From: Polytrichum commune
Lineage: Eukaryota; Streptophyta; Polytrichopsida; Polytrichales; Polytrichaceae
Reading direction: 5' to 3'
DNA: 64,000 nucleotides
Assembly (NCBI GenBank): GCA_950295325.1
Contig: OX485807.1
Span: 20,927,666 to 20,991,665, forward strand
A program made the position numbers and the translations under genes. How positions within the stretch are numbered: position 1 is the first letter of the stretch; every line of letters starts with the position of its first letter. Positions 1 to 64,000 of this stretch are shown here, in pieces. The notes under the pieces are model-generated. The model did no database searches. It saw only the letters and a list, made by a program, of their open reading frames with translations, and was not told where the DNA came from.

Positions 1-1370
1 GACGGCATGAACCTCAAGCCCCAATAAGAAGAACAATAGTCACAATAATGGAGGAGGACCTAAGGAATACACATATACACTACACTACAAACACGCATAC
101 ACATACAATACGGAATACCATACGACACACATACGAGTACGTATATTGAAAAGGTGGGGGGAGGGAAGGAGGAAAGGAGGGAGGAAAGCTTCGAGAGGGG
201 CCAAACATAGCTTAGGCCTGCCGGCCAGCCTTGCACCGCTCGAGATGAGCAACAATATAGAAATAGCAACGTCGATGATGCACATGGCTACGTCCCTGCT
301 GCAGCACACAGCCTCTAGAAGAAGACTCCGAACAGATTCCACTCAACCCGCACCTCCGAATCTCAGGAACAATACTTGGGAGTGGTGGTGGTGCTGCCAC
401 CTTTTCCCAACGTCATCTGCTCCAGGCTTCTTCTTCTTCTTCTTCTTCTTCTTGTCATTGCCACTTCTTCGCCACATGGGCGTCGGTGCTGCTCGCCATC
501 ATCATCCTCAGAAGAAGGCACCGGGGTAACCGCTCGAGGTGCAATCCTGTTTCCTTGGGCTCCGGCGGGTTGCGGTTTCCTGGTTGTGGGTTTACATTTT
601 CGAGGATTTGGGGAATTGGTGTTGTTTGTTGCTCCATTGATTAGAAGGCAGGAGGCTTGGCTCTACAGGTTGAATCCTGGTCACTTGGGCGGCGGCTGGG
701 TGTTTGGGTATTTGGGTTTTGGGTGTGCGTGCATTGGTGAGGATGCTGGGAATTAGTTTGTGGCTGGGTTGTGCGGCGGTGAGAGTGGGGCATTCACAAG
801 TAAAATCCTCTGTCCTGGTGCATTTTGAAATTGGGAGTTGGGTTTCGGCAGGTTGGGGTTCTGAGTTCTGAGTTTTGGGTTTGGAACATAGGAGCGTCCA
901 CGTGTGTACGTTTTGGGGGAGCATATTTGAGGGAGTTTAGAATTTGGGGATCTTCATGTGCATATCTTCTCCCTATCTCATCATCATCATTTTTATGAAT
1001 TTTTTTCTACTGCTGCTGGCTCGCCACATGGGTTCGGCGCCCGCCACAGCTGTTTGGCTTCTCCTTTCTTCAGCGGGCAGCATTCTCGCGCTCGTGGGGG
1101 CTCAATCCCGTTTCCCTGGGCTCCTTGGAGTTTGGGTTCTGGATGTGTGTACTTTTGAGGATTTTGGGGTTTTGGGGAATTTGTATGTGGCCGGGGTGGT
1201 GGAGCGGGGCAGTGTCATTAAACGGCGTTATCTCGTGTTCTGATGCTCTTGGGAGCTGGGTTGAGGTGGATTTTGAGTTTTGGGGTTTGTGGGTTATGGG
1301 TTTGTGATATTTTTAGCACATTTGAGAGAGTTTGGAATTTTTGGTTGTGGATGGAAAGATCGAAGGATTG
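1..1370. other. GT-rich low-complexity region with a degenerate duplication, no gene seen
   Basis: No convincing coding region is visible; the open frames here are low-complexity. Stretches near 430-620 and 995-1,180 look like diverged copies of each other: both have a T/CTT-rich run, then a 'CGCCACATGGG' block, then a 'TTTCC(C)TTGGGCTCC' block and 'GAGGATTTGGGG'-like text. The region lies upstream of hydroxylase copy 1 and may hold distal regulatory or untranslated sequence. That role is inference. Confidence 0.4.
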
Positions 1371-4300
1371 GAAAAGGGCGGTGAGGGCTCACACGTGCCT
1401 CGATCTCTACCGCGGTGGTGACTTGTGGTTTGGGAAGTTAGATTGGTGATTGGTTGTGGATGCTTGTCAGTTTAAAATATGCGGAGCGAAGGGTTGTGAG
1501 GTTTGGAAGAGGTTGTCATTGCGCAGTCTGGTTCGGAGACGCACTTTTAAATTTGTGTTCCCAGGTTGGGAGAGGATTTCCAAGTTCTCAGAAAACTGGA
1601 TTTCCTTCGTGACGCCATCGGTGTTGAGATTCTTGGAATTCATCGGATTTTTGGCTTTAAAAATACCATAGTCTTTGGAATATATAGTGATATGGCTGTT
1701 CCACCCCGCCAAGAGCAGCATCCAAGTAAGGTAGTTTTTATGATATCATGAAGGGTTTGAGAGGATTTCCGAATGTATTTCCTGAATTCGGCAGTTGGTC
1801 GGTTGTGGAGTGCACGGGCTAATGCATCTTCCGACCTCGGTACTCGACAGAATTTTGTTTTCACACTACTGGACGAAGACGTGCCTTTGTTTTCTGTCGG
1901 GGATTGACAGTTTGTGGTGTGGCAGTGCACAGGTTATGATCTGTATAAGCAAGGCAGGTTTATTTGAAGAAATTTTGTCAGATAAACATCTCCAAGTGTT
2001 GCTGTTGGAGGAACGCAAATGCATGCGGGGTCCACTAAGTTGCTTTATGTGAGTATCTTAATGATTCGGGACGGCGTTTAGTATGAAAACAGCTTCATGA
2101 AGCGGAGCGTAGTGTGAAAGAGTTTGGAGTGGCTGGATCTTAAAGGTGGAAATCTAAGGGATTCGTACAGGAGCGAAATTGGTGGAGATTGCGTGCAACA
2201 GGGGATATTTGAATTTGGAGGTATTGAGGGTACAGGTGTTAGGAAAGAGCAAGCAGAGAGGCAGGAAGATGGCATGGTGGGAGGATTACGTGAGTGATGA
2301 GGTGATGGGAACCTTTGCGCCTATAGTGGTGTATTGGTTGTACTCCGGGTGTTACCACATGCTGCCACGGATGGAGAAGTACCGATTGCACTCGGTGGAG
2401 GAGGAGGAGAAGAAAAACATCATGAGTGTACCTGAGGTGGTGAGGAGTGTGCTTCTCCAGCAGGCCATCCAAGTTTGTGTTGCTCTCGCTCTCTTCAAGG
2501 TATGACCTACTATTACTCCTATCGTACCCCCTTCTTTTGCCCTATCCTTGGAGGTTTGCAGGTGCTCTTCTTAACCTCAACAATGCTATCGTAGTTCGGA
2601 CGATGTGCATATCTACAAATGTAGACGATGTGGATGTTGTTACCAGGACAGAATAATCCAAATTCGGTTTGATTAGATACGTCCGTTTTAGTTGGTCCAC
2701 AGTGAATGTGGACTCAGCCATTTTGCCCGATTCTCATTGCTGGTGGGGGACCTTACACCTTGTCTTAAGAATTTCCATGAGTTGAAGTTAGGTCATGTGA
2801 AGGCTTGTGATCAGGTCTTTACATCGAGGGATTAGTTGGAGAGTTGCAGAGTTCCTTTGAATTAGACGATAACTGTGAAGGTGCATTTTACTGACTGAAC
2901 AACTAAAAGTCCGTGGAGTATGTGATAGGTCCTCAGTGCTATGCAAACTGTATCGATTGGGATGCTCTGGTTAACCATTTCCAACGGACAAAAGAGGTTA
3001 ATGCGTGTTCTGGTGGTCCTAATTCATGATACTTAAGAAGTAGGGGAGGTTCATACATTCTGCATCTGTGCTCATCCTGCAATTTGCCACAACTAAATTA
3101 GTATCAAAGAATTTGCCAAATTAAGCTGGTTTCCAGATGCCACCACTGTCAGAAAGTCGTGATCCTTTCAGTTAGTCAGGCCCAATATTTGTCCTGCAAG
3201 AGCCACGTTGTGGTTCTAAGAGTGAAGGGAATCCGCGGGTTGCTATACTTGAGAAGGGACAGGGTACCACTCATGAATATCAGTCGATTGCAGCATGGAG
3301 ACCAGTTGGTACATAGCCGACCAAAAGTAGCCACCTCAGCTACATTGTCCTTGGACTAGCTAGGGTACCATAGAGATAATGCATTGTCTGTAAATTGTCT
3401 GTAAATTGGCTGCCTATTTCAATTTGATGTGAAATTGGACTATGGATACAGAAGCAAGCGATTCATGGGAGGTTGTTGGTTGGGTGCATGGATTCCTTAA
3501 ATGTATACATGTGAAGGGTTATGATCTGCCACTAATGTGTTTTATTTGATGGGGTTTGAGCAGATTACAGGACAACAGGAGAAGGTGCAACAGCCGAGTG
3601 TGTGGGTGGCGTCGCTGCAATTTTTTGCAGCAATGATTGTTATGGACGCATGGCAGTATTTTATACACCGGTTGATGCACATCAACAAGTTTATGTACAA
3701 GCACGTCCACTCTCATCACCACCGCCTGGTTGTGCCATATGCTTTCGGAGCTCTTTATAATCATCCTTTGGAAGCTCTACTGTTGGACACGGTGGGTGGG
3801 GCGTTGTCATTCCTTTTGACAGGAATGACTCCTCGGACTTCGGTGTATTTCTTCACGTTTGCAACTATTAAGACCATCGATGACCATTGTGGGTTATGCT
3901 TACCATATAATCCATTTCATTACATTTTTTGGAACAACACGGCATATCACGATATCCACCATCAGTTGCACGGTTTGAAGTACAACTTCTCGCAACCCTT
4001 TTTCATATCATGGGATAAAATCTTTGGGACGCACATGCCATACGTCGTTCAGAAGAGAGTGGAAGGTGGTCTGGAAGTACGACCAGTGAAGAAGATGGAA
4101 TAGGTGACCTTTTTCTCATCTGTTTGTTTTGGTCCTGCAACCCCTGGGAGTTGCTGACATGTATTGTTTCTCCCACTGGGAGGTGTGACTTGTGAGAAGA
4201 TTTATGAGTAGGTTTAGAATTAGAAATGGAGACGCTGCTTTAAATGTAAGCAGTGACTTGAGATAAGGATATTAGTTTGTACAAAACCATGAAAAGTGAT

Positions 4301-5084
4301 CCAGAGAGCTGTACACGAGATAGGGTCGTGTTGCTCACACTCATTGATCTCATAGATAGCCATATTTTCTTCCAATGTAGGTGGCACTTAGGCTGGTTGA
4401 ATTTTTTAGAGTTTGTATTTTATACAAGGCTTGTTGTCTTCGTTGAAGCTCTGGCCTGAGGCTTCAGCTTTGAAGGAGAAGTTATGAAGCAGGTTAGGAC
4501 ATTGATGTTTATGTGATTGCACGATATGGATGATACAAAGTGAAGAGGTGAGGTCCTGGAAATAAATGGTTACCACAATACACATTGCAACAGAAAGTGG
4601 TGCCAGAGGCAATCAAGTAACATTGCACTGCTGGTGTTGTGGCACAATTCTTTATGGAATGAAATTTGTCCCAGCATTATGAAGTCATGTACTGGTAAGA
4701 CAGTCTGAAGGGTTAACTGTGTGTAGGTAGCAATAGGGTCTTTAAATACTTTGACCTCCGTGTCAGTTGTGTAGCAGGTTAAATAATGTAGGTGCTCTCC
4801 TCTCTAGGTATGTGTGCTCTAATTGAGGAACTAGCTGTAAAACATGAGTATGTACTCTGCTATCAACAGTGTTATCAGCCTGACAGGAGGCAGTCTTGTA
4901 ATCTTTGATGCAAATTTGGAGAAATGTGTGAAAGGACACTGGTTTAGAGAGAAGTTTGTGACAGGCTTTGCATCTTGGTGGTGCAGTTTTTGCTGTAGTT
5001 CATGTGGACAGAAGTGAAGAATGTATGACCAATGAGCTCAAATCTGATTCTAGGTCTTCAACTGCACTCAAAGATAAAATTTAT
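1371..5084 (+). repeat. Segmental duplication, copy 1 (pairs with 25,395-29,106)
   Basis: A direct 3.7 kb duplicate lies about 24.02-24.03 kb downstream. Identity is high through 5' flank, exon 1, the 1 kb intron, exon 2 and about 980 bp of 3' flank. Homology starts near 'AAGGGCGGTGAG' and stops after 'CAAATTTATG' (copy 2) or 'AAAATTTATG' (copy 1). Copy 1 has an extra 'GTCTGTAAATT' repeat near 3,395 that copy 2 lacks. The MULE begins only 86 bp after the copy ends. Confidence 0.92.
2269..4103 (+). CDS. SBH: Sphinganine C4-hydroxylase (sphingoid base hydroxylase), copy 1
   Basis: Two exons, 2,269-2,499 and 3,564-4,103, join in phase 0 across a GT-AG intron of 1,064 bp to give 256 residues, the normal length for plant SBH proteins (about 260). 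The enzyme is a membrane di-iron fatty acid hydroxylase of the ER that adds the C4 hydroxyl of phytosphingosine-type long-chain bases. The three histidine boxes are intact: HRLMH (112-116), the H-rich box around 124-130 (KHVHSHHH) and HDIHH (206-210). The blocks ALYNHPLE, TIKTIDDHCG and NNTAYHD are typical of the family. Hydrophobic segments occur near residues 12-32, 60-77 and 93-107. The ATG of MAWWEDY precedes the EVMGTFAPIVVYW block aligned with known N-termini. The protein differs from copy 2 only at residue 43 (Val here). Confidence 0.95.
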
Positions 5085-5160
5085 GAAAGTCTATGTATAC
5101 TGATTACATCTCAAAATGAAACGTCTATTAGTTTAATACTAGCAGTATATTGGAATAACA

Positions 5161-5169
5161 CCATTAACT
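5161..5169. repeat. Left target-site duplication of the 13.3 kb MULE
   Basis: The 9-mer CCATTAACT abuts the left TIR; CCATTAACC follows the right TIR at 18,472-18,480 (8 of 9 match). A 9-bp duplication is typical of Mutator-like insertion. The single mismatch suggests some age or a small error after insertion. Confidence 0.85.
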
Positions 5170-5254
5170 GGCGGACATTAAAGTACCCCCTACGAACTTG
5201 TAGGGGGCATGTCAGAGCAAAATGCTGCCCTGCCCGTCCGTCGACGACGATGAC
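5170..5254 (+). repeat. Left terminal inverted repeat of the MULE
   Basis: The TIR starts GGCGGACATTAAAGTACC and matches the reverse complement of 18,387-18,471 over its whole length, with four mismatches. It contains a short palindrome: 8-bp arms CCCCCTAC and GTAGGGGG around a 6-nt spacer. Confidence 0.93.
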
Positions 5255-5270
5255 GTCAGCAACAGAGTTC

Positions 5271-5780
5271 CGTCCATCATCCATCGAACGAATAACGCAG
5301 GACGACACCAAAAGCACTGCACTGAAAGCCAACGTCATTCACGATCAAGTCATTCAAATGGATGTCCTTCCGTAAACATCGGATCTCAGATCTAAACTTG
5401 TGGGGTTTCGTCCACCATCCGTCGAACGAATGACGTAGGACGACACCAAAAGCCCTGCACACAAAACCCACGTCATTCACGATTAAGTCATTGTCCTTCC
5501 GCAAATTTTGGATCTCAGATCTAAACTTTTAAGGTTTCAGGGGCTGGGGTAGCGAGTTAGTTCTTTGAATGTAGATTTCTGGTAGCTCCGATATGTGTCT
5601 CTTCATGCCTATGCACACATTCTTGTTGAGTGAATGACGTCCTATTGAAGGCTGCAGCATCTTCCCTCAGCTCCCACAATACACATCTCTTCATGCATAT
5701 GCACACATTCTTGTTGAGTGAATGACGTCCTATTGAATAATGCAGCATCTTCCCTCAGCTCCCACAATACACATAGCAGA
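5271..5780. repeat. Subterminal tandem duplications in the MULE left end
   Basis: Two duplicated blocks follow the left TIR. The first has a unit of about 130 bp (5,271-5,400 and about 5,408-5,525), sharing 'ACGACACCAAAAG' and 'GGATCTCAGATCTAAACT'. The second has a unit of about 105 bp (near 5,590-5,690 and 5,690-5,775), sharing 'CACACATTCTTGTTGAGTG' and 'GCAGCATCTTCCCTCAGC'. Subterminal repeats like these often bind transposase; that role is inference. The short open frames here are by-products of the repeats. Confidence 0.7.
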
Positions 5781-5874
5781 AATCCGTTTCAAGTATCTTG
5801 GACATGTATGTTGCTGATGGGTTGATGGTTGTTTAGGGTTTGGGGTTTATAGGATTATGCATTGTGAAGTACCC

Positions 5875-6030
5875 ATGGTTTCAACAACTCAAACTGTTTT
5901 GATTGAAGGATTGCCAATACCAGAAGATGCCTTTGAGAATACTAATCCGCCAGCATTCCAAGCACATCAAGCTGATCTCATTATGGGCATGAGAGATAAA
6001 CTTTAGGATCCTCCTCCTGCTGAGTTTAGA
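5875..6030 (+). pseudogene. Possible N-terminal extension of the MULE transposase, broken by one TAG
   Basis: From the ATG at 5,875 the transposase frame reads 43 codons, meets TAG at 6,004-6,006, then continues open into the exon beginning at 6,031. The upstream residues (for example IEGLPIPEDAF and DPPPAEFRMEDL) have coding-like composition. This may be the original N-terminus lost by a point mutation, a 5' leader, or a read-through site. Comparison with another copy of the element would decide. Confidence 0.45.
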
Positions 6031-8936
6031 ATGGAGGACTTAGCCTGGACAGATCATGTCACCAATGGGAAAGGTAGACACAAGAGCTCAAGAATGGCTG
6101 TGATTCCATGGCATAGGTTGCAGGATTTCATATCAGGAGAGCAACATCACCCTGATTACCCATGCAAATTCAATCCTGAGGTCATTAGGCGCAACTTGCC
6201 TAACTCATTGAAATCACCACGTGCACACAGTCCGGCTCTTGTAGTAAGGTTTCTTTTTCTCCTCTCTCCTCCACTGGTTTAGGGTTCATGATAGCTATCT
6301 GTAATCCATGGCGTTCTTCAAGCAACTTCTTCTATACTTTAAACTTCAATCTATGTCATTCTGTATCATTCAAAGTTTGTGCTTCACATTTCAATGTGGG
6401 ATTGTGTGACTAGCAGATACCACTGCAATTTTGGGCCAGAGGACAAGTCTGATGTTGTCCCAGAGGACATGCAAGCCCTTCTGAAATCCACCCAGAAACG
6501 TAGGATTAAAAAGAAACAAGCAAAACAGAAAAAAGGGAAGAAGGTCATACCAGAGTATGATGCTTTCCCTGTAAACAAATCAATTGCTGCCAAGGTGAAG
6601 CGTGTGGGCAAAACAGTTGGTGGTGTATCCATTAAGAGGGGGTGCAGGCGTTGTTTTGTTGCTAACCAACTCTATCTGGATCCCACTTTGTGCATGTTGG
6701 TTTATGAGAACACCATGCACCTGAACGCACGCGGTGAACATAGCCACGGATCAATGGTCAGTGGCTTCCGGTATGCATTGGGTGCTGGAATATCAGATGA
6801 GATGAAATACAAAATAGCTAAAATGCATGCTTTTGGGCTATCTCCGACACAAATTATGCAGCAACACACCAAAGATGTCCGGGAATTGGCTTTGGTTAAT
6901 GGCCCTGTCACTCGCGATACGTTTTTGTTGCCTACAGATGTAAGGAATATTTGTCGCAGGCGTGCGGAAGAACTATGGATGAAACACCCTTCTGATCCCT
7001 TAAGCGTTCGTATGTGGACACTAGAAAACCCTGATAGTGTCTTCTATTACCAGGAACATTCACTTATGGACCTGAATTCTTCTACTCAGACTGATGCACC
7101 CTTCACCCTTGGAATCCAAACTGCATGGCAACTGGAAATGATGGGAAAATTTGGTCACAACAGCGCACTCTCAATTGACGCAACATTTGGGACCACCCAA
7201 ACACGGGTTCCACACTTCCCTCTATGTCCTTCATCTTTTATGCATGTCATTCACTGTTTGTGTGTCAACACCTATGTCATGCACTGTCATTCCTATTCAT
7301 AAGCTTTTATTAATGTCCTTGTTGGTTTAAGCTGGCAATTTACTTGTTTGTGACAGTATCCGCTATACACTGTTATGGTTTTTGACGAATGGAGGAATGA
7401 CATACCTGTGGCTTTCTTTGTTATCTCACGCACCCGCGAGCAGGACCTCATTCCTGTTCTTCAAGCCCTCCACAATAAACTTGCAGAGTACATGCCGAAT
7501 TGGTGTCCTTCGTCCATCATAGTTGATAATGCCCAAGCTGAAATCAATACATTGAGGTATTGCCAAATTTCAACCAACTTTTTCTTATTTCGAGTTAGGG
7601 TTTAGGGATTCTTACAGTGTCATGCACATGCAGGCTTGTATGGCCGGATGCGAAGATCTTCCTTTGCCTTTGGCATGTTCGGAAGGCGTGGGCAGAAAAT
7701 GCCATTAAAAAAATTCCCACACATGCAGAACGTGCTGCGGTCCTCCAGATGGTGGGTGATATTATGTATGGTAACGGATGTGGTGTGGACGATGACCCAA
7801 TCCATTGGGCTCTACAACAACTCGACATTATAACCAACACTAGACCACGATCCGCCGCATTCATGAGGTACATGAATGACAACTGGAGAACAAAGGCACC
7901 GATGTGGTGTGTGGGTGCGAGAAGGATACCTCATGCTGGCCAAAATACTAATGCCGCCATTGAGTTGTACCACTCTAACTTGAAAAGTATATTAACCTCT
8001 ACAAAGGAGCGTTTTGTCGGGAGACGCATGGATTGGCTCATCTACCATCTCACCGGTGATGTGGTTACACATTATTGGTACGGAGTCCAATGCAAGCCAT
8101 TTGGATTTGTACGAAACAAACATCACGAAGGTATTGTATGTTCAGCCATCATTCGCGCATCAAGAATACTAGATACTAATGTTTTGATCTGCATGGAGGA
8201 CAACATAGCATACGTTGGATCTGTGAATAACAGACCTAGAGTATGGACCATACATTCACCTGATTCAGAATGGGCCCAGTGTGATTGTCCAATCGCACGG
8301 GAAGGTATGATATGCAAGCATACCATGAAGGTCTTCAAGATGCTCCACCCCGACATCCAAGATGGTGTCATTGTTAGGCACGCAGGTACTCTGCACAGGG
8401 TTGATCGTAGCACTCCAATGTCTCAGTGTTATTCAAAGGTCCCACCGGGTGTCATACGTGAAGGACACGCGCAACATGTTTCGGACACCTTCACAGACAA
8501 TGTCACCAGTGACATCGTGGATCTCCACACTGAAACCATTGGGTACATTGGTGGACCACAACATCCAATGATCATGGACGAAGAAGACACTCCCGAGATG
8601 TCATCCCAGGTGTTGTTGGGTAATGTTTTGACCTGTGATAAACTTTTTCAATACGACATTGGGAGTAGCAAGGCTGCAACGGGAGCAACAGTTCATAATC
8701 TATACACGACATTGACGAAGAACGTCGATACTTACCCCGCTCTTCATGCTCATTTGCTTGCGGACTTGAAACACATCCATGGAAAGCAGACTGAGCTCAT
8801 TGCTCGCGGTGACGCCATGTTGCAGCCGGCATCCACGCCCATGTCATTCCCTACGCGAGATGGTGATAACTCCCTCAAGCGTCATCGGAGCTTTCTAGAA
8901 AACCCACCACCCAGAAAGAAGAAAAGAAATGATTAA
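6031..8936 (+). CDS. MULE transposase (MuDR-like, SWIM zinc finger)
   Basis: Four exons, 6,031-6,248, 6,417-7,206, 7,357-7,556 and 7,634-8,936, join in frame across short GT-AG introns (168, 150 and 77 bp) to give 836 residues. N-terminal Cys149, Cys152, His181 and His183 resemble the WRKY/GCM1/FLYWCH-type zinc fold of many MULE transposases. A lysine-rich stretch precedes it. The likely DDE triad is Asp327 (SIDATFG), Asp393 (IIVDNAQAE) and Glu513 (AAIELYHSN), with the family CxxH motif at Cys414-His417 (CLWHV). A SWIM finger lies at Cys619, Cys621, Cys630 and His632 (CDC...CKH). The C-terminus is basic. The same frame is open upstream from an ATG at 5,875 except for one TAG at 6,004-6,006, so either translation starts at 6,031 or the true N-terminus is broken. 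It should cut and integrate this element and its relatives. Confidence 0.9.
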
Positions 8937-9289
8937 ATTCCCAGTGGTAGTACGTATTTATTGTCAACAACGTTATTTATAATTCTACAATGTACAAACT
9001 ATTGGAGCACAATGTACCTAAGCTTCTATAGATGTATTACATATAAAATAATTGAGATATTCAGCTTACTAGTACATGTTTTGATGTCCTGGATATATCT
9101 ATGGGTTCAACCATTCCAAAATATTTAGGCAAGACTAGAATGACATAGATTCAAATGAGTCCATTATTTATACAAACTGAAGGACTTATTCATAAAGTCC
9201 TTAGTTCAAGGACTAGATGGCCATGTCTTGCAACAAGGCTAAACATGCGATTTGAAACATGTTACCACTGCAAATGTTCATCATCATGT

Positions 9290-9700
9290 AATTTGACTGA
9301 AGGACTGAATGATTGAAGGACTAAATGATTGAATGACTGCATGATTGACTGAAGGACTGTATGATTGACTGAAGGTCTGCATGATTGATTGAAGGACTAC
9401 ATGATTGACTGAAGGACTGTATGATTGACTGAAGGACTGTATGATTGACTGAAGGTCTGCATGATTGATTGAAGGACTACATGATTGACTGAAGGACTGT
9501 ATGATTGACTGAAGGACTGTATGATTGACTGAAGGTCTGCATGATTGATTGAAGGACTACATGATTGACTGAAGGACTGAATGTTTGACTGAATGACTGA
9601 ATGATTGAAAGACTGAATATTTGACTGAAGGATTTAATGATTGAAGGACTGAATGTTTGACTAAAAAACTGAAATGTTTTGCTGAATGACTGAATGATCT
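9290..9700. repeat. 20-bp minisatellite with an 80-bp higher-order period
   Basis: Units of the type ATGATTGACTGAAGGACTGT repeat about 18 times, decaying at both edges. In the core (about 9,340-9,580) three variants are ordered A-A-B-C and recur: A ends GGACTGT, B ends GGTCTGC, C has GATTGATTGAAGGACTAC. This gives an 80-bp higher-order repeat. It lies between the 3' ends of the two convergent genes of the MULE. Confidence 0.88.
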
Positions 9701-11814
9701 CACATCATTCACACTAACTACACTTGTTCTATATAACCCAAAATCATCATATGCAAGACATATGATAGAATACCACAATGATAAAAACTTTGCTTTGTAT
9801 TAAGAAAGAGTGTACAATTCCCCGATCACTATACTATAGTGATCATGTGTTGCTAATATACATATTGTACCGGGAGATGTATATTTACACAATACTACAC
9901 ATCGGCATTTACGAAAATGAAGCATCATCTTCTTCCGTGCTGGCTGGTTAGACGGCGGCGTATTCTGTTCTTGCTCCTTAGTGGCGTTCCCTTCTTCGTG
10001 GTCACTTTCACAGTCCACTCCGACCCCTCATGCATCCCAGTTGTCAAAACATCAAACAAAGCATTACTTATGACTTGCCGTTGCTTTATCGCCTCACTCC
10101 TTTCATAATGAAATACACAGCCCTACACAGTGAATGACACATTACACAAGTCAGCACATAGAATATCTTGCATAATATACAAACAAATACGATGTTTTTA
10201 TCATCTAATTGAATGACGACTGGGTTATTCGATGCACAGAATCGCAACTGACCTCACGCAGGGTTTGGGGGTTATGTCTCAGGGCGTGAGTATACTCCAT
10301 TATGTTCTTCAACACATAATATCCACAGGCCCAACCATAATTCTGTTGTGGAACAGTTGGCTGGATCCAAACAGTCGGTGATTGTGCATTTCGCCACATG
10401 ACCGAATGTTCAGCGTAGCCACCCCGCGCGGTCCACATCTTTGCTAACCGCTTGCGAATCTTTGAATCAGAATGTAGTCCAGAGTTGCTCATAGAATCAA
10501 AATGAATAAACCCTTGATCCCCTAGAACGTACAGGGTCCAGTGTTTCCCGCAAGTGTAGGGTACTAGGAGAGTTGTAATGTCTAACTCTGGAAAATTTGG
10601 ATATTTCTCATGGACAAACTTTATCAATACTTCTAAGCTCTTGGTCGGATGCAGGCAAAGAAAACTTATTAAAATAGGAATGAGATACGGACTACAGACA
10701 TGACACTTAATATCTTCAAGCTGTGGATTCAACCACGTCCTGGTCCACTCCATCAAGTGGTTGGACACCTCACCGTATCTAACAGTTAGTGGCTTTATAT
10801 CATACGTCCAGTCTAATGTACAAAATTCATCCTTAAGCGTAAATTCAAACGAAGGACTTACTGCCCCACCTGTATCAGCCACAATGGTGTTGACTAGTTC
10901 TTCCAACCTGCACACCGCAAATGCATATCCATTAGAGAACAATAAGACCATACACTATAAGAGAAATTATGTTTATCCAACAACGATATTGAACTAACCG
11001 ACATTTAATTCTTACCGTCCATCGGACTTGTGAGACGTCCTAGAGATGACATCGTCGATTGTGTTATCCTTATGTTTTTTGCGATGTCCTTCAACCACTT
11101 CTGACATGATTGACGTATTCGGTGTTGATGATACTTGACCTTCACGTGTGCTCTTTGATTCAGAGTTATCGAGGCCATTAGTAGGAGTTGGTGGTGGTCC
11201 TAACCGGCGCGTGACTGAAACCGACGGAGGCGCTTCAATGACAGTCAACGCTGGAGTCCTGCGGAACCATGGTCCTTCACGCTTATCTTTATGCAACTCT
11301 ATTGCTGTGCATGGCGATTTTGAATGCATCGTGCAAAGCAGACCGTCCGGGGAAAGAGGCGTCGGGGAAGTAACCGTCTTCACAGGCGTGCCTTCAATGT
11401 CCTTCACAGTTTGCGTAAGGTCATGGGTATCACTGCTCTCTGAACCATCTTCTCGCATTTGTAAAGGGAGTGGACCACCCTCAAGGCCTTCCAACCTTAG
11501 TGCATCTTGGATTTCTGCTACAAACCCTTTTGGAGTGTGTATCCCATCATGCTGGGTTGGCTGTGTAAACTCACCCAATAACGTACGTGTAGCTGCCACA
11601 TCGTCCGCAATATCGTCGCTGGCCTCCTCCAACCCTAAACCAGTGTAAAGTAGTTGTAGTTGCGTGCGTCGGAACGCCACCATAAATTCAATCGCCTCGG
11701 CAAGCCGCAACTGAGCACAAGTGCTTTTCTTGTGGATGTCGCCAACTACCACTGAACCTATGTCGGCGTCTTCTCGAATGACCATTGCTGAACATAATAC
11801 CTGTATGTCATTAA

Positions 11815-12180
11815 CAAAAAATAACGTAAGTCACTGTATGACAACATGAATGACGTAAGCCACTAAATGACAATAAGAATGAAGTAGCCACTGAATGACT
11901 TATATGAATGAAGGAAGTCCCCAATTTATTATATGAATGAAGTGAGTCACTGAATGACGTGCATGAATAACATTAGCCACTGAATGACATACGTAAATGA
12001 CAATAGTCACTGAATGAACTATATGAATGACATTAACCACTGAATGACTTATATAAATGAAGTAAGTCACTGAATGACGTACCTAAATGACATTAGTCAC
12101 TGAATGAAGTATATGAATGACATTAGCCACTGAATGACTTATATGAATGAAAATTGATATTTACAATAAATGACACACAT
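11815..12180. repeat. Intron made of degenerate repeats rich in GAATGAC
   Basis: The intron between exons 3 and 4 of the protease gene consists almost wholly of diverged units like 'CACTGAATGAC' and 'TATGAATGACATTAGC', spaced about 20-40 bp. In the direction of transcription the core reads GTCATTCAGTG or GTCATTCATAT. The same word occurs in other introns of both genes of the element. Confidence 0.75.
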
Positions 12181-13829
12181 CAAATTACATACCTTTTCAC
12201 ACCAAGCCCTCCGTTGTTCAGGGACATTGACGGCATACCACATGTCCTCGAGCTCTGAGGACCGTTGCATTCTGACCATATCAGAGACTGCCCTATGTGC
12301 GATTCTACCAATGAAGGCGTTGATCCTTTCTACAACTCCAACTTGTTTTTCTGGATCGTAACCAAGCAATGCAACGGTGTCCGAATGGAGATTGCTAAAG
12401 GTGTCGACCACTTCTTGAATACCTGGAAACAAAGCCCACCCCGTCGTAGCCAAACTATGCACAATATTCGTCAATGCAACCGATTTATCCTTGTCTTTTG
12501 CAATGTCCAAAATGTACTGCTCCGTGAGACCTACATGTGGATGAGGAAGAGGACGTGTGTTGCCATCTAATGTCCTGACTAAGACCAAAAACGCTCTAAC
12601 AATATGAGGACACTCAAGCTCAAGAGAAAGAGGCTCTGTACTGACATTCTCTAACAATATTGTCTGTAATTCTTCCCATTCATCGCGCGTGTGCGCCCAA
12701 GGTGAGGTTCGGAAATTGGGCAGATGCCATTTTTTAAAAACACTGTACAGTGGGGACCATTCCCACTTCTCTTGTTTGGCACGACTCTTCTCTGCATTAT
12801 CAAACTTCTCCTTCACATATTGACTGCGTAATTCGGCGATATTCCCAAGGGCAGCAGCAACTTTGGCCTCGTACTCTCTGGTTTGAATTCTGAAGTTGAG
12901 GTACTCCTTTAAATGCATGAGCTCTTCATACCTTTGCACGTCCGAAGGGCTATTGAAACATGCAATTTGCGACTTTATCTTGGTGAGAAGAGGTATGTGA
13001 TCTTCTGGGGCTCGCTTGTTCTGAAATAAATGAAACGTCTATGTCATTCATTGTTACACTCATGAATGACATAGTATACAACTGGTGACATATACCATAT
13101 ATGTAAAGTTCAATGAAGGACAAATACTGAACATATGAATGACATCACATACCGAATTTCCGTAAAGGTACCATGTGCCAAATGCGCTGCCAAGTTTAAC
13201 GCCAAGGGTCCCCTCCTCCACCATCCTATGGAGGAATTGAATGCAAGCGTGAGGATCTTCAATGAGGTCTTTGGGCATCCAATCATTGTCCACCTCGGTG
13301 AGCAAGATGTATAATCCACTTATATCACAGGTGTAGGCGGAGGAGGAATGCATACAGGGTTTCCATCAGGGAACTTCAACTTGGCTTTAAGCCACGCATG
13401 CTCCTCAATTTTATCCCGTGTGAGAATGCAACCAGAATGACGGTGGGTGAAGTCACGTCCTTCAGATGTGGTTTCGCGCGAAGTGGAGTCACTACTAGAA
13501 AATCATGACCAAATCAACAAAAAATCAACAGATCTTTGTCGATCCGGGCACTGCAATGACCGATTTCACTGATTTTTGAATTTTTGTAAAAATCAACAGT
13601 TTACTGCCTACATTTTTGTTGATTAGAATAGTACAATGACCAAATCAACAAAATTTTAGTAAATGTGAAATCTTTTTTGAATCTTTTTTGGAATATTCTA
13701 GGATCTATTGGAATATTGTAAAATCTTTTTAATTTTTTGCAATTTATGGACTTGTAAGTGTATGGGTATGGAAATAATTACGAATTCAAAGGTGTTTAAA
13801 TATTATAAATATTATATTAGTTGATTGTT

Positions 13830-14230
13830 AATTATATATATATATATATATATATTAATATATATAATATGTATATAATATATGTAACATATAATATATA
13901 TATGTATGTATGTATATGTATGTATATATGTATATATATAATATATGTAACATATATGTATATAATATATGTATATAATATATGTAACATATATGTATAC
14001 AATATATGTAACATGTATGTATATAATATATAAATATATAAATATGTATACATTTACAGTAAATATATACAGTATATATTTATTGTAATTATATACAGTA
14101 TATATTTACTGTAATTATATAGAGTATATATTTACTGTAATTATATACTGTATATATACTATAATTATATACTGTAATTATTTACAGTAATTATATACTG
14201 TATATATTTACTGTAAATATATACATCAAG
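13830..14230. repeat. AT-rich microsatellite tract (TATA and TATATTTACTGTAAT words)
   Basis: Runs of TA, TATG and GTAACATATATG pass into palindromic repeats of 'TATATTTACTGTAATTATA' type. The long open frames over it, rich in Tyr and Ile, are artefacts. It forms the interior of the CACTA element. Confidence 0.85.
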
Positions 14231-14299
14231 TAGGTAGTAAAGAGAAATTAGTGGCCTTATTCTAGAAAGGTTTAAAACACTCCGTTTATATCATGTATG

Positions 14300-14490
14300 A
14301 TGTGATGACCTAGTGGTTAAGGCACATGTGTGGGTATGACTAGGTGCAAGGTTCGATTCCCGTGGCCGGCACCTCCGGCCTTGGCCTTGCCACCTATGTG
14401 AGTGGTAGTTAGTCTATACTTGTAGGTGAGGTATATGTTGAGGGTTACTTGGGAGGGGTTAGGAATTGCAGATCTGACATTTATTCATTT
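14300..14490 (+). repeat. tRNA-like / SINE-type segment inside the CACTA element
   Basis: An A-box-like block (TAGTGGTTAAGGC, about 14,311) lies 30-40 bp before a perfect B-box-like block (GGTTCGATTCC, 14,350-14,360), as in the pol III promoter of tRNA genes. The ends do not pair as an acceptor stem and no sound anticodon arm is seen, so it is not a working tRNA. It is followed by about 110 bp of non-tRNA sequence and a T/A-rich tail, as in plant SINEs. Target duplications were not found. Confidence 0.55.
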
Positions 14491-15959
14491 TTTATTTTTT
14501 AATGTTATATATATATAAATATATATAATAAGTTTTTTTTAAAAAATATTTTAGTGACCATATCAACAGAAAAAATCAACAAAATTGTGTTACATCATGT
14601 CCAGGTCAACGCGTCCTAAGTAACAACCGCGACCAACGCCTTTCTGTTGATCCGGACGCAAAATTTTCTACTAGTGAGTGGATGTCGGGAGAGGTTGGCG
14701 CTGCAACCGGTGGTGTATCATCATCGCTGTCTTCTTTGGCTGAGGTCGTGGATGATTGTTGTTCATCAGAACCCTCAACCATTTGGTCGTCGCTATCCTG
14801 TGACACCTCCTTATCCTCAGTGTGATGAGTGTCCTGAAATGAGACATGCAACGGCAAAGGCTTCACCGGAGACCGCGATATCTTGCTCGGAGGAACAACA
14901 TGCGGGTTGGGGGCAGAAATTGCGGGAATCTTGCGGTGTTTTGGTGTAGGTTGTGGAAGGACACCCTCCGCCTTCCTTGTCTTGCCTGTAGAAGACTTTG
15001 GAGCAATGTGTTGCTGGAAAACCCTTCCGTATTTTTTGGCAATTCGGTTCAACTCACCGTGATCGCTCTTCTCCCAAGTTGGGTACATCTTAAGAGCTGT
15101 CGGATCCTTGTACACCTTACATAGGTTAAACATCCTATGGTAAGATGTCATATTTTTATCTTTATGTATCTCTTTACAAAAAATACAGGAGAAAGGATAC
15201 CTGCCATTTTTCAACCTGTCGGTAGTGACTCTGGCCATCGAATAACATTCAAGAGTCAGACGATCATAATCATCTTCTAAGAACAGAGCCGCACATGGCT
15301 TCCTATTGTGTGTCATGGTGCTCCTATAAATCCTCTGCCCACCATACACCTGCAAGTATGACAAAAAACGAAGTGGTAAGGGAGATGTCAGTGAATGACT
15401 GCATGACAACTACCATAATGACCACATATCATTGCATGACATATGAGTGAACTACATAAAAGACTGCCGAACACATAATATCCAAACCACGACAACTGAT
15501 TGTGAGCAATATTGGACCGAAAATCAAACCACCAAATCAACATAAGTTCAAATGCAAAATTTTTGACCAGAATGTGACCAGTGTGCAAAAAAAATTCGAC
15601 ATAGAAAACAAATATGAAGAGCCTGACTAGACTGTGATGCGAGTTGGAGCAAGAAAGCAATGAAATAGAAGATTGTGGGCGCTTAATTATCACAAACATG
15701 ACTCACCCCTTGTTGCCAACCCAGCGACCCAAAGACCACCATGTCCACAAATTTTGCTCGCCCAAGGATCTGGATCAATGGCGGATCCTCCAACACGTGT
15801 AGTCGATGCTGCAAAGCTTCTGGAACCAACTTTGCAGTTGTCCATGGCACCTGTTGTTGAGAGGAAGGGGTCGCCATAGATCCTGAAGGACGCAATGAGG
15901 TTAGGTATACCAGAAAGTTAGTGTTTGTTGTTGCAATTATTGAAATATTGAACTGTAAC

Positions 15960-17390
15960 ATTGCATTCAGTTATGGTTTTACAAGGGTGATCATGCTTGC
16001 ATTGCCTATTACACAAAGTCTACAATAGTTGTGATGTAGCAAAATGTAAGTGCAGGTTTGATGTGTTACAAGCTTATTTGTCACTTGGGAATATCTGCAG
16101 ATGGACTTCAGAAGACCAAAATGGGGAGAGATCAGTGAGACCTCGGCAGAACAATGATGAGTATCGATACTGGCTTTATGCTCGCAAAAGTATTACTATC
16201 AGTAGCTCTTATCTGTACACATCAGTAGACATCATAGTTACACATCAGTAGGCATCATTGAATTACCTAGTTAGGAGATACATTAAGCTCTATCCTCCAC
16301 GAAATGAATTCATTCTTGCCTGCGGAGTTTCTGACATAGTTTAAAGACCAAAATATGGTGGTCACACGTAATTGTAATGGTCATCAGTTTCCGTACAAAA
16401 CGTTTATTTTCTTGAGTGAGGGTTCAAACTCATTATTTAAAAACATGAATCAAAGACACCCTAAATTCTTGTCATTCGTGTGAGCATTCGAATTATTCAC
16501 AATTCGTGCCTATGAAGTATGATAGAAGTAGGCAGATACTAGTGTTGTGGATAGCTTACCTGGCCTCACACGTAGAGCTCATCCAGCATCAAAACCTCCA
16601 CCTAGCCACATCCATCAAACCAAATTCAGATCACATGTACATATATATATATGCATATAGACACATACACATACACATACTTACTACAGAAAATTCATGT
16701 TTCCTGTCATAGGCGGGGACATTTAAGCACATTTCCAGAAGCTGCAGATTCAATTCAACCAACACGGATAAGATAAGGCCTGACCTAATACTACTGCTAC
16801 TACTACTCTCACACCTCTACACGGCCAACTCAATTTCCACATCACCAACTCAACTCAATTCCGCAGGGTTTGGAGTCTGGAGGACATCCAACAGCCTTTG
16901 CACACAAAATAGAATTCAAATCAAACCAGAATCACCACCACCTCCAACAATCACTCCAACAATCACAGCAAAATTGTGACACCGCCAGACACGAAACCCA
17001 CCCCGTGGCCACCACATGCTACCGAGCAATGCTCCAATTCCTGCTCCGCAATCCCCCAATCGAACTTCCAAGGGTAAGGCGATGCAATTGTGGGAGCAGG
17101 TTTTTGTTCTGTTTGTACACTAGCTGACCTGGCTGGCTGGCGAAGCGATCAAATCAGCTGGTGCGCTCCTTGCCACACATGGCCAGCCAACAACAATAGG
17201 ACATGGCTTAGGGGAAGCGGTGAGTCGAAGGACGGGACGGGATAGAAGATGACTTAGCAACAAGAAATAAGTTGGTAGGATGGAGATGGAGATGGAAATG
17301 CGATGAGGGTGGATTGATGATGAGGAGGAGGAGGAGGAGCAACAGCGATGGAGGAGGGATGGCACGCTCTGTGGGTGCTAAAGCCCAAAC
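15960..17390. other. MULE right-hand non-coding region, upstream of the protease gene
   Basis: No gene is supported. The segment lies 5' of the protease start codon (15,877, minus strand) and so probably contains its promoter. Around 16,630-16,690 there is a short AT/ACATAC microsatellite. Around 17,310-17,345 there is a GAGGAG run. Confidence 0.45.
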
Positions 17391-17394
17391 TTTG

Positions 17395-17545
17395 TTCCTC
17401 GGTTATCAAACGGCGGTGTGAGTCAGTTATGAAACGGCAACGATGAAGTTCAAATCAGGTAGTGTGAGTTGGTTATCAAACGGCGACGATGAAGTTCAAA
17501 TGAGGTAGTGTGAGTCGCTTATCAAACGGCGACGATGAAATTCAA
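17395..17545. repeat. Three-copy tandem repeat, unit about 61 bp
   Basis: Units share 'GGTTATCAAACGGCGACGAT' and 'GAAGTTCAAATCAGGTAGTG' with minor changes. They lie in the subterminal part of the MULE right end. Confidence 0.75.
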
Positions 17546-17759
17546 ATCCTCGGAGTTAAAGGAAGAGCAGGGATCCGATCCGCATCGACCTGAACCTACC
17601 GACCAAGTCGAACAAACACAAATAGGATCCCTCACTACAAGAACAACCTACAATAACAAGACACAAACTGTCGTCGCTCACCTGAAGATCGATGAACACA
17701 CCAAACCTCGTCGTCACCAACCAAGCTCCTCCCAAACACCACCAATCTGATCCGATCAT

Positions 17760-17930
17760 ATCCTCAACCAAAGAGCTGTCTCCGTCCTCAACAAAAGAGC
17801 TGCCACAGTACTCAACCAAAGAGCTGCCTCCGTCCTCAACAAAAGAGCTGCCACAGTACTCATCCAAAGAGCTGCCTCCGTCCTCAACAAAAGCGATGCC
17901 TCCGTCCTCACCAAAGAGATGCTGACGATG
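17760..17930. repeat. Short tandem repeats (CCTCAACCAAAGAGCTGCC type)
   Basis: About six units of 27-28 bp alternate between 'CCTCAACAAAAGAGCTGCC' and 'ACTCAACCAAAGAGCTGCC'. The in-frame Ser/Thr/Lys/Glu/Leu/Pro reading over it follows from the repeat, so I do not call a gene. Confidence 0.8.
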
Positions 17931-18386
17931 ACTCAGTCCTAAACCGAAACCCTACATGGCGATGGCGAAGAGACGTGTTACAATAGATGATCCAATCAAC
18001 CAGAGGATCAAATCTGTACTCGTTGTATGATGTTTAGGGTACCAGATCTATTCAATCAAGATGGCCACAATTGAAGCGCGACAGACGTAACACAAAACCA
18101 CTCAAAGTGCTCAGTATCGTCCTGGAATCATTACTCCCTAAGAAGTCTAAGTTTTCACAATCATGATCAACTAACAATCACAATCATGAGAAAGATTTGC
18201 CATTGAGAGAGGCAAACTCCAATGAATGACATGATCAAAGGACAACACTAAACCCTAAACAGCTAACCTCGAAGGACGAAATCTTCTTCCCTACCGCTTC
18301 CCGGCACACAACCTCGGCACACAGTCTCTCTGTCATTCTGTCATGCCGCCCTGCCGTCCTTCATCCATTGGTGACCGGTTGTGCCG

Positions 18387-18471
18387 GTCATCGTCGTCGA
18401 CGGGCGGGCAGGGCAGAATTTTGCTCTGACATGCCCCCTACAAGTTCGTAGGGGGTACTTTAACGTCCGGC
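18387..18471 (-). repeat. Right terminal inverted repeat of the MULE
   Basis: It is the reverse complement of the left TIR, equal in length (85 bp) with four mismatches, and carries the same CCCCCTAC/GTAGGGGG palindrome. The following 9 bp (18,472-18,480) duplicate the target. Confidence 0.93.
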
Positions 18472-18480
18472 CCATTAACC

Positions 18481-19187
18481 AATCTAAGGGGTTTATGTGG
18501 GTCCACTATTATAACGATTTCTGTTGGACCAATGTTATCTCAGTACTACAATGTAACCATGCTTATAAATGACTTGGTAATGCTTATTATACTAATACTA
18601 GAACATTCTAAGTAATTTTGTTGATAATGCAATGCTTGTTTAGTAAACGATCATTAATGAATATGTATACTGAACCAGTGTTATATTAAAAATACTAAAC
18701 ACATAAGGATAAGGATCAAATTGTTTTTATAATAAACTTTCACATGTTAATAAATTTACTGATGAACGAATATGTTATCATTTAAGCAATACTTATAGTG
18801 TAGTAGTATTATAGTAAATGCATTAGAATATGCATATAGTCTTATTCTAGTTTAGAGTACTTCAATTATACTTTATGGAGATTTCTCAATCAAAAGGGTA
18901 AATCTCACCTTTGTGCAATAGAAAATGAGCAAGGAAATGCTTCTAAGATGATATGATGGCAAACAATGTCCATGTTGCTTGTTCTAAATGTCCAAATAGA
19001 GACTCAAATTCATCCTTCATAATCGTCTTTTGGAAATCTAGGAGTCATCTACAATCATCTTCTCCACTACGACAATGTTCCCCATTGTGACACTCAAGAA
19101 ATCTTCTCTTCTAGCTTCATATATGCTTGTTCTCTAGGGTTCATCTTCTCACGCATTGCCAGATCAAGTTGCAAACTAAACATGATA
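18481..19187. other. AT-rich intergenic DNA, nothing recognised
   Basis: No coding region, tandem array or inverted repeat stands out between the MULE and the next MITE. Stops are dense in all frames. Confidence 0.5.
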
Positions 19188-19481
19188 CCGTAGCATCATA
19201 GCTGGTTCATGCAAAAATAATTCCCCCAAAAAAACCCATAAAAAATCGGAAATTATGAGCCAGTCAAATGAATAAGTGAAAAATTATATAAGAAAAAAAG
19301 AATATTGTTGGACCTTACCGAAAAAGGTAGTGCTAGACCTTACCGAAAAAAATGAATTACTTTTTTTCTTCTAATCATAGGACAACCCAAATTTCAAAAA
19401 TTGTATTTTTAACTAACGAACCTTATTTTTCCCCCAAAAGAAATTCGTGTTGAGGTGCATGAACCAGCTATGGTGCTATGG
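19188..19481. mobile_element. 294-bp MITE with TA target duplication
   Basis: The 26-bp terminal inverted repeats read CCRTAGCAYCATAGCTGG then TTCATGCA at both ends (24/26 match), each flanked by TA (19,186-19,187 and 19,482-19,483). TA duplication and small size fit a Tc1/mariner-type MITE. The interior has two 'GACCTTACCGAAAAA' words and no coding capacity. The terminal sequence is not the common Stowaway end. Confidence 0.82.
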
Positions 19482-19483
19482 TA

Positions 19484-20830
19484 CTCCATTTGGAGACAAG
19501 ATCTATTTCATCCCATTCTTTCTGAAAAAGGCACATGGTTGGTAATCCTACCGCATGTCGGAGAATGCCGCTTGTTCAAGGGTAACTTCCATGGGCTTGA
19601 TCTGTGTTGTAACATTCACCATTCATCGCTCTCCTAATGCACCATGAATGGAATCGCTGCCACATGGGTCATATGAGCTATCATCTTTGTAACCCACTCT
19701 CCATCTGTTGCCTGAAAGTCAAAAGTCACAGATCATTACAGTAGTCGAAACTCGACATTCTTGCAGTTGCAAATGTGGGAGAAGAGGTGCTATTATAGAT
19801 TTGAATTATATACCTTGACGAAGTAGCTCAAGTTTTCCATGCCAAGCTGCAATCTCCTCCTCTGTTGCATTTTAGTTTGGGTCTGGGAACCTCCAAGATG
19901 CGGTAAAGCTCTTCCTTCGCTTCAGTAACCAAAGTTCCCCTCCGGCCGACAACGCACATTATCCGTGACCAACTTTTTAAGTTAACCTTCACAGTGCAGA
20001 TTGCAGCCATGCAGGGTTCACAGTTCAGTGATTCCGTCAAGAATACATTGAGGTGCCAGGATCAGGGTGGTGTTTCGTTGGTCAACTTGCTCTGATTGAG
20101 ACTACTCAAATTGCTTCCAGCTGACATGAGATAGAACCAAGAAGTACCTTTTGGAATCATGCACACTTATAAAATATTAACCTCCAGCCATTATATAAGT
20201 AACCACCTTCCCTGCAAGCACTAGGTGATACAGTAAATATCCCCTGGCGTGTAGTACAGAAAAAAGATGTTGAAAATCAATGAATCAAGAAGCTCTACAT
20301 ACAACCACACAAAAGATACTCTGTTCCAAAAGCTGACAAGATGAATCAGTTTGGGACACTCAGATGGTTTCTGCCAAGCCCATGTCCACTGCCACTTACA
20401 CTTCCTCACAGCAAGACACCGCTGCAGGCCACAGTCTTACGCCTTCTCCTCCAGCTACTTCAAAACTTCGAAGTGCTTTCCATGAAACGAAATGCTCCCC
20501 TCCTCCTCAGCAAGCACTAAGACAATTACAGATGAAAGACTGCGATCATAGCCTTCATTGCAAAGAGGAACGAAATCATCGTTAATTTCTTCAGGCCAAT
20601 CAGATACCCGAGTTTGCTTGACACGAGACTCGCAATGCAGGCTCTCCAAGTCTTGACAGCGAAGACAGGAATGAGCCACCGGATGAGATTCAACACACGT
20701 AATGATCAACTTGGTGATGCTAAGATGATGAGAGAGTGAAATCTTAGTCTGTTTGAGACTGCGACACTAGGAATGAAGAAGACAGGGGGAAGCGTTTCGA
20801 GCAAGATGCTCAGACTCTGGGGCTCCAGTA
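19484..20830. other. Intergenic DNA, no gene supported
   Basis: Only short open frames of no recognisable family occur on either strand. None has splice-linked neighbours or a motif I can name. Confidence 0.45.
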
Positions 20831-20837
20831 CTTCTTA

Positions 20838-23100
20838 GTGTGCCAAGACACGGGGTGCTCAAACTCAATATCAAGAGATTCTGTGGTTTTTGCCATGATG
20901 GAGCAAGACATTGTCAGCCCATCACTAAAGTCGTTTGTTTCCACACTTCATTTAGTGAACTTCATCAGAAGTTGTAAAAATAAGGGGGTCCGTCAAAGCG
21001 GGTTACCAAGGCATTACTGGATTTGAGATCTGGTACTCGCTTCGACCCAAAGGCAATTATGGTGAAGAGTGCTGAAGATTTAGGTTGCTATGAAGAAATG
21101 GTTAACAGCGAAGGAGATGTAAGTTTCTCATATATACTGTAACATATGCACCGACCTTTTGTTGCTAAATGCTTTTTTTGTGTTTTATAGTCAACATGTC
21201 CATATTTGTATTGCTGAGATGACATCACATGGGTGCATGCTTTATGTGATTGTAACTTTGAACAGGGTTGGCACCAGCTGTGTATGTCTAATGTTTGCGA
21301 AATTGAAGTTAATTTATACTATAAAGATGCCATTCAAGTCCTCCCTTCCCTATTTCCAGCTCGAGAGAAGCATTGGACTTCAAACTCTCTCCAACCTGTA
21401 ATCGGACTAGGAAGTAGGAATGGAGAAAGGATTTTCACAACCCCTGACACGAGCTATTGGTGGACAGAAATGCAAAAGCACGTTAGTTGTGAGGGCAGTG
21501 TTCTTGCACCTCTCAATTTTCATAGCGACCAAACATGTTTGTCAAATAACACTAGGGTTTATGGGTACCCCCTGGTCATGTCACTTGCAAACATATCATG
21601 TGAGAATCGATGGGAGGACACTGGACACACTTGCCATCCTTCCAACATTTGAAGGATCAGGTTATGTCTATCATCATTCCTTTTGTTAATTGTTCTGTTT
21701 ATTTGATCTGTTTATTTATTTACTTTTGGGTGTGTGTGTTGCTTTGTGTACTACTACCGTAGTTATACTTGGATTTTCATGTTTTCCATCCCTCTACCAT
21801 TGCACTTGTTATGTTCAGACTTGACGCACGCAAAGACATTGGAGTACCTTCACAATTGTCTAGAGTTGGTTTTGAAGCCACTCAAGGAAGCAAGTTTCAA
21901 CGGACTCTCACTAATCGACCCATTTGGAAATGCACACTTTGTTCATCCTCTACTATATGCATACATTTCAAATAATGCAGAGGGATGTAAGGTGTCAGTT
22001 ACTTATGACACAAATTTGTGCAAATCTCCATGCAGCATATGCATGCGTGGGAGGGATGATTTAAGAAACGTGGGAAAAAAGATTCTCAAGTCACACAGAG
22101 GCGAGGATCAAAGAAATCTATGATAAAATGAAGGAGATCTCCAAGACCAAGGCTGAAGAGATGGCGAAAGCTTCGTCATTGCATCCTGTGAAGGTAAAAT
22201 TGTTTCTAATCTCTTGAATTAAAAAATTAAAAATTAAATAAAAATCTCTGCATTTTGGTGTACTTAGTTGTAAATCCAAGCATGGTTGCTACTTCATGCA
22301 CCCAGACCAGGACTCAATTTGATGATGGTGTTGTCTTACGCAGTGTGCCTTTATGGGGTATTCACGGCAGCATGACAAGCACTAGAAATCCGTATCAAGC
22401 CCTTCACGCGGATGTGCTTCACCAGAGTGACCTTGGAATATTTAAGATGCTTGTCGGAATTCTTCGAGATATGGGACACCAGATTCTTGGTGTGTTGGAT
22501 GAGCGTCTAGGACGCATTAGAGAGGAATCTCGGTTTCCATCATTTCAACTACCTGGGAACAAGTTTGAAGGATATTTTTCATTCCCAGAAATTTATGTCG
22601 GGTTTCCAGCACAGAGATTCGTTACAGGTAGTATGATCGAACCATACTTATTGTACATAAAAAGTTCTCTCAGGGATTTCGAGGCATGTTTTGGTCATTG
22701 ATTGTGTTTGCAACTCATTGATTATGTGGATGTCAAGTCGACCAGATCGTCATAATAACACCCGTTTTGTTTGGTGTGTTACAGGTCATTATAGTTTGCA
22801 TGCTTGGCTTATACAAGGAGCCTATTATATTGTTGAGGCTACAATTTTGTTTTTGGAGTGGTATGTAATTGCGTGTCGAAGCCCCTCACATATGGAGAGT
22901 CGCCTACAAGCCATGGATGACTCAATGGTCAGGTAGATCAGTGAATTGTTTGCTTGATTATGCTGATTGTAATTGAGAATTAATAGCTCGGTAGATAAGC
23001 TGTGCAGCTCAAGAGCATTGTTTTTATCATCTGACAGGATCCAGCTTTTGGTTGAATCTTTTAAAGCTGTGGAATAATCTTTGAAAAAGTGCAGTGTCCA
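20838..23100 (+). pseudogene. Plavaka-like (KDZ superfamily) transposase remnant
   Basis: Fragments in consistent order resemble Plavaka/KDZ transposases: 'CEIEVNLYYKDAIQVLPSLF' (21,290-21,350), 'YWWTEMQKH', then 'PLNFHSDQTCLSNNTRVYGY' (21,512-21,570), the counterpart of the conserved SSDKTxL...YPVYLTLGNI block. Next come 'DPFGNAHFVHPLLYAYIS' (21,915 on), a CxxC stretch, and 'ALHADVLHQSDLGIFKMLVG' (22,400-22,460), the counterpart of the LLHQLxKGVFK block. A GT-AG intron (about 21,119-21,266) is readable. The frame shifts near 21,625 and stops recur, so this is a dead copy. The match is from memory of the family, not a search. Confidence 0.68.
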
Positions 23101-24730
23101 TTGTCATTAATGCTTATGCATGTACATGTTGGAGTTCCCCATGCTATCAAGGTGTTCCATGCCATATGAATTTCACTGTGGTTTGTTTATGGCTTGTGCA
23201 AAGCGATTGATCTCCCAACATTTCATTGCTAGGTGCCTTCATTTATGCTTGTATACCAGAGCCCAACATTTTCCTTTAAAATGCACCCATACCCAGACCA
23301 TGCCCATCAACAACGACCTATGCCCACCCATGCCCACCCATAGCATGACATATGCGCACCCATGCCCACACATAGCATGACATGTGCCCACCCATGCTAT
23401 TCAAATTGCGCCCATGTATTCAAAAATTGTGTAATATGTAATTTTTTCCTCTCGCTCCCTACCACTTTACAACATCCTCTCTTTCTTGAGTTTTGGAATC
23501 CTCTTGGCAGGACTGGGTTTAAGGTAGGGTGGGAAAAGCAGAAGCACAAGAAAGTGACAAAAAAGAGACCGAGGATTCTTGGGAGCCCAGGGACACACTC
23601 AAGAAGGAGGAGGAGGAGAACAAGAAGAAGACACACTGAAGGATGGACTCACCTTACTGGGTGAAGGTGATTCAGTGCTCTTACCCTCGGAAGCATTGAA
23701 TGAGAGCTCATTCAATGACCCCTTCCAATATCCTTTGCTTTAGCCCATGCTCACCCATGAACAATAATATCGAACCCATGCCCACCCATGAACAATAATA
23801 TTGCACAAACAATAATATCGCATGAACAATAATACCCATGAACAATAATATGGGCATGGTGGGCATGGTGGGCATGGGTATGGGCACCCAATGTAGGGAT
23901 CTGTTGTAGACATAGTGGCCGCCATCTAGTCGCGTACGAGGAAGACATTTCCCTGTTCAATGTCATCATATCAACATTGTGTGATACAATACCGAAACTT
24001 GGTTTGGGTGGAACTTTGGCTTAGGCAACCTTCGTCAATTCCGATGATGAGCATGTCAAGAAGGTGGTGAAGAAAAATCGATTGAGTACATAAATTTAAC
24101 CCTTTTTTTTCCTTCTAAATTCTCCTTAGTGTTTGACATTCATAGCTTGAGAAGTGCCTACTTGAAGTCTAACATTTACAATCTTGTTTGCAGAAAAAAC
24201 AAAAGGTGATGTGAGTACTCCTCCAAGTTTTATGGTTTAGCCTCTAGATGCATAGGGTGTTGCAAATATTTAAACAAATTGTTTGTCATCCTTTCATATA
24301 TGACAAGGCGGATGAGTGCATTAATATTCATGCTTAGGCTAAATTAGTTTATGACTAATTTATGGCTATGGAGTTGTTTGTGTGAGTGTGTGTGGTATGG
24401 TTCTAATTTTGCATTTTCATTAATAATAAAATGGCCATTGTGTTGTGTATGCAATTTATGTTTTTGCCCCATACCCATCTTCTTCATACATTCAAACAAC
24501 TCCATTGTGATTATCCCTCTACAATCAAAGTGATAAATAACTTCAAATTGTGTAACACTATTTGGATCTTGGGCTGCCTTTTAAACTACCACAATCAATG
24601 GACATTGATCAATGTGGGCAATTTCTCTTATATTTCCATCTATGCTCAAAAACTTAAGCTCTTTTCTTCCAAAACGTTGCCATCATTGCATTTCTCAAAC
24701 CCACGTGATTTAAAAATAAAAAAGTTAGTC
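23040..24730. repeat. Dispersed repeat, copy 1 (pairs with 51,900-53,560), probable Plavaka-like element 3' region
   Basis: Many blocks are shared in the same order with 51,900-53,560: 'CTCCCAACATTTCATT', 'AGGTGCCTTCATT', 'TGTGTGATACAAT', 'GGGTGGAACTTTGGC', 'CATGTCAAGAAGGTGG' and 'TTGAAGTCTAACA'. Since 23,040 follows directly on the Plavaka-like fragments, both copies are probably 3' parts of that family. This copy has an extra insertion at about 23,255-23,912. The other copy has a hAT-type MITE. Confidence 0.72.
23255..23912. mobile_element. Insertion with CATGCCCACC-type terminal simple repeats
   Basis: Relative to the copy at 52,090-52,105 this about 660-bp block is extra, so it entered after the repeat dispersed. 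Its two ends carry the same words in inverted orientation (CACCCATACCC...CATGCCC at the left; GGGCATGG...GGGTATGGGCACCC at the right). A CATGAACAATAATAT array is present near 23,750-23,850. No target duplication is clear and no superfamily is assigned. Confidence 0.5.
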
Positions 24731-25099
24731 TAAATCATGCTCAACACTTGGAATTCGTTGGCTCGAATTCTCAACATTCCTAACCATTGAGGTAACTTAG
24801 AATTTTGACCGAGATCTTGTCGCAGTCATTTCACATGGGATTGATTGAGGCATTACTGTAATCAATGTAAACCTGAGGAAAAAAAGTTAAAGCGAAGTGA
24901 ACATGCATGCAAATGAGGCTCCCCTCAAGAACAAGAAGTCACCTTTCTTAGTGCTCTTGACTTGCCTATTATGTGAGGAAAGACAAACACAAGGAACACA
25001 ACAATCGCATGGAGACTACACTACTTATGGTATTTAGTGTCAGTTGCTATTTGAAATTACGTAACACTATAACTTCCTTTTTATAGATTTTAGTTTTTA

Positions 25100-25310
25100 C
25101 CAACAAAGATTAGTTAGGTTGTATGCACAATTATACAACATGAATGACTTTACTTTGGTAAAAAATTACATTACAAGCAAAAAGTTATAGCTCCAAGGTA
25201 ACCCCAAATAGTAAGTGACACTAAATACCTTAAACGGTGTAGTTGAGTCACTAATTGAAGTTTGGAAAGACCCAAGGAAACACTCTTCACATTAATGCAG
25301 TGTGTTACGA
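25100..25310. repeat. Dispersed repeat, copy 1 (pairs with about 36,370-36,545)
   Basis: Shared blocks with 36.4-36.5 kb include 'GCAAAAAGTTATAGC', 'GTGACACTAAATACC', 'GTGTAGTTGA' and 'CTTCACATTAATGCAGT' (or CCTCACATTAATGCAGT), in the same order. An inverted copy of the 'GGTATTTAGTGTCA' block occurs at about 25,030, so the repeat may be one end of a fold-back element. Confidence 0.6.
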
Positions 25311-25394
25311 CAAAGCGTTCCCACGTTCCCCACGTTCCCCACGGTGGGGTTTAGGGTTTGGTGCAACATTGGTTTTTGGGTGGAGAGGTGGGAG

Positions 25395-28300
25395 ATTTGG
25401 GAAGGGCGGTGAGAGCTCACGTGCCTCGATCTCTACCGCCGTGGTGAGATTTGGCGATGGTGACTTGAGTTTTGGGAAGTTAAATGGGTGATTAGTTGTG
25501 GGTGTTTGTCAGCTTTAAATATGCGGAGCGAAGGGTTATGAGGTGTGGAAGAGGTTGTCGATGCGCAGTCTGGTTTGGAGATGCACTTTTATATTTGTGT
25601 TCCTAGGTTGGGAGAGGATTCCCAAGTTCTCAGAAAACTGGATTTCCTTCGTGACGCCATCGGTGTTGAGATTCTCGGAAATCCGTCTACAAAATAACCA
25701 TCGGATTTGGAATATATATCGATATGGCTGTTCCACCCCGCCAAGAGCAGCGTCCGAGTAAGGTGGGTTTTATGATATCGTGAAGGGTTTGAGAGGATTT
25801 TGGAATGTAGTTCTCGAATTCGGCAGTTGGTCGGTTGTGGAGTGCACGGGCTAATGCATCTTCCGACCTCGGTACTCGACAGAATTTTGTTCTCACACTC
25901 TGGACGAAGGCGTGCCTTTGTTTTCTGTCGGGGATTGACAGTTTGTGGTGTGGCAGTGCACAGGTTATGATCTGTATAAGCAAGGCAGGTTTATTTGAAG
26001 AGATTTTGTCAGATAAACATCTCCAAGTGTTGCTGTTGGAGGAACGCAAATGCATGCGGGGTCCACTAAGTTGCGTTATGTGAGGATCTTAATGATTCGG
26101 ACAACGTTTAGCAAGGGAAACAGCTTCATGAAGCGGAGCGTAGTGTGAAAGAGTTTGGAGTGGCTGGATCTTAAAGGTGGAAATCTAAGGGATTCGTACA
26201 GGAGCGAAATTGGTGGAGATTGCGTGCAACAGGGGATATTTGAATTTGGAGGTATTGAGGGTACAGGTGGTAGAAAGAGCAAGCAGAGAGGCAGGAAGAT
26301 GGCATGGTGGGAGGATTACGTGAGTGATGAGGTGATGGGAACATTTGCGCCTATAGTGGTGTATTGGTTGTACTCCGGGTGTTACCACATGCTGCCACGG
26401 ATGGAGAAGTACCGATTGCACTCGTTGGAGGAGGAGGAGAAGAAAAACATCATGAGTGTACCTGAGGTGGTGAGGAGTGTGCTTCTCCAGCAGGCCATCC
26501 AAGTTTGTGTTGCTCTCGCTCTCTTCAAGGTATGACTTACTATTACGCATATCGTACCCCCTTCTTTTGCCCTATCCTTGGAGATTTGCAGGTGCTCTCC
26601 TTAACCTCAACAATGCTATCGTAGTTCGGACGATGCGCATTTCTACGAATGTAGACGATGTGGATGTTGTTACCAGGACAGAATAATCCAAATTCGGTCT
26701 GATTAGAAACGCCCGTTTTCGTTGGCTCACAGTAAATGTCCACTCAGCCTTCTCACCCGATTCTTGTTGCTGATGAGGGACCTTACACCTTGTCTTAAGG
26801 ATTTCCATAAGTTGAAGTTAGGTCATGTGAAGGCTTGTGATCAGGTCTTTACATCGAGGGATTAGTTGGAGAGTTGCAGAGTTCCTTTGAATTAGACGAT
26901 AACTGTGAAGGTGCATTTTACTGACTGAACAACTAAAAGTCCGTGGAGTATGTGATAGGTCCTCAGTGCTATGCAAACTGTATCGATTGGGATGCTCTGG
27001 TTAACCATTTCCAACGGACAAAAGAGGTTAATGCGTGTTCTGGTGGTCCTAATTCATGATACTTAAGAAGTAGGGGAGGTTCATACATTCTGCATCTGCT
27101 CTCATCCTGCAATTTGCCACAACTAAATTAGTATCAAAGAATTTGCCAAATTAAGCTGGTTTCCAGATGCCACCACTGCGAGAAAGTCATGATCCTTTCA
27201 GTTAGTTAGGCGTGTTACTTGCTATGCAAGAGCCACGTTGTGGTTCTAAGAGTGAAGGGAATTCAAGGGTTCCTATACTTGAGAAGGGACAGGGTACCAC
27301 TCATGAATAACAGTCAATTGCAGCATGGAGACCAGTTGGTACATAGCCGACCAAAAAGTAGCCACCTCAGCTACATTGTCCTTGGACTAGCTAGAGTACC
27401 ATAGAGATAATGCATTGTCTGTAAATTGGCTGCCTATTTCAATTTGATGTGAAATTGGACTATGGATACAGAAGCAAGTGATTCATGGGATGTTGTTGGT
27501 TGGGTGTGTGGATTCCTTAAATGTATACATGTGAAGGGTTACGATCTGCCACTAATGTGTTTTATTTGATGGGGTTTGAGCAGATTACAGGACAACAGGA
27601 GAAGGTGCAGCAGCCGAGTGTGTGGGTGGCGTCGCTGCAATTTTTTGCAGCAATGATTGTTATGGACGCATGGCAGTATTTTATACACCGGTTGATGCAC
27701 ATCAACAAGTTTATGTACAAGCACGTACACTCTCATCACCACCGCCTGGTTGTGCCATATGCTTTTGGAGCTCTTTATAATCATCCTTTGGAAGCTCTAT
27801 TGTTGGACACGGTGGGTGGGGCGTTGTCATTCCTTTTGACAGGAATGACTCCTCGGACTTCGGTGTATTTCTTCACGTTTGCAACTATTAAGACCATCGA
27901 TGACCATTGTGGGTTATGCTTACCATATAATCCATTTCATTACATTTTTTGGAACAACACGGCATATCACGATATCCACCATCAGTTGCACGGTTTGAAG
28001 TACAACTTCTCGCAACCCTTTTTCATATCATGGGATAAAATCTTTGGGACGCACATGCCATACGTCGTTCAGAAAAGAGTGGAAGGTGGTCTGGAAGTAC
28101 GACCAGTGAAGAAGATGGAATAGGTGACCTTTTTCTCATCTGTTTGTTTTGGTCCTGCAACCCCTGGGAGTTGCTGACATGTATTGTTTCTCCCACTGGG
28201 AGGTGTGACTTGTGAGAAGATTTATGAGTAGGTTTAGAATTAGAAATGGAGACGCTGCTTTAAATGTAAGCAGTGACTTGAGATAAGGATATTAGTTTGT

Positions 28301-29106
28301 ACAAAACCATGAAAAGTGATCCAGAGAGCTGTACACGAGATAGGGTCGTGTTGCTCACACTCATTGATCTCATAGATAGCCATATTTTCTTCCAATGTAG
28401 GTGGCACTTAGGCTGGTTGAATTTTTTAGAGTTTGTATTTTATACGAGGCTTGTTTTCTTTGTTGAAGCCCTGGCCTGAGGCTTCAGCTTTTGAAGGAAA
28501 AGTTATACAGCAGGTTAGGAGATGGAGGTTTATGTAATTGCACGATATGCATGATACAAAGTGAAGAGGTGAGGTCCTGGAAATAAATGGTTACCACAAT
28601 ACACATTGCAACAGAAAGTGGTGCCAGAGGCATTGAAGTAACATTGCACTGGTGGTTTTGTGGCACAATTCTTTATGGAATGAAATTTGTCCCAGCATTA
28701 TGAAGTTATGTACTGGTAAGACAGTCTGAAGGGTTAACTGTGTGTAGGTAGCAATAGGGTCTTAAAATGGTTTCACCTCCGTGTCAGTTGTGTAGCAGGT
28801 TAAATAATGTAGGTGCTCTCCTCTTTAGGTATGTGTGCTCTAATTGAGGAACTAGCTGTAAAACATGAGTACGTACTCTGCTATCAACAGTGTTCTCAGC
28901 CTGACAGGAGGCAGTCTTGTAATCTTTGATGCAAATTTGGAGAAATGTGTGAAAGGACACTGGTTTAGAGAGAAGTTTGTGACAGGCTTTGCATCTTGGT
29001 GGTGCAGTTCTTGCTGTAGTTCATGTGGACAGAAGTGGAGAAAGTGTCACTAATAAGCTCAAATCTGATTCTAGGTCTTCAACTTCACTCAAAGATCAAA
29101 TTTATG
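25395..29106 (+). repeat. Segmental duplication, copy 2 (pairs with 1,371-5,084)
   Basis: It is collinear with copy 1 over 3.7 kb, including the 5' flank, both exons, the whole intron and the 3' flank. Differences are mostly scattered substitutions and small indels in non-coding DNA. A gene plus flank was therefore duplicated, not a processed transcript. Confidence 0.92.
26299..28123 (+). CDS. SBH: Sphinganine C4-hydroxylase (sphingoid base hydroxylase), copy 2
   Basis: Exons 26,299-26,529 and 27,584-28,123, with a phase-0 GT-AG intron of 1,054 bp, encode 256 residues. The protein is identical to copy 1 except Leu instead of Val at residue 43, by my reading. All three histidine boxes and the C-terminal 'EVRPVKKME' are kept. 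The intron is conserved almost as well as the exons, so the duplication is recent. Both copies retain start, stop and splice sites, so both are probably expressible. The enzyme is an ER di-iron hydroxylase making 4-hydroxysphinganine for ceramide and GIPC synthesis. Confidence 0.95.
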
Positions 29107-29825
29107 CGGGTACCACATTATGTCTATATAGTTAAATTGAGTTAGTCTAATTTTCTTGCACCCAAATTATTGTGGTAGAAACTACAAAATACAGAAAGAG
29201 CCACATGCATATCTTCATTGCAAAAAGAAAACATATATGTATGTTGGAAGACTAACGGGCTTAAGCGCTGACCTACCATGCACAAACATGGAGATAGACT
29301 AGAGGAGCACAGGGAGCAATGAACAGGGAGAACCGACTGCTAGTTACAGGTGAACCAGTTGAAGTTTGAAACTTCAGAAGAATGACGCATCACTTTAGAG
29401 GAATTTGTAGAATATACCTCAATTTAGTGAAGAAAACTAACATGTAAACTCGTACCTTACACTTCCATCCATGCCTCGTCATCCAAGCCCCCCTCATCCA
29501 AATTAGGTTAACTACTTGAAGTGGTTAACTGTAGTTAGGGTGGGCCCTTTTGACACCACCTCCTGCTCCGCTTGCTCCTGCTCCCGCCCGTTATTGCTCG
29601 CTTCTCCTCGCTCTCACCAAGGTGCGAATAATTTTTTGAGATGAGCTTTGCACAAGTTAGGTTTTGAGATTGTTTTCTGGTGTGAGGGATGGAGCCTTTG
29701 ATGACAGAAAAGCGGATTTCTATGAAGCCTTTGGGTTTGGGATGTTCCATGTTACACACCCTCAGGTTTTTATTTGTTGTGGGTTTAAGGTTTGCATTTT
29801 GATCTGTGACTCTTCATTCCTTAGA
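29107..29825. other. Intergenic DNA, no gene supported
   Basis: It lies between hydroxylase copy 2 and the 3' end of the F-box gene and probably contains the F-box 3' UTR. No repeat or inverted repeat was recognised. Confidence 0.4.
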
Positions 29826-30542
29826 TTAGAAGACTGGCATTGTATCTTCGAGAGTAATACTACATTCGATGGGTATCTGGTCCATGAGGTAAAAACATCC
29901 TCTACACCACACCATGGAGGCTTTGCTAAAATGGTTTGAGCTTCTGGGGACGACGCCCGCACTCCACTGCTTGGATTTCGAGTCATAAACAGTCACCTTG
30001 CGAATACAAGCTCCGGTAGATGCAACATTCATGGTTAGAATCTTGTAAGTGTCTGCTTTCCTGTCATAGGTCAGCCCAAAGTGGTCAACTGTCTTCTCTG
30101 GGTGCTGCGGGAGACGTTTCCACTCCTTTGTAACCGGGTTACAAATGTAAAAATCTGTGGAGGTCAATTCCCCCCATCGGAATCCAAAACAAACAAGACC
30201 GTGAGAGGATGCAAGAACTCCCACATTCGGGTCAGGTAAACAAGGAACAAATAGTAGATTCCACTTGTCAAAATTGATGTCGTATGCGGAGAACCTCTGC
30301 TTGCTTGTCGATACTATAAACCATGGCTGCTTACGGGGAGAAACTTCCGCGTGCAGCTTTCTGAACCTCGGAGCTGTAAGGATGTCACTCCATTTCTTGC
30401 AAATTGTTCTCATTCGAAGCAGGCTCTCCAAAGGGAGAAACGCAAGAGTGTGCTCCAGTAAATGCTCCGGTAGACTGCCCCACACTGACGCCTCCATTTG
30501 TGATGAAGACCATCCATTGTTGTACTGAACATTTGATTTCAT
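29826..30542 (-). CDS. F-box protein with kelch/FBA-like repeats, short C-terminus
   Basis: A single exon of 238 residues from the ATG at 30,542. An F-box lies at about residues 20-60 ('VWGSLPEHLLEHTLAFLPL', then RMRTICKKWSDIL). After it come motifs typical of plant F-box/kelch proteins: 'GLVCFGF', 'YICNPVTKEWKRLPQ' and 'VTVYDSKSKQW'. Such proteins recruit substrates to SCF (Skp1-Cullin-F-box) ubiquitin ligases. Family members are usually 350-450 residues; this frame stops at 'EDTMPVF', so the C-terminal half of the propeller seems missing. It may be truncated, spliced to an exon I cannot see, or a pseudogene. The in-frame ATG further upstream (30,596) is less likely, because the family begins shortly before the F-box. 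Confidence 0.78.
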   Translation of the reverse strand: MKSNVQYNNGWSSSQMEASVWGSLPEHLLEHTLAFLPLESLLRMRTICKKWSDILTAPRFRKLHAEVSPRKQPWFIVSTSKQRFSAYDINFDKWNLLFVPCLPDPNVGVLASSHGLVCFGFRWGELTSTDFYICNPVTKEWKRLPQHPEKTVDHFGLTYDRKADTYKILTMNVASTGACIRKVTVYDSKSKQWSAGVVPRSSNHFSKASMVWCRGCFYLMDQIPIECSITLEDTMPVF

Positions 30543-32805
30543 TGTAACATATAGAGGTGGGCAAATAAGTGAGGGCTTCGAATTCAAGATGGACAATTAA
30601 ACTCTTGGTGTAATCCACAGACAGCACCAGCACAAATAGAAGGGGGAGAAAAGTTCTGATTTCAGCAGCACGAGATTGGGACTTAGCACGAAAAGAGATT
30701 CGCTCACTTGTAAGCCTCTGAATGTAAGGAAAACAGTCTGTTAACTTAAAGGGATTTTCATACTCCTAAGGGAGACGAAACAAACGAAACATGGAGACAA
30801 TAGGAGTGGCGAAGTAGAGCCTCGTTAGAGGTGGAAAAAAAAATCTGACACTCTGCTTAACACTAAGACATTGCTTACTACAGGGGGGCGTAGTAAACAG
30901 GTGCAATAAAAAACTTGACAGCGACTGGACTTAGGTACGCGGAACTTCTGAATAAGAGATAGCGATGAGCTCTATAAGACACAGGAGCTTCAAAGAGAGA
31001 GAGAAGCGGCAAGCAGACTCTAATTCGAAGCCGATGGTAGAATATCAAAAAATAGAGACAGGAATGTGAATTTCAAGAACCGGACACATTGCTCGTTCTT
31101 TTGAATTGAGCTGAAGTGGCAGTCAAGCAACTCATGCTTGACTACCGGAAACGAAGATATTGTTTCGTTCTTGCAGCTGAAGTAGGTTTAAGCAAGCATG
31201 GGAAGGCATGCTCATCTGACCATGATTTGATAGAGGTGAGAAGCCTACCTTGAGGTTTCTTGAAGCTACTTCTACAGACAGAGTAAGAGTCTCTTTCGGG
31301 GAGCAAAATTGTAAATAAATTCACCACATTGAGTAGAAAAATTGAGACAGTGTGCACAAGTGCATACGCATCAACAGTCAAAGAGAAAACCGAATTTGCA
31401 GAGCAGTCGGTCACCAGAAGTTGAGCAGTGCTCTAATTCTGTTCTTAAGCGTCGTTCATCATCAACTGCCGTACTTCAAAGAAAGCAAAAATTAGGTGAA
31501 CTTGTATGACTGGTTATTCCAGATTATAGGTTGCCGCGAGACAAGATTGTGATTCTCGTACAGTTTCTGGTGATAGACGCAGCAAAAAACACGGATTGAA
31601 CCCTCAAACGGCTGCAAATATCTAGTAAGAGCTAAGGCAAGAGAGCAACAACAAACACCTAGGAGTGGAGTTCCTCAAGGGAGGATAGGGAATTGCAACA
31701 GGAGGAAGTCACTCACGTCTGTTCAGGAATCGGCTCCAGCTTCAGCTTCAATGATTCTTAAAGCTTTAGAATTTGAGTGGCATTCAGAGTTTCAACAAAA
31801 TTCCCTCCCACCACTTCTGTGTTGGCTTCTTACTGACAAGACTGTCGGAGTTTTTTGTTCTTGTTTTTCTTTCTTTTCTTTTTTTCTGAGCAAGGGAGAA
31901 AAAGAACAAAGGAGTTCGTTCTTCAGTCAGATTGCTACTCCTCAAGCGAAGTTGACTATGTCAGAAAATTATGTTTTGACTTCATCGTTACCTTACTCAA
32001 GGGATTGGTTCTTTTGTGTAAGTAGCTGAGTGTTGTGAAGGGGGTTGGTGATCATTGATCAACAGAATTCCGACTGTTTAATTAGGAGTCTAAGAATCAC
32101 TTTATGATATTGTTTGTTTTGATCCCCACTTAAATTTCCTGTGTTGTTGTTGTTGCTATTGTCTACTTGCCTGTAATACATTTCAGCCCTCTCCGAGCCC
32201 ATGGATGAGTTGGTGATTGGTCTTTCAAGATATATGATCTGAAGTACTTACACCTTGTTGCAAGAAGATTAATTACCTGCAAAAATCTTTGGGGCTGGGT
32301 GGTTTTGGCTCCTTCAAAAACTGGGGCTCTACTATTATTTATTAATTATTTCATTTGTGTCAGCTAGGTGTCAATTTCTGCAATTTGACTTGTTGGATGA
32401 CACTATCAATGACAGATTGATCAAACTTTAAGGGAGTTGCAATTTGAGAGCTCATTGCGGTTTGAGTTGCGGTATGACACATTCACAAAGCATACCAGGT
32501 AATGAAACATAGACTTACAAACATTTTGGTAGCTTTTATGTCTGTGTGTTATAGTGTCCGAAAAGTTTTTGGGCACAGTCGGTCAATATACTAGTGATTC
32601 TAAATCCAACCACTTATGATGTGATTGTGATTGTAAGCGGTAAATTTTGTTTATAACCTTCATTTCGGTTGAGTTCATATTAGGCACCTCTAATTTTTAA
32701 GTATCGCAACACAAGAATGTGCATTATGCTTTCAATTACATCATTCTAGAGGAGATATGATATGTTTGGTTTATAAGTACTCTATGTTGAGATTTTGTGG
32801 TATTC
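30543..32805. other. Region upstream of the F-box gene, no coding sequence recognised
   Basis: It probably contains the minus-strand promoter and 5' leader of the F-box gene. The plus-strand open frame at 31,751-32,029 has no family features and is interrupted soon after. No mobile element ends were found until the Tc1-type TIR at 32,808. Confidence 0.4.
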
Positions 32806-32807
32806 TA

Positions 32808-34445
32808 CAGTGACTCACAAAAGTTATGGGCCACCCTCTATGAACGTGAAAATTAGAAAATATCTTCTAAACTAAAGAGAATTAATAGGTAAGATTAGTC
32901 ATAGAGACAACATTTGCTGTGAGGAACATGTGGTTACAATTTCATTAAAAAAAATTACATTGAAATGAGAAATTAAAAGAATTGTGCAACAACCATGGCC
33001 AAGAACTTTTGTTGATTTGATATGAAATCATGAAAACACAAACTAAACTTCATCAAAGTGTATGCAATGAACTTGAAAGCTAGTAAGTAGCGGATGGTAC
33101 ATCATCTACAAGTCTACCAACGTGTGTATCCACCCTTAGCTGTAAGAAGATCAACCACCCTTGTTGGCATTGTACAAATGAGCTTCTGTACATATTCCAC
33201 TTCAATGTTCTGCCAAACGACCTGGATCTTCTCCCACAAGTCATCTTTGCATGTTGGCGAAGTGCCAGACAACCTTAGGCGTCTATCTACTTCATTCCAC
33301 AAGTGCTCGATGGAATTTAAATCGTGAGATTGCGGTGGCCTCTCCAATACAGGAAAATACTGCCTCCCCAACCATCGTTGCACAAGACCAGATGTGTGTT
33401 TTGGGTCATTATCGTGTTGGAAGATCACTTGTGCTTCATCAAGATCTTGTCTCCCAATGGTATCCAGCAATTGCGAATCCAAAATGTCAAGATAAACTTG
33501 CAAATTCATGATGTCATCAATGCGGTAGAGATTTCCAACACTTGCCCAACTCATGCATCTCCATACCATAATTCTACCACCACCATGTTTAACGGTAGGC
33601 TGCACATGACAATCACGAAGAGGCTCTGTAGGATTCTTCCAACACCACAAACGGCCATCTGAACCAAAAACATTGAACTTTGATTCATCTGACCAAATGA
33701 CATGACTCCAATCTTCCACTTCCTATTCCTTTAAAGCCTTTGCCCATCGTAAACGCTTCTGTCTATGTTTTTTTGTCAACAATGGTTTCTTCTTCTTCAC
33801 TCTAGATCGAAGCCCTTGCCGCTGGAAACATCGACGGACAGGCTCGTTACACAAACGAAGACCCTGAGCTCGCAACTTACGACCTACAACTACTGCATTT
33901 CCTGAATTTGGCTCATTCAACATCCTCACAGCAAGTCTTTCATCACGTATGCTCAGAAGACGTGGTCTTCCTGGTCGTGGACGATCATGCACCCATCCAT
34001 CTTCTTTGTATCATACTAGAATGCCCCCAACTGTGCTACGAGGAACGTGAAATTGACCTGAAGCGTTGAGAGAATCATTGCTCACTCAAAGCTATAACTT
34101 GTGAACGCTTATAAAAACTAATTTTCGTCATCTTAACCACTCAAAGTTGTGAAGGCTTGCAACATATGACATGTAAAAGCTCTCAAAGATCTCTATGCAC
34201 ATAGAATACACAAGTGAAGCAAGAAGCCACTGGAATCAATATATGTAGTTGGCCACCTTCAAGATTCATTGAACACCTCGTACAAAAATGCAGCACGTGT
34301 ATCATCCACAGGAAGCCAGTTGCTACTGCAGTACATGATGATGATTCAGCATGCCAAATCTAGAGTGAAGATTCATCGTTTTGAATTTTCAGTTGCATGC
34401 CAAGTGGCTTCATGTTCACTGGCCATGAACTTTTGTGAATCACTG
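32808..34445 (-). mobile_element. Tc1-type (DD34E) DNA transposon, 1,638 bp
   Basis: Terminal inverted repeats begin CAGTGACTCACAAAAGTT (left) and CAGTGATTCACAAAAGTT (right, reversed). They stay similar for about 27 bp and are flanked by TA (32,806-32,807 and 34,446-34,447). Size, ends and TA target are those of Tc1/mariner. A third, inverted copy of the end motif (CAAAAGTTCTTGGCCA, reversed) lies at about 32,997-33,015. The single gene inside is on the minus strand and broken. Confidence 0.93.
33114..34085 (-). pseudogene. Tc1-like DD34E transposase, broken by two in-frame stops
   Basis: One continuous minus-strand frame contains, in order: a helix-turn-helix fragment 'VPRSTVGGIL', the 'DRPRPGRPR' GRPR-type linker, a second basic HTH region, and the catalytic domain. 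The triad is Asp in IWSDESKF, Asp in FQHDNDPKHTS and Glu in LNSIEHLW. Exactly 34 residues lie between the last two (DD34E). Stops are TGA at 34,011-34,013 and TAG at 33,723-33,725; a further TGA at 34,086-34,088 precedes the fragment, so the N-terminus is lost or shifted. The rest is well kept, including the C-terminal 'GGYTRW'. Plant mariner-like elements are normally DD39D, so a DD34E Tc1 type is unexpected here. Confidence 0.9.
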
Positions 34446-34447
34446 TA

Positions 34448-36360
34448 TGTATTTTGAATGTTTAGTGATGGTAAGAAACACAAGTAATGACGGAGAGGTG
34501 GCATCAGATGAAGAAACTTTGAAAGAAGCCGTTGAGAAACAAAATTAGGTTGATCTTGTGAATGAAGAAGTACATTTCATTTGCCTTGTAAAGGCAAGAG
34601 GAAAGAAATATCTATATGGGTCATTCAAACATAGGTTTAATTTGAATGACCATATGAAGAAAGCCCATCTTATGGTTCTTCCTAAAATCAAGCTGGGGCC
34701 GAAGAAAAAATTTAAAAAAATCATAAGGGTGGTGAATGTAAAAGCTATGAACTTAAAGGTGATGATAAACTCATTGAAGAGGGCAAAAAAAGAATTTTGG
34801 AAGAAATCGAAGCAATGGAAGACAAAAACAATTGTTACATGGGAAAAATTGAAGGCAAAAAATAAGGAGGTCCAACGTGTGGGTTCATAACTTCCACATT
34901 TAACTTTTATAAAAAATTCTCAAAAGCTTGAAGAGTTTTGGGAATAGTGTCATTGGGCAAGGGTGTAATCAATGTAAATAAATTTGAAAAATTGTGCAAT
35001 TTTCAAATTTTGGCTACTTTGATTTTTGAATGCCCTACTTCTACCAAGAGAATCACAAAGATTATGAGGAATTCATTTTGGGTATAGATTAAGAAGCAAA
35101 TGAAAATACAAGGAAAGAAATGATGGAACTGATTTTGAAATGACATCGTGCAAATTCTTTTACAAATGTGTAAGTATCTTCTTTTTTATTTGATAGTTTA
35201 TATTTGTGCGTAATGTTTATTTCTCAATGTGTTGTTGAGTGTCTATCTAGTATATTTTTGTTTCAAATTTTTGTGATAGGGCCATGGTATGGAATGAAAA
35301 TTAGATATCTATATATACAAATCTTCACAAGAAGATTTATAAAATGGAAAATGTTATTAGAATGGAGAGGATTGATGTTGCTTATGAACTTTATAAATCC
35401 AAATGTTTCAATGAGAATGAAGAAGAAGAAATTATTGAAAAAATTGTAGAGGAAGAAGAAAATGAAAATGGAGAGGAAAATGAAGAGAGAGTTGAGAATG
35501 AAGAAGTTGAAGTTGATAAAGGTAAAGGAAAATAGGATGGTAATGAAAACAACGACGATGAAGAAGAAGACAGTCAAGAGTGACACTTTCATAGGTTTTT
35601 ATATGAAATTAGTTCATGATAATAAGATTTTGTAATGCAATTTTTAGGATTATATTATCATTTTTGTACTATCATCTATGTGTGCAAGAATATTTCAATG
35701 TGTAGTTGTTCTTTTATTCTCAAACAATTTTATCCACATAAATACTAAATCCTAAATTTTTTCCATTCATTTTCATTTTTTGTTTTCATCCTAGGGGTGC
35801 CTAAAGTTTGAAGTTGCAAAGAAGCCATCTTCTATTTATTTTTTTGTATCAATGTGCATGCAACGATACTTTCAAAGATATTCTTACAAGTTTTAATAAC
35901 TTCCCATGATATCCAACAATAACAACCTCATTGCTCAGGTGCCTAATCTCCACAATAATTCAATTGACAAAACCGGGTATATTATGGAAACTATTGATTG
36001 ATTGGTTAAGACATTTAGAATTGGTTCTTATGATATTTGACATATCAATACTTGCATGAAAGGTACATGAGCCTAAAATGGATATTTCTCGCAAATTGAT
36101 ATCAATGTATGAATCTTCTGGATTTCCATTTTAAAATGCACAAAAATGCTACATTTTAGAAGATTATGATCTTTATCCAAACGGTGTGCATTTGAGGCTC
36201 ACGTACTTTGATTTTTGATATGTGTAGAGGTCAAAAAATAAGTTACATATTAAACTTTTCTAGGCCTTTATGCTAATAGAGTTATCCTTGCAGTCTCTCA
36301 AATACTCATCTTTTGGTAGAGAGTTTCACCACACTTTGGACATTTTTACATTTTCATTAA
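34448..36360. other. AT-rich intergenic DNA with Lys- and Glu-rich open frames
   Basis: Two plus-strand frames, 34,558-34,890 (Lys-rich, with 'FKHRFNLNDHMKKAH') and 35,344-35,535 (Glu-rich), show strong compositional bias and no recognised domain. They may be fragments of one decayed gene or purine-rich noise. The segment 35,400-35,580 is a GAA/GAT-rich purine tract. Confidence 0.35.
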
Positions 36361-36369
36361 ATAGGTGGT

Positions 36370-36545
36370 ATGGCTATTGCACAACATAAATGACTACTTG
36401 ATAAAAAACTTACAATCTTAGCAAAAAGTTATAGCACTGCACAACTCCGCATAGTGACACTAAATACCATGAACAGTGTAGTTGAATTACCAAATAAAAA
36501 TTGGAAAGAGCATTGGAGACACTCCTCACATTAATGCAGTCACAA
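36370..36545. repeat. Dispersed repeat, copy 2 (pairs with 25,100-25,310)
   Basis: Same ordered words as the 25 kb copy, with moderate divergence: 'GCAAAAAGTTATAGC', 'GTGACACTAAATACCAT', 'GTGTAGTTGAA' and 'CACATTAATGCAGT'. Confidence 0.6.
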
Positions 36546-37598
36546 CACCTTTGAAATTGCTTTATCCGATCTTATGTTTTCTATGCTTTTAGAAAGGAAA
36601 TGAAGATAATGTTGTGCAGGTATGACTTCTGCATGACCTACAAGTTTCCGAGCTGGGCCACCAGCACTGGCAACAACAAACTATTTAAATTTGACACGGA
36701 AGAATTCAAGTGATTTGATATGACAAGAAGGGCGAAGCTGATTACTCTTTAAATCCATCATAACCCTGCGGTGACCACTAATTGGAACTTGACAATGCAG
36801 ATAAGCATAAAGTCAAAGTAATGATAGCACTAGACATACTCCAGCATGACGGAAGTAGCTCGAAAGGCATAAATTGTTACAAAGGATCGTACCCTCATAA
36901 GAGTGTAAAGAGTGCAAGAACCAGAAGCAAGTGAAAGTTTTTCTCCATCCTCTTGCCACAAGATTACCTTCCTAACTGGTGCATTTTTTTGAGCTACTGC
37001 CGTATACAACCCAACCCATCATCTACAATGAGCAGTAAGGACATGTACAAGAGAAATAAAAAAAATCCTGTGAACATACTTTACAAGCAAGGCCTCCACA
37101 GTGGCCAGTTCCCTTTGTCTAGAATGTTGATACCCAGAATTGGAGATCAGTAATGTACAGAGTGACATCTAGATGAACCTTGGCTTGCATATGGACAAAC
37201 TAGTGCTACAATTTGTAGTGACCGCTGCTGATTGTGTCCTAAACATTTTTGACAAAAACATTACTGTGTATCCCCTTGCTGCAAAATAACTCACAAAACA
37301 ATTTGTCAGCAGTGTGTTCATTGGAACTAAACAGAATACCATCTGTATTACTTAAACTATTATGAAAATCGTAAGGATTACACATAATACTTGTTGTAAT
37401 AATAAATGATATACTATGTGGTGATGGTTGCATCTCGCTTCTAAGCCATTCCCTCAATTTCTCTTAAATTTGTATTTGCAAACATACAAAGAAGAAATCA
37501 TAATGATCTAGATCTTTGGGTTTCAGACATTGCCAAGATAAGTGATAGCAATAAGGCATAGCCTCTAATTGAGGGGGTTTATAGGGAATAAATAATAC

Positions 37599-40500
37599 CT
37601 GAGGTGGTGCATACATTATTGGCTGACCAGGAGGCATTGTTGCTTGTGCAACCATCATTTCCTGCCAAAGACCTTAAAGAGTAAGAATAGGCTGGTTCTG
37701 AATTGCAATGACTTTACCAGCTGAAAATTATATAAAAGGATCTGTTTATTGAAGTGGGCACAATTGGTAGATGGAAATTGTCATGCGATCTCCAATCCAG
37801 TCAAAATTGCCAACATACCCCATGGCTCTTGTCAGATCAATAAAGGTGGGAAGACTACAATTTTCCTTTGGGACTCGTTCAAGAAATTCTTTGTGCTATG
37901 CTAAGCAATGGAAAACTTTTAATTAACTATAAAATAAAGATGGAAAGTTTTCTTCGATGAAAGGAAGGGGAAAAGGAAAACAAGATAGTAAGATACTTAC
38001 AGGACCTCCAACAGGGTAGGCCATAGCTTGTGTTACCATCGGTGGGTAATACATGGCACCATATGGAACTTGATCCACAGAACCTCCAGACCAAGTGACA
38101 TTCTGCAACTCTTCCTCCTGAAATGCAACATTTTTCTTAGACCCACAGACCACAATACCTTACCCTTTAGATGCTCCTTGGAAGAACTTTGAAGGTAATT
38201 GCCCTCTAAGCCTTGTGCGTACTAGTACAGATTCCAGAAGCATAGGAGCAGCAGTGGCTGCAATAGTGAACTATCAAATCAGGTTTGTAATTATCTTATT
38301 GCATTAAACTTTAAGAAACTAGAAAACATTTTTTTTAAGGTTGAGATTCTTGGGTCACTCTTCCATAAAAGGGTCCTGGGCATGCTCTCATTTTTGTAAG
38401 TCACTTCCACCTCCTCAATTTAGAGATCCCCGATTTGAAATTTGTTTTTTGACATCACAGCTCACACCGAAATGAAGCCAACATTTTATTTTGCACCCCA
38501 CATGACCACAGTATCAAGTTATGTCATTGTAATGAAAGAGGTAACTAGAAATCACTCTGCTAACCCATGTCTTGTTTTCCCGATTTGAGGTGGGATGACT
38601 ACAAAACACATTTTAACTACTCATATCCAGAAAGCTCCATTTTTCATAGTTTGAAGAGGAAAATAATTGACTGGACAGAATCCCATGGATGTGTCAATTG
38701 CATGATTATGCTGAGTTTGTGAAACCTGTTTTTTTAATCAACCTTTCCTTTGCTTCATGGGTATCAATTTTAGAGATCGAACAACCCCACATTGGAATAT
38801 TTTAGCAAGGATTTCCTTTTTCTGGACAATAGAAAATAATATTTCAAGATATATTACTAAATTTTATCAATTCTGACCTGAAACCCCATGCTGGAAGTTG
38901 TAGGCATTTTAAGCATTCAAGGTTGTTGCAAAACTCACCTTTAACTCATCCCGAGGGACAATATCTACAAGGAAATCAAAGATGTCACCCCGCGTGATAG
39001 CTCCAGCAATATCATTTCTTTGAAGTGTTCGCCGCTTATTTTCCTCTGTGTGAATCCATGACCTCAGGGTCAACTCTAGAATGAACATTTCGCATGCTTT
39101 TGCAAATAGAACGGGTGCTTCTGCTGCAATCATCTAGCAAAAATAACAAGCAAGACATGACGTGAGCTTATATCAATATGATGTATTGTGACAGAGAAAT
39201 TCACATAAACCAGTAGATCCTGCTTCGGTACTGTTATGGTTCTCATGCATGACATACATGATGAAATCCGCCATTCCAGAGAACAAAATTAGGGTGCACC
39301 TTGTTATATACTAAGGGTGCACCTTGTTATAACCATATTTCTAGAACAACCACCCTAAACTTCATACTATGTGAGATTTTGATAGTCAATGTCATTGATG
39401 TGTAGAAGAAGACAAACTCCAATCGAAGGTGAACAGCTAAATAGATTTTCAGAGCACACACCCATTACTCTGTCAAAATGAAGGTATTACCACTTAGATT
39501 GATGACAAGTTGTTATGGACCATACTCTGTTCTCATCAAAATGACTCTTCTCTGAGAGAAATATATCAATCTCCAAGCCAATTGCTCGCCTTTGGAAGAT
39601 GTAAATATTACAAAACATCATGTTTGAAGGAACTGACGGAAAACAAAATGTTTACCAATAAAATGATTTATTCAGACCTTTCTTACTGCCCAAGGCACTT
39701 CAAATAGGTCGACTCCACTATGTCCTTAACTCGTTCTTTTGACCGTCTATGAGCAATACCTGTGGTATAGAATTTGTCAAACCTAATGTATTGCAGACTT
39801 CGATAACATAATCTGACCTAAACCAAGCAATCCACTTGCTTCCACCTTGCTTGGTAATCTCTCCTTTTCTCTGAGTCAGAACATCAAAGCAAAATCATAC
39901 CTTCACATCCTCATCCGACTTCATAATCTTCTTGATGCGTGCTAAGGGCAGCTGATGATTCTTGAACTCTGCACAAAGCAAACATACAAGATCAATTGAC
40001 CAAGTCGGGAACAACCAAACACCAACATGGGCAACGCTTGTCCTAAAATCTGTAGCTGCAATTTTTGAGCAGCTCTTTACATATCTTCCAAAGTACTTCC
40101 ATACAAAGATTTCCTATGAAACCTAAAATTTAATTTGGCGAATTGATGAAGCTGAAGAATCCATTCGATAAGGAAAGTTGTCGCTTAGTGCACAAACTCT
40201 TCAGCGTATCTGCAGAAAGGAAAAACTGATCCTTTTGCTACAGATACTCCCACATTGGATCCCGAAGTCCTAATATGAGTCTGCTCTCAAATGATTTCCT
40301 ACAACTCCGTCCTGTGGGAAAAACTTGGCACTTCAACCAGAGCGTTCTGTTCTAATAAATGTATTCCAAAAGGAGTGTGCTATGAAGCCCTAAAAGACTT
40401 TAAATGTTTCTTCTTGATAGCACATCCAGATAATAGCTTGCCAATGAGAGTTGCAACATTCTTTCAATAGAAAAGAGCCAAGACACTCGGAACCAAACAT

Positions 40501-41532
40501 ACAGCACAACAAGGCAAACTGCCATCGAGTAAACAGCCACCAGGAATTGATGGAAAACAAAAAGTTAACATCCTACTAAAAGCCAGTGTACCGCCACATC
40601 CAACTCCTGTTTATAGAAAGCACGCACGGGAATCCACCAAACCTACTTAAACCGAGTGGTAATACAAATGTCATGAACCTTTCCAAAGAGGACAGTTAGC
40701 ATCATCAACTGTGCTGAACATTGAAGAGCTCTAAACTAAATGAACCAGACTCGAACAGCTAAAAGTCTCTCTCAAGGATGGAGTGATACAATCATAAGCA
40801 GATGGAGAAAGAAAGAAAGAAAGAAAGAGAATAATAACCTGTAAGATGTGTCAACAGCAGCTCTGACTTGCTGGTTTTCTCTGAAATGACGAACAAGCAA
40901 AAAAATAAACACGTCCCAGGATGAAATCATCATCAGCATCGTAACCTTTTATGGCAAGGGGAAGAAGTATCATAATACCGTAGAATGACCTTTTTCCAAC
41001 AAGGCAATTCCGTAAGAGTTATAGTAAGTAGTAGTACCGTTCAATTGCTCCATTTCTTGGTTCTGCTGGTGCCAGAACATCTGGAGCTGCTGGTTTTGCA
41101 TGTGAGGTTTCGATTGCCCTTGTTGTTGCATCTACACACATACACACAAACATCATCCACCAAACAACAAAAGAACATCACCGCTACATCCAATTTGTAC
41201 TCCTTAACCACATCTTTAATGCACAAAGGCATAAAGACATAAAGACACGGTGCATCAACACTCCAGGATTCAGAAAACCTAACCCCGCATGGACACTAAG
41301 GAGGTGAGAATCCCGGCCATGGGTGTTTGTGTTGCAAAAGCTTCATTTCTGAGCCGTTTTGGACCGCGTTTGGACTCACCTGTTGCTGTTGCTGTTGTTG
41401 AGCCTGCTGTTGTTGTTGTTGTTGTTGTTGCTGTTGTTGCGCTTGCTGGTAGTTTAATTGCATAGCACCTGGGTGTGGGATTCCTGGTGAAGTGGAGTGC
41501 ATCTGGTGCTGCTGTTGTTGGTGCGACGCCAT
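37599..41532 (-). CDS. NF-YC: NF-YC (CCAAT-box factor, HAP5) transcription factor subunit; last exon not resolved
   Basis: Exons 41,532-41,380, 41,131-41,038, 39,968-39,901, 39,133-38,939, 38,117-38,001 and 37,661-37,599 join in frame with GT-AG junctions (230 codons so far). A terminal exon must lie further left and was not found. Exon 1 encodes [10 protein letters not shown] and two Gln runs; exon 2 has '[14 protein letters not shown]'. The histone-fold domain spans about residues 83-170: '[16 protein letters not shown]', '[20 protein letters not shown]', '[18 protein letters not shown]' and '[15 protein letters not shown]'. NF-YC pairs with NF-YB and then NF-YA or CCT proteins to bind CCAAT-type promoters. 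Two family positions look changed: [10 protein letters not shown] where AAAITRTDIF is usual. An in-frame upstream ATG (41,649) could add 39 residues, but MASHQQQ is the family-like start. Confidence 0.93.
41395..41460 (-). repeat. CAG/CAA repeat encoding polyglutamine in NF-YC exon 1
   Basis: The plus strand reads GTTGTTGTTGCTGTTG repeats. In the gene this gives an AQ(12)AQ(7)-like run, mixed CAA/CAG with CAA frequent. It is a likely length-polymorphic site. Confidence 0.85.
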
Positions 41533-41595
41533 CGTTGCTGCGGCGCAATGGAGGTCTGTGCGCCTGCCCGCTCTTTCGCTTGAATGACCCCATGC

Positions 41596-41642
41596 GATGC
41601 CATGCCATGTATGTATATCCCCATGGCATGGCATGGCATCCA
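41596..41642. repeat. Inverted repeat in the NF-YC 5' leader
   Basis: GATGCCATGCCAT is followed about 15 nt later by its complement ATGGCATGGCATGGCATC. In RNA from the minus strand this would form a 12-13 bp hairpin just before the start codon. It also contains several ATGs. Confidence 0.65.
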
Positions 41643-41705
41643 CATGCATGTATGCATGGATACATACAAACTACTTAGGCTCGAGTGAGTCACATCCATG
41701 CGTGG

Positions 41706-41717
41706 CTTTATATAAGG
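41706..41717 (-). promoter_or_regulatory. Probable TATA box of the NF-YC gene
   Basis: The minus strand reads CCTTATATAAAG about 175 bp before the start codon at 41,532. No other TATA-like site stands closer. The site lies exactly where a repeat terminus (AAGGTAGATGGG, from 41,714 outward) begins. Confidence 0.55.
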
Positions 41718-41960
41718 TAGATGGGTCTTAAATGGTTGCGTTTTTCTTACTAGCCCACTTCCTCTAGGATATGAGACAAGCAAGATAAAGTTACAAGATG
41801 GTTGGCGAATTCAAATTGAGGCCGTTGTCACTTTCCTCATAATTTTTTGGAGTCGTATGAATGTCTTAAGTCATTATCAACGTGACGATTATAGTTCTCA
41901 TTAAATAGTCATATAGTGCTCTCCCATTTATGATGGTTATTGAGTTTATAATGGTTGTCA
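41714..41960 (+). mobile_element. AAGGTAGATGGG-family element, left end only
   Basis: It starts AAGGTAGATGGGTCTTAAATGG and continues with 'ACTAGCCCACTTC' and 'ACTTTCCTCATAATTTTTTG', as in the family member at 47,548. No matching right end was found nearby, so it is truncated or its right half has diverged. It lies immediately upstream of the NF-YC TATA box. Confidence 0.6.
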
Positions 41961-42898
41961 TATTTTGAGTTCACAGTCCAATCTTTTTTGAACACTTGTC
42001 TCTTCAGAATTTGTTCTTGGAGCCACACCAACTACACACAGTTTCTGTCAACTACACGAGTTTTTGCCAACTACATTTTTTTTTCAAAGTTCAAATGCAT
42101 TTCATAAGACTAGAAATTGGGTCAGCCTTGAAAAAAACAAAGTCACATGTGAATGTGACATTTCCACGAATACTATGTTACTTTGTTCATTCATCCTTAC
42201 AACGACCCAGTAAAAGTAGATTTCGTGTATTTTTCTATTGTGGTAATAAACATTCAAAATAGTTTGGAATGTGATTTAATCAACATGGGGCAACCTAATT
42301 GCACACATCAATTTAGACAACATGAAGCTCTAGCCCATATTAGTACATCTACATACTCCTTGCAACACTCATTGCCATAGCATTATTTAGCACAATAAGC
42401 GTATTCCATTCCACAAATAAGAATGTTACAAAGTAAAACCAACAACGGGAAAATGTGTTTACAATTCAGTGGACCTATCCTATTCAATAGCCGGTCTCCT
42501 AGGTTGTCACTATTAGTAAGTTGTCGATATTGGTAGGAAGACAACCTCGATGCAAACCGTTTGCCTACCAAAACTAATCAATACCTTAGTATAGAAAATG
42601 GCAGAAGACAAGTTGTTTAGAGTTGTTAATTGGTTGTCTAGGGTGAGCAAGTGGGACCGACATGAAGAAAGAAGACAGATGTTGGAAGTAGATAAATTAT
42701 GATTTGGGTTGAATATGCACAGTGAAGGATCTCAATTGCATTGTTCGGAAACAAACTCTGACATATTCCAGGACCCACCCATCATGCTCATTCAGTTGGA
42801 TAATGTTATGGCATAATCAAAGTTCTTCTCCACATACATAAACGTAGAATGTGGAATGTTTGTGTATAGTGTAGGGTCCCAAGGAAACAACTTGTGTG

Positions 42899-43233
42899 TA
42901 CACTCTAAACTCCGTAATATCACGCTTGCGGCAACCAAAGTGCACGTGATATCAAAGAATTTTGTAATGTTAACATGGATGCGTGATACAAGAGAACCAG
43001 TGTAACATGTGACACTAGGGAACAACACAAAGTCAACATTACAATAATGACAATGATGACAACACGATGCGTGTGAGCGTGTGGTTTATTTCAATGTCAA
43101 AACCCGTGATATATGGGAAGGAATCACAACAACAAGGATTGAGATTTGAACTGAGAGCATCCGTTCCCTAGGGTTTGGGGATTAAGAGAAGGAGTAACAT
43201 AAAGATGGTTGTAATTACGGAGTTTAGAGTGTA
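42899..43233. mobile_element. MITE with TACACTCTAAACTCC ends, copy 1
   Basis: TIRs TACACTCTAAACTCCGTAAT face each other at both ends. The interior matches 58,218-58,712 ('GGCAACCAAAGTGCAC', 'CATCCGTTCCCTAGGGTTT'). It is non-coding and its superfamily is unassigned. No clear target duplication is seen. Confidence 0.78.
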
Positions 43234-43440
43234 TATGATAGGTCGTACTACATGTTGAGCCCTCTTAGACCTTTTAAAGGGTACCATACACGGGGGTTAG
43301 CCTATTGGTGGAAGTTATTGTTGGGTTCATTCCGGATTCGGCATGGCAACATATATATATGTGGAAATTGAATGCACTTAAGTGGCGATATCTATACGGA
43401 ATGGCATGGGTCGAAGGATGAGGCGGTGGAAGGAATCAAG

Positions 43441-43458
43441 GAGGGGGGGGGGGGGGGC
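43441..43458. repeat. Poly-G tract
   Basis: An almost pure G run of about 17 nt follows 'CAAGGAG'. It is a likely assembly or slippage weak point. Confidence 0.8.
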
Positions 43459-44384
43459 ACCATTTGTGTAAGTTCATGAAGAATATCGGCCACCACGCAG
43501 GCTCTTTGCTTATCCACTTGTACAACGAGGACACTTGAAGAATGTTTGTTGACCACTTACGGTTACGACCTTAGAAACAGTGCTTCCCAAAGGACTTTTT
43601 TGGTGCATTGTGAAGCTCCAACGGCCTCCCATGCATGTCCATCTCGCGTTCAAACCCTCGAAAGGCCCAAGCGAAATCTCCCCAAAATTTGCCTAAAACA
43701 TTTCATCCCAATTCAGCGATTTGTTGAAGACGATCTGAGTTTTTAATGATGCATCTAATTGTACGAAGAGCATGTTTGTAGGGTTAGGATTGTTCACACA
43801 AAATTTCAGCCGTCCGTGTGTTACTGATCGATAGATTGTAATGTAAATGTGTACGTTAGTATAGTCAAGTAGAGGTGCATGTCCAGACAAGAGAATCCTT
43901 CTTGATTTTTAGGGCTAGCAATTCTGTAGATAGCATGGTAAACAAAAATCGTAACAAAAATAAAGGAAGGGGATCATAGTGATCGTTTGTGGTCAGATTT
44001 TAGATGCCGAATTGACCTATTTATGGACTACGTTGAAAATTTGAAACATCAAAAACTCAATGTCAAGGGTGCGAGCACTTGTAACAAACACTTTGAGCAC
44101 TTGAGAGTTTTATTGTACGTAGAAAAATTAATCACAAATTACAATTCAAAGATCTCATCATTACGCTACGTACAAAGAGTGCTAAGGTTATATACCCCTT
44201 TGTAGTTGCTACATGCGACATTTTGGGTGCTACATGACAAGTCATGAAGACCGCTCTAATGAACATGGCACATCCATTTTTAATGTGGAACCGACCCAAA
44301 TGTGTCTAGTGGTATAGTGATCCATGATATCATATCATTAGTGGTCAATTTAAAGTACGTGATTGCCCACTTTGGAACACAAAA

Positions 44385-44784
44385 CTACACTAAATATGAT
44401 ATTCAGTGTTTGATTATATTTAGTGTTGTTACCACCCTATCTTGCTCAACACTAATTTTGAATTCTTTGATAATTAGCGTCAGACATAAATGCACCACCA
44501 CCTTCCCTACCGCCACCTCACTTCTCCTTTTATCATTGTTAATTTTTATTTTATTTTTCATATCCCTACTAACACTAAATTCGTGCATGTAACTTCCACA
44601 TATTACCATAGTTGATATAATTTAGTGTTTGAGTTTGCATTTAATATCACTTACTTTCATAGGGTTAGTAATATTTAGTGTTTGAGTTTGCATTTAATAT
44701 CACTTACTTTCATAGGTTTAGTGATATTTAGCGTATGCGTTCGTATTTAGTGTATCAAACACTAAATATCCTATTTAGTGTAGG
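44385..44784. mobile_element. MITE with CTACACTAAATA ends and an internal 43-47 bp tandem duplication
   Basis: Left end CTACACTAAATATGATAT and reversed right end CCTACACTAAATAGGATAT match over about 30 bp. Inside, 'TTTAGTGTTTGAGTTTGC' plus 'ATTTAATATCACTTACTTTC' is tandemly repeated twice (about 44,622-44,715). 'TTTAGTGTTTGA' words recur throughout. Non-coding. Confidence 0.72.
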
Positions 44785-44795
44785 TTTCTTGGGAA

Positions 44796-46600
44796 TTGGC
44801 TCGTGGGTGGAATAGAAGCTTCTACCTTAGTTCAACCCTCATTACTTCTCGCATCCAATCATTGTATCCACTAGAAACCATTCGCAACCACACGCAAAGT
44901 GAACTCCCAATCGCTACGCGACACATGCAACTATATGCCGCATTAATACAACGCCTACACTTGTTGCTTAGTAATTCGGTGCAAGCAATTCCTATCCACC
45001 TAATGCTACGGGAAAGGGCTTTGACTCTTTCTACATATCCCGAAAATGTTTGTGCTACTACGCATCTTAACAAAATATCGGACTCGGTCTAAACACATAA
45101 GGTAGAATGGCCTATTGTGGACATCGAGCATTGTGGTCCCTTATCTAATTATCTTAATGTTTTCTTTGAATTGGTAATGACATTATGAACATATCACATG
45201 AATCGGAACATCTCTAATTTCTACATGAAAGTTCAAAGTCACAAACCTCATTTGACCCTTCCTAGTCACATAGCCCTCTCAAAGTGGACAATGTTGCACA
45301 TTGACATTTTGTTTCCTTCAGCCAATGAGTTGTGTTATTAGTCCTCAAAATAATACAATTACTATTCATGTTGAAGGATATGGTGCCCCACTTTGGGGGA
45401 AAAGTAGGTGTCCGAATCAAGGTCACTAACGAAATTGGGCGTTTTTGCCCTGTGTACTTAAGGTGTGTGGGTCTTATGTGGTTGCTATTTTTAATTGGAT
45501 ACTTATATTGGAGTGCTATATGACAAGAGTTTATTAGCAGAACGGACACCAAAAAACATAGATATTCCAATCCTATTGGACTATGTATGTCCTCAAAAAG
45601 CTAGTCACGGACTCATGGTCACCTTTCTAAGTCAATGGTTATCCCAGTGGAGGGGACCTATGGCAATCACTTTAAAGAAAACAAAATTCTTCAATTTAAC
45701 CTTCTATAACTTTTGTATCTCAAATGTAATGCTTAAGCTTGGACTTACAATCTATTTGATTCACACTTGCTAAGTGTTTGGACAATTCCCAACTAGACCA
45801 ACAATTACAAATTTAAGTGAAGTTGAAAGTGCTCACAATAGGGTCACATGCCTTACTGGGTCTTAGCTTGGCAAAAAAGGGACCACGTTTGGCACTGCGG
45901 TATGGATAGTCCAAAGTGTGGGAATGGTGGTTTGAAGGGAGGCAACTTTAAAAGACTTTCAATGATCCACTATTTTCAATAACCGACATACCATCGTGAG
46001 TGATGGCATTGGCACTTGCACCACGACCACTATCATACCACCTAAGCTACCATAGACAAGGTTGATGTATGATGCATATCCAATATGCAAGTTGCTTCAA
46101 CTTCAAGCTTTCACAATAGGTATTATTGACATATTCTAGAGCTTCATGGTGTTAATGTATATTTGTCCAATGAAAAGGTGAATATGCCCTTATAACATGT
46201 TTTTCAAATATAAGTTTATCCCATTTAGGTCCAAAGTTGATATCAAAGACCCCAAATTAGTATGGGATGGGTGCACATGGAAAGAATCAGTTTTAAGCTT
46301 ACATTGGATTTATTTTTTTTGATCTTCTTCGTTCACAATGATGAGTTTACATAGATATCACAAAGCTCCAACCTATGAAACATTTCGGAGGCATTTGATG
46401 CATGATCAATAAAGGACATAAGCCACACACTTGGTGATGCACGATCCTTAAATGTCAATGGACCTAGCTTGGTCACTTCTACTAGATGAACACCTATATT
46501 TGAGTGGTGTGTGATTAGATGTGGATCTAAGAATGAACACCAAAAAGACACATGTTCAATAGAGATTGGACTACGTACTCAAAATTTGATAATTATTCTA
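44796..46600. other. Intergenic DNA with scattered repeat fragments, no gene supported
   Basis: A 98-codon plus-strand frame (44,796-45,092) has no recognised features. At about 45,460 there is a further AAGGTGTGTGGGTCTTA-type terminus of the AAGGTAGATGGG family, without a clear partner. Confidence 0.4.
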
Positions 46601-46608
46601 AACTCAAC

Positions 46609-47107
46609 CACGGGTAGATCACTTAGTGCATTTTAAAAACGACGTGCGGCATAATATAGAGAGGATTAAAATCATTTGAAATAAAAATTATAAAGGAATT
46701 CCATATAATGAAGGGGCCATTAAATGTAGACAATCCCATTATAAGTAAGTTAGATGAACATAAAACGTGGGCCATTATTTTTTTGTAAAATTAATATAGG
46801 GGCTGAAGATAAGGATTCTAGAAGGTATGTTTAGTATGGTATGTAAATGGGTTTACGACTCACGGGGATGGATGATAATTGGGATTTCCATCTGTCCAAA
46901 ATTACTTAAAAGGAATATAGAGTACAAAAAATTACAGTGACTTGGACAATATAAGTAATGGAAGGGTGCAAACAAATGGGCCATTTTTGAAATTTAAGTA
47001 ATTATAGGGAGGCTTTAATTCAACCCTTGAAGGTAAATAGCCCCAAAACAAAAAAAACTCCCAGCCGCACGTGGTGCACAAAAATGCCTTAGAGTGATCT
47101 ACTCGTG
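46609..47107. mobile_element. hAT-type MITE, copy A (499 bp, 8-bp target duplication)
   Basis: TIRs of about 42 bp share 'GTAGATCACT', 'GCATTTT' and 'ACGTGCGGC' at the two ends, starting CACGGGTAG and CACGAGTAG. The 8-bp duplication AACTCAAC flanks it (46,601-46,608 and 47,108-47,115). An 8-bp duplication fits hAT. It sits inside a member of the AAGGTAGATGGG family; the related sequence near 48,165-48,185 shows the uninterrupted site. Confidence 0.9.
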
Positions 47108-47115
47108 AACTCAAC

Positions 47116-47336
47116 AATCAACATAATTGGGGGAGGTCTATATGACCATTTAAATAGCACAAGATCTTCATATTGATAATGAATAAGATATTCATATGAT
47201 CTCCAAAAATTATGAGGAAAGCAGCTACAACCTCTAGTTGGATTTGCTAACCATCTCGTACTACTTAATCACGTGTCTCGTATCCTACGATAAGTGGGCT
47301 AGTTGGAAAAGTTAACCATTTGAGACCCATTTAGCT
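47116..47336. mobile_element. AAGGTAGATGGG-family element, right end (host of hAT MITE copy A)
   Basis: The segment is collinear with 48,170-48,400 ('CAACATAATTGGGGG', 'ATATTCATATGATCT', 'AAGTGGGCTAGT') and ends in the inverted 'TGAGACCCATTTAGC' terminus. The left part of the same element probably lies before 46,600. Confidence 0.6.
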
Positions 47337-47547
47337 CAAATGATTTAGTACGCATGGTGAATGGTGTGCCACATTGATTGGTATGGCATGCATGTTTCTT
47401 TATGTAGCACCATGTGTAAGTGACTTACGGTCAACTTTTTATGTGTGTTACACCTTGGGAGTATCGAAAGTGTGGCACATGCACTAGCTATACACACTTT
47501 AAACATATAGAGAGGGTGGAGATTCGGAAAAAACCGTGCTTGGGGAT

Positions 47548-48400
47548 AAGGTAGATGGGTCCTAAATGGTTACTTTTTTTTCCGACTAGGCCACTTCTCC
47601 TAAGATACGAAACATGCAATTAGACAAGATCGTTAGCAAATCCATGCCATAATCACTTTCCTCATGATTTTTGGAGCTCGTATGAATATCTTTTTCATTT
47701 TCAAAATGAAGATTCTCGTGCTCATTGAATGGTAATATAACCCCTTTCTCCCCTCCTCCAATATATTGATCATTGAGTCTACAGTGGTTCTCATATATTT
47801 GAGCATGCAATCAATTTTTCTTAAACATGTGTCTTTTTTATACATGTTCTTGGAGCCACACCAAACCACATAGCACTCAACTATAGGTGGCTTAATAAGA
47901 ACACCAACCAAATAATGGTTGTCTACTTTACAACATCTTGAAAATGGGTTGTTACACAAAACAAAGTTCATATGAAACTACATTGCGTGAACAAAGTGTG
48001 CATTCACTTACCCAATAAGGTAGATAATCCTTACTTGGTTGCTTTTCCTATTAGGACACCTGTATTGGAGTGGTATGTGGGTTGGTGTGGTTCCAAGAAT
48101 GGATACCAAAAGGACACGTGTTTAAAAGATATTGGGTTGCATGTTCAAAGTAAGACAACCATTCTAGGTGCAAAAGTCAACATAATTGGGGGAAGGGGGG
48201 GGGGGCTATATGGTCATTTGATGGGAACGAGAATCTTCACTATGATAGTGAACTAAATATTCGTCTGAGATCTAAAAATAGGAGGAAAATGTCTATGGCC
48301 TCAATTTGGGTTTCCTAACTATCTTGTACTAATCGCATGTTTTCAAATCCTAGGAGAAGTGGGCTAGTCAGAAAAAGAAAATGAAAGACCTGCCTACCTT
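47548..48400. mobile_element. AAGGTAGATGGG-family element with long inverted ends (853 bp)
   Basis: Left 'AAGGTAGATGGGTCCTAAAT...ACTAGGCCACTTCTCCTAA' and right, reversed, 'AAGGTAGGCAGGTC...ACTAGCCCACTTCTCCTAGG' match over about 60-70 bp. Interiors are AT-rich and have no transposase. Long TIRs suggest a MULE-type non-autonomous element, but I see no target duplication. Confidence 0.68.
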
Positions 48401-50064
48401 AGGTTGAAGAAAACCTTTGTTTGATGGTGTTGATCATTGACAAGCGAACTTCGCATGAAGATGGGGGTGACATGTCCATTGACAAGTGTTATTAACACCA
48501 ATGTGTAAGCATCTGTTTCAATTGGTTGTCAACCTCATAATTGCATGCTACTCAATGTGCATTGATGATGAACAACGTGGATCATACTATTAATAATAAA
48601 TTGTTAACTTAGCAAAGAGATTGCTTAGAGAATTTGTGGGTGCCAAGGTAAGTTAGAGTGCACTGGCATTGTAGCATCGGAGACCCACATCCCAGTGGAT
48701 GGAATTTCCAAAGTAAAACAAACTAATACACAATCTCCAAAATTGGAGAATTAGAAGGTCAACAAATTCTAGAGGGTTGTCTTTCTGTCATTAAACTATG
48801 GGCAACAAAGATTTGTGATACATACAAAAAAAATTTATGTGTTCGGAGATGAGCATGTGGCATTGGTCCAAAAACTTACAAAAGTTGAATACTAAAAGAA
48901 CCGACAATTAGAACGACCATAGGAGTTGCTCTAACTTGATGACAATGTTAAAAACAATTGGCTTAAAGTGAACACTTCTCTTATGATATTAAACACGTAA
49001 TTGGTACAATTTTTTAGCTCATAACCATTTTCCTCATAATTTGTGGAGATGACACGAATGTTTTATACTTTATTAAAGTTAAGATTCCTTTTCTTCTTAG
49101 ATGATCATCTAGCCAACCCCCCCCCCCCACAAAATAAATAAATAATAATAATAATTGTGTTGGTTATTGAACCTAGATAGTTTACAAAAGAATTGAGCAT
49201 GTAATCCGATCTCTTTGACATATGATTCCATGATGTCTCCTCTTAGATCCACATCGAACCACATAACACTTTGCATGTGCTAACTTCGGAGAGAGCAAAA
49301 AAGAATCATCATCGCACATGAACATACTCCTCATTCATCCAACACAAATACCTTAAAAAAGCATGCATTTCAAAATCTATCATTTTAAGGTTTTCTCACA
49401 CCAAAGATAGCTTCAACATCACGAATTAAACTATTTAAGTCGGTTTAAATGAATCGACGACAAACCTATAGAAGATCGAAATTTTTAGGTTTGGTGGAGG
49501 AGAGGTTTGAAGCTCAATAGTTCCGGACCCTCTCTTTCCTAACTTCGATGCCCCGGCCACTGTGTATTATGAATATTATAATCTTCGTGCTTTGAAACTT
49601 TAAACATACTTATTAAGACACTTAATACTTATTTAGAGTGGAGTCGGTCTAGATAACTCACTCACCTTCTGCATGTGCTAAGAGTTCATGACCATCATCA
49701 TCATCATCATCATCATGTGGCCACTCACATGCATGTGAGGCGCTGACACGTGTCGTACATAAAGCTGAGTCATAGGCATAGCTGCCGATGATGATGCTGG
49801 ATGATGATGGCACATCCTAACCCCCCCATGCATGCATCCTCGGGCTCCCTGTCCTGCTGACACGTGGAGTGGGCCACTCAGGGCTCATGTCCTACTTGGC
49901 AGGCCGTAGATGCCTCGTAGCATGCCACCTGGCATGTTCTCTATGGCGGCAAGAAAAGAAGGGTTTTCAGGGCTCTTGGATTGGGAAAGCCTGCCTCAAT
50001 AGAGACAAACTATTAATGCTCAACAATTAATACACATAAGAAGGAAGTAAGTAAGTTCCATAAT
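48401..50064. other. Intergenic DNA with a GC-richer, G-box-containing patch at about 49,680-49,970
   Basis: No gene is supported. Within the patch are a CAT microsatellite (49,693-49,717) and ACGT-core elements: 'GACACGTGTCG' and 'GACACGTGGAG'. Another 'TTTCCTCATAATTTGTGGAG' fragment of the AAGGTAGATGGG family lies near 49,030. Confidence 0.45.
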
Positions 50065-50424
50065 AAGGTGCGTGGGTGTTATTTGGTTCGTTTTTCATGT
50101 TCTTCAACTTCTAGTGATTTAGATTTATGTAGTAAAACTCGTGTTGCATTAGCAAATCTACAATGGAACGTCTGCAAAAACCGGATCGGAAATTGGACCT
50201 CCCCTGATTTAGGTATGGTTATTGAAAGTGCATGGTTGTTGATGGGTCCTCTCAATTGTGTTCACTATTCAGTAAAGAGTAGCTATTGATATTTGAAGAT
50301 GTAGTCCAATCTCTTTTAAACACGTGTCTTTATGATGTTTGCTCTTTGATCTTCACCAAATCACAAACTGATCAAATCTAGGGGTTTGATTAAAAAACTG
50401 AGCCACTTAAGACCCATCTACCTT
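50065..50424. mobile_element. AAGGTAGATGGG-family element, short member (360 bp)
   Basis: It starts AAGGTGCGTGGGTGTTATTTGG and ends, reversed, AAGGTAGATGGGTCTTAAGTGG. The interior shares 'AACACGTGTCTTTATGATGTT' type sequence with the other members. Non-coding. Confidence 0.6.
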
Positions 50425-51899
50425 AGATGGTGGGGGCCAAGGATTTGTGATGACTTGGTAAACTCGTCCATTTTGAAGGTGAAAACGCAAGCGAACTAAT
50501 ATAATTTAAAAGCACCTTTGGCAAACACTTTGAGGATTATTGTTCCTTATTTAGGGAACCTAAGACATGAGTGATGAATAGTGAGTAGTGACCGGTGAGC
50601 GATATCACACAAGTGGTGAGTGGTAACATGTGAGCAATAAAATTAAATATAGAAAATCCCCATGACTATAGGGGTCATAACTTCAATTTGGTACTATGAT
50701 TATACTTTATAGTATTAACATTCAAAAATTGAGAACATGTGGAGGCCTATTACCATGGACTACTAGAAAAATATTCAATCAATTGTTGATTTTATTGTTG
50801 CGTGCAACCAAAGTAGATTACAGATAATTAATGTCATCGATTGACATTTGAAACATTACATGAACACTATACTAGCATCACTACTTGTGTTCAACAACAC
50901 CGACAAGCTCAAGTAGTCGCAGGACCTCGTTGTAGGTATATGTTGGAGCGTGGATGAACTTGTCATTGTTGACCACTCCAAATCATGGATAGGAAATGAC
51001 AATGACTCCAACAACATAGTATATATCCATAAGTTTGTCACTCGTTCATTTGTTTTTATGATTTGCTAGTGGCGTTGCTTGGTTATGATGCACTATCTTT
51101 GAAAATTTGGAAGTTGGGTGCATGCCAAGGTTTAGTGGCACACAAAAATGTAATCAAGGGATGGGGAGTGTCTCAATTGACGAGAGCCTACAATATGGCA
51201 AAATTGCCTCCTTATTTCTGCACTTGGAACATGGCGTACTCTAGCACCAATACCTTCTCCCTTGAGATACTGGTTGATGCCCTTGGGCCACCAGCCATGG
51301 TCACCGGCTTTGGTGGGCTCCACCCTCATGGTCATTTTCCTCGCCACACCTTGTTGTCTTGGTGGTTGCTCTTCTCTTGTTGTTGTCGTATTGTCCATTT
51401 ATCCTGACATTTCCCGTTGGCGTCCTTCTGGTGTAACTCTTTGCCTTGATTGTCGTGCATCAAGTATGTTTTTTTCAATGTAAGTTGCTCCTTCTTGGTG
51501 CTTCTTAATTCACTACTAGTGGGTTTGTAATAATGTTTAACAAACGGGTTGGTGGACTTTAAATGAGTTGTAATTGTGTTGTCCTCTTGACACATATTTG
51601 ATAATGTTACTTCCAAACCTTTATCCCTTTACTACTTTAAGTTCTCCCTCTTTGATGCATTGCAATGTTATATTGTTTCCAAGCAACCAACCTGAAGGGT
51701 AGGATTTGTTGCGCAAACTTGAGGTTTTACATCATAATGATTCTTCGTTCAGAGCCCAAATTGGAGTTTGTTTTCAAAAATAATAATGCAAACTTTGAGG
51801 TGGACATCGAGGCTTTGGATGTGTACTCTCACATTGGTGAGCATGCAACTCATAATCGACATAGCGTCATAAAGAGGTGGTCAAGAGAAAACATATGAG
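50425..51899. other. Intergenic DNA, no gene supported
   Basis: A 114-codon plus-strand frame (51,063-51,407) and its antisense shadow have no recognised family features. The segment 51,660-51,900 has a frame with 'EVDIEALDVYSHIGEH' and 'NRHSVIKRW', which may be a C-terminal scrap of the Plavaka-like family continued at 51,900. Confidence 0.4.
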
Positions 51900-53560
51900 T
51901 CATTGCAAATCCTAATTGAGGCCTTCACAACTTTTGAATTAGTTGTCCTTGATGCTTACGCATCTACATGTTGGAATTTCTCATACTCTCAAGATATTTC
52001 AAGTCACATGGATTGCACTATGGTTTTGATCATGGCTTGTGTACATTTACTGACCTCCCAACATTTCATTACTAGGTGCCTTCATTCATACTTGCAAACG
52101 TAGTGGCCATCATCTAGTTGTGTACAAGGAAGATTGTTTGTTATTTCATGTCATCCTATCACTGTTGTGTGATACAATGCCTACTCCTAGATTGGGTGGA
52201 ACTTTGGCATACATAACCTACATCCATTCCGAGGAAGAACATGTCAAGAAGGTGGCGAGGAAAAGTTGATTGAGTACGTAAATTTAAGCAATTCTCTAAA
52301 TTCTCATAACTATTTGATATCCGTAGCTTGAGAAATGATTATTTGAAGTCTAACACTCACGGGTAGGTCACTTAGTGCATTTTAAAAACGACGTGCGGCA
52401 TAATATAGAGAGGATTAAAATCATTTGAAATAAAAATTATAAAGGAATTCCAAATAATGAAGGGGCCATTAAATGTAGACAATCCCATTATAAGTAAGTT
52501 AGATGGACATAAAATGTGGGCCATTATGTTTTTGTAAAATTAATATAGGGGTTGAAGATAAGGATCCTAGAAGGTATGTTTAGTATGTTTGCTATGGTCT
52601 CCTATGTGTTTTCTTCATAACTTTGTTTGCAATGATATTACTGTTTGCACCCTTCTTTGTTTCCATGGTTTCCCTTAACACTCGTCAATGCGTTAGGAAG
52701 TAGATTAGCTTTTATTACTTAAAAAGAATATAGAGTACAAAAAATTGCAGTGACTTGGACAATATAAGTAATGGAAGGGCGCAAACAAATGGGCCATTTT
52801 TGAAATTTAAGTAATTATAGGGAGGCTTTAATTCAGCCCTTGAAGGTAAATAGCCCCAAAACAAAGAAAAACCAGCCGCACGTGGTGCACAAAAATGCCT
52901 TAGAGTGACCTACTTGTGCTAACAATTACAATTTCATTTTGCAGAAAATAAGATATTTTTTTTGTGTGATTTCTCCTCCAAGTTTTATGATTTAGCCTCC
53001 ATATTCCATGAGTGTTGCTTGGATCATGGCAAAGCCAGCGACGCTGGTCTCTCTCTGTAGGCTTAAATAATTGTTTGTCACCCCATCATATATGATAAGG
53101 GGGATGAGTGCATTAGTCTTCATGATTAGGCTAAAATAGTTTATGGCTACAGAGATGTTTGTGTGAGTGTGTGTTGTATGTTTCTAATTTTGCATTATCA
53201 TTAATAACAATATGGCCATTGTGTTGTGTGCGCAATTGGCATTTTGGCCCTATATCCATCTTTTCCATGTGTTGAAACAATTGTATTATGATAATTTCTC
53301 TACAATCAAAGTGATAATAACTTCAAATTGTGTAAAAATGTTTGGATCTTGGGCTTCCTTTTAAATTACCACAATTAGTGCACATTGATTCATGGGAGCA
53401 ATTTCTTTTATACTTCCATTCATGCCCAAATACTTTAGGTTCTTTTCTTCCAAAATGTTGCCATCAACTCATTTCTCAAACCTACAGGAATTCGTTGAAT
53501 CTAACAACAATGTCTAAATCCATTTCCACACACATCATCATAAAAGAAGTTGTTATTACT
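51900..53560. repeat. Dispersed repeat, copy 2 (pairs with 23,040-24,730), split by hAT MITE copy B
   Basis: It is collinear with the 23-24.7 kb copy at moderate divergence and lacks the 660-bp insertion of that copy. It carries the hAT-type MITE at 52,358-52,918 instead. After the MITE, shared words resume ('TCTCCTCCAAGTTTTATG' region, 'GATGAGTGCATTA', 'GGCCATTGTGTTGTGT'). Confidence 0.72.
52358..52918. mobile_element. hAT-type MITE, copy B (561 bp, 8-bp target duplication)
   Basis: Same TIRs and interior as copy A, with a different central block ('GCTATGGTCTCCTATGTG' and following, about 130 bp). Flanks are CTAACACT and CTAACAAT (7/8). The related 23-24.7 kb repeat has the unoccupied site 'GAAGTCTAACATTTACAATC' at about 24,155-24,180. 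Confidence 0.9.
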
Positions 53561-56500
53561 TGTGGCAAAATACCATGGGTATAGGATAATGGTGGGTGTA
53601 ATTCCAAATGTTTCCCTCCCTCACCGCTCACTGCTCACATGATAGCACTCTCCATTCCTTACTTGACCCAAACAAATTATCCAATATTATATTTGAATCG
53701 ATCATCACATTAGAGTTATTTGTAAAGAAAAGTAGACGAATCCATGGGTTTAGCCCCAAATCCTAAGTTTATGAGAATTAACACAGAGCCACCCAAGCTT
53801 TCTTAATGTTTAAATTAGTATACACAAAGATTGGTCTCAGACTATTAAATTCCGGTTTTCTAGCTTGTCCTACTAGGTTGGGTGGGCCAAGCTAGCCTTG
53901 CATAGGCTGATATGGGATTTGGGACATCATGTCCCATGCGCATACCCTATTTTAGTTCACAATATTATGTCAAAGTTTGAGAGGTGGAAAGGGGAGGTCC
54001 CAAAAGCTTCACCCAACTTTCAAAATAGGCTCTGATACGCAACGAGCTCACAAACTCTTAATGAATAAATAAATTCTCAAAGAAGGATCAAACCCATGGT
54101 TGTCTTTCCTCTCTGAGGGAATTTATATCAAAGTCTATTATAAATACAACGACATTGGCATCACACAAAGTGGAGCATATCTAATTTCTATATATATGCC
54201 CAAAGTCACAAACCTCATTTGATTCTTCCCAATCACTTATCCCCTGTACCCCAAAATGGATAGTGTTAATTGTTGATAATAACTCTCCAACCAATGAGCT
54301 GCATTGTATTCCTTAGAAATAAAACAACTAGTGTTGATGTTGAAGTACGTAGTTGCCCACATTGGGGGAGAAGTGAGTGTCGGAACTACGGTCATGTGTG
54401 ATGGAACTGGGTAAATTTTAAAGCTTATTTTATAACAAGACAATGTGATCATTTTTTGAATATGTGATTTTGAAAATGGCATCAAAGACCCCAATTAGTC
54501 ACATCGTAATCAAGTTGGAGGGAATTGGCCCCCAATTTGTCAGGAACTTGTTTTAACTAGATTTCCTCCTTCATCCACAATAGATAAGTTTACATATATG
54601 TCATAAACCTCAATGTGGGCAGTGTGAAGTTTTTGGACTTTGAGTATTTTAACTTGATAATTTTGTCAAATTTCTCAATTCATTGACTTGAAGACTGGTG
54701 TACATAATGTTGACAATGACCTATATTGGTTTCTGACATACAAGTACATTTGTTAGTTTAAAACATTTCTATAAAAGTTATACTTTTGTATGATGAGCTA
54801 TGGTTTCTTTTGAGTTTCGAGATGCGCTATAATTTTCTTTTCTATGAGTTTCAGTTGAAGAATTCATAAGAAATTCACCTTGACTTCAAAACATGCAAGC
54901 TCAACTCTCATATTCCACATTTGAGTTTCTTTATTGTGCTCATGTAATATTTATTATGTGATGAAACCCCTACATATGCTAAAGTGCTCAAAAAGCCGTG
55001 CACTCACATGAACCCTTTAAATGCTTGGTAGTAGATCTCAAATTGAAAATGTCTCATAGACTGAGATTTATAGACTCGATATATGAAATTTGACCTACAA
55101 AAACAAAGTTGCAAAGGATCAATTATTGAACAGTTGGAACAAACAACGTTGTCGTTGACTTACACTACATGCTTTTAGGATCATATCTCCAATAAATTGA
55201 TCATAATTGAAGTATAATATGTTGAAATCACTAACACTTTGTTATCGTTGGTCAAAACTTGGGTTGCATAACATGCTTGGAATTGGGAAAATAATCATGT
55301 CAAGAACAATGATAATACAATACAATGGAACACCGAAAGGGTCAATGAAGGAGATTGAGTTTAAAGAATATGTGAACATGACATTGGTTGTTCATAGTAG
55401 TCAATATTATAGTATAGAACTTTTATTAAGGATACACATGAAGAATAAAAAATAAAAAGTTCCCCCACAATCACGTGACCATGGATTGGAAGTTGGTGAA
55501 CAAACATCACATGTCAGATTTACAAATTGGTTTTTTTTTTGTTTTCCTTTTGTTTCTCTTTTTTTGGTTTTTGGGGTTACACATGACAAGAAAATCCTAG
55601 CACATAAACAACATGAGGCTAGTACATGGGTTTGAATAAACACTAGGACCATTTTTGGGCCTCTTGGTGTTATAGGGATTTATGAAGAAGAATACATATC
55701 TTACACGAGGCTTGAAAGTATCCATTGTAGACGTGTGTTTGTTGAGTTGAACTTGATTTCATTGAAGCTAAGCAAGTATTTGGAGTGTAACATACCTAGG
55801 TCTTAATCATGGGATCAAGCAACTCTATGTGTTTTAACTAATGTTGGATGGGTGTTGGACCAACATATATAATTGAACGCATGTGTATCCATAATCAACA
55901 CCAATAACGGTATCAAAGAACCTACCTACGGGTATTAATAACCCTAGCATCAATCAAAAATTCACGTTCGATGGTTATCTCAAATTGAGAGGATCTTTGT
56001 ACACCTGAGATGCTAATTGGGTCAACACCATTCTAAACCATTTTGATACTAGGACAATTCCACCTGGGTATGAAGATTCTTGCATGATATATAAACATGA
56101 ATGGTATCAAAACAAAGATACCTTTTGATACTCATGCCCTACCTATATTTTAGAAACTGTGAAATGTTCATTATAGATGCCCGAATCATATCAAAAGAAG
56201 ATAATATTGGTAAATGCATAGTATCAATATTCAATGTCAACAATAGCATCAAAGAACCTACCCGTGGGTATTAAAATTGTAACACTAGTCATATATTGAC
56301 ACTTGAATTATTATTGGGTCGTAACCATTCTAGACCACATTGATACTAGAGTAGGTTTAGTCAGATCTGAAGGTTCTTGCACAAACTTATAGACTCAAAA
56401 TGTCTTGAACATAAATAAATACCATCTAGTACCCATACCCTGTTGATATTGGAAAATGTGGAATGCTCATTATGGTGACCGAATGATTTTTGTTTTGAAT

Positions 56501-56896
56501 GATACCAATCCAACACCGTTTTTTGGACCCCAAAAGAACGGACTCATGGATAGAATTGTGCGTTGGAGACATTTGGAGAGGTAGTTAAGCACCGTACTCA
56601 ATCCTTGTCAAAAATTTATTGCCTTGATCAACGTGTACACATGCAATATACATCATGTCCACTTGTTGGCTTGTGCTTTGACCGAGGTCTCAAACCCTAG
56701 GGGATTTCTTCAATATTGCTTTCGGTTTTCGATTGGCCCGGCTAAAATACGCAACTTTAGGGATTGCATTGTCATATATGAATGTATTCATGAAGTTTGT
56801 ATTTGTCCAAAATTTAGCAAAGTGTTCATTTGCATGAAAAATGACACCATATGCATCGTGTTATACCATGCATTCTTCGTACAATTTCAAACAATA
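53561..56896. other. Intergenic DNA, nothing recognised
   Basis: AT-rich with frequent stops. No gene, array or clear inverted repeat was identified. The 55,207-55,455 and 56,624-56,959 frames lack family features. Confidence 0.4.
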
Positions 56897-57070
56897 AGAC
56901 TAGGGCTACGGATTGCTAAGCACTACCATGAACCAAAAGTTGTGGGAAAATGGAGTTAAAAAAAGTTTGGGATTGAAACTTTTTGAAAAAAGTCACCCCA
57001 AATTTTTGTATGGCAATTTCCCACAACTTTTGGTTGATGGTTTGTGCTTAGCAATCCGTGGCCCTAGTCT
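56897..57070. repeat. Fold-back element: 53-bp inverted arms, about 68-bp loop
   Basis: 56,897-56,949 (AGACTAGGGCTACGGATTGC...) pairs with 57,017-57,070 reversed (AGACTAGGGCCACGGATTGC...) with few mismatches. Shared inner words are 'TTGCTAAGCAC' and 'AACCAAAAGTTGTGGGAAA'. It would form a long hairpin if transcribed and is probably a fold-back MITE. No target duplication is clear. Confidence 0.88.
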
Positions 57071-58217
57071 TTTTAGTAAAGTGGATGAACATGCTTTTAG
57101 TAAAGTGATATTCTAATGTTAGGGTTTGAAAAATATAACCGCTCAAAAGTAGTAGCATTGAACGGCTTTGTGTTCTTTGATCAAATTACGGGTACTATTA
57201 AAACAAAAGGTGGCTCTATCGAAATGTGTGCCTTGATGTTTTATGAGACCCATGTAATGTATGGTGGTTTTCATTCATCCATGTATCCACATTTCTTCAT
57301 TTAGATGGAGCGATAGCAATAGAAACTTACATATTGAAACATTAGAATGGCTAAGTATGAGTGATGTATGAGTCTAGAAATGCTAGATATTTTTACAAGT
57401 TGGAGTAAAATTTGCATTTGTTCATTCATATTTAAATGCCTCCTATTGAAGTTTCAAAAATTTGCTAGAATTCATAGTTGCGACTCTTTTATGACATCAC
57501 ATAATCTTAGGTATGTGCACCTATTTTGGTTTGTAAGATATTAAAGATCCCTATCTTTTGCGGTCTTGTGGATGCATGGGGGACACATGTATAACTAGTA
57601 TGATTCATAAGCAAAAATAAATAAAAATTCAGGCAGAGGCATAAAATGGCCTATGTACATGTATGGCATGCCCATGGTTTACCATGCACTATTGGAGTAG
57701 AGGGTGGGACTGTGGACTTGCCAAAGTTTCATAAATTGACGATTATATATAGGGCTTATAAGCAAGAGCAACATAGCATTTATGGTCCCATATTCTCACA
57801 ATATGCTCTTTTAGCAAAGCCAAAGCACTTTATTCCATCCAAAAGGTGGCACACTACCTAGATGGGTGGTACAAACATATGGGTCCCTAGATATCGATCA
57901 CAACAGATCTTGAAACATTGAGATTCATAATTTTCTTAAAGAATTGAGATGCAATCCACTTATTTTGAGTGACATGGCTTCCAAGGGACTTACTTTGAGA
58001 AGCTAACCCAATGAGCTAATTAGCACATAAAACAACTTACTCTAAGTACCCAAACTATGTAGCCAAAGTGTTGGGAATAGTTACGATTACTTTTAACCCT
58101 TACATGCTCATGCAACTCGAAATGGATCACCACCTAATATTCTAATGGGGTTTGTGACCCACTAGGCTACAATCTATGTGGATGGAAGGTTTCTATTGGT
58201 GTAGGGTGGTGCCCCAC

Positions 58218-58466
58218 TACACTCTAAACTCCATAGTATCACACCTATGGCAACCAAAGTGCACATGATATTACAGAGTTTTGTAGTGTTAACATGAATG
58301 CATGACACTATAGAATTAACGTAGCATGTGGCATTATGGAATAACACAAAGGAGATGTGAGGACAATTTGAGTTCGTTCTCCCGTAACTTACGCTAGTGT
58401 GGTCCACTCCACTTGGCCTTCCCTGGCAATGTGGCAGACGCATGCACCAACATTCAACAAGTGGCA

Positions 58467-58497
<31 letters not shown>

Positions 58498-58712
58498 AAG
58501 AAGAAGCACTCCACATGTTGACACATGGCACAATGCGAGGGTGTGGGTTGACTTCTTGGGTAATTCCATTCATGACAAATTTTGTGATATAAGGGAGAGA
58601 AATGTGACAATAAGGAGTGAGATTTGAACTACGAACATCCGTTCCCTAGGGTTTTGGGATATTAGAGAGTGTGTGACATTATGGAGGTTGATATTATGGA
58701 GTTTAGGATGTA
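58218..58712. mobile_element. MITE with TACACTCTAAACTCC ends, copy 2, containing a GAA tract
   Basis: It matches 42,899-43,233 at both ends and in inner blocks. It is larger because of about 150 bp around a GAA microsatellite (58,468-58,506) and a flanking inverted pair, 'CCACATGTTGACACATGG'. The Phe- and Arg-rich open frames over the GAA tract are artefacts. Confidence 0.75.
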
Positions 58713-59148
58713 CCATATAGGCCAAAATAGCACATAAAAACCTCAAACTCCAAGCATGAAGAATTTTTCGTTAGGTTGGCATTGCTTGTTTTGGGAGGCG
58801 GTTCCAAGTGTTGCCCAACTATAAGAGCCAAATTTGGAAGCCAATATCTGTCATATGATGTGGGGATTTTCCCCCCTTAGAACAAGGTGATGGTTGTGCA
58901 GAACTTGACCGGATGGATTTGGAAAAAAACTAGTGCACATGTTGTTTGCTCCATGAAAAAGGGGGAAACGACCTCATGTGGCCCCTCCAACTTTGAGGGT
59001 GACAAACTTCATCTAAATTTGCTCAAAAAAACCCAAATTTCTGGGAGTAGCTCATTTGTCATCCACATAGCATATTATGGAAAAAATTTCAACTTTCTAA
59101 AATTTGTGGCATGACCAAAACGAATTTTTTTAGAGTTTTCTCTAGCTG

Positions 59149-59163
59149 CCCCCCCCCCCCCCT
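59149..59163. repeat. Poly-C tract
   Basis: A run of about 14 C followed by TCCC. It is a likely weak point for assembly. Confidence 0.8.
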
Positions 59164-59900
59164 CCCAATGAAGGCCCTGCCCATATGTATTATAACCTAG
59201 CAAATGTTGTCCAGATGACTTCAAATGTTTATATAAATAATACATTGTAGTCTAGTTCACATCCGTATGGTTGGATTTCAAGAAACTAGAGTCTATTTTG
59301 CTACATAACAAAAATGCTCATCGTTGGTACTGGAAATGCCCAAAAATGGAATGTAAAGGCTTGAGCGTTTAGGGGTTAAGCTCAAATCAACTCCAATACC
59401 GTATAACTATGCAAGGCCCCATCACTTTGGTGATAAGAAGGTGAATTGAGCTCCATTGGAGTGAGGATTAGGGATTTCCCAAGGTGTCCGCAATTTGAGG
59501 AAGTTAATTTAGGATCATGCACTCTTATCCGATTTCCATGTAGTGAAATGAAATGAAATTGATTTTTTAAAGTCCATGAAGTCTAGAGGCTTATGGGATT
59601 AAAAATACCTCAAGATAGTGTCAAACCATCTAATCCCTAGAGTGGCAGAGTGAACAACTTCTCATTCATTAGGCAACTATTAAGTCTTTTGATGTCGAGC
59701 ATATCGTGTGCTTTCCCACACCTCACTCCAATATTTTTCCTTGATTAATATATTCATATATATACAAAAATCATTCTAAAAAGAGGCCTATTAATAAAAA
59801 TATTGATTGTAAGAGGTTTAAGAGTGGGGTGCAAGAGAATGTTTTGTACCAATAGATTTGATGTTTCAAGGGTCTTGAACTAGATAACTACACTGAAATA

Positions 59901-60105
59901 TGCAATTAGGTAATCTTCACATATAGGTTGACTTTTGCCCATGCAAATTAACGTGGATCAAAACCAAATTATAAACTTATAATTTGATTCAATAATCCGT
60001 ATACCATCAAAATAAAAAAATAATTCTTGTATTATGTTATTGTGGTAGTATATATTTCAAATAATGCAAAATGTCAATAAATTAGTGTGGGACAACCTAA
60101 TTGCA
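59901..60105. mobile_element. MITE with TGCAATTAGGT ends, copy 1 (about 205 bp)
   Basis: It starts TGCAATTAGGTAATC and ends ACAACCTAATTGCA. The interior, 'TTGACTTTTGCCCATGCA' and 'TTATTGTGGTAGTA', is collinear with 61,158-61,368. A third right end (GGCAACCTAATTGCAC) occurs near 42,288-42,303. Confidence 0.72.
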
Positions 60106-61157
60106 TAAAAAAACAAGAAAATAAACATCAATATTTTTGTTGGAGTGAATTTGAGCCCATCGGCCTATCTTGTTCAAGAGTACCTAATTGCACATATCAC
60201 CATAAATCTTCTTAAGCATGTTATTGTTGTTGGAGGCCCTCTTCTCTTCACTTTTATTCTGTTTGGTGCAACTCTTCTTCTCTTCACGTTGTTGTTGTTA
60301 CCTCCAGCCTTCTCTCCCTTCCTCTTCTTTCAAGTAAAGTGTCAATGATGCCTTTGTATGGATATTTTCATCACGTTGGTTGAACTCTCTTTAAATGGGT
60401 TTCATTCTTTGTGATGTTGGATCTCCATATCGATGGTGGATTTTGGGAGGTTGCTGAACCTATATCTCGAGTTATTTGCATTAATGTCATGATGCGCTTC
60501 TATGGTGGAGAAAAAAGTTCTGGCCTCTGTCAACTTTGTGTACACAACTCTCAAATGTTCAGTGCATTATAGTATTACGTGGCACGCCCGCAACTTGCAC
60601 AAAGTGAAATATTCTTGTGGGTTATTTTGTGGTCAGAAATGCAAGGTGAACAGCAACAGATGATACAATGAGAATGTAGTTGGTCTTGCATCCTGGCTTC
60701 AACTAGTGTAAAGTTGAAGACAGGAGCTTCGCAAGAGACGGAGATGGAGGTTGCAAGCTGTTAAATACATATAATTCAAAGCAAATTTGATGCTTATGGA
60801 CGATGTTGGCATTTTGTCTACGCTCATGGTACAATACTATACTGTTTGGGTGGTTATGAGGATCCACGGCCAGTGCAACTTGTGTTTGACTACACAAGAC
60901 AAGAAGCTATAATAATGGAAATGCACCACCTTGAGACTTTGTATTGGTGAATAAGAAAGTGAAATTAGTGCATGTCATGCGACCGATCCTGAAGTGGCTA
61001 TTCATTTGGCATGATTGTATGCTTGTATGTTATTTAAATTGTTGTGCTGTCCAGCAATCTCCTGGCTTCTACACAATCGCTTCTTGTAATGCATGTAATT
61101 GCTAATCTCATGCACCAAAAAAATCTCAATCAGTTATGAAATTCACTTTACTAATGT
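60106..61157. other. Intergenic DNA, nothing recognised
   Basis: A single TACCTAATTGCACATATCAC fragment at about 60,180 resembles the ends of the neighbouring MITEs. No gene is supported. Confidence 0.4.
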
Positions 61158-61368
61158 GTGCAATCAAGTTGACCTTGCGATTAGGTTGTGTCTTTGCCCT
61201 TGCAAAAATGCCTTGGGTCAAAACTAATTCACAAAAACTTATGACTTTTTTATTGATCTGTATAGAAACCACAGAAAAAGAGGTTTAATGTTCTTTATTA
61301 ATGTGGTAACAAATATTCACAATACTGTGGAAAAGTTGATAAATTAGCACGTGTCAACCTAATTGCAC
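61158..61368. mobile_element. MITE with TGCAATTAGGT ends, copy 2 (about 211 bp)
   Basis: It starts GTGCAATCAAGTTGACC and ends TGTCAACCTAATTGCAC. The interior, 'TGTCTTTGCCCTTGCA' and 'TTAATGTGGTAACA', matches copy 1. Non-coding and unassigned. Confidence 0.72.
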
Positions 61369-61837
61369 GTATCAGTGTAGATGTAATTATTAATATCATG
61401 CACACACGAACACTCTGATTGAGATTCTAAGCAATCCAAGTTCCAGTTGAAAGTTGTAAGGAGATTGTGAGCTCAGTGTGTGGATTGAGAAACAAAAGCA
61501 CTAGTGAAGTATACAAACTTCTTATAACAGACAAGAATCAGGCCATTTAGCTATGAGGTGGACCATTCGTCCAATTTTGATGGTGCAATAAACTCAGTAG
61601 ATCATCCAGATTGACACGAAACGTATGCAATTTCACTGTATCCGTTTACATTCTTAGTACAGGCATCCAGCTCATAGAGAGAATAAAATTCGAGACCCCA
61701 GGTTGGCTCGAGCGTGTTGGGTTCACACTAATCTGACTAAATTTTCATAACATATACCCTAAGGTGCAATTTCACCAAGTTTCTTTTATAAAATAGGAAG
61801 TGACATTTGGTTTTGGAAACTCACGCACATTTTGATT

Positions 61838-63781
61838 TTAATTCCTTTGTGCTTCCTTGAGTCGCTCCTTAAGAGTTGACATCCTCCCTGAAGAAGGAAG
61901 ATTGAGGGCCATAAGTGCGCGGCGAACTTCCTGCACATCCATGGCTTCAATTTGCTCATCTGACATGGCTCCCGAAAGAGATTGGGGAAGAGGTGGCGGT
62001 GCCGGTTCTGCGCCACCAAGCATCCGCGGCAACGCTTTCCATGGAATGCGTTTTCTAGCCTGAAAGCTCACCAAGAGAGGATTTTGTTGTTACAACCTTT
62101 CACTTGCACCTTAACCCTTAACCCCCTAAGCGTCTAATAAGACAACCAATCTTGGCCTCTACAAGCACAAATACATGTATTTGAGCTATGTAATGCGAGT
62201 TTTAGCCAATTGTGTCAAAAGTGACCCTATCTAAACTTACCTCGTTCTTCAAGTGCTCTTGGATGCAAATGCGTACTTGATATTTGATCATCAATGTCAC
62301 ATATGATTATTTTTCCTTTTCTCCTTGACACAAGATAATATACTAAATATGGCCTTAAACCCATGAATATAAATATTACAATTTTAAAAATTAGGTGAGG
62401 CTCGTAGACTTTGTATGTCTATGTCGTGCATTGAGTCCCTGGTTACATTGGTGATGACATGGGAAGGTAGTAATGGAACATACTTCACTGACAAGCTTCT
62501 CAAGTTCCTTGTATGTTGGCTGGGCGGGAAATACTCCAATCATCTCTGCAGTTCCATCTGATGCCATCAAGAAAACCTACACATGTCCACCACAAAAGAT
62601 CTATTAAGCTGCAGATATAAACAGTCATCAAATTCGTTTCAGAATCAAAATTTGGATGCAAAAGTTATAGCAGGTTAAAGTGAAGATTCTCTTTCTCTTT
62701 AAGTGGTCAATTAGGCCTTCTTGTCTTGGCAAATATCTTTTTGGTGTCCATTCTTAACTACCAACCTTGCCATATATTAATAAATATAGGTGTGTAATTA
62801 AGAAGACTGACCATATAAGGCCCACCTACCTCACAGAATGTGAGAAAATGGTAATTTTCTTTTATCCCTTCGCCATAGGAAATCAGATGTATTTACACAA
62901 TACTTTTATGTAACAATGACGAGGATAATTTGGAATGTAAAGAATGTGATAACATGGATGTATAGAATGAAAGTCCATACTTGCCAATCTGCTGGGAAGC
63001 ATTTCAATATACGCACGACTCCACCTGAGCTGGAGGTGACATTAGAAGCCTCGCCCACACGTTGCTCAATCAATGTATAGGTGTCCTCAAACGTGTTTAC
63101 AAATTCCTCAGCCTGTCTGTCAAACATAGAAATAATCAGTATGACACAAAATGAACCTCCTGCATATCAGATATTCAAGTAAGTCAAATGAATATAATAT
63201 TTTTCCAACAACAGCCACTGCGCATATAATACTGGATTATAGTTGGAACTTGATTACTGGAAGCAATGATGCATACTTGCCACAATGCCAGTAAAATAAC
63301 CACTAAAAATTGCTGGTCGGTTAGCTGATCAGTACTAAGCATGCACAATATTGGGAGTGATCCCAATATTGATGACTGGAGAAAACCCAATTGAATAATC
63401 TTATAACCACAAGAACAAGCATAGGGGGTTTCTACAATGGGATACAAATTGGGTCCAAATATGACCTTTTCCAAGGACCAAAGCCGAAATCAGAAACCAC
63501 TTGACCTGCGGAACGCCATTGTGGGTTTACCAAAAGGAGCGGCCGGTTTTCGTCACTGCTAGCTAGTGACCGCACCTGGATTCATACAAAGTTAAAATCA
63601 GACATTAGACGATGAACAAATTTGATGATATGGCTTGCATGACTATGGAGAGCGTGGAGATAGTTGAAAAATCCTCGTACAAAATCCTCCATTGCTAAGG
63701 CCACGTTCATTCACAAATTGAATCCAAACAATAAAGGTATCCTTTACCTGAATGGGACTTCTCGTTGGGAGTTCATCAACT
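61838..63781 (-). CDS. DUF1995 domain protein with C-terminal SAP-like domain (5' part outside or unresolved)
   Basis: Exons 63,781-63,748 (a 34-nt micro-exon, tentative), 63,575-63,466, 63,116-62,981, 62,576-62,484 and 62,059-61,838 join in frame with GT-AG junctions and end in TAA. The reading gives the DUF1995 hallmarks: 'RPLLLVNPQWRSAGQVVSDF', 'GFGPWKRQAEEFVNTFEDTY', 'VRILKCFPADWQVFLMASDG' and 'IGVFPAQPTYKELEKLVSE'. DUF1995 proteins of plants and cyanobacteria are linked to plastid function; LPA3 (photosystem II assembly) is a member. The last exon adds 'ARKRIPWKALPRMLGG', then a SAP-like helix pair, 'DVQEVRRALMALNLPSSGRM' and TLKERLKEAQ. SAP motifs usually bind nucleic acid. I cannot say which DUF1995 subfamily this is. 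The N-terminus with any transit peptide is not seen. Confidence 0.85.
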
Positions 63782-64000
63782 CTGAATTTCCATTGGTTGT
63801 TTTGCACACAATATTAATAATATCTTGTCACTTGTGGTGAATGCTCAGAGGTAGTGTTTGAATTTGAATAAAGAGCAAACTATTCGGTTCACTGAGGGCC
63901 AAACTCATTTTAACACCTCTTGACATGGCAAAATGAGTTTGACTCATGATGAACCAATATAGAATGTTCTTTGTTCAAACCTCCACACGCATGTACTCAC

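Follow-up and report, generated by a model that had tools for sequence, protein, structure and literature searches.

We found that the element at positions 5170–18471 of the window, the whole stretch of 64,000 nucleotides of Polytrichum commune DNA that was analysed, is one copy of a large family of two-gene MULEs with terminal inverted repeats (TIRs). Between the TIRs lie a transposase gene and, tail to tail with it, a gene for a C48 (Ulp1-type) protease, and purifying selection acts on both. MULEs that bear a Ulp1 domain are in themselves already known; the new part of the finding is a short motif, repeated in noncoding DNA, whose spelling depends on the clade. Such a motif suggests that one of the proteins may be directed to the very element that encodes it, possibly as a protection against silencing.

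Structure of the element

The two-gene element was confirmed and its features are given in Table 1, where the splice sites and exons of both genes are predictions from the sequence. The matched 85-bp TIRs described in an earlier note on this DNA were found again, identical at 81 of 85 positions. The 9-bp target duplication (TSD) claimed there is present and has that length, although its copies agree at eight of nine positions and not fully; among 13 other elements opened, nine had a TSD matching at at least 8/9. A Peptidase_C48 gene on the minus strand faces a transposase gene on the plus strand, which is the MULE with an opposite Ulp1-type gene that the note had proposed; the motif arrays and the break caused by a nested CACTA-type insertion had been overlooked. 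The transposase domain with its DDE and SWIM motifs, together with TIRs and a TSD in the 8–10-bp range, marks the element as a MULE. When an empty site was sought in the duplicated flank, the duplication was seen not to reach the insertion site, ending 85 bp away from it.

Table 1. Features of the two-gene element, in window coordinates
Feature	Position	Strand	Remarks
Left TSD copy, CCATTAACT	5161..5169		8/9 match to 18472-18480
Left TIR, inner dyad CCCCCTAC..GTAGGGGG	5170..5254	+	81/85 identical to right TIR
Transposase exon 1 (predicted)	6031..6248	+	matched in other copies
Transposase exon 2, up to first DDE Asp (SIDATF)	6417..7206	+	omega 0.13 for most of exon
Transposase exon 3, second DDE Asp (IIVDN)	7357..7556	+	PF10551
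Transposase exon 4: C..H, catalytic Glu (TNAAIE), SWIM CxC..CxH	7634..8936	+	omega 0.19
Tandem array between the two genes; its 20-bp unit contains TGAAGGAC	9294..9655		
Protease exon 6 (predicted)	9925..10122	-	
Protease exon 5: C48 catalytic domain, His/Asp/Gln/Cys	10253..10907	-	omega 0.26
Protease exon 4: fast-evolving region	11016..11800	-	omega 0.26
30-bp tandem array with TGAATGAC, in protease intron 3	11829..12154		
Protease exon 3: conserved middle region, no recognised fold	12193..13020	-	omega 0.20
Protease exon 2, second part, past nested insertion	13153..13489	-	frame change in window copy
CACTA-type insertion, nested in the MULE but foreign to it	13490..14676		1,187 bp, TSD AGT
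Protease exon 2, first part: C-x2-C-x12-H-x5-C finger and conserved flanking block	14677..15349	-	omega 0.11 (conserved block)
Protease exon 1 (predicted start)	15707..15877	-	
Right TIR	18387..18471	-	85 bp, 81/85 identical to left TIR
Right TSD copy, CCATTAACC	18472..18480		8/9 match to left copy

Transposase and protease genes

The four predicted transposase exons join into 836 amino acids without a stop, in agreement with the open transposase reported earlier. Pfam matches were obtained to the MULE domain (PF10551, E 1.5e-16) and the ZSWIM1-3 RNaseH-like domain (PF21056, 3.9e-9); the DDE residues and the CxC..CxH of the SWIM motif were read by eye, the latter falling under the Pfam cut-off. 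An in-frame TAG lies upstream of the Met at 6031, and in many other copies too the match starts at this Met.

The protease exons are predicted to total about 1,200 residues and encode, in order, a C2HC finger, the middle region and the C48 domain, so the long extra region that the earlier note placed ahead of C48 is supported. Peptidase_C48 was matched over the Pfam cut-off (E 4.6e-7) and the catalytic H, D, Q and C are present, which places the protein in peptidase family C48; the best PDB relatives of the domain were the Ulp1-like SUMO protease 6dg4 (E 2.9e-4) and SENP8 (E 0.01). No credible Pfam match was obtained in the N-terminal pieces tested, nor any useful match of the middle region to PDB or Pfam (11 copies in the case of Pfam). 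Single-sequence structure models were of low confidence (pLDDT 52 for the finger region, 34 for the C48 exon).

In the window copy, the 1,187-bp CACTA-type insertion interrupts exon 2 and the frame shifts between about 13365 and 13319, whereas in other copies, among them L001, L002, L006 and L008, both exon 2 parts can be read in one frame. The window gene, described earlier as a spliced gene of about 1,160 residues ending in a C48 core, is therefore a pseudogene with an intact catalytic exon.

Copies, linkage and selection

The earlier note had made its claim depend on other full copies, and six elements besides that of the window were found in which two facing TIR matches enclose both genes. 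About 81 C48 loci fall into several clades, the C48 domains of clades 2–4 being 28–57% identical to that of the window. At all 52 scored loci a C48 gene lies downstream of the transposase and convergent with it within 15 kb (chance about 0.6% each); this count used one hand-entered row per locus (52 transposase and 81 C48 loci), drew on a transposase search that scored 54 of 1225 candidates, and omitted C48 loci that were short or fragmentary, roughly a dozen or more, as well as a group 28–32% identical. Trees of both proteins, a check also proposed earlier and made here within the genome, had 11 of 12 splits in common for the 15 of 22 loci having all five pieces, and the correlation of transposase and protease distances was 0.98, a value reached in none of 5000 permutations.

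In codon models, omega was 0.26 for C48 (n = 21 loci), 0.20 for the middle region (16), 0.26 for exon 4 (18), 0.11 for the finger block (18), and 0.13 and 0.19 for two transposase exons (19 each), with stops masked and at least 80% of the piece covered; fixing omega at 1 cost 197–567 log units. Because 20 loci had been chosen by hand for spread and open frames, intact copies are over-represented among them; some loci are free of stops in every exon tested. The catalytic His, Asp and Trp were present in 21 of 21 copies, Gln in all 20 readable ones and Cys in 18 of 20. The C48 profile matched every one of 14 copies scanned (E ≤ 0.1; best 1.8e-9), and the C-x2-C-x12-H-x5-C finger was found in 18 of 19 copies, the most distant clade included. 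After removal of broken exons and near-duplicates, 14 of 21 C48 exons were aligned; the other alignments held 11 middle-region loci and seven of the ten rows tried for transposase exon 4.

A repeated noncoding motif

The noncoding DNA of the family is rich in the 9-mer TG[AC]AnnACA, spelled according to clade as TGAAKGACA, TGCAGAACA or TGCACTACA, with TGAAGGACA and TGAATGACA also among the spellings; in several counts, "noncoding" means outside tblastn matches to the window proteins. The window element has 42 TGAA[TG]GAC in 5.9 kb of noncoding DNA, while permuted motifs reached at most 18 (mean 0.39), and 4 were found in the 50.7 kb of window flanks. A general regional feature was rejected, the broad pattern occurring at 0.47 per kb in the flank and TGAA[TG]GAC not at all in the nested CACTA element.

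Compared with dinucleotide shuffles (at most one mismatch), the best 9-mers were CTGAAGGAC (108 against 3.9), TGAAGGACA (144 against 7.0) and TGCAGAACA (57 against 3.3 and 47 against 2.2), and in the distant clade 4 TGCACTACA came up unprompted (28 against 2.9). The TG[AC]AnnACA register gave the top 9-mer in five of six groups and in clade 4. When each close group was represented by a single copy, TG[AC]A..ACA exceeded all 300 permuted patterns in four of four clades, in a recount that left bridged introns uncovered and took the window exons exactly. When near-identical copies were included, one of 300 permuted patterns matched the clade-3 count; since such copies entered the 9-mer ranking and the permutation counts, those counts are not independent.

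There were exceptions. With the broad pattern, coding DNA also had 1.4–2.7 motifs per kb against 0.47 in the flank, and TG[CA]AGAACA was commoner in coding than in noncoding DNA at L014 (9 of 15 sites) and L015 (9 of 12). At L016 a different 9-mer ranked first and TGCAGAACA only sixth, and in clade 1B the unrelated word ACTTAAGTC came second. Genome-wide, clade-4 motif doublets numbered 13 (control 2), none of them at clade-4 C48 loci.

Gene-less elements with a clade-1-like TIR carried 6–16 motifs each in four of four opened, all outside the 110–139 bases that BLAST aligned to the 21 autonomous loci at E 1e-5, a threshold that old, decayed similarity could escape. It is thus unlikely that they hold the motif by shared descent with the opened autonomous copies.

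Comparison with known systems

The VANDAL elements of Arabidopsis, with their VANC proteins, are similar in being MULEs with a SWIM transposase, a 9-bp TSD and further genes kept beside it, and in having noncoding motifs of 8–9 bp, often intron tandem repeats, with subfamily-specific spelling (PMC5735166, PMC6446971). VANC21 binds YAGTATTAY and VANC6 targets AGTTGTCC/AC, and VANC motifs are often tandem repeats in the noncoding DNA of their own TEs (PMC5735166); some VANC genes have a Ulp1 domain (PMC13317346). A subfamily-specific short motif dense in noncoding DNA was found here as well, with the exceptions of L014, L015, L016 and the clade-4 genome scan. VANC proteins contain DUF1985 and DUF287 (PMC5735166), whereas the N-terminal pieces tested here showed no credible Pfam family; neither DUF was found in the window pieces (E ≤ 1, relaxed to E ≤ 10 for the first 281 residues) or in the middle region of 11 copies (E ≤ 1), a scan confined to these pieces, in which HMMER filters drop most matches above 0.1. 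Many VANDALs are described as having no TIRs or short degenerate ones, although a table in the same survey gives 46–174 bp for the VANDAL group (PMC6446971). The moss system resembles VANC/VANDAL anti-silencing, in which the protein binds its motif and causes hypomethylation; here the likeness is one of sequence features.

Kaonashi (KI)/KIU elements and the ULP-MULEs of melon, rice and grapevine likewise have a C48 gene that runs opposite to the transposase, and in melon the ULP domain occurs in TIR-MULEs too (PMC2528002). KI-MULEs themselves are described as non-TIR. By comparison with these descriptions, the moss element differs in its TIRs, C2HC finger and extra middle region, and it is possibly independent of, or deep-branching relative to, the angiosperm Ulp1-MULEs. 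Ulp1-bearing Mutator elements of hydra and lancelet, and Ginger1, likewise have C48 on a cut-and-paste transposon; as described, Ginger1 has the Ulp1 domain at the transposase C-terminus (PMC2836005), whereas here it is in a separate convergent gene. Host ULP2/SENP-type proteases have the same H-D-Q-C core, but the host ULP loci opened read, for example, QDNQCDCGIFLLHYVELFL, and the element reads QQNxxWACGxYxLKNIxE in most copies. A literature search combining Ulp1, transposon and Physcomitri found no publication.

Possible role of the accessory protein

The reading we prefer, to which we give roughly an even chance, is that the product of the protease gene is an accessory factor, a SUMO/UBL protease guided by the motif, which most likely acts against silencing. 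The protein would be modular, with an N-terminal C2HC zinc-finger-like module, the middle region and an isopeptidase domain of the C48 (Ulp1/SENP) type. The clade-specific TG[AC]AnnACA, repeated in introns, between the genes and in internal noncoding DNA, would recruit it both to the element that encodes it and to relatives without genes. There it would free chromatin proteins of SUMO or of a different ubiquitin-like modifier, allowing the element to evade silencing, be transcribed and move. We infer from the sequence features that the accessory protein, and not the transposase, binds the motif and that it is an active deSUMOylase; an anti-silencing outcome is suggested by analogy. More tentatively, and with clearly less confidence, bryophyte MULEs may have evolved such a system independently of the angiosperm VANC/Kaonashi lineage, the finger-bearing protease co-diverging with TG[AC]AnnACA, whose two middle bases vary, and gene-less relatives gaining or keeping the motif to ride along.

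Some points against should be mentioned. The transposase is an equally plausible binder of the motif, and in the window copy the protease gene is itself broken. Silencing in Arabidopsis is reported not to depend on the SUMO ligase activity of PIAL2 (PMC10338684), so SUMO removal need not relieve it.

It is rather unlikely, though the strongest of the alternatives, that the motif is a site for the transposase or a transposition cofactor, as TNPA sites are in CACTA elements, and that the C48 protein aids transposition itself, for example by keeping SUMO or ubiquitin off the transposase or through an effect on repair proteins. The motif is present in gene-less derivatives, which must retain transposase sites, and its spelling follows both trees equally well, that of the transposase and that of the protease, because the two agree; the Ulp1 and OTU domains of Ginger elements have also been proposed to act in transposition (PMC2836005). 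However, the window TIRs contain no motif copies, and the density is highest in three protease introns (15–30 per kb) and the intergenic array, compared with 5.8 per kb in the left end region and 1.2 per kb in the right one.

Less probable still are minisatellite-like expansions or host transcription-factor sites, with the accessory protein acting without DNA guidance. Two dense stretches of the window are indeed tandem arrays, leaving out the 20-bp array lowers the intergenic density from 16.6 to 1.8 per kb, and many TGAAGGACA doublets sit in another long-TIR repeat family; against this, window motifs also occur beyond the arrays, and TG[AC]AnnACA leads the rankings described above despite the low C48 identity of clades 2–4. 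That a fragment of a host ULP gene was captured once, as a functionless passenger of the Pack-MULE type, was rejected as highly improbable; such a one-off capture had been named in the earlier note as a refutation: MULEs often hold captured fragments (PMC2528002, PMC13317346), but the many C48 loci in several clades, their 52/52 linkage, purifying selection and congruent trees stand against it, as does the finding that none of 149 C48 matches lay at the five host loci that a profile search found and that were classed by eye as ULP2-like, genes whose short exons such a search can miss.

The preferred reading, a motif-guided protease acting against silencing, bears on how transposons beat host silencing, which is an open question; to our knowledge VANC is the plant anti-silencing case that has been worked out in detail. 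If true, bryophytes would have a second, structurally different system, pointing to motif-guided anti-silencing as a general strategy, and with a recognisable catalytic domain and a readable motif one could test directly why Ulp1 proteases are present on many transposons. Should the protease be the effector, it would also be a tool, guided by sequence, with which SUMO or other modifiers could be taken off selected chromatin.

Copies, ends and surroundings

The TIRs, target site duplication (TSD), transposase and C48 gene attributed to the window element in the earlier note were all found. Its spliced protease gene of about 1,160 residues was borne out only in part: the C48 gene is there, but this copy is split by an insertion and its frame is changed. 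A CACTA-type element (TSD AGT, end CACTACTAGAAAATC) is nested in exon 2, and the frame shifts directly after it, unlike in several other copies, where the exon-2 region stays in one frame.

A 91-bp left-TIR query gave at least 40 matches in the genome (the best 40 of 89 candidates). Six elements besides the window hold both genes between two facing TIR matches, and at one of them, C4:15.51, the N-terminal part of the protease gene was absent among the matches listed. A TSD of 8/9 or better was seen in the window and in 9 of 13 other opened elements, gene-less ones counted; none was found at C7:6.40, C7:6.47 or the gene-less L026, and the ends of the C6:21.15 element were missed by the pattern used for the TSD search. 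Recognisably akin ends were observed in clade 2 (GGCAGACAATATGGTACCCCCTACGAGCTTTTGTAGGGGG), clade 3 (GGAGGACGCTAAACACCCCC...ACGAACTTCTAGGG) and clade 1B, a single end in each of the first two; no second end turned up in any of the three. The pairs L003/L004, L006/L008 and L009/L011 are about 99% identical across 5-9 kb, which points to recent movement of the family.

The host genome measures 408 Mb and has seven large contigs; a further contig, C8, carries plastid-type DNA with rbcL, trnR-CCG and a 315-aa accD consecutively. Such a gene order resembles that of bryophytes, and a set of seven chromosomes would agree with some mosses. In the window, a direct duplication with fatty acid hydroxylase exons in both copies flanks the MULE on both sides and stops 85 bp before its insertion site. 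One open frame has a match to the DDE_3 endonuclease family and is probably a transposase remnant, and a match to an F-box protein with a beta-propeller was also noted. At the protease-side end of the MULE, a 131-aa open frame overlaps a 24-bp tandem repeat and is probably not a gene.

Coordinates of elements and neighbouring features
Feature	Position	Remarks
Two-gene element with facing TIRs	C5:10.02-10.04 Mb	
Two-gene element with facing TIRs	C4:15.51 Mb	
Two-gene element with facing TIRs	C7:6.40 Mb	
Two-gene element with facing TIRs	C7:6.47 Mb	
Two-gene element with facing TIRs	C6:40.49 Mb	
Two-gene element with facing TIRs	C6:21.15-21.18 Mb	
Clade 1B end	near C1:936.5 kb	
Clade-4 locus	C2:575-593 kb	read completely
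L023	C1:35.317-35.320 Mb	gene-less; 820-bp TIRs (99.6%), 8-bp TSD
C48 cluster	C5:50.11-50.46 Mb	nine profile matches
CACTA-type insertion	window 13490-14676	
Direct duplication	window 1412-5085 / 25454-29106	3.7 kb, 95.4% identical
131-aa open frame	window 17556-17951 (-)	
F-box protein match	window 29829-30593 (-)	
DDE_3 match	window 33117-33719 (-)	

Pairing and common inheritance of the two genes

Among the matches listed, a convergent C48 gene lay within 15 kb of the transposase in 52/52 loci, at a median distance of 2.4 kb. The transposase search scored the best 54 of 1225 candidates, so protease-less loci may exist among the remainder, and the same selection may account for the C48 loci listed without a transposase (29/81). 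Elsewhere, a C48 cluster on C5 suggests local amplification; the two members opened (L038, L039) looked by eye like host ULP2-type genes. The layout recurs in the distant clade 4, where C48 is about 28% and the transposase exons, save short pieces, 38-50% identical; the locus read completely has finger, middle region and C48.

In codon models, omega was 0.26 in both C48 and exon 4, 0.20 in the middle region and 0.11 in the finger block; two transposase exons came out at 0.13 and 0.19. Fixing omega at 1 worsened the fit by 197-567 log units. The active-site His, Asp and Trp were conserved in 21/21 copies, Gln in 20/20 readable and Cys in 18/20, the sole losses being Cys to Tyr in two clade-3 copies, L013 and L014. 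In the 15/22 loci with all five pieces, trees of the concatenated transposase and protease proteins had 11/12 splits in common, the discordant one lying among near-identical copies (support 54), and the distances correlated at 0.98, a value reached by 0/5000 permutations. All six tested pieces were in one frame at 80% cover in 12/21 loci, 7 of these 12 without a stop; the window counts among the seven because its lesions fall outside these pieces.

The C48 profile matched in 14/14 copies scanned; among PDB relatives a Ulp1-like SUMO protease ranked best (E 2.9e-4), followed by SENP8 (E 0.01). A C-x2-C-x12-H-x5-C finger, spaced like a classical zinc finger whose final His is swapped for Cys, was present in 18/19 copies; a Pfam search of this region gave no match and its structure model was not confident. 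The middle region is conserved (mean column identity 69%), with no PDB match at E<=1 and no credible Pfam match.

A short motif in noncoding DNA

In the window element, the noncoding DNA (5.9 kb) holds 42 occurrences of the word TGAA[TG]GAC and the coding DNA (6.2 kb) holds 6; the nested CACTA has none, and the flanks, 50.7 kb in all, have 4. The sites lie in the end regions, the intergenic region and the introns of both genes, and include two tandem arrays of 20-bp and 30-bp units.

When 9-mers were ranked by counts within one mismatch against dinucleotide shuffles, the top word conformed to TG[AC]AnnACA, in full or over the first eight positions, in 5/6 groups and in clade 4: CTGAAGGAC in 1A (108 versus 3.9), TGAATTACA in 1B (42 versus 3.5), TGAAGGACA in clade 2 (144 versus 7.0, TGCAGAACA following with 61 versus 6.4), TGCAGAACA in 3D (57 versus 3.3) and 3E (47 versus 2.2), and TGCACTACA in clade 4 (28 versus 2.9). 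In 1B, ACTTAAGTC, outside the pattern, ranked second (32 versus 1.9) and TGAAGGACA third (32 versus 2.1); in 3F, a single locus, a different word led and TGCAGAACA was sixth (10 versus 0.9). A telomere-repeat-like word, CCCTAAACC with its shifts, was also enriched in noncoding DNA (1A, 28 versus 1.3; clade 2, 29 versus 2.6; clade 4, 15 versus 1.5).

With near-identical copies included, noncoding TG[AC]AnnACA counts in clades 1-4 were 150/30.2 kb, 151/15.9 kb, 63/17.0 kb and 22/10.1 kb, equalled by 0, 0, 1 and 0 of 300 permuted patterns; the flank held 24 in 50.7 kb. With one copy per close group the counts were 110/20.7 kb, 68/7.2 kb, 39/9.6 kb and 14/7.5 kb, equalled by 0/300 permuted patterns in every clade, and the density in coding DNA of clades 1-3 was 1.5-2.5 per kb. 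Spellings differed between clades: TG[CA]AGAACA was absent from noncoding DNA of 9/9 clade-1 loci, and TGAA[TG]GACA occurred at most twice per locus in that of 6/6 clade-3 loci. Exact TG[CA]AGAACA was mainly coding in L014 (9/15 sites) and L015 (9/12), which counts against the noncoding pattern.

Genome-wide, TGAAGGACA doublets numbered 276 (136+140) versus 1 in the reversed control. Those among the matches listed (C1 and part of C2) grouped into 25 loci, of which 7 fall, judged by position, inside gene-bearing elements. Many of the remaining loci have a unit in common with L023, the sole one opened, whose TIRs have a related end sequence, GGCTAACGCTAAAGAGACCCC, and which is packed with TGAAGGAC. 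TGCAGAACA doublets (19 versus 0) lay at 13 loci, and at 7 of these a listed gene of the family is no more than 5 kb away. TGCACTACA doublets (13 versus 2) never fell at clade-4 loci, which counts against genome-wide specificity of the clade-4 motif. Four gene-less elements with clade-1-like TIRs, L024, L025, L026 and L027 (4/4 opened), held 11, 11, 16 and 6 motifs; BLAST against the 21 autonomous loci aligned just 110-139 of their bases, and none of the 44 motifs lay within the aligned parts.

Possible role of the accessory protein

ULP-bearing TIR-MULEs have been reported from melon (PMC2528002), and the main text of a published MULE survey (PMC6446971) has neither bryophyt* nor moss. Since TIRs are present, we do not class the moss family as Kaonashi. 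The closest working model is VANC, a protein encoded by a TE; it recognises and binds short motifs within the noncoding repeats of that TE's family and makes them lose DNA methylation (PMC5735166, PMC10398659). Some members have Ulp1 domains (PMC13317346). The moss family is alike in anatomy, but DUF1985 was not found in the pieces scanned, and it is therefore not classed as VANC. Speaking against a simple SUMO story, PIAL2 ligase activity is reported not to be required for silencing (PMC10338684). We weigh two readings of the C48 protein and its motif accordingly. That they form a transposition cofactor system seems rather unlikely; we see an even chance that the accessory protein would act as an anti-silencing factor, guided by the motif to its own element and relieving silencing there.
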